Of a stretch of DNA of 48,907 bases, positions 1 to 48,907 are shown piece after piece. A model generated the notes under the pieces. That model was given only the letters and a program-made list of their open reading frames with translations, searched no databases and was not told where the DNA came from. This stretch comes from a virus, in IMG/VR virus record IMGVR_UViG_3300025729_000003, positions 1-48,907 of that record; one strand, written 5' to 3'. A program made the translations under genes and the position numbers. Each line of letters begins with the position of its first letter. Within the stretch, counting starts at the first letter, position 1.

Positions 1-1083
1 CTTTACAAGCGCTGAGCCAATGACTTGATGCATATCATAATACTTGTATTCTGCTAGACGGCCGCCGAAGATGACTCCTTCTTCACGTCGAGAAAGGACC
101 TCGTACTTTTTGTACATCTTGTTATTCTTGTCATTGTTAATAGGGTAGTAGGGTGTTTTTCCGCGAGTATACTCATCAGGATACTCTTTAGTCACAATTG
201 TATTCGGTATTTTTGAGGCAGTTTGTGGTTGAAAATGCTTGTGCTCAAGAATTCTAGTAAAAGGTGTGTCTGGATGTGTATGATTTATCACGGCGTTACC
301 CTGGTAGTCTCCTCTAAGCTCTTCATGCTCGAAGCGTAAAGTACGATACTCTAACTCTCCAAACTGAAACCCGAAATATTCATCTACCTTCCCTGTAAAT
401 ACGACCGTATTAGCTAACGAGTCTAGCTCGTGCTTATCTAAGAAGTAATCGACTCCAGTACGTACTTCAATACCTTTCAGCATATTTTGTACCATAGATG
501 TATACCCTTCAACAGGAATACCCTGGTATTTATCAAAGAAATAATTTTCATCAAATGTAAGTCTAATTGGTAGTCGTTTAATAATAGAAGCCGGTAGTTC
601 TCTAGGGTCCCTCTGCCACTGCTTCATAGTATATCCCTTAATAAAAGTTTCATATACTTCTCTACCTACCTGTGACAAAATCCAATCTTCTAAGTTATCT
701 GGATTCTCGCAAGGTATACGCACTTCTTTTAACTTCTCTTCCGCCTCAGCCGGGGTCGTGACGCCCCACAACTGGTGTAGCGTCATAAGATTGATTGGGA
801 AAGAAAATATCTTATTACCGAATCTTACCTTCGGCTTGTTGATATAGCTGTTAAACGTTGCAAAGCGATTTACGTAGTCCCATATTTTGTCATTATTGGT
901 GTGGAATATATGGGCACCATATACATGAACGTCAATCCCGCTTCTTTTCTCACTATATACATTACCACCAGTGTGCTGCCTTTTATCTATGACAAGACAC
1001 TTATACCCCGCATCTGTCATTTCTCTAGCGAATGTTACGCCAAATAAACCTGAACCCACAATCAGGTAGTCGTACTCTTTCAT
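1..1083 (-). CDS. glf: UDP-galactopyranose mutase, 3' end cut by window edge
   Basis: This flavoenzyme interconverts UDP-galactopyranose and UDP-galactofuranose, the donor of galactofuranose for glycans. I translated 361 codons; the frame is open at the window edge, so about 10-30 C-terminal residues are missing compared with the usual 370-390. Visible are an N-terminal FAD dinucleotide site (GSGLFG, residues 10-15), the TGGN segment after the first Rossmann unit, the family signature GAHIFHT near residue 57, and the late motif GRLAEYKYYDMHQV near the edge, which matches the flavin/substrate region of the family. The ATG shares one base with the stop of the upstream ThyA-family gene (TAATG), so translation is probably coupled. 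The family call is secure. The phage role is inferred: either DNA sugar modification or surface glycan synthesis. Confidence 0.94.
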   Translation of the reverse strand, partial: MKEYDYLIVGSGLFGVTFAREMTDAGYKCLVIDKRQHTGGNVYSEKRSGIDVHVYGAHIFHTNNDKIWDYVNRFATFNSYINKPKVRFGNKIFSFPINLMTLHQLWGVTTPAEAEEKLKEVRIPCENPDNLEDWILSQVGREVYETFIKGYTMKQWQRDPRELPASIIKRLPIRLTFDENYFFDKYQGIPVEGYTSMVQNMLKGIEVRTGVDYFLDKHELDSLANTVVFTGKVDEYFGFQFGELEYRTLRFEHEELRGDYQGNAVINHTHPDTPFTRILEHKHFQPQTASKIPNTIVTKEYPDEYTRGKTPYYPINNDKNNKMYKKYEVLSRREEGVIFGGRLAEYKYYDMHQVIGSALVK

Positions 1084-2108
1084 TACTGAACTCCTTTTTG
1101 ATTAAAATAGTAACCACTAAAGCTTGCGCTTCTTATAATTTGAGAAGCAGACTTCTTTAGACCGATTTTTCTTAGCCTCGCCGCTGTGAGCACAAGGGCC
1201 CAATCCCTAAATTTTCCCGGGCTGCTTAACCATGATGGATAAAATTTGATCAAGGCGTCTTCAATCCTTGACATATCTTGGCAGCTCTGTAGCTCTTCCT
1301 CGAAGCTACAGAGCTTCTTTACACTTAAGAATGTATCCTCTATATCTCCAGTTAATGGAGGCATTGGACCGTGGTTCTTGTGCATTAGACGACTGGTTTT
1401 TATACTGTCGCTCTTCAAAATATCTTCCACCATTCCAAAATGCTTTTCATAGATGTGTAAAGAATTACTTGTATGTGTATACGTACCAACGTCTGCGCCG
1501 ACTTCGTTTGCAATCATCTCTTGAAAAATAGTGAATGCAGGAATGTCGTATGCAATACCAAACACAAGATCAGAGCTTCTCATATTAACAACCTGGTGTA
1601 ACTTATTATCCCTAATAAAGAATTGTAGTGCCAGCGTACATGGAACATCTAGCTTTGCGTCGATAGAATCGTCTGGTACCCTTAGGTGCATAACGGCCCT
1701 TCTAGAATCTGGATCACGCTTTAGTTCGTTAACGACATATTCTATTTGTGAATATCTTCCTTGCGCAATCTTGTCATGACGCTTAAAAAGACGCGCTCCA
1801 TAAGCTGAATTTGCAGTAGATCCATCGTCACTAATGTTATTCCAAAATCCTGAGTACTTCGATATCCACTCAGTGCTGTTATTACCTGACAGATACCACA
1901 CGAGCTCTGCCACCATGTAACTCATACTAAACTTTCTTTTTGAGACATACGGTATTCTGTCTCTAATGTTGTTTATGGTAAACGAAGCGCCGATAATCTC
2001 TTTGATGTTTTGACCTCGCGGAGAAGAGTCATATTGAGGGTTATCCATTACCTGTTTAAGTAAGCCTAGATAACACTCTGTAAAGTTTTCGTATGTTCCA
2101 AGATGCAT
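1083..2108 (-). CDS. ThyA-fold pyrimidine methylase/hydroxymethylase, probably dCMP hydroxymethylase-like
   Basis: This is a member of the thymidylate synthase fold of 341 residues. Glu68 lies in AELVWYL, the catalytic Cys157 in DVPCTLALQF, the nucleotide-binding stretch at 175-190 reads NMRSSDLVFGIAYDIP, and LHIY retains the His/Tyr pair. Thymidylate synthases have Asn after the Phe of this stretch to read the uracil ring; here it is Asp188, as in T4 dCMP hydroxymethylase (gp42). EIIGASF and VNMRS-D-VFG also resemble gp42. Residues 240-341 form an extra C-terminal region of unknown role. A separate ThyX gene at 8082-8795 can supply dTMP, which frees this enzyme for another substrate. SD GAGG stands 7 bases before the ATG. 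A dUMP-specific or ordinary ThyA role is the alternative. Confidence 0.8.
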   Translation of the reverse strand: MHLGTYENFTECYLGLLKQVMDNPQYDSSPRGQNIKEIIGASFTINNIRDRIPYVSKRKFSMSYMVAELVWYLSGNNSTEWISKYSGFWNNISDDGSTANSAYGARLFKRHDKIAQGRYSQIEYVVNELKRDPDSRRAVMHLRVPDDSIDAKLDVPCTLALQFFIRDNKLHQVVNMRSSDLVFGIAYDIPAFTIFQEMIANEVGADVGTYTHTSNSLHIYEKHFGMVEDILKSDSIKTSRLMHKNHGPMPPLTGDIEDTFLSVKKLCSFEEELQSCQDMSRIEDALIKFYPSWLSSPGKFRDWALVLTAARLRKIGLKKSASQIIRSASFSGYYFNQKGVQ

Positions 2109-2144
2109 TTTCTTACCTCAATTATCAATAAATTTATAGATTAA

Positions 2145-5100
2145 TCATATACGAAGAAGCTTAACTTTACTCATGGAAGTTTGGTACCCGAAATCATTCT
2201 TCTTCACTTCTGCGCAGCAAAGACTGTAAAGTGGAAGGTCTGTTTGTCCATCCCAGCCCCAGCAAAACATTCTAAAGTTTTTACCATCCAAGCCAGCTGC
2301 TGTGACTAAAAGATATGGCTTCTTATTCTTCGTCAACTTTGCCTTAACATCTGATACTAGAAACCAATATACATCGTGTCCATGGGCATCAATCTCATCT
2401 ATACAACGTACATCCTTTTGAGCTAATCTATCCTGCACTTTTTCGCTAACAAGCGTTGAAGCGTTAAACGACCCGAAATGCTTCATGCTATTTTCGACCA
2501 TCTCTCTTCTGGACCAATTTCCTACATCCTCTGTCTCCAGAAGGGCTTCCCTAAAGTTATTACGCCCTCGTTCAGGGTCTTTCTTTGTCCACTTTTTGAT
2601 ATCATTTTGTTTTCCAATAACAACTTCGTGCATCTGCTTATAACTTGTAAATGTCTTTCCTTCACCGATCATATTCATAGATCTAAATGCTCTAATGTTT
2701 ATTAAGGCTTCTAGTGCACGCTTATTAAATTTAGAGTGACGCCACTTGCCCTCATCTGTCCATAGCAAATCGTCTACAGCTCTATACGGCCTGTTTGCAA
2801 CTAGCTCATCGATAGCAGACTCACCGATGCCCTTACAAGATAACAGCGATGGCATAAATTTCTTACCATCAAGAATAGTCCAGTTTTTTGTTGCGTAATT
2901 GATATCAATGGGAACAACACTGTATCCGAGAGCCTTAACTTCAGCAAACGCCTTGGCACGCTTTTTATCATTACCAGACATCGCTTCTAGATAAGCGCAC
3001 AACCACTCTTCCTCGAAGTAAGTTAAAAGCCATGCACAGTAGTATGAGTCAATCGCATAACATACAGCATGTGACTTGTTAAACCCATAGCCGGCGAAGA
3101 ACAGAATCTTTTCATATAGACCGTCTGCTAGTTGGCGGTCTACTCCATTGTTAACAGCGCCGGCGACGAATTGGTCCTTGATACCTCTAGCCTTAGCAAG
3201 AGACTCAGCTGCTTCGGACGCCTTACGCTTCATAATACTGCGACGCACTGTGTCTGTTTCCTCCTCTGGGAAACCAGCCACCACAGAACACAGCTTCATG
3301 ATTTGCTCCTGGAATACAATCAGACCGTAAGTTTCTTCTAGCACTTCCTTGATTAGCGGGTGACCATAATCAATATCATCCGGATTATTTTTGGCGTTGA
3401 TATAAAGCTTGTCAACCTTTGCGGTCAAAGGACCAGGTCGATAGATAGAAGTCAGTGTTGCAATATCGATGATACTTTTAGGTTTGGCCTTCTTAAATAG
3501 GTTTTGGGCACCCCTACCTGCTAACTGAAAGATTCCAGCCCAACGACCCTTAGCGTACACATGTTCATATACATGCTGATCATCCATATCAAGAACCTTA
3601 GGATCCATGTTTTTGTTGAACCATTCATACACCTGCTCAAATGTTGGGTTCTCTATTCCTTCTTTACGTTGTAATACTAGCTCAATAGTGCGCTGAATAA
3701 CACGAAGCGTCTCTAGACCAAGTAGATCAAACTTAATCCATCCAAAGGTTTCGAGATGTTTATAATTCATCCCTTCTGCCCATGGCGTTTGTAGCTCACC
3801 GCGGGCTTTAATAAGAGGCATTCTTTCAGCTATGTTTTCAGCGACAATGCAGCCACCCGCATGGCGACCAAGAGCCTTGTTTTGTTTAAACAAGACCTGA
3901 ATTGGGGCAGCAACCTCTGGATGCGCCTCGATAAACTCCCTGAACGTTTTTGAATGAGCAATTGCATCTTCGTATAATAGAACGAATAGGTTTTTATCAG
4001 TACCCTGCTTAAAGACAGCTCGCTTTACATCATCCTCAACCGGGGCTAACGCCTTATTTACTTCGCTAAATGGAATGCCATAAAAGCGAGAGATGTCTTT
4101 AACGAGAGACTTAAGCTTGAATGTGTTATAATTGGAAATTGGAACAATGTTTTCATCACCCCACTTGTCTTTCATCATATTGATAAGCAAGTCTCGATCA
4201 CCTACATCTGTATCGATATCTGGAGCACCTTCACGAGAAGGATTTAAAAACCTACCAAACATAAGGTCATACTCGAACGGATCAACATCTGTTAGCTTAA
4301 GAACGTAGGCGACAAGACTTCCTGCAGCGGAACCGCGACCAGGACCTACAAGCATCGCTTGCTTAGCGATTTTAATGATCGCCTCCATAGTCAAGAAGTA
4401 TCTAGAGAAATTCTTGTCCTTGATAATCTTTAACTCGTGTTTGATTCTTTCGACGTATTTCGGGTCACCCGCTAAACCTCTTTCTACAAGACCTTTCTTA
4501 CACGCCTCAAGCAGAGCCTTATCATCAGTCATACCTTCAGGCACGACGTACGATGGAAGCTTCATCGTTCTGTCAGGTGTGATTGTAGATATTTTGCTAT
4601 GAACAATGTCGTGAGGGCGCTCGATGGCGTCCTTGATAACCTGATCATCATAAAAATCCATGCCCGAAGCTGATTCTAGAAAAGTGTCCCACACTTGACC
4701 GCTGTTTTTAGGATATAGCTCACACTTGAGGTCTTCCCTTGATTGCGGGAGCTTGGAAGGATCAAACTCCTTATAATTTAACCAACCTAGCTTCTTGTAG
4801 AGCTCACGCTCTCTCCAGTGCTCAGGACGAGCATAATGAGAATCCGTCGTGACAACTAATTTATCGTTTAGACCATTGCTATTTGCAAACTCAACAATTG
4901 CACGATTTACGAGATGCTGAGCCGGTAGTTTATTAAATTGTAACTCTAAGTGAACATCATCAATACCAACAGCGTCTACAAGACCTTGATATGCATTTCC
5001 GACACCTGTCATAACCTTAGAGCGAAACGAATCATCATCCATCAAATTGTGCTTTAGATCATCAAACTCTACTTGCTGCGCATGTTTAAACACCTCGTAC

Positions 5101-5765
5101 GCTATAGGACCGCCAATACAAGCTGTAGATACCATCAAGTGGCCTCCTTCAGCTGCTTCTTTTAGCATCTTATAATCAATACGAGGAAAGCGATAGAAGC
5201 CCTCTCTGTAGCCTCTACTCACAAGATGAAATAACCGCTGTAGACCTTCAGAGGTCTTTGGTAAAACGACTAAATGATGTCGTCGCTTGATTGGGTCATA
5301 AAACTTGCCAGACTTCGTTTCTTCCTCATTCTCGACCGTAAGGCCTGCTTCAGATTTTCCGATATCCACAATCTCATCATCGCCATCAACAATAGCTGTT
5401 AAAGGCGTCGTGATGGCTTCTCTTTGCGCTCGCAGGATGTGTAGCGATTCCTTATCACCCTTCTTTGCAGCTTGACGTATCTCCATGTCGAGGTTCCATG
5501 CCTCTAGATCAGGGTGTACGTACATTTCGCAGCCTGGTACAAACTTAAATTTACCTCCGCGCTTGTGTATCTTTTCAGCGTGCAAAAATGCGTGACCGAA
5601 TGAGTTCATGTGACCGTGGTTAGTAAGACACCAGCCGTCCATACCATTCTCTATGACATAATCGATGTGTTCTTGAGGGTATCCTAAACCATCGAAGGTA
5701 CTAAACCCGTCATGAGAGTGAAGTGATATAAACTTGTTTGGTGCGACTAAATTTGTCTTACGCAT
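2145..5765 (-). CDS. dnaE: Family C DNA polymerase (Pol III alpha/DnaE-like)
   Basis: Large bacterial-type replicative polymerase of 1206 residues, presumably the phage replicase. The N-terminal PHP domain (about 11-310) shows LHSHDG at 15-20, TNHGH at 48-52, PGCE at 77-80 and TDSHY at 307-311, so most metal ligands appear present. The polymerase core has GPGRGSAAGS at 474-483 and the catalytic PDIDTD at 515-520; FDLLGLETL farther on matches the region of the third catalytic Asp. A helix-hairpin-helix-like region (CKGIGESAIDEL) and an OB-like tail follow. Length is close to the bacterial 1160. The start has SD AGGAG about 7 bases before the ATG, and a promoter candidate lies just upstream. 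A DnaQ-like exonuclease elsewhere in the window could provide proofreading. Confidence 0.96.
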   Translation of the reverse strand: MRKTNLVAPNKFISLHSHDGFSTFDGLGYPQEHIDYVIENGMDGWCLTNHGHMNSFGHAFLHAEKIHKRGGKFKFVPGCEMYVHPDLEAWNLDMEIRQAAKKGDKESLHILRAQREAITTPLTAIVDGDDEIVDIGKSEAGLTVENEEETKSGKFYDPIKRRHHLVVLPKTSEGLQRLFHLVSRGYREGFYRFPRIDYKMLKEAAEGGHLMVSTACIGGPIAYEVFKHAQQVEFDDLKHNLMDDDSFRSKVMTGVGNAYQGLVDAVGIDDVHLELQFNKLPAQHLVNRAIVEFANSNGLNDKLVVTTDSHYARPEHWRERELYKKLGWLNYKEFDPSKLPQSREDLKCELYPKNSGQVWDTFLESASGMDFYDDQVIKDAIERPHDIVHSKISTITPDRTMKLPSYVVPEGMTDDKALLEACKKGLVERGLAGDPKYVERIKHELKIIKDKNFSRYFLTMEAIIKIAKQAMLVGPGRGSAAGSLVAYVLKLTDVDPFEYDLMFGRFLNPSREGAPDIDTDVGDRDLLINMMKDKWGDENIVPISNYNTFKLKSLVKDISRFYGIPFSEVNKALAPVEDDVKRAVFKQGTDKNLFVLLYEDAIAHSKTFREFIEAHPEVAAPIQVLFKQNKALGRHAGGCIVAENIAERMPLIKARGELQTPWAEGMNYKHLETFGWIKFDLLGLETLRVIQRTIELVLQRKEGIENPTFEQVYEWFNKNMDPKVLDMDDQHVYEHVYAKGRWAGIFQLAGRGAQNLFKKAKPKSIIDIATLTSIYRPGPLTAKVDKLYINAKNNPDDIDYGHPLIKEVLEETYGLIVFQEQIMKLCSVVAGFPEEETDTVRRSIMKRKASEAAESLAKARGIKDQFVAGAVNNGVDRQLADGLYEKILFFAGYGFNKSHAVCYAIDSYYCAWLLTYFEEEWLCAYLEAMSGNDKKRAKAFAEVKALGYSVVPIDINYATKNWTILDGKKFMPSLLSCKGIGESAIDELVANRPYRAVDDLLWTDEGKWRHSKFNKRALEALINIRAFRSMNMIGEGKTFTSYKQMHEVVIGKQNDIKKWTKKDPERGRNNFREALLETEDVGNWSRREMVENSMKHFGSFNASTLVSEKVQDRLAQKDVRCIDEIDAHGHDVYWFLVSDVKAKLTKNKKPYLLVTAAGLDGKNFRMFCWGWDGQTDLPLYSLCCAEVKKNDFGYQTSMSKVKLLRI

Positions 5766-5794
5766 TATGTTTCTCCTGATTGCACTGACCTCTT

Positions 5795-5823
5795 ATTATA
5801 ATCTTGAACTAAGAGATTTTCAC
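5795..5823 (-). promoter_or_regulatory. Sigma70-like promoter candidate for dnaE
   Basis: A perfect TATAAT (5795-5800) lies 17 bases downstream of GTGAAA (5818-5823, 4 of 6 matches to TTGACA), in the gap between the small gene at 5829 and the dnaE start. Arms CTCTTA (5790-5795) and TAAGAG (5810-5815) form a 6-base dyad with 14 bases between, overlapping the -10 and a possible operator. The -35 is weak, so activity is uncertain. Confidence 0.45.
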
Positions 5824-5828
5824 AAGTT

Positions 5829-6038
5829 CTACATATATAATATGTCTGAATCTGGCCTACAATACAGCACTTCTCCGTAGGCCAAGACCGTAATATCATA
5901 TTTATCGACTTCAAGAATAAGCGCTGAAGACTTTTGGTCTAGAAGATATCCAGACCCATCATCACTAAATGCTTTTGTAGGTGAGCGAAAGGTAATAAGA
6001 GAGCCTGGATTGCTACTTCTGTAGACCTTTTTCTTCAT
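5829..6038 (-). CDS. Small hypothetical protein, 69 residues
   Basis: The start chosen is the ATG at 6038, which has SD GGAG about 8 bases upstream; a longer frame from a TTG at 6059 lacks one. The protein begins MKKKVYRSSNPGS and looks like a small compact beta-rich domain (ITFRSPTK, SALILEVDKYDITVLAYGEVLY, YCRPDSDILYM). No family is recognised. It overlaps the end of the J-domain gene by 26 bases and lies just ahead of the dnaE promoter candidate, so it is probably the last gene of its transcription unit. Its function is unknown. Confidence 0.7.
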   Translation of the reverse strand: MKKKVYRSSNPGSLITFRSPTKAFSDDGSGYLLDQKSSALILEVDKYDITVLAYGEVLYCRPDSDILYM

Positions 6039-6777
6039 TATCTTTCTCCAATTGCTCAATTATAGACACTAATTCTTCAATTTTCACAATGATACCTTTG
6101 TTGGAGAAAAATAGTTGAGCGATGTTTGCTCGTATAGATGGTACGCCTATGCTTTCGCCCCATAGCCACTCTAGACTTTTCTCTATTGTACTTATCTCTG
6201 ACTTTACATCACTAACCCTATTTTGAAGAATAGGTATTGAGGCGGCGTCAGTTGTATTAGACGGAATCCCTAGCTCTAGAGCTAAGCCTAGCAGCTTAGA
6301 AAACTCGCCTTCAGACATCGCGTCACTTGACTCAAGGAATATCTTCTTTAATCGTGACCGATTAAAATCGTCAGAAGATCGATCAGGATGTGCAATAAGA
6401 GCTATTTTTCTATACAGCTTCTTAGCCCACTCAGGAGCAGCTATCTTTTCCTGCGTCGGTTGCTCAGGATGAGCATCATCCTTGGAGCCAACTCTCTCCC
6501 ATCCGGCTTCAGTCTTTTTCCACTCCTGATTTTTTGAATTAGGATCTAGACTGACGGTGTCGGTAGTATCGTCAGAGAAGGTATCTTTATTGTTGACTTG
6601 ATCATTAATTAAACTATGATCCTGAAGTCTAGACTCTACAGCAGACATGTCTCTAACATATTCTTTAGAATATTCGTCAAACAAAAGAGATGCATCTGTT
6701 TTATACGTCTGGAGCATTCGAAGCTCAGACTCTAGTAGCGTGATTTTTCTTTTTACTATTCTTGGCGGTAAACTCAT
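6013..6777 (-). CDS. J-domain-like protein
   Basis: 254 residues. Residues 113-170 resemble a J-domain: helix II LYRKIALIAHPDR carries the HPD tripeptide (130-132) needed to stimulate Hsp70 ATPase, and a further helix follows (SRLKKIFLESSDAM). Residues 10-60 and 185-250 are predicted helical or coiled-coil; the part between (60-110) is polar and probably flexible. Known J-proteins recruit DnaK-type chaperones to clients, so this one could redirect host DnaK to phage replication or virion proteins; that is inference. No glycine/phenylalanine or zinc region of canonical DnaJ is present. The SD is weak. Confidence 0.7.
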   Translation of the reverse strand: MSLPPRIVKRKITLLESELRMLQTYKTDASLLFDEYSKEYVRDMSAVESRLQDHSLINDQVNNKDTFSDDTTDTVSLDPNSKNQEWKKTEAGWERVGSKDDAHPEQPTQEKIAAPEWAKKLYRKIALIAHPDRSSDDFNRSRLKKIFLESSDAMSEGEFSKLLGLALELGIPSNTTDAASIPILQNRVSDVKSEISTIEKSLEWLWGESIGVPSIRANIAQLFFSNKGIIVKIEELVSIIEQLEKDNEEKGLQK

Positions 6778-6797
6778 ATATCTAAGTATGAGACAAT

Positions 6798-7166
6798 TTA
6801 CCCATCCAAACGATTACAGATCTTATTATGCTTGTCTTTATACGACTTGAAGAATTCATCACTATCTACGCCTACCAGCACAAGTATTGCAGTAAAATAT
6901 TTATAAGCATCAATCATTTCTTCAAGAAATTCAGCTCTATCAAAATCGCCAGATCCGGTTCTATGATCTTTCCAGTTTTTAAGATGTAATAAAGCTTCGA
7001 ATAGCTCTTCCATACCACGGAAGGCAAACTCTCTAATTGCTTTTTGGTTCTTCTTATCTGTTAAGTCAACAGGCCATGGTGGATAAGCATCGGGAATATG
7101 CTTATTGATTTTTACCATGAAGTCTTCACGAAGAGAAAATATTTCTTCTAAGCGATCATTAGACAT
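6798..7166 (-). CDS. All-alpha dUTPase/dCTPase-like NTP pyrophosphohydrolase
   Basis: 122 residues with the helical metal-binding pattern of the dimeric dUTPase/MazG superfamily: EELFE at 53-57 followed by EEMIDAY at 82-88 (E-x2-E ... E-x2-D), then FFKSYKDKHNKICNRL at the end, typical of phage dimeric dUTPases. Such enzymes convert dUTP to dUMP, or, as in T4 gp56, also dCTP to dCMP. The latter would feed the ThyA-fold hydroxymethylase candidate and lower unmodified dCTP. Which nucleotide it prefers cannot be read from sequence. Its ATG overlaps the stop of the upstream gene by one base (TAATG). Confidence 0.75.
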   Translation of the reverse strand: MSNDRLEEIFSLREDFMVKINKHIPDAYPPWPVDLTDKKNQKAIREFAFRGMEELFEALLHLKNWKDHRTGSGDFDRAEFLEEMIDAYKYFTAILVLVGVDSDEFFKSYKDKHNKICNRLDG

Positions 7167-7405
7167 TATTCAGACTCGTTTTTCTCATTAGAGTCTTTAG
7201 ACATTTGGTCCGCTTCTTCTAGCAAGCGACTTAGGTTTGCTTGAAATGTTTCAAGATATTCCGGCGATACTTCTATCTTTTCTTCGACGGTAACAAATCG
7301 TGCTGAACGCAGGTTGTCTACGACGTCTGTCCCGGTAAGTATTGCTATTTGAAGCAATTGAGCTATGTGAGAAATTGTATTGTCTGTAAGCTGTAGATTA
7401 TTCAT
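7166..7405 (-). CDS. Small acidic hypothetical protein, 79 residues
   Basis: The ATG has SD AAGGAG 6 bases upstream, and a promoter candidate lies directly before it. The protein is probably all-helical (NLQLTDNTISHIAQLLQIAI, then a long helix ending in SKDSNEKNESE) with an acidic, lysine-spotted tail. No family is recognised. Its stop and the start of the dUTPase-like gene overlap (TAATG), so the two proteins are probably produced together. Function unknown. Confidence 0.75.
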   Translation of the reverse strand: MNNLQLTDNTISHIAQLLQIAILTGTDVVDNLRSARFVTVEEKIEVSPEYLETFQANLSRLLEEADQMSKDSNEKNESE

Positions 7406-7430
7406 TTTGGCTCCTTATTCTTAGATTATT

Positions 7431-7460
7431 ATAATAAACAATCCTAAGTGTTTATGCCAA
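7431..7460 (-). promoter_or_regulatory. Sigma70-like promoter candidate
   Basis: TTGGCA (7455-7460, 5 of 6) is followed after 18 bases by TATTAT (7431-7436). An overlapping TATAAT sits 3 bases farther at 7428-7433. It lies in the 57-base gap before the small gene starting at 7405, one of the few real gaps in this gene block. It would drive the dUTPase-like and J-domain genes. Confidence 0.45.
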
Positions 7461-7462
7461 AA

Positions 7463-7786
7463 TTAACTAACCATAAACTTTGCTGCCCACGCCCAAAAAG
7501 CCATGCCAAATTGGACAACCGCAAAAACGGTGATTGCTTTTGTCTTAAATTCCTTTAGTTGCTCAATTTCTTGCATCGCTTCTTTAAGCTGTGACGGGGA
7601 TGCAACATCGTCTACCTTGTCTTTCCACACCTTAAGCTCTTCAACCCGGTCTTCTCTTACTTGCATCTTAGCTAGTTCTTGCTTAACATCCTGTAGCTCA
7701 ACCCTTAGCGAATCGATTCCACTAGCAAGCGTTTCAAGCTCTTTCAACACTAGTCTAGAGTATTCTGCCCAACCATTCTCAGACAT
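7463..7786 (-). CDS. Coiled-coil protein with one C-terminal membrane segment
   Basis: 107 residues: a long charged coiled coil (about 10-85, with LKELETLASGIDSLRVEL, VKQELAKMQVREDRVEEL, EAMQEIEQLKEF) followed by a single hydrophobic segment ITVFAVVQFGMAFWAWAAKFM (87-107) at the very C-terminus. This arrangement resembles XhlA/BhlA-type small membrane proteins of phage lysis loci, but homology cannot be shown and no endolysin is adjacent. It could instead anchor a replication or exclusion complex to the membrane. SD AAGGAG 8 bases before the ATG supports the start. It overlaps the upstream gene by 8 bases. Confidence 0.72.
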   Translation of the reverse strand: MSENGWAEYSRLVLKELETLASGIDSLRVELQDVKQELAKMQVREDRVEELKVWKDKVDDVASPSQLKEAMQEIEQLKEFKTKAITVFAVVQFGMAFWAWAAKFMVS

Positions 7787-8024
7787 CTACATTCTCCTTG
7801 CCACAATCATAATCAGGGTCAATAAGGATAAGCAAAGAATTAATTTTCTTTATGATGTTTTTCTTATTTGATGATGGATCGCTTGCCAGCTCTTTAAGTG
7901 ATCTTAACTCGCCTACAACAGCATCTTTAATCGCAAATGCCTGCTTCCATTGTGTCTGGTTGTTACAAAGCTTTTCCCTAAGCTTACGTAATTTGCCTAT
8001 TGATTCCTTAGCACAATTATCCAT
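7779..8024 (-). CDS. Small helical hypothetical protein, 81 residues
   Basis: The start chosen is the ATG at 8024 with SD GGAG 8 bases upstream, rather than a GTG at 8054 that lacks one. The protein (MDNCAKESIGKLRKLREKL...) is predicted to be mostly two or three amphipathic helices with a lysine-rich middle (SNKKNIIKKINSLL) and an acidic end (DPDYDCGKENVDV). No family is recognised. It overlaps the start of the coiled-coil/membrane gene. Confidence 0.68.
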   Translation of the reverse strand: MDNCAKESIGKLRKLREKLCNNQTQWKQAFAIKDAVVGELRSLKELASDPSSNKKNIIKKINSLLILIDPDYDCGKENVDV

Positions 8025-8081
8025 AATAAAAACTCCAATATAAAGAACGTTCACATGGTTAAGTATACGAAGATCAGGTGT

Positions 8082-8795
8082 CTATTCTATAGAATTTAGC
8101 GATTTTTGATAAGCGCCAACAGACTCCGGCCATAGTCCACTTGCTATCTCAAGACAGGCATTTGCAACTTGTTGGATTTCCCATTGGGCACCGTCATGAG
8201 TCCTTAAACTCACAAACTTAAGTAAGTTAGACAGGTTAACTGTACCGTAATATTCGGTATATAAGCTTTGCGGTAAAACACCTCGAGCTTGCTCTCTGCA
8301 AACCCCTACTTCCATCAACCGGCTGAATAGGGTTAGACATGATTCGTGGTGCTTTTTAATACAAGAAGATGCAGTTATACCAAAGCCTGAATCACTTAGG
8401 TCTGGATAGACAACAGGATTAATAGAATCTATATTAGAGGCCTGTCTATTGGATTTATGCTGGGTTCTAAATTTTTCTGGCTCGTAAAATGACATGTCGA
8501 ACTCTGTATATCTACGACTTATCTCGTTATAGCTCCATGTTCTATGACGATGGTGCTGACTTCTTATAAAAAGCGGAACCTTAAATCTAAAAGTTATAAC
8601 GTTGTGTTCAAAAGTGCTCGTATGCTTATGTTTAACAAGATACTTGATGAGCTTCTTATCTTTTTCGTCAAGTGTATCCTTATGTTTACCAAATGATACT
8701 CTTGCGCTATTTACGATCGTCAAATCATCGCCCATGTGGTCGACATATTCTACGAAACCAATACCATCATTATACAGATCAATCTTTTTTTTCAT
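8082..8795 (-). CDS. thyX: Flavin-dependent thymidylate synthase
   Basis: 237 residues, the normal length for ThyX, which makes dTMP from dUMP using FAD, NADPH and methylenetetrahydrofolate. The diagnostic RHR-x7-S motif is complete at residues 83-93 (RHRTWSYNEIS), followed by RRY. Upstream are the HxSxFEH-type segment (HKHTSTFEHNVITFRF) and VPLFIRSQHHRHR. The C-terminal half has the expected CREQARGVLPQ and SLRTHDGAQWEIQ segments. The start lies 7 bases after the stop of the acidic 1200-residue protein. The SD is weak (AGG). Its presence with a ThyA-fold gene in the same unit argues that the latter does something else. Confidence 0.96.
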   Translation of the reverse strand: MKKKIDLYNDGIGFVEYVDHMGDDLTIVNSARVSFGKHKDTLDEKDKKLIKYLVKHKHTSTFEHNVITFRFKVPLFIRSQHHRHRTWSYNEISRRYTEFDMSFYEPEKFRTQHKSNRQASNIDSINPVVYPDLSDSGFGITASSCIKKHHESCLTLFSRLMEVGVCREQARGVLPQSLYTEYYGTVNLSNLLKFVSLRTHDGAQWEIQQVANACLEIASGLWPESVGAYQKSLNSIE

Positions 8796-8802
8796 AAACC
8801 TA

Positions 8803-11800
8803 TTATAGAATGCCGGCGAGTTTGTTCATTCTTTTAATAAACCGCTCTTGTAGAAGATCATGCTCTCCATAGAACTTTTTGTCTAGATAGCCATGTACCG
8901 CTTTTTTGACTGTGTTCCTAGTTAGTGTTCCAACAGCCTCGTTACTCTTCTTTAATATCGCGGCAGCCATGTCAGGAGCCATATCTTCAAGGCTTTGAAA
9001 GTTTTTCTTCGCAAACTTCTTACCCTTTACAAGCGTTTCTTCATGCTCGGAGCGCCATGCAGCGATTTCATCAGAAACAGCGGATGATAACTCATCTCCA
9101 GATCCGTCGATAGCTCCAAAGACTGCGTCTTTTAAAGATAGATACCTTTCTTCCTTATCAATTTCTTCACCAGCTTCTCCTTCTAGAGAATCTTTCCAGC
9201 TATCGAGCGCGGTCTCTATAGCACCTTTAATTGGACCGGAAGAATCCATCTCTGCTTCTAGCTCATCTGAAGGGTCTGCTGCTTCTTCATCAGCTTCTTC
9301 ACCTTCACCACTTGCTATTTCTGCTGCTTCTTCCTCGGACGCTTCCAGCGCGGCCAGAAATTCGTCAACATCTATTTCTCCATCCTCTAGCGTTCCTTTA
9401 AGCTCGTCAGGATCATCTAGCGTTGCAGAAAGTTTTTCTGGATCAATACCTGCAACATCTGCTGGTTCTTCAAGCGCTTCTAAAGCTGCTTCTTCATCTT
9501 CCTCTGATGCTTCTTCAAAGGCTGTAGCGACTTCATCTGCTACTCCTGTAATGTCTTCCATTTCATCTTCAGAAAGAGCAGATCCTTCGGCGCCCTCTAG
9601 ATCAGATACTTCTTCTTCAGCTTCCCCGATTCTATCCAAAAACGCATCGATATCAAAGTCTTCTTCTTCATCCATGGCATCCTGAATTGCATCAGGGTCG
9701 TCTAAAATATCGGCTAGTTTTTCAGCTTCTATTCCGATTTCTTCTGCCGGGGCTTCCAAAGCTTCTATTGCAGCTTCTTCATCTTCCTCTGATGCTTCTT
9801 CAAAGGCTGCAGCTAACTCGTCGGTTGCGGCTTCAACTTCTTTTGATTCTTCTTCGCTTCCCTCTGTTTCCTCAACGACCTCTTCTTCTGCGGCCTCTAG
9901 ATCTGCTATAAATTTATCTAGCTCAAGATCCTCTTCCTCAACAGCATCCTCTAATTCCTCGGGGGTGTCAAGCAAATCTGCCAACTTTTCAGGTTCAATA
10001 CCAAGTTGCTCAGCTGGCTCTTCTAACGCTGACTCAACAGCCTCAGGATTTTCTTCCTCGAATTCCTCGTATTTGTCTAATAACTCTTTCGCGGCATCTG
10101 CTAACTCTTCACCGCCGGCCTCTTCGTCACCCTCATCCTGGACTTCATCAACAATTTCAGGAAAGAGATCGATAAGCTTCTGCATTTGGTCTGGCGAAAA
10201 GTTTTTCGGATTACCAAGAGGACTTTTTGGATCGTCTATCTTATTCTTTTTACCCCAGTCATCGCCAACAGCTTTTACGTCAGCTGGGTCTACAGGATCA
10301 TCAACTTGTGGTGGCGTTGCGTCCTCTACACCCTTCTTAAGATCACCTAGTCGACCTTTCGCATTAACACGCTTTTTCTGTCTATCAGAAAGCTGGTCTT
10401 CCCAATCGTCTATAGCTGTTGTTATTGCCTTCTCGACAGCTTCTTCATCTTCTTCTGGGTCTGGGGCATCAGCGATTGCTTTGTCAACGATGTCTTCGAC
10501 CTCGCCCGGGTCATCCTCAGGGTCGTCTTCCTGTAACTCTTTAGGTAAGGACTTAAGAACGTCAGCAACCTTTTCAGGGTCAGCGTCACCATCTTCTAAT
10601 ACGTCATAAAGTTCTTCTTTATCGCCTTCATCAGCGTACTTAAGACCAAGTGCTAAATCAGCACCGTCTATATCACCGCCCATTTGCTTAGCCGGCTCTT
10701 TAAGATCTTCCTCAGCCTGCTCTTCATCCGCCTCAAACTCCATAGCAACTTCAGCAGCTGCTTTGTCTAGTACGGGCTCTATTTTTTCTTTTGCTGCATC
10801 ATCAAATGATTGCTCTATTAATAAAGGACGCTGACCTAAGCCAGCTAGTTCGTTTAATCTTGTAAGGTGATAATCTACCCCAGCATTTCCAGACATTATG
10901 TCAAGCGCTTTGTGAACAAACTTATTTACGTAGCTTGTTGTCATTACAAATCGATTTTCGTTAGACTTCTTTAGAATATTTGTTGCAAGGTCCGGTACTA
11001 GGTCTTCAAGCGCTGCAAAGTTTGCTGTCGTAAATTTTTCACTAGCGACTAGCGACTCTTCATTCTCTGTGCGCCAATCCGCAATAGCTTGCTTAATTGC
11101 GCCAGACAGTTTATCTTCTACACCGTCAACAGCACTAACCATACCCGTCTTTAAATCTTCGCCCCTATTTTTAGCAGATAATGCCCCTTGAGCAGACTTT
11201 GAGATGCCATCCTGCCAGTCATCGTACATTGTTGCTAAACCAGCCTTAGGACTGTCTTCATCTTCGGCAGCTTCAATTTCATCAGAAGGATCTAATTCTT
11301 CAGCCGCATCGTCGGAAATCTCTTCTTCCGCAACACCTTCTTCTTCCATTTCTGCTGCCGCATCAGCCATGGCTTGTTCAATAGCTTCAGGGTCTATATC
11401 TTCGTCTTCCTCAGCTAGATCATCGACGGCTTCGGGATCCTGGACAATCTGCTTTAATTCATCAGCCTCTACGCCTGCTTCGTCTGCAGCAGCCTCAATT
11501 TTTTCTTGAGCAGCATCGGGGTCTTGCTTGGCTAGTAGCGCTATTAAATCCTTAAAGTCGATTGATACTTTTTCAACAGCCTCAACTTCTTTTTCAGAAG
11601 CGCCTTCGCCTTCGCCTTCTTTACCACCTGCGCCACCAGCCATTGCTGTACCAGTAATATCGGTTGCACCAGCCGATGCTTCTTTAGTCTGACCAATCAA
11701 TTGCTTTTGTAAGGTGTCGACTTTGATAGCCATTAATCCTTCAGCTGTTAGTTCTTCAAGCCCTTTTACAACTTGGTCTGGCTTTAATTTTACGGAAGAC

Positions 11801-12405
11801 TTGCCCTTAAAAAGAGATTTAAAGAAACCCTTGACCTTTCCGAACATTCCTTCAGCTTCAGACTCAGCCTCTCGAGCGCCGGCACCCCAGGCTTTCGTGA
11901 ACCACTCAGGTGTCTCGTATTCTGCTGTAACCTCACTCCAGTATTTGTCAGCGGAGGGATCATCTCCCATGAGTTCCTTGAGTGTCTTTTTCAGGTCTTC
12001 AGCAGAGGCTTTTTTAATTCCCTCGCCAGACATTTCTTGCATTTTCCTGATAACGGAAAGAACCTTAGCTGCTTCTTCCGCAATATCCTGAACTTGGCGA
12101 CTGAATTCTGAGACTGCTTTTTGATCGCTTGGATCTTCAGGGACTTTTGCAGGGACCTTTAAGATTGGCTGGATTATATTCTTAACAAAACCCTTGGACT
12201 TAGACTGTGTGCCAATTAATGTTATGACCTTATCTATTTCCGTAAGAGTTTTGTTAAGCTCACCTGATTCTTTGTCTGAAAATTCCTCGAATAGAAGTCT
12301 CTTCAAATTATAGCCTTCTACAAGGACCTTACCATCGATGGCTGCTTCATGAAGTGACTGCAGCTTGAGTCGACTCACTAGATATGACGTTCTTTTGATT
12401 GACAT
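8803..12405 (-). CDS. Very acidic modular repeat protein, 1200 residues, function unknown
   Basis: No family is recognised. The N-terminal 240 residues are basic-to-mixed and helical. After a Gly-rich linker (255-270) the protein becomes extremely Glu/Asp/Ala-rich. Three tandem units of about 94 residues start near 768, 863 and 957, each containing a core like PAEEIGIEAEKLADILDDPD; more diverged copies occur near 286-346 and 551-617. A second module of about 130 residues occurs near 370-520 and 1044-1200 and, more diverged, near 640-750; it has D-W, LK..V..A and ILKKSNE landmarks, and two copies end in RLNELAGL and RMNKLAGIL. Candidate roles are internal head or scaffold protein, or a DNA-mimic or ion-buffering protein; none is shown. 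SD is weak (AGGGA). It lies between glutamine synthetase and thyX. Confidence 0.9.
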   Translation of the reverse strand: MSIKRTSYLVSRLKLQSLHEAAIDGKVLVEGYNLKRLLFEEFSDKESGELNKTLTEIDKVITLIGTQSKSKGFVKNIIQPILKVPAKVPEDPSDQKAVSEFSRQVQDIAEEAAKVLSVIRKMQEMSGEGIKKASAEDLKKTLKELMGDDPSADKYWSEVTAEYETPEWFTKAWGAGAREAESEAEGMFGKVKGFFKSLFKGKSSVKLKPDQVVKGLEELTAEGLMAIKVDTLQKQLIGQTKEASAGATDITGTAMAGGAGGKEGEGEGASEKEVEAVEKVSIDFKDLIALLAKQDPDAAQEKIEAAADEAGVEADELKQIVQDPEAVDDLAEEDEDIDPEAIEQAMADAAAEMEEEGVAEEEISDDAAEELDPSDEIEAAEDEDSPKAGLATMYDDWQDGISKSAQGALSAKNRGEDLKTGMVSAVDGVEDKLSGAIKQAIADWRTENEESLVASEKFTTANFAALEDLVPDLATNILKKSNENRFVMTTSYVNKFVHKALDIMSGNAGVDYHLTRLNELAGLGQRPLLIEQSFDDAAKEKIEPVLDKAAAEVAMEFEADEEQAEEDLKEPAKQMGGDIDGADLALGLKYADEGDKEELYDVLEDGDADPEKVADVLKSLPKELQEDDPEDDPGEVEDIVDKAIADAPDPEEDEEAVEKAITTAIDDWEDQLSDRQKKRVNAKGRLGDLKKGVEDATPPQVDDPVDPADVKAVGDDWGKKNKIDDPKSPLGNPKNFSPDQMQKLIDLFPEIVDEVQDEGDEEAGGEELADAAKELLDKYEEFEEENPEAVESALEEPAEQLGIEPEKLADLLDTPEELEDAVEEEDLELDKFIADLEAAEEEVVEETEGSEEESKEVEAATDELAAAFEEASEEDEEAAIEALEAPAEEIGIEAEKLADILDDPDAIQDAMDEEEDFDIDAFLDRIGEAEEEVSDLEGAEGSALSEDEMEDITGVADEVATAFEEASEEDEEAALEALEEPADVAGIDPEKLSATLDDPDELKGTLEDGEIDVDEFLAALEASEEEAAEIASGEGEEADEEAADPSDELEAEMDSSGPIKGAIETALDSWKDSLEGEAGEEIDKEERYLSLKDAVFGAIDGSGDELSSAVSDEIAAWRSEHEETLVKGKKFAKKNFQSLEDMAPDMAAAILKKSNEAVGTLTRNTVKKAVHGYLDKKFYGEHDLLQERFIKRMNKLAGIL
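9346..10104 (-). repeat. Three tandem ~285-bp coding repeats in the acidic protein
   Basis: Units begin at about 10104, 9819 and 9537 (residues 768, 863, 957). Spacing is 95 and 94 codons. The second and third units also share a 37-base stretch that is identical at DNA level (9773-9809 and 9488-9524, exactly 285 bases apart), which points to a fairly recent duplication or gene conversion. Confidence 0.8.
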
Positions 12406-12458
12406 AATACATAATCCCTAAAATCACTAAACTAAATATGCAGAAACTAGCGTTTAAA

Positions 12459-13466
12459 TTAAGCCGAGAAGCTATAAACACTCGCCACGACTCGATAAGG
12501 ATCACAGTTTGACGCAGGACGTCTATCTTCAGCGTAGCCTTTCCATTCAGACTGCACAGTTGCTGTTGGTATTCTTATAGATGTATTTCTAGATGCAATG
12601 CCATAAGAAAACTTATCGTAGCTGGACGTTTCATGCAATCCCGTCATTCTGCTTTCATTGTTTGATCCGTAACGTAGCATGTCGCTGATGTGACTATTCG
12701 ATGCTTTTTCCATAATACTAATAAATAGTCCTTCCGTACCTTCATCGCGCATTTTTGTGGTAGAAAAATTTGTATGACATCCTGAACCATTCCACCCAGC
12801 GTAAGGCTTAGGCGCCCATTCAACACCTACATCTTGAGTTTCAGCCATTATTTGTAATAGGTATCTACTCATCCATAGGTCATCACAAGCTTGTAGCGCG
12901 TCCTTAGCAAATACCTGATATTCCCACTGTCCTGGACTTACCTCGGTATTATACCCAACAACCTTAATACCTACCTTGTTACATAACGCAGCATGTTCCC
13001 TAACAAGATGACGATGCTTTATAGGACCCCCAGATGAACAATAGTATCTGGTGTCATTGATCGGCAAGCCATCTTTTGGCCATAAGACGTTTTTTCCGGC
13101 CTTAGTTAGAAAGTACTCTTGCTCAAAGCCGACCCATAAACCTGTGTCACCAACTTCCTCTATCACGGTTCTTAAATTATACCTGTGATTTGTTTCATGA
13201 GGAGTCTTTTTGTCGTCAGGAATGCACACCTCACATAGTACCGTATAATGCGTTTCTGAAAGCTGATATACTCTTTTAGGGACTAACAATCTCTCAGAGT
13301 CAGAAGTGGTTGCCTGGCACGTCGACGAGCCATCAAAATTCCACTCTGATATCGGAAGGTCAAACTTCCCGTTCTCATCAAGAAAAACATCCTCTACGCG
13401 TGTTTTTGACCTTACAAGCGGAGACTCAAGTCCGTCAACCCAAACATAGTCTATATGAATAATCAT
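12459..13466 (-). CDS. Type II glutamine synthetase
   Basis: 335 residues, close to full length for GSII, which makes glutamine from glutamate, ammonia and ATP as a cytoplasmic decamer. Family landmarks in order: WNFDGSSTCQA near 43, VGFEQEYFL near 110, SPGQWEYQV near 178, GWNGSGCHTNFST near 225, RNTSIRIP near 288 and EDRRPASNCDPY near 313. These include the metal-binding Glu residues and ATP/phosphate-binding Arg residues of the family, so it looks active. The pattern is GSII (eukaryotic/rhizobial/actinobacterial type), not the larger GSI of most bacteria. ATG with an AAGGA SD. It follows the ClpP-like gene by 13 bases in the nrdJ-iscU-clpP run. Nitrogen metabolism support during infection is the likely role. 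Confidence 0.95.
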   Translation of the reverse strand: MIIHIDYVWVDGLESPLVRSKTRVEDVFLDENGKFDLPISEWNFDGSSTCQATTSDSERLLVPKRVYQLSETHYTVLCEVCIPDDKKTPHETNHRYNLRTVIEEVGDTGLWVGFEQEYFLTKAGKNVLWPKDGLPINDTRYYCSSGGPIKHRHLVREHAALCNKVGIKVVGYNTEVSPGQWEYQVFAKDALQACDDLWMSRYLLQIMAETQDVGVEWAPKPYAGWNGSGCHTNFSTTKMRDEGTEGLFISIMEKASNSHISDMLRYGSNNESRMTGLHETSSYDKFSYGIASRNTSIRIPTATVQSEWKGYAEDRRPASNCDPYRVVASVYSFSA

Positions 13467-13479
13467 TTATTTCTTTCCT

Positions 13480-14082
13480 TTATTCAAAGTCAATGTCTAC
13501 CGATACCTTTATATGCAGCTTAGGTACCCTCAATTGATTTGCTAAATTATGCTTCTTGGTTTCATCCGCGTCTAGAAACCAGTCTGCATGCTTCTTTTTG
13601 TCGACTATCTTCATAAAGTGATCATCTTTTTTACCACAATTTCTAGCCATCATTGTATAGATCTTGGTATTTAATCTATCCGCTTCCTTAGCACCGGCCT
13701 TGAGTTCTTCTACCTTACCAAAGTCCATACTGGATACGTCATGAATCATGACTGTCGCATTGGGATCCATAAACCTTAGACCTTCTTCCCCAAATGAGAA
13801 TAAGATTGCGCCGCAACTCATTGCCTTACCTTCTACTATAGTAGCAACAGGAAGCTCTGAGTGCTGTATTGCGCTTATCATAGCCATTAAGCTATAGACT
13901 TGCCCACCATAAGAATCTATAACAACTGGTATAACTTTTTGACCTGTATTATGCGCGGCAGCCATCTCTAGCGCGAACTTTTTAGCAGCGTCTTCGTCGA
14001 ACTTATTTACCCTTATGATAACAGGCTGCTTTCTTAACTCTATTTCTTTGACCTTTGGGTCGATGTTACTTGTCCAATGCAC
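13480..14082 (-). CDS. ClpP-like serine peptidase (S14 family)
   Basis: 200 residues. IDSYGGQVYSLMAMISAI matches the INSPGG oxyanion region of ClpP, Ser89 is in GKAMSCGA, His114 in TVMIHD and Asp167 in HADWFLDADE, so the Ser-His-Asp triad appears complete. Phage S14 enzymes often act as prohead proteases, but no capsid or portal gene is near and this copy sits among metabolic genes, so a proteostasis or regulatory role is equally possible. The start is a GTG with strong SD AGGAG 8 bases upstream; it overlaps the end of the iscU-like gene by 17 bases. No Clp ATPase is seen in the window. Confidence 0.88.
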   Translation of the reverse strand: MHWTSNIDPKVKEIELRKQPVIIRVNKFDEDAAKKFALEMAAAHNTGQKVIPVVIDSYGGQVYSLMAMISAIQHSELPVATIVEGKAMSCGAILFSFGEEGLRFMDPNATVMIHDVSSMDFGKVEELKAGAKEADRLNTKIYTMMARNCGKKDDHFMKIVDKKKHADWFLDADETKKHNLANQLRVPKLHIKVSVDIDFE

Positions 14083-14458
14083 TGTTTTTTCTCCTATAAT
14101 CTTTTATCGCTGCTTTTATCGCATCTTCAGCAAGAACAGAACAATGTATCTTTACTGGCGGTAGCGAAAGCTCTTTAACTATATCTATGTTCTTGATTTG
14201 TTCTGCTTCATAAATCGTTTTTCCTTTTACCAACTCCGTGACTAGAGATGATGATGCTATGGCAGAGCCGCAGCCAAACGTTTTAAACTTCGCATCCTCT
14301 ATTATACCGTGACTATTAATCTTTAGCTGTAATCTCATAACATCACCACAAGATGGTGCGCCAACAAGGCCAGTGCCAACGTTAGAGCTACTCTTATCGA
14401 GAACGCCAACATTTCTTGGATTGTCATAATGATCTATTACCTTATTAGAATATGCCAT
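14066..14458 (-). CDS. iscU: IscU/NifU-like iron-sulfur cluster scaffold
   Basis: 130 residues, the normal IscU length. The residues that hold the nascent cluster are all present, at the same positions as in E. coli IscU: Cys37 and Asp39 in APSCGD, Cys63 in FGCGSA, His105 and Cys106 in PPVKIHCS. The IscS/NifS desulfurase that supplies sulfur is not in the window, so host IscS would be the partner. The gene starts 3 bases after the nrdJ stop and overlaps the ClpP-like gene, so it belongs to that operon. The target cluster protein is unknown; class II RNR and ThyX do not need Fe-S clusters. Confidence 0.95.
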   Translation of the reverse strand: MAYSNKVIDHYDNPRNVGVLDKSSSNVGTGLVGAPSCGDVMRLQLKINSHGIIEDAKFKTFGCGSAIASSSLVTELVKGKTIYEAEQIKNIDIVKELSLPPVKIHCSVLAEDAIKAAIKDYRRKNSALDK

Positions 14459-14461
14459 TAG

Positions 14462-16984
14462 TTATCCGCACTTTGATGAGCCGCATGTAAGACAAATTGC
14501 ACACCCCTCTTGGTATACGACATTGGGATCTTCACAGCAATTATCAATTACGCCATTTCCAGCCTTAGTACCGTCTGCGATATATTTTTTAAGACACCTA
14601 GCTGTAACTTTTGCAAAGCTGAACAAATCGGCGTCTCTATCCTTTTGTAGCTGCTCTACCATATATTGTACTGGCACACCGTGGCGTAATGCCAGCGATA
14701 TAGTCCTCGTGAAGGCAGAGTGATTAGGGTTGTCAAACACCTTGACGATATCTTTTATAACAAACTCATCGCCGCTTGACCCGATCGTTAAGTCGTACTT
14801 AGAATTAACAGATTTTCTAGACCTGCGACGAATCAAGCCTACGGTATACTTTCTGGGGATTTCAACATACTCAGAAAGACCGCCGATAATCTCATATGGC
14901 TTTCCATTCATAAGCCCGACAAGTATTGTCCAGGCCTCTCCTTGTATTTTAGCTTGGTGAATATCACACTCAAGCTCTTCCGGTCTCTTAGGGGCAGACC
15001 TATATGAAACATCGTTACTTTCTCTAGGGTCTTCTTCGCTCTTGTTGTCTGAAGCTACAAGTACACCGGATCTGCTACCATCTCTATAGACTGTAACACC
15101 CTTACATCCGGTTTCCCAACCCCGCATATACACATTCTTGACTGTGTCTACGGTTACATCCGATGGCAAATTTGTCGTATTTGAGATTGCATGGCACACC
15201 CATTTTTGTGCGGCAGCTTGTAGATCAACTTTTGATACCCAATTAATCTCATTTGCAGTTGCGCCGGCGTATGGGCTCATTTGTACCAGACCATCATTAT
15301 CTATCGTGGCATCCTCACTGATAGTATCACCAATTACCGTGTTCATCCACTTTTTAAATCCGTGATGATATACCGTGTATTCTTGCCACTTATCTCCAGA
15401 ATCATCTATAAAATCAATTCTTGCAGTCTGATCTTGACCTGTCAATTTCTTTCTGCGCGTGTAATGAAGCATAAATGCCGGCTCAATACCGCTTGTTGTT
15501 TGTGTCAGAACAGATACTGAACCAGCTGGAGCTGTTGTCGTAATCGCTATATTTCTTCTACCATACTTTTTAGACAGCTCTTTTATTTCTGGATCTGCAT
15601 CGAATATGCGCTGAATAAACTTGTGATTTTTTTCCTTACTAAAATCGTATACACCAAAAGGACCTCTTTCTTTTGCCAGTAAACAGGACGATCGATACGC
15701 GGATATAGATAAAGTCTTGTATATTTTTTCTACCATACTAATTGACTTTTTGGATCCGTACTGAATGCCAGACATTGCTAGCGCGTCACCTAATCCGGTA
15801 ATACCTAGACCTGTGCGGCGACCTTTGAGGGCAACTTCTCTTACGTTAGTCCACAAATCTTTTTCTATTCTCTTAGCAGAACTAGACTCTGGATCTTGCT
15901 CTATTTTAGAAAGAATTTTATCTACCTGCTCAACCTCAAGGTCAATCATGTTATCCATAAGGCGTTGGGCCTTCGATACAATATCTGACATCTTTTCATA
16001 ATCAAAGCTGGCTTTTTCTGTAAACCCTTCTTTGACGAAGCTCGTTAAGTTTAGAAGCATTAAGCGACAGCTGTCGTACGGAGATAATATGATTTCCCCA
16101 CAAGGGTTTGTTGATACAGATCCAAAACCGTCATCAGCATAAGCATCAGACGGAGTCATATCTAACGCGGTGTCCCAAAATAGTACACCAGGTTCTGCAG
16201 AACTATGGGCTCCTTCTATGATTTGATGCCATATTTCTGACGCATTATCCATAGCACTAATTTTTGGATTTTTTGAAGTTACAGGCCACCTTAGTTCAAC
16301 CTGCTTATCTTCTTTAACTGCGTTCATAAACTCGTCAGTTACACGAACAGAAATATTTGCCCCAGTTACTCTTGACAAGTCCTTTTTAATTTTAACGAAG
16401 TCTCTTATCTGCGGGTGATGAACTGATATTGTTAACATCAGTGCACCGCGGCGACCACCTTGCGCAACCTCACGACAAGAATTTGAAAAGCGGTCCATGA
16501 ATACTTCTATACCGTCTGTCGTACGAGCAGCGTTAGCAGTTGTTAGTCCTCTAGGCCTTATGGTGCTAAGATCAAATCCCACACCGCCGCGGCGTTTGGC
16601 AATTTGAACCAGCTCTTGATCAGATTTTAGAATTCCGCCGTAGCTGTCTTCTGGCGCTGGAATCACAAAGCAATTGGACAATGACTGTATTCTTGACCCA
16701 TTACCAATACCTGACATTGGCGACCCTTGAGGCACTACATACTTAAAGTCCTTTAGAAGTTTGTATATCTCGTCACTAGACATAGGGTTAGGATATTTGC
16801 TTTCAATTCTTGAAAGCTCTCCAGCTATTCTTTTATGCATATCATCAGGACTTTTTTCTAAAAAAAGACCATCCTTATTCGTAAGAAGATATTTTGTTAC
16901 GATAACATTGGCAGCAAGTTCATCGCCACCGAAATATTCTAAGCATTCATCGTATGCCTGCTGATACGTAAAAGTTTCGCTCAT
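14462..16984 (-). CDS. nrdJ: Adenosylcobalamin-dependent (class II) ribonucleotide reductase
   Basis: Single-chain reductase of about 840 residues making deoxyribonucleotides using vitamin B12. It shows the first redox Cys in LSNCFVI, the active-site motif NPCGEI (thiyl-radical Cys and Glu), the following DSCRLMLLNL Cys, TTTAPAGSVSVLTQTTSGIEP in the phosphate-binding region, then TVYRDGSRSG and a TSCPD-type C-terminal domain ending in a Cys-rich tail (CCEDPN, CAICLTCGSSKCG). No small subunit gene and no glycyl-radical motif are present, consistent with class II. The ATG at 16984 (MSETF) has SD GAGGA about 8-9 bases upstream and is preferred; an ATG at 16999 is possible. First gene of the nrdJ-iscU-clpP-glnA run. 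Confidence 0.95.
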   Translation of the reverse strand: MSETFTYQQAYDECLEYFGGDELAANVIVTKYLLTNKDGLFLEKSPDDMHKRIAGELSRIESKYPNPMSSDEIYKLLKDFKYVVPQGSPMSGIGNGSRIQSLSNCFVIPAPEDSYGGILKSDQELVQIAKRRGGVGFDLSTIRPRGLTTANAARTTDGIEVFMDRFSNSCREVAQGGRRGALMLTISVHHPQIRDFVKIKKDLSRVTGANISVRVTDEFMNAVKEDKQVELRWPVTSKNPKISAMDNASEIWHQIIEGAHSSAEPGVLFWDTALDMTPSDAYADDGFGSVSTNPCGEIILSPYDSCRLMLLNLTSFVKEGFTEKASFDYEKMSDIVSKAQRLMDNMIDLEVEQVDKILSKIEQDPESSSAKRIEKDLWTNVREVALKGRRTGLGITGLGDALAMSGIQYGSKKSISMVEKIYKTLSISAYRSSCLLAKERGPFGVYDFSKEKNHKFIQRIFDADPEIKELSKKYGRRNIAITTTAPAGSVSVLTQTTSGIEPAFMLHYTRRKKLTGQDQTARIDFIDDSGDKWQEYTVYHHGFKKWMNTVIGDTISEDATIDNDGLVQMSPYAGATANEINWVSKVDLQAAAQKWVCHAISNTTNLPSDVTVDTVKNVYMRGWETGCKGVTVYRDGSRSGVLVASDNKSEEDPRESNDVSYRSAPKRPEELECDIHQAKIQGEAWTILVGLMNGKPYEIIGGLSEYVEIPRKYTVGLIRRRSRKSVNSKYDLTIGSSGDEFVIKDIVKVFDNPNHSAFTRTISLALRHGVPVQYMVEQLQKDRDADLFSFAKVTARCLKKYIADGTKAGNGVIDNCCEDPNVVYQEGCAICLTCGSSKCG

Positions 16985-17003
16985 GTTGCTTTTCCTCATT
17001 CAC

Positions 17004-18419
17004 CTATACTCTATTAATTTCTTTCCACTTCTTCTTAATTAGCTCTTTAACTTCCTTCTTTTCATCACGCTGAGCCTCTGCAAGTGATGACGCTTCGCCT
17101 TCTACCACCTTAATACTAGAACACGCTGTATCAATGTGTATAGGAAAAAGAATTCCGTCCTTGCCAGCTCTATTTTTTGCGATAAAAAGCCTACCTGAAC
17201 CTGTCGCTTTTTCAGCAGGTTTTCTAGAGATAGATATCACAAGATCAGCGACCATGGCCTTACCGTAAGCTTCAGACATATTCTCTAGACCAACAATGTC
17301 AGAATTTGCAGAATCTCTGTTTGCCTGGCTGGCGGTCCATATAGGGATACGCATTTCCATAGCAAGATTTCTTAGCTCTTCATAAATTAGCTTTAGCTCA
17401 TGTCGTAATGAGTCATATTGTCTTGTTGACCTCATGATATCAGCGTAATCGATCAAAATAACAGACGGCTTAAAATTTCTGAGCGTTAATTTTTCTATAT
17501 GGTTTCGTATCGTGGTAACAGAAGCTGCGCCGGTTGGGTATTCTTTGATTATTAATCTACCTAAGTCGCTATTATTCTTTTCGTAAAAGTCTTCAACCTT
17601 CTTCTTATTATCTCTAACATCCGATGACGGTATGTTACAAAGGTTAGAGTCGTATCTAATTCCAACAGCTGATTCTGTTAATTCAAAAGTATAGTGTAGC
17701 ACATTCTTGCCATGTCTCATTGCGTTCGCGCCCATTTGAACTAAATAGTGAGACTTTCCTACGCCTGTATTCGCTGTTACAACACCAATTTCACCTCTGC
17801 CAAGGCCGCCGGCCAGAATGTCTTTATGGTCAAGCTCTGGTATACCTGTTGGGCATACACGTCTGTCTATTTTTTGAAAACGAGCCTCAATATCTTCAAA
17901 GAAATCATGACCAACAGTATTTGGCATACCAATCGATATCGCTTCTTTCATTAACCCAATGACTGATTCAAAATTGCCGCCGCCTATTAGTTCAACAGAT
18001 TGCTCCAGCGCTTCTTTGAACGCCTGCCTCTTGCAAAAGTCTAGAGACCTTTCTTTTACATAAGCAATATCACCAGGATTCGGATTTTCCCTCATCCTTA
18101 TCAAGTATGAAACGATTTGATCTCTTAGTATTATATCACCGTCTTCACTTAGCGATTCTTTAATAATACTAATCAACAAAGACTGAGTTGGAAAACAACG
18201 ATATTGATTAAAGTATGCGAAATATTTGTCACAAAGATATTCTAGATATCTTAACTCAAAAAAATCTGGCCTCATAACCTCGACCATCTGTGCAGACCAC
18301 TTTAGATCTGTTAATAAACCTTGAAAAATCTTTTCTTGAAACGGTTTATTATACTGGGAAAATTGCCCAGAAGGCAAATCACCTAAAATTGCTGTCTTAG
18401 TTGTTGCAGATGGGGCCAT
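17004..18419 (-). CDS. DnaB-like replicative DNA helicase
   Basis: 471 residues. The C-terminal RecA-type ATPase has Walker A ANTGVGKS (216-223), the following HYTFELTE segment, Walker B in SVILIDYADIM and the motif IPIWTASQANR; it matches the DnaB/gp41 family hexameric helicases. The N-terminal 170 residues are helical, as in the primase-interacting domain. Helicase loader and primase are not visible in the window. SD GGAGAG about 8 bases before the ATG. The gene lies 2 bases after the FEN-type nuclease stop. Confidence 0.93.
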   Translation of the reverse strand: MAPSATTKTAILGDLPSGQFSQYNKPFQEKIFQGLLTDLKWSAQMVEVMRPDFFELRYLEYLCDKYFAYFNQYRCFPTQSLLISIIKESLSEDGDIILRDQIVSYLIRMRENPNPGDIAYVKERSLDFCKRQAFKEALEQSVELIGGGNFESVIGLMKEAISIGMPNTVGHDFFEDIEARFQKIDRRVCPTGIPELDHKDILAGGLGRGEIGVVTANTGVGKSHYLVQMGANAMRHGKNVLHYTFELTESAVGIRYDSNLCNIPSSDVRDNKKKVEDFYEKNNSDLGRLIIKEYPTGAASVTTIRNHIEKLTLRNFKPSVILIDYADIMRSTRQYDSLRHELKLIYEELRNLAMEMRIPIWTASQANRDSANSDIVGLENMSEAYGKAMVADLVISISRKPAEKATGSGRLFIAKNRAGKDGILFPIHIDTACSSIKVVEGEASSLAEAQRDEKKEVKELIKKKWKEINRV

Positions 18420-18421
18420 TT

Positions 18422-19384
18422 CTACTTCTCTCCTCTATTTAGCGTCTTTAAAATCATAAAAAGCTTATCGTAGTCAACATTATCAATTTGAAGCCTCATA
18501 AGACTTTTAATAAATTCAAGCTTATTTCTTTTCGGAACAAATTCTGATATCACACCGTCTACCTTCATTGCTTGAGATGCAGAAATATTTCTGGATCCTA
18601 AATACATTAATTTCCAGTTCTTTTTGACTACTTTTTCATACTCAATGATACTATCATATAGTTTTAACTTACGTTGTTCTCGAAGTTTTCTACATTCAGT
18701 AACTATGTCATCAATAGTGATATTGCTCTTTATAGAAAAAGCTGGAAACCTCTTTGATAAACTTTTAAATCCTGCTCCAGGGGCACCTTTTAGCCCGTCA
18801 GAAGCATCACCAACAAAGCACCTAGCAAGACAAAAATTTTGCGGATGAATACCAAATTTTTCGATAACAGAGTTTTCATCCCATTGTTTTTTACTACCTG
18901 GTGACCATACAAGTACTCTGTCATTGATTAGCTGATAGAAGTCTTTGTCTGTCGACACTATTACACATTTATTAGACATAAATGTATAATTCGTTAAATA
19001 TGCTATGACATCATCTGCTTCACAGTCAGAGACATATACTTGCTTTATCCCTGCTTTTCTTAGCAAGGACACAAGCTGCGCTACTTGAGAATTTCTGTTC
19101 TCCACAGTGTTGGGTATATCTTCATAAAAGCGGTTTAGCTTTACTGGCTTTCTTCCACCTTTGTAGGAGCTATCAATCGCCCTTCTGCGAGGTGATCCGC
19201 CGCCTTCCCATACAACTATTAGATCAGATGGTTGATACCTCTCACAAAGCAGCTGTAGACCTTTTATAAAACCTACGATCCCACCAACATGTTCACCATT
19301 TGCGTCTAAAGAAGGGTTGGCAGCCCAGTGTCTATAGAAAACATTAAGACCATCAACAATAAGCGTTGGTCTTGTGTTAGACAT
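18422..19384 (-). CDS. FEN/RNase H-type 5'-3' exonuclease
   Basis: 320 residues, in the family of the Pol I 5' nuclease domain and T4 RNase H. It removes RNA primers and flaps. Metal ligands lie in the expected order: Asp11 in LIVDGLN, EADD at 122-125, STDKDF at 144-149 and GDASDGLKGAPGAG at 192-205 (helix-hairpin-helix start). It is separate from the polymerase-only family A gene, so Pol I functions are divided among genes. Its start overlaps the end of recA by 8 bases. Confidence 0.94.
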   Translation of the reverse strand: MSNTRPTLIVDGLNVFYRHWAANPSLDANGEHVGGIVGFIKGLQLLCERYQPSDLIVVWEGGGSPRRRAIDSSYKGGRKPVKLNRFYEDIPNTVENRNSQVAQLVSLLRKAGIKQVYVSDCEADDVIAYLTNYTFMSNKCVIVSTDKDFYQLINDRVLVWSPGSKKQWDENSVIEKFGIHPQNFCLARCFVGDASDGLKGAPGAGFKSLSKRFPAFSIKSNITIDDIVTECRKLREQRKLKLYDSIIEYEKVVKKNWKLMYLGSRNISASQAMKVDGVISEFVPKRNKLEFIKSLMRLQIDNVDYDKLFMILKTLNRGEK

Positions 19385-20570
19385 CTAAATCTTCTATTCC
19401 TTCAAGGTTTAAATCTAGTGATATAGCTCTTACTTCTTCGTACGACTCAGTATCAACAACCGCTTCGTCATTATCGCTTAACTTTCTTAACATGCAGTCT
19501 TCCAGCACTGCTTCGACATATTTGTTATACTGAGGATCTTTCCAAACCTCTCCAAAATCCGCTTTATAAAACTTTTTCTCTATTAAAACTTCACCAGTTT
19601 TTGAGTCTGTCACTATAAGATTTTTCCATGATGACGTCCCGCTTATACAGATAACTTTACCAGCAACAGTGACCTCACCATGCTTTCTTAACTCGTCAAA
19701 AACTTGCTCATGCTCTACGATACCTTTTCCGAAATGAATTTCAAAGTTACATTCCCGAAATGGTGGAGCGACCTTGTTTTTAATAGTTTTTGCACGAACA
19801 TGAATCCCGATAACTTCTTTAGCTTTGTTTGTTATTTGCTGGCCGGCGCCGAGCTTAATCCGCACTGAGGAATGAAAGGGTATAGCTTTACCTCCGGGTG
19901 TGGTGGTAGGATCCCCATACATAACGCCAATCTTAGTTCGCGTTTGATTCAAGCATATAAGCAAAACATTCTGGTTGGCTATAACTCCGGTAATTTTTCT
20001 CATTCCTTTTGAAATTGCTCTAGCCTGTAGACCAATAGAGTTTTGATCGTAGTCGCCTGTTAGCTCAGCCTTAGGACTAGTTGCAGCTACGGAGTCCCAG
20101 ATTATCGTAACCGGGACATCTTTATCCATAGCTTTTGCTTTTAGTATTGTGGATTCAGCAATGGCTAAAACCTCTTCTGTACAATGCGTATCGACATAAA
20201 CAAACCTCTTGCTAATATCTACACCAAGTAATGAAAGGTTTTCTACGCTCGTTGCATTCTCTGTATCAATATATACAACAATTCCCCCAGCTGCCTGTGT
20301 TGATCTTGCAATCTGGATAGCAATATGAGACTTTCCTATTGAAGGTGGGCCAAATATTTCTACTATGCGACCTTCTGGTAATCCGCCATTCGGTCGATTA
20401 GCTATGATATAGTCTAGCTGCTTTGACCCTGTACTAATCCACCTATTTACATGAGTTGGAGACTCGTCTGTCGACAGATTGTAGGCTACTCGAGAGCCAT
20501 GCTCTTTGTTTAAAGACTTTATTAAGTCAGAGGTAAATTCATCATTAACGATATTTTTTTTCTTTGCCAT
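19377..20570 (-). CDS. recA: RecA-family recombinase
   Basis: 397 residues. Walker A is GPPSIGKS (about 74-81); YIDTENA, VTIIWDSVAA (Walker B) and LICLNQTRTKIGVMYGDPTTTPGG follow, as in RecA loop regions. A RecA-like C-terminal domain follows, ending in an acidic tail (NLEGIEDLDV). It would carry out strand exchange for recombination-dependent replication and repair. SD GGAG 6-7 bases before the ATG. It has its own promoter (20595-20623) immediately after the terminator of the single-strand binding protein gene. Confidence 0.96.
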   Translation of the reverse strand: MAKKKNIVNDEFTSDLIKSLNKEHGSRVAYNLSTDESPTHVNRWISTGSKQLDYIIANRPNGGLPEGRIVEIFGPPSIGKSHIAIQIARSTQAAGGIVVYIDTENATSVENLSLLGVDISKRFVYVDTHCTEEVLAIAESTILKAKAMDKDVPVTIIWDSVAATSPKAELTGDYDQNSIGLQARAISKGMRKITGVIANQNVLLICLNQTRTKIGVMYGDPTTTPGGKAIPFHSSVRIKLGAGQQITNKAKEVIGIHVRAKTIKNKVAPPFRECNFEIHFGKGIVEHEQVFDELRKHGEVTVAGKVICISGTSSWKNLIVTDSKTGEVLIEKKFYKADFGEVWKDPQYNKYVEAVLEDCMLRKLSDNDEAVVDTESYEEVRAISLDLNLEGIEDLDV

Positions 20571-20594
20571 TATAACTCCATTAGATCATAGACA

Positions 20595-20623
20595 ACTATA
20601 AGGAAAAACAGTCATGTGTTCAA
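20595..20623 (-). promoter_or_regulatory. Sigma70-like promoter for recA
   Basis: TTGAAC (20618-20623) and TATAGT (20595-20600) are separated by exactly 17 bases. The -35 overlaps the T-tract of the upstream terminator, so one transcription unit ends where the next begins. It would drive recA and the nuclease and helicase downstream. Confidence 0.65.
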
Positions 20624-20653
20624 AAAAAAGGGAGGGTTAACCCCTCCCTTTTT
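20622..20653 (-). terminator. Rho-independent terminator after the ssDNA-binding protein gene
   Basis: In the minus-strand transcript a 7-bp GC-rich stem (GGGAGGG/CCCTCCC), extended by five A-T pairs, has a 5-base loop and is followed by eight T. It lies 17 bases after the stop at 20670. Confidence 0.9.
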
Positions 20654-20669
20654 AAAAATAAGCGTAATC

Positions 20670-21479
20670 CTAGAAGTCGTCTTCTAGATCCGCGAAGGCA
20701 TCATCGAGACTCTTGAACTTTGTGTCAACACTATCAGATGATTTTGTGGTAGCAGAAGATTTGCTTGTACTAGATGTGGTGGTATTACGAGATGTACCAA
20801 AACTATTTTGGACCTGTTCGTCGTCACCATTTAGCCAATCATTTACGACCTTAGTCAATACGTCGTATGACTTTTCTTCATACATATCTTCAAGTACAGG
20901 AATATTGTCGATCCACTCCTTGGCTCGCTTGTTATCTTCGCATAGCGTAGATTGCTTACCGCGAGGGCGGACTTCAGTCGTTGCCCATTGACGACCCGGA
21001 GCCTTTGTACACACGACCTTGATATCGCGGCCGTCCATCGCATCGGTGATATCACCATAGTCTTCATCCAGCATAATATTCAATAAAGACTGATACACTG
21101 TCTTACCAAAAGACCAAATACGTACCCCTTTTTCTTCCTCACCGCGTACTACAACAGGAGCGTAATATCGAGCCTTCGGATAGAGCTTCTTCGCCAGTTC
21201 GTATGATTCCTTTGTACCTTCATCGCGCAGCTTAGTAATAAGCTCTTGAATAGGATCCGGCTTACCAAACTGATATGGTGCCAGTAGTCCGGGGTTGCTA
21301 CCGATGTTATAGTAGAACCATCGTTCCGAAAACGGTAGACCGTCTTCATTTCCCGTAAATGCGATAAGTCGAACTACAGACTCTTCACCTTCTTGGGGAC
21401 GCCACATCGTGTTACGTCGAGAATTTGTGCCAGAAAGCTGGCCTAGCTTCTTTCGAAGCGCATCAAAATCAATTGCCAT
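20670..21479 (-). CDS. gp32-like single-stranded DNA-binding protein
   Basis: The ATG at 21479 has SD GGAGG 5 bases upstream; a longer frame from a TTG at 21491 overlaps that SD and is rejected. 269 residues (numbered from MAIDFDALRKKLGQL). A basic N-terminal segment (SGTNSRRNTMWRP) is followed by an aromatic/basic core (FSERWFYYNIGSN, KARYYAPVVVRGEE, VRIWSFGKTVYQSL), a Ser/Thr-rich linker (about 224-250) and an acidic tail (DDAFADLEDDF), the order found in T4 gp32-type proteins. The zinc Cys/His cluster of T4 gp32 is not visible. It has its own strong promoter and terminator, fitting high expression. Confidence 0.85.
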   Translation of the reverse strand: MAIDFDALRKKLGQLSGTNSRRNTMWRPQEGEESVVRLIAFTGNEDGLPFSERWFYYNIGSNPGLLAPYQFGKPDPIQELITKLRDEGTKESYELAKKLYPKARYYAPVVVRGEEEKGVRIWSFGKTVYQSLLNIMLDEDYGDITDAMDGRDIKVVCTKAPGRQWATTEVRPRGKQSTLCEDNKRAKEWIDNIPVLEDMYEEKSYDVLTKVVNDWLNGDDEQVQNSFGTSRNTTTSSTSKSSATTKSSDSVDTKFKSLDDAFADLEDDF

Positions 21480-21522
21480 GTTAACCTCCAATGTTTAATG
21501 TGCAATGTGCAATTATCTAACT

Positions 21523-21533
21523 GTCCTAAGGAC
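21523..21533. promoter_or_regulatory. Possible operator/hairpin in ssb leader
   Basis: GTCC-TAA-GGAC forms a short dyad just downstream of the ssb promoter. A tandem TTGCACA TTGCACA (minus strand) lies between it and the SD. Together they could serve transcriptional or translational control of this leader, as known for autoregulated gp32-type genes; function is not shown. Confidence 0.3.
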
Positions 21534-21539
21534 ATTCTT

Positions 21540-21568
21540 AATATAATAGTAATCCGCTATTTTTTCAA
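21540..21568 (-). promoter_or_regulatory. Sigma70-like promoter for ssDNA-binding protein gene
   Basis: TTGAAA (21563-21568) and TATATT (21540-21545) with 17 bases between, about 60 bases before the ATG at 21479. It is one of the best matches to a host housekeeping promoter in the window. Confidence 0.65.
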
Positions 21569-21576
21569 AATTTAGT

Positions 21577-21792
21577 TTAATTTTTATTTTTCTTGCTAAG
21601 TCTTTTTTTGTGGCTTTTTTTTATATCATCAGGATAGGTTGGTCCGGTTCCGAGTGGAGTAACCGCACCGGCGATGCCGGCAACAGATTGCTCGTGATGA
21701 CCTTCTTCTCTCTCGTCCTCAGCGCTTTCATCTGGTTCACCCAAGACTTCTTCTTTGAGAATGATTCTGATTAGCTCTCTAAGACTTTGCAT
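21577..21792 (-). CDS. Small charged hypothetical protein, 71 residues
   Basis: Starts MQSLRELIRIILKEE, an amphipathic helix, then an acidic segment, a Gly/Pro region (AGIAGAVTPLGTGPTYP) and a basic tail (KKSHKKRLSKKNKN). No family is recognised. A similar N-terminal helix (FRDIVRKAILEQ) begins the protein at 22696-23220. No clear SD. It lies 8 bases after the exonuclease gene. Confidence 0.65.
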   Translation of the reverse strand: MQSLRELIRIILKEEVLGEPDESAEDEREEGHHEQSVAGIAGAVTPLGTGPTYPDDIKKSHKKRLSKKNKN

Positions 21793-21800
21793 GAATATAA

Positions 21801-22640
21801 CTATTCAGTAAAACGATTACTAGCCTCGACTTCAAAATATTGTGGTTCGCACTTTGACAGATTATCACTTAACCACTTTGATTCAAGCTCTGCTTCCGAT
21901 AAGTTATTTACTGACTTCCACCAGCAACCTAAGTCAGGGTTCCATCTGAAGCGTCGTTGTTTTAGCAGGTGATTTTCTTCTCGTAAAGACCCAGCTGCAA
22001 AAACATGATAATCAGATTCTATAGCATTTTGAAGCATTTCTTTCATGTAAGATTCTTTTCTTAAAAGATGCAGCGTGGCGTCAACGTCTGCTATCGCATT
22101 ATGAGAATCGTAAAAGAAACCATGCCATGCGCATAGCACTTCTAAAGCCTTAGAGCATCTACAAACTTCTGTCCAGTCCACTTGGGTCATCGAACATGAC
22201 CAAATAACATCAGTAGGTACAACTTGACCATTTTTTCTAAGTGCCGCTTCGACCCACTTTCTATCAAAGCCAGCGTTGTGACAAACAACAAATTGACACT
22301 TACTTAATATCTTAGCAACTTTATCCCATGGAATGCTTTGTCCAGTCAAATCATTATCATCAAATCCTGTAATATCTTTGATTATTTGATCTAGCGGCTC
22401 AGACGGTTCTTGTAAATAAGCTACCGACTTTTTAATTCCTGAAACTTCACCGGTTGATGGGTTGACAAAGAAAGGCCTCATGGCGATCTGAATTACTTCA
22501 TTTGTGGTATGGTTTAGCCCAGTCGTTTCAACGTCTAAAACAATCGCAGGAACATCACCCTTGATAGGGTCACGATCAGGGGTGTCCAGATTAATTAATT
22601 TTTGTATTGTTACTATACCGTCTTGTTCTAAATGCTTCAT
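21801..22640 (-). CDS. DnaQ-like 3'-5' exonuclease (DEDDh)
   Basis: 279 residues. Exo I is LDVETTGL (Asp36, Glu38), Exo II HNAGFDRKW (Asp126), Exo III SHNAIADVDAT (His180, Asp185), a complete DEDDh set as in the Pol III epsilon subunit. Residues 215-279 add a Trp-rich module (RRFRWNPDLGCWWKSV) of unknown function, absent from E. coli epsilon. It could proofread for the DnaE-like or the family A polymerase; neither has its own DnaQ-type domain. The ATG has an excellent SD (AAGGAGGT). Confidence 0.93.
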   Translation of the reverse strand: MKHLEQDGIVTIQKLINLDTPDRDPIKGDVPAIVLDVETTGLNHTTNEVIQIAMRPFFVNPSTGEVSGIKKSVAYLQEPSEPLDQIIKDITGFDDNDLTGQSIPWDKVAKILSKCQFVVCHNAGFDRKWVEAALRKNGQVVPTDVIWSCSMTQVDWTEVCRCSKALEVLCAWHGFFYDSHNAIADVDATLHLLRKESYMKEMLQNAIESDYHVFAAGSLREENHLLKQRRFRWNPDLGCWWKSVNNLSEAELESKWLSDNLSKCEPQYFEVEASNRFTE

Positions 22641-22659
22641 TAAGAACCTCCTTCATTTA

Positions 22660-22688
22660 ATAATATAAAGAGGCAGCTAGTAGTACAA
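22660..22688 (-). promoter_or_regulatory. Weak promoter candidate before the exonuclease gene
   Basis: TTGTAC (22683-22688) and TATTAT (22660-22665), 17 bases apart, in the 55-base gap before 22640. The -35 matches only 3 of 6 positions. Confidence 0.3.
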
Positions 22689-22695
22689 GCTTAAT

Positions 22696-23220
22696 CTACC
22701 AGGAGTTTCTAGTATCAGATACGTATATGATTATTGATCCATCATCTTGAGGACCCACTTGAAGAGGGACACTTAAACTTAGCTTACCAGAGTTTTTTGC
22801 GCCAAATAACGTGTGCTGGATGTATTTTATTCCGTTTCTTTGATCAATCGCAGTAGGTGTTGTCATAATACCCTTTTTACCACCCTTGGTGATTGTCGCA
22901 AGACCAGAATATGCTTGACCCATTGTCTCATTAGTAAAAGCCTGTTTTAGTATATCAGATACACCTGATAAATCAGCTCCAGTCTTATCAATGCCAAGAC
23001 GCTTCATTAAAGCATCTGGATCAGAGTCCGCTAAAGCTCCTGCTTCTTTAACCTGTTTGCTCCATGCACCACGACCAACTGATACCCCTATTTCACCAGG
23101 TTTGGTATCTTTCTTTTTTGGCTTTTTTGGTTTCTCTTTTTTTTCTGACTTGGTACCAGACACATCACTTTGTTCAAGTATAGCCTTTCTAACAATGTCT
23201 CTAAAATCTAACTCATCCAT
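22696..23220 (-). CDS. Hypothetical protein, 174 residues
   Basis: Begins MDELDFRDIVRKAILEQSD, an amphipathic helix like that of the 71-residue protein at 21577. A lysine/proline linker follows (KKEKPKKPKKKDTKPG, about 26-42), then a folded part (about 45-174) ending QVGPQDDGSIIIYVSDTRNSW. No known family is recognised. It overlaps the end of the family A polymerase gene by 8 bases and could be a partner of replication enzymes by position only. The GGAG upstream is about 10-12 bases from the ATG, longer than usual. Confidence 0.75.
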   Translation of the reverse strand: MDELDFRDIVRKAILEQSDVSGTKSEKKEKPKKPKKKDTKPGEIGVSVGRGAWSKQVKEAGALADSDPDALMKRLGIDKTGADLSGVSDILKQAFTNETMGQAYSGLATITKGGKKGIMTTPTAIDQRNGIKYIQHTLFGAKNSGKLSLSVPLQVGPQDDGSIIIYVSDTRNSW

Positions 23221-24400
23221 TTTTTTTAAGCTCCGTAATCTTTAGTGGAAAATTTCCCAGCCCTTTAATCTTAAACCCTTCATATAAGTATTCATTAACC
23301 CTGCTTATTTTTGATGGATCAGCTTCGAAGATAAGAGCGTCATGAATTACAAATAAAGGCGTAACCTCATTATGAAATATTCTAGTGAATTCCTCAAACC
23401 CAAGAAGCGATATGTCTACAGCTGTAGACTGTAAGAAATTGTTTATCAAAATGGAGTCTCTAGCGTCATCGACAACTATAGGTCTATCGAAATAATTACT
23501 TATAACTCCTTTGTCTCTAGACTGTGACCTTAGTATACCAGTCAATCCGTCTACGCAAAAATATTCTTTTACGCTTTTCATAAGTTGAAGTGCTGTAACA
23601 TTACTTTTTTGATTCTTCAGCTGCTTTTCCAAGCTATACTTGCTAGCGCCGTATAAAGAGCAAAGGACGGCTAGCTTTGCAACGTCCCTGCAAACATCTA
23701 GACCCGCTTGTTTGATAAAAGATGTATAAACATCTTGAACCACATCTCGACTCGCTAAGTTCGACGCTACCCTAGGTTCTAGCGAAGAAAAATCTATTTC
23801 GTATAAAGCTGTATTTGGCGAAGATGGGATAAAGACGGAGCGATATTCTTTTTTTAATGTTAGTACTTGAGGGCCAGCCTTTATCGTCAACCGACCCGTC
23901 TTTGTTGATACTCTATCGTACATAGGAATTGGCGCATAACCAGAGGAAGACATTCCTAATATAGACTTAAGTATATGGTTTTCATCCTTAGCAAGGATAC
24001 TTTTACACATATCTAAGTCCACTCTAGAATGAGCGAGTCTAGAAAACAACTTATTCGACTCAGTATACACTTCTGTGTAGCTTAGGTTATCTAGAGCAGA
24101 CATACCCTGCTGTAGATCTTGTACAAACCTCTGAAACAACTGCTTAAAGTGCTTCTTAGGGATCACCATATTCCAGGGAGCTATATCTACACCGCATGCT
24201 TTCATTGCTTTTAGATATTTTTCCGGAGCCAACGGCGATATTTCTATATTGAAAAGCTTGAATAATGGTTCAACAGATCTATGATCAGAGGTAAACCCAT
24301 ATGTGACCTCACTAGCAGATGAATCCGACCAACTAAAGGACTCTTTTCCTAAAAGAAGGTTTCGAAAACCGGTCACCCTATTATGAACAAGCAAATCCAT
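23213..24400 (-). CDS. Family A DNA polymerase, polymerase domain only
   Basis: 395 residues, less than half of bacterial Pol I; both nuclease domains are absent. Motif A is DFSSLEPR (Asp203, Glu208), motif B R-x3-K-x7-YG at 238-251 and motif C IHDALIFE (His353, Asp354); both catalytic Asp are present. The position of E. coli Phe762 is Leu246 and the Glu after the motif C Asp is Ala355. The first 140 residues match the thumb region poorly. It could perform repair or primer processing beside the DnaE-like replicase. The ATG has no SD, but TATAAT ends 5 bases before it (possible leaderless mRNA). Confidence 0.9.
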   Translation of the reverse strand: MDLLVHNRVTGFRNLLLGKESFSWSDSSASEVTYGFTSDHRSVEPLFKLFNIEISPLAPEKYLKAMKACGVDIAPWNMVIPKKHFKQLFQRFVQDLQQGMSALDNLSYTEVYTESNKLFSRLAHSRVDLDMCKSILAKDENHILKSILGMSSSGYAPIPMYDRVSTKTGRLTIKAGPQVLTLKKEYRSVFIPSSPNTALYEIDFSSLEPRVASNLASRDVVQDVYTSFIKQAGLDVCRDVAKLAVLCSLYGASKYSLEKQLKNQKSNVTALQLMKSVKEYFCVDGLTGILRSQSRDKGVISNYFDRPIVVDDARDSILINNFLQSTAVDISLLGFEEFTRIFHNEVTPLFVIHDALIFEADPSKISRVNEYLYEGFKIKGLGNFPLKITELKKNG

Positions 24401-24405
24401 AGATT

Positions 24406-24434
24406 ATTATAGGAGAACAACTTAGACTGTTCAG
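24406..24434 (-). promoter_or_regulatory. Promoter candidate abutting the family A polymerase start
   Basis: CTGAAC (24429-24434) and a perfect TATAAT (24406-24411), 17 bases apart. The -10 ends 5 bases before the ATG at 24400, so transcription would begin at or next to the start codon. It marks the boundary between tail genes and replication genes. Confidence 0.5.
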
Positions 24435-24441
24435 AGCTCTA

Positions 24442-27400
24442 TTAGTCATCGCTCTTTTTATCAGACATCGCGGATAGAGCCTTTGTAACATTTGTCATCA
24501 TACTTGTGTATTTACCGAACGCATCGACTTGTGTCATTTTTAGCTTAGTCTCGAACTTACCTTGCGATATTGAGTGATCTATTCCTGATACAACGTACAC
24601 ATTATCTATTGTTGTACCTGTACCGAAATCTATAAAGAAGCTTTGGCCATAATTTACAACAGGACAGCCGAAGGTAGTTAGTGATAAAGATACTGGTGCT
24701 GTTTGTAGAGGCACTCCAGAGTCTCTAGTCCCTTGTGCTGTCGTACCTCCACCCATACCACCGCGCATCATGTTTATAGAAGCAAGCTGTGGGTTGTTCA
24801 TCGATGACACATCAGCTGATAAAACTGCTGAGTTTGTACTTCCATAAATTATGGTTGGCATAGTCGTCTGCATAAAGTTTTTTAAAGCAGGGAACCCTCC
24901 CTTAACTCTAAAGTAAGTTTCAGGCTGTTTTTCTGGATCAAAGTCAGAAGGATCACCAGATAATGAAGGTACAGCCTCTAGCAGTCCGTAGTCTAAGGCG
25001 GCTTTTAGCTCTTCATAGAAAGCCTTTGCATGTGTCACTGCCATTTCTGCATCATCGGAATCAGGGGCTGCTTTCTTAGATTTTGCTGCCTTACTCGCGC
25101 TGGTGGTCATTAACCCTAACGAATTAGATCTAGACGCAGTCATTAGTTTTCCTAATGCGGTATGTGGTGTACATACAGAGTCATAAACATGTATTCTAAG
25201 AATTGTTGCCCGTTTGCCTTCCGGATGTCCTGTTACTCTTCCAGGCACAGCTTCTATATGAAACCTTATACGAGGCATTTTAAATACTATGTCTTCGCCA
25301 GCTCCGTACGCATCCTCTAACCTTTGCTTTTTCTCATCGTTAAGCTTGCTAGGGTTTTCTTTTAGGTCTTTCTTAACAGACTTTTTACCTTCATCATCTG
25401 CCTCGTACAGCGCTGCCATGCCATATGCTTCAGAAGCTTGATTATGGATAAACTCTTTTCCTATAAATCCCATAAATCGACCAAGTGGTAAGTTGACATC
25501 TGTCTTTGTGTACTCTTCAAATTTACTACCAAAATCGCTTATATTGATAGGAATTTGAGATGTCGTACAATCCTTTAAATAAGATGCTTTATCATTTACA
25601 GGGTAAAATATAAACTGTATTTCGTCAAATCTTCTTGTCGCAGCCAATGGCTTACCAACCATGTACATCAGCATGGCTCCATAAGATATATATTTGCTTG
25701 AATCCTTCGACATGTTTACAAATTTCGTGCTACCACCGTGACCAGCTACAGTTTTCGCAAATGGATCCTTATTATTTCCTCGCATATCTTTTAGAGCAAT
25801 CATTTTCTTGCCAATAGTACTTGCGATTGTGTCCTGTAGCTTCGATACCGCGCCTCCGGTGCCATCAGATCCAAACATATTCTCAAGAGAACCGGCGAGC
25901 GTTCCTACGTCACCGCTAGCGCCGCGATTCGCAGATATGAATTTTTTAAGTGCCTTCTGAGATTCTTCATCCATGGTCATAGCTCTGCTTGTTGAAGAAG
26001 CAGCAGAGAAAAATGATTCTCCGAACATATCTTTCGCAGAATCATCGCCCATAGATTTTGCTTCTGTTAGTATCTTCTTTTTGATCTTTTTAACGACTTC
26101 CATCATATCCTTGATACCTTGAACAGCTAGCTCAATGTCTTCTCCTTGAGCGATCGTATTGGTATCTATATTAGAGGCGCCTTTCATAGACAACTTTAGC
26201 TTTATTTTGACTTGCCCTACATCATCAAACGAAAAGCTGCTATTAACAATCATATATTTTTCGGTAACTTTCATAGCGTTTAAAAACGAACCGTAAAAGT
26301 TTCCCATTAGTTTTGGACTGGCCCCAGGTTTTCCTGCCGCTAAGTCTGCGGAATCATCGGGATGCGACCAGCCGTATGTAATCATCAATTCGCTCTTTCC
26401 GTAAAGATCTGGCTTCACGAACTCTCCTACCTCACTTAAACGTGATCTATCATGTAGCGTTAATGATAGCTCTGCTGTCTTGTGTGACATCATTCCTCTT
26501 GAAGGACTTACACCTATACTAAAGTCATCAATACTCATCAGAGGGCGAAACGGGTCTATTATAGGTGCTCCACGGCGGCCGCCGGCAGATATTGGTTTTC
26601 CATCATCACCTTTTATATCTTGGAACGCGTCGAAGTCACCATAAGTTTCCATTGTAGCGCCAGAGCCCCTACCTAATACAGGGACTAGCGATTGAGGTGT
26701 TGTGAACATTTCCATTCCAGCAGTTGACAAACCCGGTATTTCAGGCAAGTCTTTACCGGCAGCTCTATTAGCTGCTGACTCTGAATCATGCTTCTCTAAC
26801 TGTCCTTGTATTGCCGCCTCATTGACTGCCGATGCTATCGCGATGTCAGCGTCAGACGTAACCTGGCTTTGCCCTACTAAATGCTGCATAAGTCCGATAG
26901 ACTGTACTCTATTATCGTCGCTTAGCCCGGGGGCAGGTGATACTACGGTTATGTCTAAATAAGGTTGACATCTCGACAATTCCATGCTAGGTAGCGCGTT
27001 CATGAATAGACCAGCTGCACCGGTGTCTCTAGCTGCTGGAACTAACTTAGGATTAAACACCTCTATTGCGCACAGGTTTGGAGTGAACTTCGTCGGTGAT
27101 GAGAAAGCGCCGTTTATAACACCATCCTTGCTTCCATCACTTCCGGGTTTTAGATCGCACATGTCGGACACACTTATGGAAGAGCAGACAGTCTTCCAAT
27201 CAGGCCATATTGTTTCGAACGTTTCTGCTTCGCCAATGTATCTATACACACCTTGAATCAGATTTTTTGCATCCTCTTTGTCAGGACCCTCCAAACCGTC
27301 CATCAAACTTTTTAGCGCCTCAAAGTTTTTGGCCATAATAACGCCGCCTTCAGTAGCGTCAGTGAACGTTTGGATTAATCTTTCATGCTCAGGAGTAGGG

Positions 27401-27543
27401 TTAAGACTTACCTTCCCAAAGTTACCAACTGGCTCTTCCCCGCCAAATGCCAAAACAGACATAAACTTTTCTTTAGAAACAACGCTGTAGTATCTTCCTA
27501 GAGCCTCGACAACCATACCGAGCTTAGTTTCATATATAGCCAT
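24442..27543 (-). CDS. Large baseplate/tail hub-like structural protein
   Basis: 1033 residues. It lies directly after a LysM-like baseplate protein and downstream of the tape measure, where contractile tails encode hub proteins. The C-terminal 100 residues (FGCPVVNYGQSFFIDFGTGT, NVYVVSGIDHSISQGKFETKL) resemble the end of gp27/gpD-type hub proteins, in which a tail-tube-like domain closes with a V.G..H....G.F.T.L pattern. A middle part (about 340-470) has SIGVSPSRGMMSHKTAELSL and MITYGWSHP; 485-520 is charged and helical. The family is not certain. SD is AGG, about 9 bases upstream. Confidence 0.65.
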   Translation of the reverse strand: MAIYETKLGMVVEALGRYYSVVSKEKFMSVLAFGGEEPVGNFGKVSLNPTPEHERLIQTFTDATEGGVIMAKNFEALKSLMDGLEGPDKEDAKNLIQGVYRYIGEAETFETIWPDWKTVCSSISVSDMCDLKPGSDGSKDGVINGAFSSPTKFTPNLCAIEVFNPKLVPAARDTGAAGLFMNALPSMELSRCQPYLDITVVSPAPGLSDDNRVQSIGLMQHLVGQSQVTSDADIAIASAVNEAAIQGQLEKHDSESAANRAAGKDLPEIPGLSTAGMEMFTTPQSLVPVLGRGSGATMETYGDFDAFQDIKGDDGKPISAGGRRGAPIIDPFRPLMSIDDFSIGVSPSRGMMSHKTAELSLTLHDRSRLSEVGEFVKPDLYGKSELMITYGWSHPDDSADLAAGKPGASPKLMGNFYGSFLNAMKVTEKYMIVNSSFSFDDVGQVKIKLKLSMKGASNIDTNTIAQGEDIELAVQGIKDMMEVVKKIKKKILTEAKSMGDDSAKDMFGESFFSAASSTSRAMTMDEESQKALKKFISANRGASGDVGTLAGSLENMFGSDGTGGAVSKLQDTIASTIGKKMIALKDMRGNNKDPFAKTVAGHGGSTKFVNMSKDSSKYISYGAMLMYMVGKPLAATRRFDEIQFIFYPVNDKASYLKDCTTSQIPINISDFGSKFEEYTKTDVNLPLGRFMGFIGKEFIHNQASEAYGMAALYEADDEGKKSVKKDLKENPSKLNDEKKQRLEDAYGAGEDIVFKMPRIRFHIEAVPGRVTGHPEGKRATILRIHVYDSVCTPHTALGKLMTASRSNSLGLMTTSASKAAKSKKAAPDSDDAEMAVTHAKAFYEELKAALDYGLLEAVPSLSGDPSDFDPEKQPETYFRVKGGFPALKNFMQTTMPTIIYGSTNSAVLSADVSSMNNPQLASINMMRGGMGGGTTAQGTRDSGVPLQTAPVSLSLTTFGCPVVNYGQSFFIDFGTGTTIDNVYVVSGIDHSISQGKFETKLKMTQVDAFGKYTSMMTNVTKALSAMSDKKSDD

Positions 27544-27547
27544 ATGC

Positions 27548-27841
27548 TTAGCCTATCAGCGCTGCGATTTGATTTATGTCTGTCGGTATTACGAGACGAG
27601 TACCAGGTGGAACCTGTAAGCCCCAACCTATACGACTGGCAGCTGCGATAACCCACCAGAGAGTTCCGTCTCCATAATACTCTCCAGCAACTATATCTAG
27701 TCTTTGCTTACCTTTTAAAACCCGAAACTCTACGTCAATCGCACCTTGCTGATATGCCCTATAAATTACGTTACCCGCTGTATAAGTACCGTATGATTTA
27801 CCCGCTTTTATCTTCGGAGATCTAGTATATCTACCCAACAT
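27548..27841 (-). CDS. Small LysM-like baseplate protein (gp53/gpX-like)
   Basis: 97 residues. The C-terminal half RLDIVAGEYYGDGTLWWVIAAAS ... PPGTRLVIP shows the LysM-like pattern found in tail and baseplate proteins such as T4 gp53 and P2 gpX. It may bridge wedge and hub or the tube end. Its ATG overlaps by one base the stop of the upstream 1136-residue gene (TAATG), so synthesis is probably coupled. Confidence 0.78.
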   Translation of the reverse strand: MLGRYTRSPKIKAGKSYGTYTAGNVIYRAYQQGAIDVEFRVLKGKQRLDIVAGEYYGDGTLWWVIAAASRIGWGLQVPPGTRLVIPTDINQIAALIG

Positions 27842-30800
27842 TAAATACCACCTTCGCCGCCGCTCTTCTTGGACTTCTTAAAATTGTCATTATTCTCTTT
27901 AGACGCGTCGCCAATCTTGGCGCCGGCAGCTTTCCCCGGTTCGGCTCCAGGGATACCTCCTGGGTCAAAAAAGTCAGTGCCCATTGGACCAGCAATTCCT
28001 CCAACAGGATAATTCATAGCTCTTGGCATACCAGTGTTGTCTAGACCAGGTATTATATCATGGAACGGACTAAAAGCTATTGAGCACTTTATCAATGTCG
28101 GGGCGCGGCGGCCGATACTTGACATGTCCCACTGCGCCTCAGCCCAATCCATATCGAAACTTGTTATTACACCCGCTAATCCACGTCCACCAGCTGCTTC
28201 AAAGGATCTCACTATCGCATTGTTGTCTGGATCGAAAAACTCATGAATATCAGTTATTTGTTGATCGAGTGTGACTGTAGGATCTGGGGCCTCACCAGGT
28301 GCTGGTTCAATCTCAGGCTTTATATATTTTAGCGCGTCAGTTGTAACAACATAGGTATGATGATGAGACTTCTTCGAAACTTCGCCGTAAGGATCAGCTC
28401 CATCATCTTGATCTTTATATTGGACTAAGTACGCGGGATAAGATCCTGGAATCTCTCCAGACGAATCATCTTCAGGTTCTTCTGTACCAGAGGTAGGAGT
28501 GATTTGAATTCTTTCATATATTACTACCTCTGCCTCGGCGGATGGTCTGCTAATAAATGAAGTAGCTTCCACCTTTGTAGCACCGGCAGGAGGTTTGTTC
28601 GTTTTGTGTACGTTTTTGGTTGTTTCATACGTCGAACCTCCTAGCTTTATAGTTTTTCCAGGTCCTGTATCAAATGTTATATACCCAGCTGATGATGGTA
28701 ACAGAACTGCTTTACCCCAGTTTACATCCCCAGGAACAAACCCGTGCTTTTCGTCTCCAGCTGCTAGCGGCAGCTTACCAAAACGCTCCTTTATCTGTAG
28801 CTCAAGATCATCGTACTTTTTCTTGTCTGCTTCTTCTTTCTTCTTCTTTTCTGACTCAACAGCTGCCGTTGCGGTTAGATCAAAAGGAGCAGAAGAAATG
28901 TCGCTAGCAGACCCGCCGCCTTCTGGAGCCGGCTTTACTTCAGATAAGCCAAATATTCTTGCGAGATTAAAACGGCTGTAGTTACTTCTAATAACATCAC
29001 CAACCCTCATTCTAATCACAGGAGAAGCTGTCGGTATCTGTGAGAATGGCATCACAAACTTTTTATCACCTGCCCTGACTGGCTTACCCATAGAGAATTG
29101 TGGATATATCATGGAAACCATCTTGTTTACGCTGTACCACATCGAGTCAAAATCTTCCGGACTTGTCGCAACTAACGTCCAGCTAACGTTTACACTTCTT
29201 GTTGTATCTTGATAGATCTTTACCTTATCTATTCTACCGTAACCGCCAGACTCTGCGTAACTTACAGAATACGAATCTTTTACGTCAGTAAGAAATGCTT
29301 GAAAGCTTATTATTTCGTTTGTTCTTAGGTCATGAAAATAAAATGGGCAATATTCTGAATCTAACTCATTTTCTATTTCTACTACTTGCTCTCTCGTATA
29401 TCTAGTCTTGCTGGTTGATTTGAGGCCCCAGGTCCCTCTATTTTGACCTTTTCTTCCTTCGCCGCCTTTATCATAATACGGGCTCCTTACTGATTTTGAG
29501 AACGCGTCACCTATACTATTATGTAAAACCTGAGCTTGATTAGAATGGAACCCCCACGCTTTCGTCGCGTTGACGTATTTGTCATTTAGTAAAACTAACG
29601 CCGGTGCAGAACGATGTCTCCAGGCCAGCTCATTACGAGTAGGGTAAGCCCTACTTAGCATGACTCTAGTTTGGCCGTTTAGCGGGATTTCATCGAATGC
29701 CATTGATAGTGAATACGAGTTTAACCATGCTTCGCCCATCTTCAACAAAGTAGTAAAAAATGTCCATGAAGTGTATCTGTTTAGTTGTGTGAGCAAAGTA
29801 AACAACGCTGCGGGATTTCCACCGGTACCTGCAGTGCCTATATCTTCCAGCATAGCGTCTAGATCGCGACGGACGACTCTAGTCATATTAGCGTAGTAAC
29901 CAGCCCCAAAAAGCATATTCTTAAATATTTCTGTTAGTGAGCCAGATGTAACAAGCATAGCAAACCAAGTTGCAACTTTTGTCATACCTCCGCCTCCGCC
30001 GCTACCTGGTAGAGGTTTCGGAGGTGATGGTATGCCTTTACCATCAGGTCCAGGTAGTATCTTTGCAGGCATCTTAAAGAAAGCTGCAATGCCGTATATG
30101 GCGCAAAGCCACGCTGGATTCTTTAGATCTGGAATTCCTAAGTGATGTAACAGCTTTAGAGTCGGTCCAGCGTTTGTGCTTTGGCCCTTCTTCAGCGTTG
30201 AAGGAGAGTTAGCATCTGTAGCATCCATACCTTTTTCTAAAGTTTCGATTAGTTCTAGTATGGCTGTAAACACTAGAGCGCCTAGTAGATACTCTCCAAA
30301 TGCTGATATTGTTGTTAGAAGGTTTGATAATGGTGAGTATTGGAAATCTTCTCTATACGATGACAAAGCGCCGTATGACTTCACAGTCTTTAAAGATTTA
30401 CCATCAACATCATTATACCTTAAGTCTATATCTAATAATGCACGGGTTGAAGGATCAGGCGCTCCAAATGCGTTATTGGGTCGTGTATGACCAATCGACA
30501 GTTTCGTTGCGCCCATCTGGACGTTTGTTGGATCAACAACGGTTCCGCTATCAGGATCTGTATCCTTACCTTTTTTGTGGCCCGTCTGCTTTATCATCAA
30601 CGCATGAGCGACCTTCTTGAGCTCTTCTATGGTCGTTCTTGTAGCTTCACTATTATAAGCACCAAACGCACCTTGAGATATTGGTATGCCTGGGTCAGTA
30701 AACTTTCCGTCCTCTATATAAGGTGAAGAACCGGGGGTAGGATCAAATCTGTTACCATTCTTTAATATAGCGGATATTTTTTTCTGAACTATCGGGGCGT

Positions 30801-31251
30801 CTTCAGGAGTTGGTAATGCAGTGACACCAGAAGAATTACCTATCCCAGGCTCACCTGGGGCCTTGTTAGATATGATAGATCTTAATAAGTCGTGACCATC
30901 AATTTGTGCATTTTTGTCTAGAAAATCATTTAAGCTAAACTTGCCAGAATCAGACAAAGTATTAAACTCTGAGACGGCGCTAGCGCCACCCTTAGGATTA
31001 TCAGAAAATGATTTAGTAAAACCCTTAGTTTCGTCTTGACCACCTGTTTGAAACTCAGCTGGCTTGCCACCATTGGTTAATGATGTTTCTATTCTAGGGT
31101 TATCAGGACTAATAGGAAAGCTGTTAACGGATGTCAGTGAAGAAAGATAGGATCCTAAAGTATCTTTAGAAGATTCTTTAAGGTCATCTCCAGACTTTAC
31201 TTTACCGTCAGTATCTGTTCCTTCAGGAATGTAATCTTTTTCATTCGCCAT
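27841..31251 (-). CDS. Large tail/baseplate structural protein, 1136 residues
   Basis: Virion protein by position, between the tape measure and baseplate genes. The first 330 residues are polar and Gly/Ser/Asp-rich; a Gly-rich linker (PLPGSGGGGG) is near 415. Around 630-720 is a folded part with FYFHDLRTNEIISFQAFLTD, YGRIDKVKIYQDTTRSVNV, SWTLVATSPEDFDSMW and MIYPQFSMG, a type of region I associate with baseplate or tail-tube-initiator proteins but cannot assign to a named family. A Lys/Glu-rich stretch near 800 (EKKKKEEADKKK) is probably a flexible connector. The start overlaps the preceding 61-codon gene by 11 bases. Confidence 0.65.
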   Translation of the reverse strand: MANEKDYIPEGTDTDGKVKSGDDLKESSKDTLGSYLSSLTSVNSFPISPDNPRIETSLTNGGKPAEFQTGGQDETKGFTKSFSDNPKGGASAVSEFNTLSDSGKFSLNDFLDKNAQIDGHDLLRSIISNKAPGEPGIGNSSGVTALPTPEDAPIVQKKISAILKNGNRFDPTPGSSPYIEDGKFTDPGIPISQGAFGAYNSEATRTTIEELKKVAHALMIKQTGHKKGKDTDPDSGTVVDPTNVQMGATKLSIGHTRPNNAFGAPDPSTRALLDIDLRYNDVDGKSLKTVKSYGALSSYREDFQYSPLSNLLTTISAFGEYLLGALVFTAILELIETLEKGMDATDANSPSTLKKGQSTNAGPTLKLLHHLGIPDLKNPAWLCAIYGIAAFFKMPAKILPGPDGKGIPSPPKPLPGSGGGGGMTKVATWFAMLVTSGSLTEIFKNMLFGAGYYANMTRVVRRDLDAMLEDIGTAGTGGNPAALFTLLTQLNRYTSWTFFTTLLKMGEAWLNSYSLSMAFDEIPLNGQTRVMLSRAYPTRNELAWRHRSAPALVLLNDKYVNATKAWGFHSNQAQVLHNSIGDAFSKSVRSPYYDKGGEGRKGQNRGTWGLKSTSKTRYTREQVVEIENELDSEYCPFYFHDLRTNEIISFQAFLTDVKDSYSVSYAESGGYGRIDKVKIYQDTTRSVNVSWTLVATSPEDFDSMWYSVNKMVSMIYPQFSMGKPVRAGDKKFVMPFSQIPTASPVIRMRVGDVIRSNYSRFNLARIFGLSEVKPAPEGGGSASDISSAPFDLTATAAVESEKKKKEEADKKKYDDLELQIKERFGKLPLAAGDEKHGFVPGDVNWGKAVLLPSSAGYITFDTGPGKTIKLGGSTYETTKNVHKTNKPPAGATKVEATSFISRPSAEAEVVIYERIQITPTSGTEEPEDDSSGEIPGSYPAYLVQYKDQDDGADPYGEVSKKSHHHTYVVTTDALKYIKPEIEPAPGEAPDPTVTLDQQITDIHEFFDPDNNAIVRSFEAAGGRGLAGVITSFDMDWAEAQWDMSSIGRRAPTLIKCSIAFSPFHDIIPGLDNTGMPRAMNYPVGGIAGPMGTDFFDPGGIPGAEPGKAAGAKIGDASKENNDNFKKSKKSGGEGGI

Positions 31252-31426
31252 ACTTCTTAACTATCTCTTTTTGTAGACTTTCAATAAAAGTCTTGTCGTC
31301 TGTTGCGCTTGATAGAAACCTTAACATGTTCATCACATTGCCCGGTATTTCTCTAAGGTTAATTTTCTCAAGGGCTTCCTGGATTTTTTGCTCAACTTCT
31401 TTTTCACTAAGTTTTTCTTCTGGCAT
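31241..31426 (-). CDS. Small helical tail-region protein, 61 residues
   Basis: Acidic, fully helical in appearance (KLSEKEVEQKIQEALEKINL, GNVMNMLRFLSSATDDKTFIESL). ATG with AAGGAT about 8 bases upstream. It begins 4 bases after the tape measure stop and overlaps the next gene, so it is surely part of the tail operon. It could be an assembly factor; no family is recognised. Confidence 0.72.
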   Translation of the reverse strand: MPEEKLSEKEVEQKIQEALEKINLREIPGNVMNMLRFLSSATDDKTFIESLQKEIVKKYGE

Positions 31427-31429
31427 GCT

Positions 31430-34400
31430 TTATCCTTCTACGCTGGCGAGAGTTGGTCCACCAGATGCTGTCATCTGTGTCTTATCTACAAGAACCTTAC
31501 TAATACTACCAGCGTTCATTACAACCTTTACATTCATATTAATATTTATCGGTTCATTTGATATGGTAAATTCGCCCTCACCCGTTCCGATCGCTTGAGC
31601 AAAGTTACCAAGCGCAACTTCCGCATTTAGGTCGCCTATCGTATTTAGCGCTTCGATAGCCATTTTCGCTTCGGTAACCATCGCTACAACGGCTGCACCA
31701 ATAGGCGTTCCTTTTTCTGCCACGACTGCCTGCATTTCTGACACAGCCTTGGCAAAACTAGTCATACCAGACATTACAGACGATGCAGTTTCAAGTTTCT
31801 TAAGAGATTTTTCATCAGGCTCAAATGTTGATAATGCTGTAAACACTAAAGGAAGCCCGGTAGAAGGATCAAGCGCAGACTTCATACCGGCGGCGAGGGA
31901 CGATACAACTGCACCCATACCTTCTGTATTTATTTTTTTGTCAGTAATGCTCTGTACTGTTGTGGCGAAAGTTGCTACAGCGCTCATTGCTTTTTCTATT
32001 ACCTGAACTTTCACTAGTGCTTTTTCAGGGTTATCTATTTTTATATCCAGAATAGAATCAACTAACTTCTTGATGTTAAGCTTAACAGCCTCAACAACAC
32101 CTGCTATTATTGCTGTCATATCGGCGATGCGCGTGGCCATGTCTTTACCCTTTGAAAAGAAGCCTCCGCCTTTTTTAGGCATTAATGCAGCAACAGCTTC
32201 AATTGCTTTAGCAAAGTTCCCTACGGCACCAAGCGCAGCAGCTATGACATCCATCTTAGGCTTAAGCGTTTTTGGATCTTCTACATCTTTCGCTATGTTA
32301 ATAATTTGCTTTACAAGTGAAGGTAGCGCTGTCCTAATTTTCTCCATGATGTCCACCAAACCGGTTGCGACTGCGCCCATCACTTCTGAAACGGACGGAC
32401 CGAACATACCAGAAGACATCTTCGATACAGCTTCCAACGGACTCATCAATGCTGACGCTAAATTAGCTATCGCGTTAATAGCGCCGCCGATTATCTCTAC
32501 ATTCTTACCTTGGCCAGGCGTAAGGTTTTTTCCCATGTATAAGATCATCGCGATCAATGTTATCATCGTATCAGCAACTTTATCGATCAATGAAGCAACA
32601 TTCTTAAACATAATCTCCATGCCACCAGGCTTCATGGATTCTGCGACGATAGCTAGCTTTCCTGCTTTTAACCCAATGTCAGCTATGGACTGCATAGCTT
32701 CTGCAAGCTTCGCGACAATACCAATACGCTGAGCTAACGCTTTGGGATCAGACATAGGTATTTTCATAACCATCTTGACCATCTTTTCGATCTTAGGAAC
32801 AGTTTTTTCGAAGAAATATGCAGCTACTCCAAAGCCAGCAATAAGAATTGGTACAAATATACCAATAGCAGCGAACACTGCACCCAAGGCGCCCATAAGA
32901 CCGATGGTCTTTACAACGGTTATTAAAGATCCAAGTGCTGAATTAATGACACCTTCATTTGCTGCTAACTTTGATAAAACCTTCATACTAAGTAAAATTG
33001 CGCCGCCGAAGACAACCATTCCAGCCGTGAATAGCAGAGCTGCTGCCACAAGACCGACAATCATCATTGGTATTGCACTTGCTAGCGCGAAGAATGCGGC
33101 ACCGGCCACGGCCATACCTACTGTCGCGACCATGGATATAGCTACCATGCCTAATGTCTTAGCGAAGTCCGCCCACTTTACTTTAGCAAGTATCTTAGTT
33201 GCTAGCCATACGCCACCAGCAAAAGCTACCATACCAACAGCGAATAACACCGCCATGGCTAATAAGCCTGGAACAGCTTTTAGCAGCGCCGCCGGATTTA
33301 CTTTACTTGCAAACTTAGCCACAAGGTAAGTCCCTGCCATACCAGCCATAGTAACAACAAGGGTCTTTGCTAGGTCTGACCAAGAAACCTTCTTTAAGAT
33401 TTTGGCCGCAATATAAACTCCTCCGGCGAAGAGTACCATACCAACTGTAAACATAAGAGCCATCAGCCCAAGCGTCAAGGTTGCTTTTATAATATCCGCT
33501 TTATTTATCTTACCGATCGCCTTAATCATCTGGCCCATCGATTTAAACATGCCGCCCTTGGAACCCTTCTTGGCACCTTTCTTTAACTCTTTGCTCGTCG
33601 ATGCAGCCATCGTAATTCCCATCTTTTTAGCGAGAAACTTAATGGCTGTCATGATTACAGCTGTGCCGGCGCCTTTTATAAGTCCGACTGCAATACCTTT
33701 CATTGCGGAGAGAGCGACGACTGCTATGAACGCTTTAATCAACCAAGGCTTAACAATCTTGAATAAAGCCCCGAATAAGCTTTTTATAGCCTTACCTAAC
33801 TTAGGTAGCACAGGCTTAAGCGCTGCACCGATTTTCGAAAATGCACCAGCAAAAGCGCCGCCTATGCCTTCAGTTGCACCAGCCGCAGCTTTTCCAAACG
33901 CGCTAGGGTCAGAAACAAAATCAGCTATTGCCTGAATCAATCCTGCTAGTTTCTCAACTATCCACGGTAGCGCGCTAGCTAAAACATCACCGGCGATATC
34001 AATCATCTTTATAAAGAATGTCTTTAGTCCTGAAGCTGCTTCTCCGCCGGCTTTGCCAAAAGTATTGGAGAACTCGCTACTGAGATCGCTCATAAGCTGT
34101 GCAGCGCTATACTCTCCTTTACCGGTTAATGCGTCAAAAAACTTTTGAAAATAACCGAGAGCTTTACCAAAGAATTTTTCAAAGACTGCAGGATTAAATA
34201 TCTTTTTCAAGCTTTTCCAAAGACCAAGCTTACCGAGGAGCTCGCTGATCATTTTGCCAAACTTTTTACCAAACTTATAAACAACCTGAAGCGATTTTCT
34301 AATCGCAGACATCAGCTCTTTGAACCCTTTACCTTGAGCGAACCCTTTGCCAAAACCTTTCTTAAATGCGTCAAAGAAGCCAGTTACACCATCACCACTA

Positions 34401-35842
34401 TGAACTAGCTTTTCAACAGACTTAGCTAATTCGAGCATGACTTCTTTTTCGCTCATCTTATTAGCTTCTGCGTCTTCGGCTGCGGCTTCCATATCTTCGT
34501 ATGCGACGCCTTGGTTTTCTGCAGCCATGACATTTTCCATCGCGGAAACTGAAAGACCCATTTGTTCGGCCATCAATTTCTTTTCAGCCCTGGTCATATC
34601 ATCTACAGACTTACCAGCCTCATGGAATGCATCTTTCATCATATCGATGCGCTCAGCAGGATTTTGAGCATTCATCATTTCCATAGTGTCAAGCTGAATA
34701 CCGAATGCTTGGTTTAGGGAAGAAACACCCTCAGCGGCACTCTCAAAATCATCAAACTTACCAATCACACCTTGTAGGTCTTTAGCTTCCAGTCCTAGCT
34801 TAGCCATATAGGTTGCTGTTGCAGCAAGCTGCTTTTTAGACATGTTCCCAAAGTCTTCAACATTTTCGATCATGGCAGACATATTCTTACCAATAGTCTT
34901 CGAAGAAACCCCGAATTGATCGCCCATTTGGATTGCCATTGAACCCATTTCGATCATTTCATCGCGAGCTGATTGGCCGCTATTGTGAGCTTTTCTAGCC
35001 ATTTCAGCCAAAGCCTTATTAGACATGCCCAAACCTTTGTTGAGCATAACTGCTGCGTCAGCCGCCTCGGCTAAAGTGTCTTTCATCATGGAGAATGATG
35101 CGCCGGCTTCTTTTGCAATCTCACCAACTGCTTGAAGCATCTTCGCTAGCCCGGCTTTGCCGATACCAAAAACTTGACTTACATTTAGACCTGATTTAGC
35201 TAACGCACCAGAAGAAGATTTGAGATTATCAAACCCCTTCATTACCGCTGCGCCTTCGCCTTTGGAAAGATCACCCATCTCTCCCCTAAGGCCTTCCATC
35301 GCTTGACGAAGCTCATCAGTACCGCCGCTACCAGCTGCAGCCATGCTGACCAAACCTTTAAGCATACTGAATGGAGCCGCGATTAGAGCCTTACCAACAT
35401 TTAGTAAGTTGCCAGCCACACCCATCACGCCGCCGGCGACCATCTTCATCATACCGCCGACGCCAGAGAACGCCTTCATAAAGCCGGCGCCACCTGCTAG
35501 AGCACCAGCCTTAACAGATGATATTGAATCCAGTAAGCCGCCAGCTTTTTCTCGACTATTCTCAAGACCTTCTGCCATTTCTTGACTTGCGGCAGATTGA
35601 GCAGATCCTAGTTCTTGTGCGCCTTCGGCGGCATTTTTAAAACTATCATTTAATCCATTGATTCGATCTTGTAGACCGTCTAGATCTTTACACTCCATGG
35701 CCCGACATAGCTCGGCAGCCATCTGTGTTTGGGATGTAAGCTGTTGTTGCATTGCAGACAACTGCTTGCTACGATCTGCCAGCACTTTATTGATCTGCTG
35801 GTTAATCTGTAGTTGTGTCTGTAGTTCTTTTGAATCAGCCAT
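31430..35842 (-). CDS. Tail tape measure protein
   Basis: 1470 residues, predicted to be mostly helical. An N-terminal coiled coil (LQTQLQINQQINKVLADRSKQ) and Gly/Ala/Met-rich segments precede a region of several long hydrophobic stretches (about 700-1000, e.g. GLMALMFTVGMVLFAGGVYIA), the usual tape measure signature for a protein that is ejected and may span host membranes. By the common rule of about 1.5 Angstrom per residue the tail would be near 220 nm, assuming no processing. It lies after the tail chaperone genes. SD weak. Confidence 0.92.
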   Translation of the reverse strand: MADSKELQTQLQINQQINKVLADRSKQLSAMQQQLTSQTQMAAELCRAMECKDLDGLQDRINGLNDSFKNAAEGAQELGSAQSAASQEMAEGLENSREKAGGLLDSISSVKAGALAGGAGFMKAFSGVGGMMKMVAGGVMGVAGNLLNVGKALIAAPFSMLKGLVSMAAAGSGGTDELRQAMEGLRGEMGDLSKGEGAAVMKGFDNLKSSSGALAKSGLNVSQVFGIGKAGLAKMLQAVGEIAKEAGASFSMMKDTLAEAADAAVMLNKGLGMSNKALAEMARKAHNSGQSARDEMIEMGSMAIQMGDQFGVSSKTIGKNMSAMIENVEDFGNMSKKQLAATATYMAKLGLEAKDLQGVIGKFDDFESAAEGVSSLNQAFGIQLDTMEMMNAQNPAERIDMMKDAFHEAGKSVDDMTRAEKKLMAEQMGLSVSAMENVMAAENQGVAYEDMEAAAEDAEANKMSEKEVMLELAKSVEKLVHSGDGVTGFFDAFKKGFGKGFAQGKGFKELMSAIRKSLQVVYKFGKKFGKMISELLGKLGLWKSLKKIFNPAVFEKFFGKALGYFQKFFDALTGKGEYSAAQLMSDLSSEFSNTFGKAGGEAASGLKTFFIKMIDIAGDVLASALPWIVEKLAGLIQAIADFVSDPSAFGKAAAGATEGIGGAFAGAFSKIGAALKPVLPKLGKAIKSLFGALFKIVKPWLIKAFIAVVALSAMKGIAVGLIKGAGTAVIMTAIKFLAKKMGITMAASTSKELKKGAKKGSKGGMFKSMGQMIKAIGKINKADIIKATLTLGLMALMFTVGMVLFAGGVYIAAKILKKVSWSDLAKTLVVTMAGMAGTYLVAKFASKVNPAALLKAVPGLLAMAVLFAVGMVAFAGGVWLATKILAKVKWADFAKTLGMVAISMVATVGMAVAGAAFFALASAIPMMIVGLVAAALLFTAGMVVFGGAILLSMKVLSKLAANEGVINSALGSLITVVKTIGLMGALGAVFAAIGIFVPILIAGFGVAAYFFEKTVPKIEKMVKMVMKIPMSDPKALAQRIGIVAKLAEAMQSIADIGLKAGKLAIVAESMKPGGMEIMFKNVASLIDKVADTMITLIAMILYMGKNLTPGQGKNVEIIGGAINAIANLASALMSPLEAVSKMSSGMFGPSVSEVMGAVATGLVDIMEKIRTALPSLVKQIINIAKDVEDPKTLKPKMDVIAAALGAVGNFAKAIEAVAALMPKKGGGFFSKGKDMATRIADMTAIIAGVVEAVKLNIKKLVDSILDIKIDNPEKALVKVQVIEKAMSAVATFATTVQSITDKKINTEGMGAVVSSLAAGMKSALDPSTGLPLVFTALSTFEPDEKSLKKLETASSVMSGMTSFAKAVSEMQAVVAEKGTPIGAAVVAMVTEAKMAIEALNTIGDLNAEVALGNFAQAIGTGEGEFTISNEPININMNVKVVMNAGSISKVLVDKTQMTASGGPTLASVEG

Positions 35843-35913
35843 GTTCTAAAGCAATCCCACACCGATGGTCTTACAATAAATATGGCGTACCAGAATCTGC
35901 GCCACTTATTTAA

Positions 35914-36159
35914 TTACAGCGGCCAAACATATCCGGTGTGTTCCCTCAGAGCCTTAGACGCAGCGCGCTTTTTACCGAGCTGCGGTATAGCAGATTTTAG
36001 ACTTCCGCTTTCTAATGCTAAGTAGAACTTTCTAGACTCAGATAAAACGTCGGCAACAAGAGCTACTGTGCTCTTAGAGCCAGACATTTTTATCTCAGAT
36101 AGATCACCTTTGATATAAAGGGCACACTCTTTTAAAAAAGACTTTTTATTGTCACGCAT
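35914..36159 (-). CDS. Small basic tail-operon protein, 81 residues
   Basis: The start chosen is the ATG at 36159 with SD GAGG about 6 bases upstream; an ATG at 36171 lies directly before that SD. The protein is basic (MRDNKKSFLKECALYIKGDL ... LGKKRAASKALREHTGYVWPL) and lies between the tail chaperone ORFs and the tape measure gene, a place for tail assembly factors. No family is recognised. Confidence 0.72.
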   Translation of the reverse strand: MRDNKKSFLKECALYIKGDLSEIKMSGSKSTVALVADVLSESRKFYLALESGSLKSAIPQLGKKRAASKALREHTGYVWPL

Positions 36160-36177
36160 AATACACCTCATCTATAA

Positions 36178-36480
36178 CTATGTGAACCTACGCAATTTTG
36201 ACGGTACTTGTGCTCTATGTCTGCCCATTAACGCCCTTGTTTCTGCGTCATTCTGGTGGGTCGCCCTACTACCGTTATCTTTTCCAGAGCTTTTTATCTC
36301 TTGATTTAACCTTTTTAAGAACCAAAATCTTTGCCATATTGGTATATTATAAGCTTCTATCCATGAAAAGCCCATGTAGTACATCAGTATGAAGATGTGC
36401 TCTAAAAAGACTTCTTTATAATCAGTCGTCAGGCCAAAAAAACGCGGCACCCAGTGGGAGCCGTACCTCCGAATGTTCAA
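36178..36480 (-). CDS. Tail assembly chaperone extension, probably made by frameshift
   Basis: An open frame of 100 codons overlapping the end of the zinc-ribbon chaperone gene by 59 bases. Its only upstream start is a TTG without SD, and its first ATG lies deep in the frame, also without SD. Residues 20-65 look like a real protein (YKEVFLEHIFILMYYMGFSW, NIPIWQRFWFLKRLNQEI). A run of seven T lies in the overlap (36436-36442): a +1 or -2 shift there would join this frame, from the Gly codon at 36435, to the upstream one and give a protein of about 364 residues. Such chaperone frameshifts before the tape measure gene are well known in tailed phages. If not shifted, the start is unresolved. Confidence 0.68.
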   Translation of the reverse strand: MNIRRYGSHWVPRFFGLTTDYKEVFLEHIFILMYYMGFSWIEAYNIPIWQRFWFLKRLNQEIKSSGKDNGSRATHQNDAETRALMGRHRAQVPSKLRRFT

Positions 36481-37273
36481 AGCAAGAAGGACAGTCCATC
36501 CAAGCCTTCATTTCAATGCCAGGTTCATGTTTGTCAATATGCTTTCTAAGAAACAGCGAGTCTCTCGCTGGTAAGCTCTTTACCAACATATCTATCTTGG
36601 TTCTATCAGAAATTCCATTTGCTGAGACAATTGAGTGCTTAAGACGTTCGGTTATTAAATTCTCGGCACGTTGACCTTGCTTTTTTCTTCTCTCGGCCAT
36701 AATCATTATCTCTTGTTCATCATGACCGGTAAGAAGCTTAAACCGTACCTTAGCTTTCGTAACGGGTAGCAGCTCTTCAAAAACGTTTGTACCAATCGCG
36801 ACAGGATCTAGCTCTAATCGCTTTATGGGTAGCTCGGAAAGATTGAAGTTATGCTTAGAGCGCTCAGAACATGCAGGACAATCAATCTCGACCTTATATT
36901 CTGTACCATAACCGGTAACCCTAAGAGCAACCATCAAGGCATTTCTATCACCTGCTAACAACGTGTCCGGATCTACTCTCTTATCAATTAAGCAAGACTT
37001 TATAAGATGACTAATCACAGTACCCTTTTTAATCAAAGCCTTCGAAGTTAATATATCTTCTTCTTTTGCAGTCATAGCTCTAATTTCTACAGTCTCTTTG
37101 CCGTGTAGCGGGTGTTCTGCTTCGTAGCATTTACCACCTGAAGGCAAAGGGACTGTCTCTACAGGAATCTCAAATCCAAAGTCATCTTTTATGACATTCC
37201 TTGTAGGCATATGGTCCCTCATGGACCCAAAAACATCTTCTCTATTTTCGCCATTCGGCTGGTCAGTCGACAT
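36422..37273 (-). CDS. T4_baseplate-type tail assembly chaperone with zinc ribbon
   Basis: 283 residues. It matches, by memory of the pattern, the T4-like family annotated as baseplate/gp26-like: PLPSGGKCYEAEHPLHG, TVEIRAMTAKEEDIL, GDRNALMVALRVTGYGTEY, and the end AAFFWPD. Two CxxC pairs (132-135 and 261-264) could bind one zinc ion. Sitting between tail tube and tape measure it is in the usual chaperone position. SD GGAG about 7-8 bases before the ATG. See the slippery site near its 3' end. Confidence 0.78.
   Translation of the reverse strand: MSTDQPNGENREDVFGSMRDHMPTRNVIKDDFGFEIPVETVPLPSGGKCYEAEHPLHGKETVEIRAMTAKEEDILTSKALIKKGTVISHLIKSCLIDKRVDPDTLLAGDRNALMVALRVTGYGTEYKVEIDCPACSERSKHNFNLSELPIKRLELDPVAIGTNVFEELLPVTKAKVRFKLLTGHDEQEIMIMAERRKKQGQRAENLITERLKHSIVSANGISDRTKIDMLVKSLPARDSLFLRKHIDKHEPGIEMKAWMDCPSCFEHSEVRLPLGAAFFWPDD
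36436..36442 (-). other. Candidate programmed frameshift site (T7 run)
   Basis: The chaperone frame reads GCG TTT TTT TGG here; the overlapping frame reads CGT TTT TTT GGC, i.e. +1 (equivalently -2). A -1 shift would meet TGA two codons later (TTG GCC TGA). A -2 slip lets the tRNA-Phe re-pair on TTT, as on the homopolymer sites of Mu-type chaperones. Confidence 0.55.
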
Positions 37274-37313
37274 GCATACTCTCCATTATCAAGTAGTCTA
37301 ATTTATCTTATTC

Positions 37314-37341
37314 TTTATAACACATAGTGTAAAACTATGAA
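37314..37341 (-). promoter_or_regulatory. Promoter candidate before the tail chaperone operon
   Basis: TTCATA (37336-37341, 4 of 6) and TATAAA (37314-37319) are 16 bases apart. A dyad CATAGT-5-ACTATG (37323-37339) fills the spacer, a possible operator. It lies between the terminator and the start at 37273, and would drive the chaperone, tape measure and baseplate genes. TATAAAGA here also differs at one position from the T4 late promoter TATAAATA. Confidence 0.4.
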
Positions 37342-37351
37342 CACTTAATTG

Positions 37352-37390
37352 TAAAATGAAAAAGCCTCCCGTATAGGAAGGCTTTTTCTA
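37352..37390 (-). terminator. Rho-independent terminator after the tail tube gene
   Basis: Stem GAAAAAGCCT/AGGCTTTTTC (37358-37367 with 37379-37388), extended by two G-C pairs across one mismatch, loop of five bases, then CATTTT in the transcript. The 164-base gap holding it is the largest in the tail block. Confidence 0.78.
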
Positions 37391-37437
37391 AGAACAAACA
37401 AACGTATTAATTTAAGGCACCAAGATAGAAGACTTGA

Positions 37438-37926
37438 TCAATATTGTAGTACACAATTATCGAACCGAATAGTCAAAGCAATTTCGGCTGGATCCTCTGA
37501 ACCGTAATCTAAATCACCAAAGCCGGCAGATGTTAGGAAGCATCCCTTCATATCCCAAAGCTCTACGACTGTACCTACAGGGTCAAGCATCTTAAGCTGG
37601 CAATCTCTTTTATAAAAATCAGCATAACCACCGCGACCTGATACAGACTCGTAATGGGTTCTCACCCATTCCATGACCTGCTGCGCGCCTGATGGTGCGA
37701 TTGGATCGTGAAGTGTTACTGAAATTGCGTCAAATTTTGTTTTACCCGCAATAAACCGAGTAGAGTTCATAAACGGAATTTCAATTTCAGCGGTATTCAT
37801 GACTGGTCTTGCAGCTGTCTTTATCAAGAAAGCATCAATCCCTTCAATCGCGAACACCCATCGAAATTTTCTTTTCGGCTCAAACTTATTCGGTAGCATG
37901 TCGGTAACTGATAGTGTTTCTGGCAT
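37438..37926 (-). CDS. Tail tube protein (gp19-like)
   Basis: 162 residues, the usual T4 gp19 length. FRWVFAIEGIDAFLIKTAARP, the AEIEIPFMNSTRFIAGKTKFD segment, ISVTLHDPI and the C-terminal PAEIALTIRFDNCVLQY match the myovirus tail tube pattern, which forms the hexameric ring stack inside the sheath. It follows the second sheath gene; SD AAGGAG 8 bases upstream. The terminator downstream separates it from the chaperone operon. Confidence 0.93.
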   Translation of the reverse strand: MPETLSVTDMLPNKFEPKRKFRWVFAIEGIDAFLIKTAARPVMNTAEIEIPFMNSTRFIAGKTKFDAISVTLHDPIAPSGAQQVMEWVRTHYESVSGRGGYADFYKRDCQLKMLDPVGTVVELWDMKGCFLTSAGFGDLDYGSEDPAEIALTIRFDNCVLQY

Positions 37927-37968
37927 CTTAGTTACTCCTTTATTAAATCTAACTATATAGCTCCCGGA

Positions 37969-40900
37969 TTATATGTCTAATCCGGCGTTTGTTACCACAA
38001 AATCAAGTGAGATAAACTCAACCGACCGAACCGGCTGTAAGAATATCTTACCTCTTACTGTGTTGTTTTCAATATCAGCTTGAGTTGTGGTTGTTGTATC
38101 AATCTGAACCTTGAAACGTTCTAGTCCTTGTTGCGCCTGTATCCTCGAGAGGACAGGAGTAACTGCTGCAGAGAATTTCGACAGCGTTGACTCCCTATTT
38201 GGCTCAAAGAGGAATGTGTCACCTATTTTTCTAACCTGTCTTCTGATATCTATCAGAAGTCTACGGACGTTGACTCTGTCTAAAGCGCTTTGGGCGGCGA
38301 GCAATGTCTTTTGTCCAAAGACTACCACATCGTTAGATTGAGCAAATGATGTAAGCGGATTAATATCCACATCATAAAGTGTATCCAGGTTGTCTCTGTT
38401 TAGCTTGACCTGTGTCTCTAAGACATTCTTTAGCGCACCACGGGTGAAACCAGCGGGTGCGTACCAAGGAAAGGCCACAGAGTCGTTTAAGCCAAATGCA
38501 CCGAGTACCGCAACACTTGGAGGTATTTGACTAGAGGCCCCAGTTACTTGGTCTTGAAGTATTACATCAGGAAAATATGCGGCCGCAAAGCTGGTATCTA
38601 TATTTCTAGAACCGAATGTTGTCGCAGTATTCGTAACACTAACTTCTTGTACTGATGATGTTACGGGAGTGTTTAGGGTATCAATTACCGGTACGTCCAT
38701 AATGTATAGAGCGTCAAAGCGATCCTCTATTTTATCAATAGCATGATCAGTAATAACGGGTTGTCTAATACCCGGTATCGCGAGTAGTTGAATGTCAACA
38801 TCCGAACGTTCACCTAGCACGTCAATAGCTTTCTTGTATGCTGCAACTGTTGGACCATTATCTAGTCCTTGATTTGTGTCAGCCATCTCTCTTCTGATCG
38901 CTATATCTGTCATTTTTGACTTATTATCATCAAAGACGTTTAGTCCATCGAAGCCACCTTGAGGGATCATCGTGAATCTTAGGTACTTTCTAGCAGATAA
39001 TAAACCGAAGTCTTTGTCGACGTTCAGCAGTCTAGTATTCGAAGTTGATACACCGTCTATATCCAGCATGGTTGAAGTTGCAACACCGTCTCTTCTATAA
39101 ACAGCTCCAGCCCATTGTTCACTGTCGGCCTGATCAGCGGTTGTTGTAATAACCTGTATTTTATCGAGAGAAAATTTGTTGTTATTGAACCTATCGCAAT
39201 CAAAGATTGTACCAGTAACATCAGATACGCCTGGGTTATCACCAACTGATAACGCTTGTGTTAAGACAAGGTGATCAGGAAAGTATACACCATACGACGA
39301 TATAGAATGATTGAAAGCCATAGATGCATTTGGTTCCGTTGCACTCTTTTGCTTGGTCGTTTGTATACCCCAGTATAAAGACGAGTTAACTCTCTTTTTA
39401 GGAGCCTGTCCTTGAGCGATAGTAAGTCTCATAGGAATTGGAGGCTGTACTAATTGCTGTAAGGTTTCTACGTTTCTAAATTCAGCGGTACCTGCATCTG
39501 TTGCGCCAGGTGAATCATTCGAAATTTCTCCAATGATACTTGAACCAGATGTCACCAGATGGCTTATACCTCTAAAGCCTATGGGTAATGCCGTATCAGG
39601 TATCTCACCACGTTCAAGAGCTACGGAGGGGGATATCCGGATATAGTTGGAAGCATTTGCATAGCTTCCTTCTACCACTAGCTTTTGACCGCCGATTCTT
39701 TTATCGAAGTCGTAAAATATATGGTAATCCCCAATAACTCGAGTGATATATCTCTCGTCATTAGGATTTAAGCTTAACTTGTTAAATCGCTCAACGACAG
39801 TCGCGTTAGTGTCTTCATCGTAGTAGTCTCTTACTAATAGATCAAACGTTCCCCACTTGTTATTTGAGTTTGTTGACTTATTAATATTTTCAATAGAAAC
39901 CTTTACCCTAGTATTCCCTAATGAACCATCGTCGAGACAATGGACAGTAAATAAGTCTTTAGCTAGCCCACCAAATTCTTGAGAGATGACAGTAGGAAAC
40001 TTCGCTGTCTTAAATCTATCTGTAAAAGACTCAAAGTTAGGTACGGTTGAGGATCCTGTATCACGAGCAGCAGAACCCGTTACCAAGAATGCAATATCTT
40101 CATTCTTTATAGCTGTACCTTCTTTTACACCGTCAAAGCTAGCAGAGAATGTAGTTTGCATATAGTCTGCAGATGCTGTTACTGCCGCATATGTTGGGTG
40201 AATATCATAATGAGCGTAAAGAAGGTGACCAGCTTCCTGCGTTTTTGCTGGGTCAGTGTTAAACACGTTAGCAAAATAGTTGGCAGCTTCAGGATCAAAT
40301 GATGCCGTCACAATCGTGGGGTATGCCTTTGTATGCGAATGACCATTTTGTAAAAGAACAAACTCTTGTCGGCCGGCAGCTATATTTACAGCGCCGACTG
40401 TGGAACCCGCGTCTCCAATATCTCTGTTTAGAAATACTGATGATCTATTTGTAGCACCTGGTGCGCCCCATGGAGTATTATTCGTTACCGAAGGTCTCGA
40501 AGCACTAAGCGTTAGGTTAACACCAGATGGCGCAAGTAAAACGCCTCTTATTATCGGGTGAACGTCGGTTAGACCGGCTTCGCTAAATGGTCTAAGAGTC
40601 GCAGATTGACTCATCATAGTAGCTAAGATATGGGTTCTACCAAGTCCTGAGTGCGGACCGAGTGCGCCAGTAAAAAATACATTAGTGTTGTCAGCAACAC
40701 CAGAAGTCGCAAAGAATACAGAGGGAGTTGTATTACCTACACCACCTGTTCTAGTAATCTTTAGCGTAGCATCATTTCCTTGTAAGCCACCCTTGTCTAT
40801 TGTTAACGCAAGTAGTCTTCCTGTATCAACGCATGTTAAGCCAGGATATCCGCCTGTACCAACCCCACCAGTGCTAGCACCGTATACGATTCTTTTCGCT

Positions 40901-41631
40901 GAGTCTGCGGCATTTTGCACACCATTTATGGCATCATCTATTAACAGCGCTAATTCGTCGCCAGAGACAGAGTTTGAAGCATCGGCGCCTCTAATACAGA
41001 TATTAATTGTATTAGCTGCGGCGGCTTCAGGAATTGCCGGGTCTGTACCAGTAACATCTGGCATTGTAAACTGTATGGTAAGAGTTTCTAGCGCGCCGGT
41101 GGATGATACAGCAGGTGGTATTACGATTGTTCCTGTATAGAGAACAACCTTATCTGCTTGTGGACCACCGAATGCAGAGGCTGGAGAAGCATTTCTTGTC
41201 TCTAGACCTCTAGCAGAACTAAGTGTACCAGACGATGCAGCTAAGTTAGGACCTGCAAACGGATTGTCAGCGAGTATTCCGCTACTAGCCCTTGGTAAGC
41301 GTTCACCGACTGTAAAACCAGCGTTCGTTACTGCACCTGAAGCTGTTCGCTTCTTACCATCACCAACGCCTAATGTTTTAACATAGGTACCAGCGTTTGC
41401 ATAGTTTAACCATTGTCTTAAAGCCATCGGGCCAAATAGATCGGTATCTACGTCGCCAAACTCCGCAATGAAGTCAGAGAAGTTAGCGACAGTAATTGGT
41501 ACAAAAGCTCGTCCTTGCTTTGCGGTACCAATGACACCGGCTGGAATGCCACTAGGTCCTGTTTGTGATGGACCTGAGAGGTCTATCTCTCTTGTGGATA
41601 CGCCTGGACTTTTAAAAGTAAGCTCAGCCAT
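37969..41631 (-). CDS. Tail sheath protein, large paralogue 1
   Basis: 1220 residues, nearly twice T4 gp18 (659). The N-terminus MAELTFKSPGVSTREIDLSGPS, IPAGVIGTAKQG and FVPITVANFSDFIAEFG is the typical sheath entry; the C-terminal domain (VALGAFG-like SVAVLGAFGLNDSVAFPWYAPAGFTRG, FVVTNAGLDI) is the conserved sheath core. The extra length sits in the middle (about 100-900) and probably forms surface-exposed domains. A second sheath gene with the same ends lies directly upstream. SD AGGAGA. Confidence 0.93.
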   Translation of the reverse strand: MAELTFKSPGVSTREIDLSGPSQTGPSGIPAGVIGTAKQGRAFVPITVANFSDFIAEFGDVDTDLFGPMALRQWLNYANAGTYVKTLGVGDGKKRTASGAVTNAGFTVGERLPRASSGILADNPFAGPNLAASSGTLSSARGLETRNASPASAFGGPQADKVVLYTGTIVIPPAVSSTGALETLTIQFTMPDVTGTDPAIPEAAAANTINICIRGADASNSVSGDELALLIDDAINGVQNAADSAKRIVYGASTGGVGTGGYPGLTCVDTGRLLALTIDKGGLQGNDATLKITRTGGVGNTTPSVFFATSGVADNTNVFFTGALGPHSGLGRTHILATMMSQSATLRPFSEAGLTDVHPIIRGVLLAPSGVNLTLSASRPSVTNNTPWGAPGATNRSSVFLNRDIGDAGSTVGAVNIAAGRQEFVLLQNGHSHTKAYPTIVTASFDPEAANYFANVFNTDPAKTQEAGHLLYAHYDIHPTYAAVTASADYMQTTFSASFDGVKEGTAIKNEDIAFLVTGSAARDTGSSTVPNFESFTDRFKTAKFPTVISQEFGGLAKDLFTVHCLDDGSLGNTRVKVSIENINKSTNSNNKWGTFDLLVRDYYDEDTNATVVERFNKLSLNPNDERYITRVIGDYHIFYDFDKRIGGQKLVVEGSYANASNYIRISPSVALERGEIPDTALPIGFRGISHLVTSGSSIIGEISNDSPGATDAGTAEFRNVETLQQLVQPPIPMRLTIAQGQAPKKRVNSSLYWGIQTTKQKSATEPNASMAFNHSISSYGVYFPDHLVLTQALSVGDNPGVSDVTGTIFDCDRFNNNKFSLDKIQVITTTADQADSEQWAGAVYRRDGVATSTMLDIDGVSTSNTRLLNVDKDFGLLSARKYLRFTMIPQGGFDGLNVFDDNKSKMTDIAIRREMADTNQGLDNGPTVAAYKKAIDVLGERSDVDIQLLAIPGIRQPVITDHAIDKIEDRFDALYIMDVPVIDTLNTPVTSSVQEVSVTNTATTFGSRNIDTSFAAAYFPDVILQDQVTGASSQIPPSVAVLGAFGLNDSVAFPWYAPAGFTRGALKNVLETQVKLNRDNLDTLYDVDINPLTSFAQSNDVVVFGQKTLLAAQSALDRVNVRRLLIDIRRQVRKIGDTFLFEPNRESTLSKFSAAVTPVLSRIQAQQGLERFKVQIDTTTTTQADIENNTVRGKIFLQPVRSVEFISLDFVVTNAGLDI

Positions 41632-41666
41632 TTGTATTTATCTCCTGTTTCATATTCTTAACTATA

Positions 41667-44600
41667 TCACTGGAAGTCAACGCCGCTATTTGTAATCACA
41701 AAATCTATCGCAATAAACTCAATAGCTCTGGTTGGTACAACGACGATCCTACCATTTAGTCTGTTGTTTTCTACATCTTCAGTGTTGTTATTAGAATCAT
41801 CCATAACAACCTTAAAAGACTCTATACCTTGTTGAGACTGAATTGTCGACAATAACGGCGTTACGGAATTTATGAACCGTGCCCGTGTTGCCTGTGTATT
41901 CGGCTCGAACAATAACCTATCAGCAACTGTCACAACCTGTCTCTTAAGTTCGAGTAACATTCTTCTAACGTTAACCCTATCCAGAGCAGACTGTGCAAGT
42001 TGACATGTTTTCTGACCAAAAATTACAAAGCTTCCATCTGCGAAATTCGCAATTGGATTAATTCTTGCATCATATAACGTATCTCTATCACCAGCCGTTA
42101 ATCTTATATCTGTATTGCTAACAGAATCAAGGCCGCCTCTGTTAAACCCAGCTGGCGCGAACCACGGGTACGCAACAGAATCGTTAAACGCTAAGGCACC
42201 AAGAGCAGCTATTGAAGAAGGCACTCGGACCTTTGAGCCGGTTGAGCTATCAGTTATAAAGACGTCTGGAAAATAAGCCGCTGTGTAGTTGTTATCAAAC
42301 ACTCTAGACTCAAACTTTTCAGATGTTTCCCTTATATCAGGGTATGCTAACGAAGCACTAGCTGGTTTTGATCTATCTTCTGTCAAGAATAATCTTGTAT
42401 CACTCTCGGAGTATGATGGAATGTCCATCAAGTATATCGCCATTGAGTATTCTTTTGTCTTTTCAGCAGCGTGATCCGTTACAAATGAATCCTTAATACC
42501 AGGTACAGCCAAGATGTTTATTCTTGTAGCCATCGGATCAGTTATTATACTGACTGCTTCACGGTAAGATGAGATATGATTATTTTCTCTTCCCGATCCT
42601 GCAGGATTTGTTACTAAACCTAAGTTTTTAGCAGTAACAGTCCATTCCGATGAGGCTTTGCCTACGAGTCCAGGAGCAGCACCCTCTGTTGACGATGCTC
42701 TGTCATTCATATAGTACATGTCTTTGTCAAGTATGTTAAGACCATCAAACCCACCGAATACAGGAATATTAAATCCAGTATATGGAGTAAATCTATTAAA
42801 CTTGACCGAAGATGACTGTATGAGAGTACCCAGAGTAACTCTTCCGTAGGAAGCTATGTCTGGATCCATGACAGTATAGTCTTTGGAGTCAGGAATTGCG
42901 TTTCTGATATATGCGGCTTCTAAGATATGCTCTTTAGCAGATCCTGTTAAGAACTGTAGCAAGTTAGTTGCGTCACCAGCTGAACCTGTTCCCGCAAGCG
43001 CAACCTTCGAAAGACTAAAGCTGTTAGCATTAAATACATCTGCTCCAGAACCGGTGTGCAATGCTCCGATTTCAGCAATACCTTGAAATCTTGAATACGC
43101 AGTTAGCAAATTGTTGCGTGTGCTAGAGGCGTTCGGGCTCTGAATTGCATTATTCATACTTCCGGTTTCTGGAAGTCTTTCATATTTAGCGCCCCAGTTT
43201 AAACGACCATCGACTATTTCGTTGGTACCAGCATATCCCGAGAACCAACCGTCTGCGGTTTGTCCTCTAGTAAGCTTGTATCTGAGTGGTAACGGAGGAA
43301 TGATAGATGAAGTAACAGGCGGCTCAGCGTCTCCGACCATACTACCAGTTATCCTAGCAGGCATGTCCGTAGAACCGTATGTCACGCCATCAACGATTAA
43401 TGCCCTTTGTCTATCATCGGTCATAGAATCAGTTGTTTTTAGTACCGGAATACCCTTGAAACCAAATGGGCATGCATCACTAGGGACTTTACCTGCGTAG
43501 ACATCATCAGGAATTACAACTCTAATAAAGTTTGAGACGTTTGCATATCGCCCTGATACTATGATTCGCTTTTCAGCGGCATTTGTAGTATCAAAATTGT
43601 AACGTGCTTTGTAGTCGCCGATTTTTCTGCCAACAAAGTTTTCAGACGCTGGATCCATTACACATGCTGGATACGCCTCTAAAACCTCGGGACTTAAGTC
43701 GGAGTCATCAAATCTTCTTACTTGTACTTCGAATGTTGGGTACTTGTAGTTTTCGTTTGTTGATGCACGAAGATTTTTAATAGAAATCTTAACCTTATCA
43801 TTGCCCCAAGCACCGTCAGAGAGTGTCTCAAAGTGTAATAATGAGTACTCTTTCCCACCATATGGTTGAGATACAATCGCTGGCGATTTTGGCGTCGCGT
43901 ATCTGGTATCATAACGGCCGAACACGTTAAGTGCTTGACCCTCTAATCCAGAAAGATATGATGAGGCTGTCAGGTAGGATTGAGACCCAGATAGCACTGC
44001 TACGCTGTTACTCCCTGTTGACACAACAGCCAGTTCTTTCTCAACAGCAAAGTCGAGATACAGTAGGTGCTTTTCCTCGGCAAATCGTAGTGGATCTGTG
44101 TTTAGTACATTCGCAATATAGTTTTGGTGTGATGGATCTAATGACGCCGTAATAATTCTTACACCATCACCGTCGGTATCTCCCAATGTATCGAATGGTA
44201 CACCAAATCCTGTACGAATTTCATCGCGGTTTTTACTAGTGAACGCTGAACCAGCTGATGATGAGATACAAAGCTTAAAAAGCTCTTCTCCGCCAGCTAC
44301 GCTACCGTACTCACCGTTTCCGGCTGGAGTTGCAAGGTCACCAATATTATTAAGCCACGTGGTGTTGAGTGACATACACTGCATTCTACTTCCTGTTGCC
44401 ATGAATACAACAGCGCGGACAAGATTTACATGTCCTGTAGAAGACAGATCGAATGAAGGATTATCCTGAAATATAGGGTATGCAAAATCCGTTGACGCAG
44501 ACACATAATGTCTAGCTGTAATAAACTGCACAGCACCATCCGAGGTTACCCTAGGATTGGAATCGACCCAGGTCGAATCTGTGCCGCTTAATATAAAGCC

Positions 44601-44927
44601 AGCATTTTTTACAATACCGTAGGTACTGGTGTTGTCGATATCAGTCTGTGTGGAGTTGGCTCCTGCGCCTAGAACACGAACGAATGTTAACGCTGTTCTA
44701 TTTGCGAGGAAGGCTTCAACTGCATACGGACCAAATCTCTCTGAGTCTAAATCTCCGAATTTATTAATAAAGTCATTGGTACTTCCAACTGTAACTGGAA
44801 TAAAGGCTGGACCTTTTTCTGCTGTACCTATAACACCTGCGGGTATACCCACAATTTCGGTTTGTCTTTGAGACGCGTCTATCTCGCGCTCAAAAAATCC
44901 TGGGGATCTAAAAGTTTGTTCGGCCAT
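41667..44927 (-). CDS. Tail sheath protein, large paralogue 2
   Basis: 1086 residues. The same N-terminal pattern (MAEQTFRSPGFFEREIDASQ, IPAGVIGTAEKGPAFIPVTV) and C-terminal core (IAALGALAFNDSVAYPWFAPAGFNRGG, FVITNSGVDFQ) as its neighbour, but a clearly different middle region. The pair probably arose by tandem duplication. They may form a mixed sheath or separate sections. SD AGGAG. The neighbouring genes are the gp15-like protein upstream and sheath 1 downstream. Confidence 0.93.
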   Translation of the reverse strand: MAEQTFRSPGFFEREIDASQRQTEIVGIPAGVIGTAEKGPAFIPVTVGSTNDFINKFGDLDSERFGPYAVEAFLANRTALTFVRVLGAGANSTQTDIDNTSTYGIVKNAGFILSGTDSTWVDSNPRVTSDGAVQFITARHYVSASTDFAYPIFQDNPSFDLSSTGHVNLVRAVVFMATGSRMQCMSLNTTWLNNIGDLATPAGNGEYGSVAGGEELFKLCISSSAGSAFTSKNRDEIRTGFGVPFDTLGDTDGDGVRIITASLDPSHQNYIANVLNTDPLRFAEEKHLLYLDFAVEKELAVVSTGSNSVAVLSGSQSYLTASSYLSGLEGQALNVFGRYDTRYATPKSPAIVSQPYGGKEYSLLHFETLSDGAWGNDKVKISIKNLRASTNENYKYPTFEVQVRRFDDSDLSPEVLEAYPACVMDPASENFVGRKIGDYKARYNFDTTNAAEKRIIVSGRYANVSNFIRVVIPDDVYAGKVPSDACPFGFKGIPVLKTTDSMTDDRQRALIVDGVTYGSTDMPARITGSMVGDAEPPVTSSIIPPLPLRYKLTRGQTADGWFSGYAGTNEIVDGRLNWGAKYERLPETGSMNNAIQSPNASSTRNNLLTAYSRFQGIAEIGALHTGSGADVFNANSFSLSKVALAGTGSAGDATNLLQFLTGSAKEHILEAAYIRNAIPDSKDYTVMDPDIASYGRVTLGTLIQSSSVKFNRFTPYTGFNIPVFGGFDGLNILDKDMYYMNDRASSTEGAAPGLVGKASSEWTVTAKNLGLVTNPAGSGRENNHISSYREAVSIITDPMATRINILAVPGIKDSFVTDHAAEKTKEYSMAIYLMDIPSYSESDTRLFLTEDRSKPASASLAYPDIRETSEKFESRVFDNNYTAAYFPDVFITDSSTGSKVRVPSSIAALGALAFNDSVAYPWFAPAGFNRGGLDSVSNTDIRLTAGDRDTLYDARINPIANFADGSFVIFGQKTCQLAQSALDRVNVRRMLLELKRQVVTVADRLLFEPNTQATRARFINSVTPLLSTIQSQQGIESFKVVMDDSNNNTEDVENNRLNGRIVVVPTRAIEFIAIDFVITNSGVDFQ

Positions 44928-45001
44928 TAGTCGGGTCTCCTGGATCTAAGCTATCACAAATAACTATTCCGCGCAATAGCGAAATGTCTTTTATCGCAAA
45001 A

Positions 45002-46309
45002 TCAATCTTTGAGTAATTTGCCCAAGTCAATTTCTATTCCTTCAGGTCGCTTTAATCCGAACCTGAAAACAGTCTCACCCTTACTGGGAGTTGAGGCTGC
45101 TAAAATTACGTATCTAGTTTCCCTTTCTCCAGTGAAAGGGTCTATATCAGTAATTATAACGGTGCGTCCGTTAGTGTCTTGTTGATGTGCATATCCGCCG
45201 ATCTCAGCGGACGGCTTTCCAGGAAAACCAGCTATTAATTCCGAAGAACTAACCCCCATCGCTTGCGGTGGGTATCCATCTTCTTCGCTAAGAATATCCT
45301 GTAATATGTACGCATTCGGGTCACCCGAAGATATACCTGCAACAGGTTTAGAAGTTGGACCTGGTCCGGATGAAGTGGATACATCAAAACTTATCTCCGG
45401 TGCTGACACTGTTTTTCTAAATGGGACAGGCGCGCCTGGTATACTTGATGCGACCAAATAGGCACCGACTGACATCGTAAAACTATATTTCACTAATCTT
45501 TCTGCATCGGTAAAATCATCAAAATTATTTTGAGGGCTTAAGGCTGCATCGACATAAGCAACGAACCTATAACCTTCCTTCGTTTCTATGACTAACGTAC
45601 GACGTCTATTTTCTACGTATCCGTTCATCATAACCGTCAGCATAGAATTCATTTCTTGTGTGTATTGTGCCCAAAAAGTAATTTCGTAGCTAGCAGTATA
45701 TTGCTTTATAGGTGGTATCTCTATAAATTCAAATAAGTTTTTTCCAACTGTGGGTTTTAAAACTGTACCTGCGCGGGCAGACACCGTAATACTAGGAGCC
45801 TCTCTTCGGGTTGCTATCCTTCCTGGATCGCTAGAGCCGGCTATACCATCAGCGGTGTTATTTTCATTTGTGCTAATGGCTATATTATCAGAGTTCTTAA
45901 ACCCAAGCCTGTTTTGGTATCTTTGGTACATCGGGTCTTCTTTAGAGATGGATGCCTTTACTGTTATAGGTCCGCCTTGAAACTGTGAAGCCCCTTTAGC
46001 GTTTTCTTGCTCTATTCCTGACCGAACAATTGATATTAGAGGCAATATTAGCGCGTCGCTTTTATCTCTAAGAGGCTTATTCCTAGCTAATAACGCAAAG
46101 CGTTCTCCAGTAGCAAATATAACTGGTACCTTCTTTTGGCTATCCTTTCTCTTGTAATAAAAGGGCAGCTCGTTATCAAACAAGTTAAACACACCTCTGT
46201 CTACGTCTTCTATTGTACATGAAGGCATAGTAAATTCAGCAGGATCACCGGTGAATCCTGAGTCTACTTTTTCCTGGTAGCCTGGCTTATTAGAGAATCT
46301 AGTAGTCAT
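45002..46309 (-). CDS. Tail completion/sheath stabiliser-like protein (gp15-like)
   Basis: 435 residues. Position just before the sheath genes is that of T4 gp15. YEITFWAQYTQEMNSMLTVM around 205-225 resembles the Y-x-L-T-F-W pattern of gp15-like proteins; an N-terminal PSCTIEDVDRGVFNLFDNELPF follows a disordered start, and the last 130 residues are Ser/Pro-rich then folded (PFTGERETRYVILAASTPS, FRFGLKRPEGIEIDL). It is longer than T4 gp15 (272). Its ATG overlaps the upstream stop (TAATG). Confidence 0.6.
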   Translation of the reverse strand: MTTRFSNKPGYQEKVDSGFTGDPAEFTMPSCTIEDVDRGVFNLFDNELPFYYKRKDSQKKVPVIFATGERFALLARNKPLRDKSDALILPLISIVRSGIEQENAKGASQFQGGPITVKASISKEDPMYQRYQNRLGFKNSDNIAISTNENNTADGIAGSSDPGRIATRREAPSITVSARAGTVLKPTVGKNLFEFIEIPPIKQYTASYEITFWAQYTQEMNSMLTVMMNGYVENRRRTLVIETKEGYRFVAYVDAALSPQNNFDDFTDAERLVKYSFTMSVGAYLVASSIPGAPVPFRKTVSAPEISFDVSTSSGPGPTSKPVAGISSGDPNAYILQDILSEEDGYPPQAMGVSSSELIAGFPGKPSAEIGGYAHQQDTNGRTVIITDIDPFTGERETRYVILAASTPSKGETVFRFGLKRPEGIEIDLGKLLKD

Positions 46310-46974
46310 TACTCGTCACCATAAAAAGATGAGCCTGTACGAGATGGGTCACCTGCTGGTGAGACCTCGGCCGGCTTTTCTGTTGGTCTATCTACCTTAC
46401 CTTGTTTTTGCAGCGCTCTAACATCGCCAGTTTCACCTTGAGAATTTTCAGCGAACCCCCGTTGCTGTACGAACGTTTCCTGTATTGCATCAGAGTCACC
46501 ATAACCTTCGTCTGTAGGCCCGATCGGGTTTTTGTCAATTAACCCCTTTCTTGCCTGTCTTCCTACCAACTGAATGCCCGTGCGATACTCTACCTCACCA
46601 TAGATTTCCGATAGATACGCGACGGAAGTAGTCTCAAAAAATGTATCACCATAAGAGAAATAGTCACCTTCGCTTATTTCGATGTCTTTATCTATCATGT
46701 CTCTATACTGAACGTATACATTAATATCATATAATTGCTCCGATCCAAACCGAGTAGTCGAAGTTGTTTGGTCACCCCATTCTACTCTGGCCTCTATCTC
46801 TATAGGCAAATCGAAATGTTTCTCTAAAGCCTCTTCATATACGTCATGAATGCTAGTAACTTCTGACATCACTCTATAATAGTATATTTTTTGGCCGACA
46901 ACGTCCTTTATCAATTCCTTTGTGAGATCAGACATAAGGTCTTGCTCTCTTGGTGTAATAAAAAGTCTAGCCAT
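46309..46974 (-). CDS. Neck/head-tail connector protein (gp14-like)
   Basis: 221 residues. MARLFITPREQDLMSDLTKELIKDVVG, RVEWGDQTTSTTRFGSEQLYDINVYVQ, EGDYFSYGDTFFETTSVAYLSEI show the mostly-beta pattern of gp14-like neck proteins; the final 70 residues are low-complexity and acidic/Pro-rich. It sits between a gp13-like and a gp15-like gene, the T4 order. SD AGGA about 6 bases upstream. Confidence 0.65.
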   Translation of the reverse strand: MARLFITPREQDLMSDLTKELIKDVVGQKIYYYRVMSEVTSIHDVYEEALEKHFDLPIEIEARVEWGDQTTSTTRFGSEQLYDINVYVQYRDMIDKDIEISEGDYFSYGDTFFETTSVAYLSEIYGEVEYRTGIQLVGRQARKGLIDKNPIGPTDEGYGDSDAIQETFVQQRGFAENSQGETGDVRALQKQGKVDRPTEKPAEVSPAGDPSRTGSSFYGDE

Positions 46975-46985
46975 AATGTCCTACG

Positions 46986-48152
46986 CTATTTAATAATTAT
47001 CGACTTGCCAAGCGGCATCGGGATTGTTTTTAGCGCTCTTAGTATATTTTCTGAGTCTGTTGCTTGACCCTCAAGTAGTTTTCCATACGTCAAACTATCT
47101 AAAAGCTCTATTAATTGATCTCGTAACCGGCCTTGATCTTCTCGACCTTGTGAAACCAAGTCTGTACCGTTTAGTTGCAGATCAGCATTTGGTATCGGTA
47201 CACTTGAAAATTTTGATCTTACTTGACCTAACAATTCTTTTGCTAAAGCCAAACAATATTGTCTTATCCATTGTCTTCCTATTGAATTAACTTTTTCATA
47301 ATCGAATAAACCAAAGGGAACATTAGACATGTTAGACGCGCCGTATATCGTGCCGTCTTCTATATCGGGATTAAACGGATCAGGACTATAAGATACTCTT
47401 ATCCATAGCTTTGGTGTGGGATTTTCACTACCAGGCATCGGATATATTCGTATTTTACTGCCCATAATCCGGTATGAGTAATTTGATTTCCTAACCCTAT
47501 TAGATATCCCCATCTGACCAGCTCTAAGAATATCCTCAAAAACAGGTAACACATAAAATACTGTCTCAGGTGTAAATGACTCAAACGAAAATTCATTATT
47601 TAGATAATTTACAGCCGATGTTGTATCGAAAAAACGGTAAGCGGCTTCTGGGGAGAAATGAAAAACCTCTCTAATTCTCATTTTCGTGCGAGGATTATTC
47701 GCACTAGCAGATACGAGCAGTGTGCCGGAATCATCCTTTAGGGTATCGTATATATCATAATCTTGCTGCATAGCAGTAAGCTGAATTGATCCTGATACCT
47801 CATTATATGAGCCACCAACGTTGGCTTCCATTGAGTACGGCTCAGCCATTCGTAGAAGGTATTCAAGATTTTGCTTAGGAAAAAGTCCAGACACATTACT
47901 GCCGGTCGAATAGCCAAGCAGATTGTTTAGCTGTGATTTCGCATCAGCCTCATTGATGATTCTTCCATATTCTAGAAAACCTTCCTCAAAGCAAGCCCAT
48001 ATCTGCTTCTTAGTAAGCTCAACGCTCAGTATATCGTCGCCAAGCTTTCGCTTTGTAAAAGAAACTATTGAGTCAGCTTCTTTCTGGAAGTCTTCGTCAG
48101 AATCGAAGAACCCAAACGGAGTTGGATTTCTTGTATATGCAAACGTCGACAT
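46986..48152 (-). CDS. Neck protein (gp13-like)
   Basis: 388 residues. FGFFDSDEDFQKEADSIVSFTKRKLGDDILSVELTKKQIWACFEEGFLEYG (split here over the first 65 residues) matches the gp13-like head-completion entry I know from T4-like phages; later WIRQYCLALAKELLGQVRSKFSSVPIP closes the conserved core. It would close the portal vertex and connect to gp14/gp15. SD AAGGTGG about 6 bases upstream. First large gene of the neck-tail operon. Confidence 0.68.
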   Translation of the reverse strand: MSTFAYTRNPTPFGFFDSDEDFQKEADSIVSFTKRKLGDDILSVELTKKQIWACFEEGFLEYGRIINEADAKSQLNNLLGYSTGSNVSGLFPKQNLEYLLRMAEPYSMEANVGGSYNEVSGSIQLTAMQQDYDIYDTLKDDSGTLLVSASANNPRTKMRIREVFHFSPEAAYRFFDTTSAVNYLNNEFSFESFTPETVFYVLPVFEDILRAGQMGISNRVRKSNYSYRIMGSKIRIYPMPGSENPTPKLWIRVSYSPDPFNPDIEDGTIYGASNMSNVPFGLFDYEKVNSIGRQWIRQYCLALAKELLGQVRSKFSSVPIPNADLQLNGTDLVSQGREDQGRLRDQLIELLDSLTYGKLLEGQATDSENILRALKTIPMPLGKSIIIK

Positions 48153-48221
48153 TTCACCACCTTAGACTTAAGTATTATTCTATTACGGGAAATGTCTATA
48201 GCAAAAAAAACAAAGTAGACC

Positions 48222-48539
48222 CTACTTTAATCCTGCGTCCCTAAGCTGCCACTCTTTTACTCCTATGGCTCGGAAAATTTTCATAACTTTTGTCGCCAAT
48301 TGTGCCCCGTCATTAGAATTGCTGGTTGCTGGAGCTGCTTTATTAACGCTAAGACTAGATACTTGAACCTTCAGTGTCGTTATCTCTTCGCGCAATGCTA
48401 CGATTTCTTTTTGTAGATCTTTTACCATAGCTGTAGTAACCGCAGAGCTAGTGTCTGTGACTTCTTTTGTACTAGGGGCTTTTGTAGTAGAAGTACTAGC
48501 AGTTTTCTTTGTAGCGGGTGCTTTTGTTGATGTTGCCAT
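48222..48539 (-). CDS. Small coiled-coil protein with Thr/Ala/Lys-rich start
   Basis: 105 residues. The first 30 residues are a low-complexity Ala/Thr/Ser/Lys mix; residues 38-67 (MVKDLQKEIVALREEITTLK) form a strong coiled coil with heptad spacing; the last 25 (KVMKIFRAIGVKEWQLRDAGLK) are a separate helix pair. No family is recognised. It is the first gene after the terminator-promoter block. SD AAAGGAG before the ATG. Confidence 0.78.
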   Translation of the reverse strand: MATSTKAPATKKTASTSTTKAPSTKEVTDTSSAVTTAMVKDLQKEIVALREEITTLKVQVSSLSVNKAAPATSNSNDGAQLATKVMKIFRAIGVKEWQLRDAGLK

Positions 48540-48572
48540 TGTGAGTCTCCTTTAGTGACTAAATAGTAATAA

Positions 48573-48600
48573 ATAATATGCTGCGCATATCGTGGGTAAA
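48573..48600 (-). promoter_or_regulatory. Promoter candidate with embedded dyad
   Basis: TTTACC (48595-48600) and TATTAT (48573-48578), 16 bases apart; between and over the -10 a perfect dyad ATATGC-TGC-GCATAT (48576-48590). It lies directly after the terminator at 48603 and before the small coiled-coil gene. It would drive the whole neck-sheath operon. Confidence 0.45.
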
Positions 48601-48602
48601 GT

Positions 48603-48634
48603 AAAAAAAACCAGCGGCTTTCACCGCTGGTTTT
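48603..48634 (-). terminator. Rho-independent terminator
   Basis: AACCAGCGG/CCGCTGGTT stem with a 6-base loop, extended by two A-T pairs, and eight T in the minus-strand transcript. It ends the unit containing the partial gene at the window end. Confidence 0.9.
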
Positions 48635-48660
48635 AGTAATGTATCGCTACGCTATTTTAC

Positions 48661-48907
48661 TTATGCAGTTGTTATCGCGGCATCAGTTGAAGCCTTAACA
48701 ACCCAGAATGTACCATCAGAATAGATTTCAAACCTATCACCAATTGCACCAGCCAGTGTAAGTGATGTAACACCATGCGCTCTAGTATTGGCATCACCAG
48801 TAGCAACCTGAGACATCAAAGAAACATTTGCTGCACCAGATGTGACAATATGGTTTTGTGCTGAATTAGCTGTAACGCTAAGCGAAAAACCCGGATGATC
48901 GACAGGA
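48661..48907 (-). CDS. Partial hypothetical protein, probably virion component
   Basis: The 5' end is outside the window. The last 81 codons read (PVDHPGFSLSVTANSAQ..., SGAANVSLMSQVATGD, RAHGVTSLTLAGAIGDRF, EIYSDGTFWVVKASTDAAIT) as a Ser/Thr/Ala/Gly-rich beta-type protein ending in TAA. The repeated short beta-strand pattern (G-T-F-W-V, E-I-Y-S-D) suggests a tail-fibre or head-decoration type protein, but no family can be named. A strong terminator follows. Confidence 0.75.
   Translation of the reverse strand, partial: PVDHPGFSLSVTANSAQNHIVTSGAANVSLMSQVATGDANTRAHGVTSLTLAGAIGDRFEIYSDGTFWVVKASTDAAITTA

Follow-up and report, generated by a model that had tools for sequence, protein, structure and literature searches.

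A predicted dCMP 5-hydroxymethylase gene (hmase) joined to a gene of UDP-galactopyranose mutase (glf) was found at one end of a linear virus contig; galactofuranose, a sugar so far unreported on any DNA, probably decorates the DNA of this virus. We favour, with reasonable but far from complete confidence, a pathway similar to that of T4, in which the phage would itself make UDP-galactofuranose as the sugar donor for 5-hydroxymethylcytosine in DNA; hmase and glf would be the first two genes of an operon for DNA hypermodification that follows the logic of T4, and the same degree of confidence applies to this explanation as a whole. The conserved gene of a putative GT-B glycosyltransferase after glf in related viruses, together with the recurrence of the gene combination in other lineages, is strong, though circumstantial, evidence that DNA is glycosylated from a galactofuranose donor.

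Gene Content of the Window and the hmase–glf Junction

The window, i.e., the whole stretch of 48,907 nucleotides that was analysed, comes from a virus represented by metagenome sequence alone, and its long genes are all encoded by the minus strand. The following features were annotated:

1–1083, minus strand: glf, encoding UDP-galactopyranose mutase (Glf), 361 codons; the frame is open at the contig end, with the stop codon beyond it
1081–1085, minus strand: TAATG junction of translational coupling, in which the hmase stop and the glf start overlap by base 1083
1083–2108, minus strand: hmase, encoding a predicted dCMP 5-hydroxymethylase of the ThyA superfamily, 341 aa, with catalytic C157 and cytosine-type D188
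2145–5765, minus strand: DnaE-type DNA polymerase III alpha, the next gene upstream of hmase both here and in 12/12 relatives (synteny anchor)
6798–7166, minus strand: MazG-like nucleotide pyrophosphohydrolase (phrog_12184, 2.4e-12), a candidate to remove dCTP and supply dCMP
8082–8795, minus strand: ThyX, flavin-dependent thymidylate synthase (PF02511, 2.4e-48)
14462–16999, minus strand: ribonucleotide reductase large subunit, dNTP supply

On the minus strand, the letters CATTA of plus-strand positions 1081–1085 read TAATG: hmase stops with TAA at positions 1085–1083 and glf starts with ATG at positions 1083–1081, which confirms the one-base overlap described in an earlier note on this DNA. 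In 12 relatives, the two genes overlap at this junction by up to 11 nt or are separated by up to 2 nt. Nucleotide identity to the compared relative is 65% for hmase (pS 0.80, saturated; pN 0.23) and 74% for glf (pS 0.88, saturated; pN 0.10); since synonymous sites are saturated while pN is low, both genes are under purifying selection.

ThyX and ribonucleotide reductase, also named in the earlier note, are indeed present. Their common direction of transcription with hmase holds as well, but is little informative, because every long gene of the window lies on the minus strand. The gene at 6798–7166 had been described as dCTPase/dUTPase-like; its PHROG match agrees with a pyrophosphohydrolase, while the base specificity was not supported, there being no Pfam match, and the PDB search gave no convincing match.

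Several other features of the window were observed. DnaE-type polymerase III alpha (2145–5765) coexists in one phage with a family-A polymerase domain protein (23213–24400). The region directly adjoining the ribonucleotide reductase gene (12459–14458) encodes a glutamine-synthetase-like protein, an IscU/NifU-N scaffold protein and a ClpP-like protease, the last with PHROG matches to head maturation proteases. Tail-sheath proteins are represented by two unusually long tandem paralogues (37969–41631 and 41667–44927), 34% identical over 870 columns.

Predicted dCMP 5-Hydroxymethylase

The hmase protein matches the Pfam family Thymidylat_synt (PF00303) with 135 bits against a cut-off of 24.3, and its best solved relative is CMP 5-hydroxymethylase MilA (5jnh, E 8e-39). 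Asp188 replaces Asn177 of thymidylate synthase (IAYDIPAF vs. VPFNIASY), in agreement with the dCMP-type Asp noticed earlier, and the catalytic cysteine is Cys157; both residues are invariant in 10 diverse relatives. Family membership, Asp188 and Cys157 together allow the enzyme to be predicted as a dCMP 5-hydroxymethylase. Its C-terminal extension of ~100 aa (1083–1384), which neither T4 gp42 nor MilA in its aligned part possesses, is common to the relatives and has a conserved F.GY.F/N segment at its end.

The motif used for comparison, a sequence criterion only, is RSSDLVFGIAYD in hmase, RSNDVVFGFRND in T4 and RSQNCAVVMQLD in RB69. The RSSD..G motif of hmase resembles that of T4 gp42 and MilA, unlike the RSQN of RB69-type 5-hydroxy-dCMP synthase, and the RSQN motif being absent from hmase, this enzyme type and RB69-type arabinosylation were set aside. 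The identification of the ThyA-like enzyme as a dCMP methylase or 5-hydroxy-dCMP synthase instead of a hydroxymethylase, for which it can be said that Asp at this position tells only dCMP over dUMP and that Mosigvirus homologues produce 5-hydroxy-dCMP (PMC13390438), is considered very improbable: the RSQN enzyme lacks the RS.D...G...D pattern common to T4 gp42, MilA and hmase, and the product of a methylase would offer no hydroxyl to the adjoining glycosyltransferase. Database names of hmase read 'thymidylate synthase', as would suit an ordinary enzyme of this kind beside an unrelated host-derived glf, but this identity was rejected and is hardly credible, given Asp188, the fact that none of the thymidylate-synthase equivalog cut-offs of NCBIfam was reached, the conserved operon with a glycosyltransferase, and the presence of ThyX in the same genome, which makes hmase dispensable for dTMP.

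UDP-Galactopyranose Mutase

Glf is usually regarded as an enzyme of cell wall or glycan synthesis. The window protein scores 365.3 bits with the NCBIfam equivalog TIGR00031 (UDP-galactopyranose mutase; cut-off 303.75), is identical to E. coli Glf at 189/353 positions, keeps all the checked sites of the latter (W156, R170, Y181, R247, R278, Y311, R340, Y346 and D348), and contains the FAD motif GxGxxG as GSGLFG. The frame is cut by the contig end at codon 361; glf of the relatives has ~370–380 codons. By equivalog score and active-site conservation, the protein is a UDP-galactopyranose mutase and would have the corresponding activity.

Operon of Related Viruses beyond the Contig End

The search of IMG/VR with a 43-mer from the glf end, for an extension from the same population, returned nothing, and the sole near-identical contig (L002) likewise breaks inside glf. 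Scanning of the window with the glycosyltransferase profile of the relatives produced nothing convincing (best E 0.03), and scanning with Pfam GT2/GT1 produced no matches, which bears out the earlier observation that no transferase is visible in the window.

Twelve distinct relatives were counted, the closest being 85% identical in Glf and 68% in hmase. The order DnaE, hmase, glf and a gene of a ~351-aa protein, all in one direction, is present in 12/12 of them, the last gene overlapping glf by 11 nt or, mostly, lying 10–38 nt from it. In 11/11 contigs that continue, the two genes after it encode a P-loop kinase-like protein of ~175 aa and an epimerase of ~334 aa, and in most continuing relatives inspected the next genes encode a cupin, a DHH protein, an MT-A70-type methyltransferase and dCMP deaminase. 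The epimerase scores best with GalE, but with 157 bits against a cut-off of 262; the roles of the relatives' GalE and kinase and of the window pyrophosphohydrolase are assigned from weak or sub-cut-off matches.

The ~351-aa protein is nearly devoid of sequence matches, one member matching Pfam Glyco_trans_1_2 with 1.6e-4; a search of PDB sequences with its profile gave nothing useful. The AlphaFold model obtained from a more diverse alignment (pLDDT 80, pTM 0.79) has GT-B glycosyltransferases as best PDB matches; T4 beta-glucosyltransferase takes ranks 2 and 4 (E about 1e-9, TM 0.63), and T4 alpha-glucosyltransferase is also among the matches. An earlier model, built from 11 close sequences, was of low quality (pLDDT 54), and GT-B folds dominated its best matches. 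No significant profile link was found to the beta-glucosyltransferase (BGT) of Lactobacillus phage ATCCB or to the nucleotide-sugar-synthetase-like protein of phage VPE25; the link to ATCCB BGT being absent, the protein resembles BGT in fold only. The model points to a GT-B glycosyltransferase, in kind the missing transferase, and its gene is the only one recognisable as a glycosyltransferase gene in the relatives' operon. A putative glycosyltransferase of the kind sought beyond coordinate 1 was found after glf in 12/12 relatives, while the contig of the window itself is cut before it; synteny suggests that the gene should lie just beyond coordinate 1 in this genome as well.

Recurrence in Other Lineages

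The combination of hmase, glf and a putative transferase gene was also found outside the clade of the window. In the isolate Lactobacillus phage ATCCB, genes ATCCB_0045–0047 encode hmase, a homologue of T4 BGT (PF09198, 9e-22; 31% to T4 BGT) and glf consecutively. The L179 locus contains genes of a kinase, TAGT (PF20691, 5e-13), glf and hmase; the L090/L091 locus contains genes of a pyrophosphohydrolase, glf, a thymidylate-kinase-like protein, a glycosyltransferase with 30% identity to that of the window clade, hmase and dCMP deaminase; the L145 locus contains genes of an epimerase, glf, a kinase, a glycosyltransferase, a second epimerase and hmase. In the tree of Glf, the 13 members of the window clade form one branch, ATCCB and L179 lie on long branches, and the placement of L090 is unsure; four changes of the state 'next to hmase' are needed, at least three of them forced by well-supported branches.

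Among 79 hmase loci, near-copies counted, glf occurs within 3 kb in 21, and within 6 kb the glycosyltransferase family occurs in 42, a kinase in 45 and an epimerase in 55; these counts indicate a core of hmase, glycosyltransferase, kinase and epimerase, to which glf is an added module. Conversely, hmase occurs within 3 kb in 19 of the 51 glf loci, and the remaining glf loci inspected lie mostly among glycosyltransferases and methyltransferases. The recurrent linkage of glf to hmase contrasts with most other phage glf genes inspected, which belong to glycan clusters and have no hmase in the vicinity. The glycosyltransferase lineage also occurs without glf (L085/L086/L088 and many others), so that the enzyme of the relatives need not use galactofuranose and its donor is not readable from the family. 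The Enterococcus record OR846590, which contains glf, was set aside, since its neighbouring genes suggest host sequence.

Transferase and sugar genes are exchanged among loci around the conserved hmase core. Examples are a different Glyco_trans_1_2 protein in L132 (9539–10681), second epimerases in L142/L145/L147 and IMP-dehydrogenase-like proteins, recognised by eye, in L145/L147; L163 is also listed among such loci. The T4-like Aeromonas phage 50AhydR13PP (L064, 7992–11261) has a gp42-type hmase and a divergent glf, followed by two ~350-aa families (phrog_14998 and phrog_13881), possible transferases.

Proposed Pathway and Alternative Explanations

In the proposed pathway, dCTP would be converted to dCMP, probably by the pyrophosphohydrolase encoded at 6798–7166, and hmase, as expected from its family, Asp188 and Cys157, would form 5-hydroxymethyl-dCMP. 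The dNMP-kinase-like gene seen in the relatives may carry this product towards hm-dCTP, which would be incorporated by the phage polymerase. On the sugar side, the GalE-like epimerase of the relatives would yield UDP-galactopyranose, and Glf, the family and active site of which are established, would convert it to UDP-galactofuranose. The GT-B enzyme of the relatives could then transfer galactofuranose to the hydroxymethyl group of DNA, this donor and acceptor being presumed; the product, 5-(galactofuranosyloxymethyl)cytosine, may protect the DNA from host nucleases. We lean slightly towards a broader reading in which several phage lineages independently make UDP-galactofuranose and place galactofuranose on 5-hydroxymethylcytosine; the transferase family and the sugar-supply genes (glf, epimerases and the cupin) would be swapped as cassettes, the hmase–kinase core being conserved.

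Glf may instead supply UDP-galactofuranose for a glycan of the virion or host surface, with hmase and the glycosyltransferase using another sugar on DNA and the position of glf after hmase being an accident of operon assembly; we regard this as unlikely, though it deserves serious attention. Most phage glf genes inspected belong to glycosyltransferase clusters; L092, which has the Glf closest to the clade from outside (branch support 86/94), encodes it in a glycan cluster, as do the more distant relatives G001 and G002; and three clade members (G041, G037 and G042) carry a distant glycan cluster while their sole glf adjoins hmase. Against this stands the location of glf between hmase and the glycosyltransferase gene, overlapping or nearly so, in 12/12 relatives, as well as the recurrence of hmase, glf and a putative DNA glycosyltransferase with different transferase families (BGT, TAGT and GT-B). 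No GT1/GT2 matches were found in L090 or L179, nor GT1 matches in ATCCB, and as to a glycan locus around glf, the window has no GT1/GT2 and the relatives' operon none recognised beyond the GT-B gene. The surface-glycan explanation is weakened but alive, and a UDP-galactofuranose pool shared by DNA and glycan is possible. It is less probable still that the mutase serves DNA modification with another furanose, formed from another UDP-pyranose, or with galactofuranose as a second sugar. T6-type phages and Mosigviruses do attach disaccharides to cytosine (PMC13390438), in VPE25, modification of glycosylated DNA was proposed for a galactofuranosyltransferase-like protein near BGT (PMC4999554), and the relatives' operon includes a cupin, but the operon has a single recognisable glycosyltransferase gene and the Glf residues match the galactose enzyme.

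The preferred reading, 5-hydroxymethylcytosine carrying galactofuranose, was already put forward in the earlier note. It gains from the GT-B gene in 12/12 relatives and from the recurrence, and is supported only in part, because the contig is cut before the transferase and the glycan clusters of three clade members could use UDP-galactofuranose. If true, the base with galactofuranose would represent a new kind of DNA chemistry, a furanosyl-hexose DNA base requiring phage-encoded donor synthesis; defences directed at glucosyl-hmC (type IV enzymes and Brig1-type glycosylases) might fail against it, and Glf would gain a role in nucleic acid modification.

Comparison with Known Systems

The literature consulted describes glucose, gentiobiose and pentoses such as arabinose as the sugars carried by phage cytosine. 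In the literature search, with subscription journals thinly covered, no report of Glf or galactofuranose in phage DNA was found, in line with the earlier statement that such hypermodification is not known to be described; the idea itself has a precedent. In 2016, a galactofuranosyltransferase-like protein of Enterococcus phages VPE25/VFW was suggested to modify DNA further (PMC4999554), the nearest prior statement of galactofuranose on DNA found. The DNA of VPE25 withstands bisulfite as well as MspI but can be cut by PvuRts1I, indicating glycosylated (hydroxymethyl)cytosine in VPE25/VFW (PMC4999554). The ThyA-like protein of these phages is 38% identical to hmase over 216 aa, with Asp kept, and its gene shares a cluster with a T4-type BGT; unlike the window clade, the gene cluster inspected lacks glf.

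Similar to T4, in which gene 42 is followed by b-gt, the window clade has an hmase gene in the same block as a GT-B DNA glycosyltransferase candidate, and the relatives' operon includes a kinase and dCMP deaminase. T4 uses UDP-glucose of the host, whereas Glf and a GalE-like epimerase are phage-encoded in the window-clade operon; ThyX, DnaE polymerase and the C-terminal extension of hmase also distinguish the window genome from T4. With ATCCB, the clade shares consecutive genes of hmase, a DNA glycosyltransferase candidate and glf, as judged from the relatives, but has its own GT-B family instead of BGT (PF09198); the description paper of ATCCB contains no DNA analysis. As in the arabinosyl-(hydroxy)cytosine systems of RB69/Mosigvirus, the phage would make its own unusual sugar donor for modified cytosine; unlike the window, those phages have the 5-hydroxy-dCMP synthase type (RSQN) and an arabinose module, with no glf annotated.

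For Rhizobium phage RL38JI, three modified residues replacing dC are cited in PMC7067960, and a table in PMC5977210 lists variably glycosylated hmC. Like the window, its genome contains glf together with a ThyA-like gene, and a GT1-type match, though a weak one, was also obtained there (L201 9947–11155; L213 2464–3243 and 14070–15182); unlike the window, the ThyA-like protein has the RB69-type motif and glf lies ~60 kb away. RL38JI, in which the replacement of dC is chemically known, is possibly a second galactofuranose–cytosine system.
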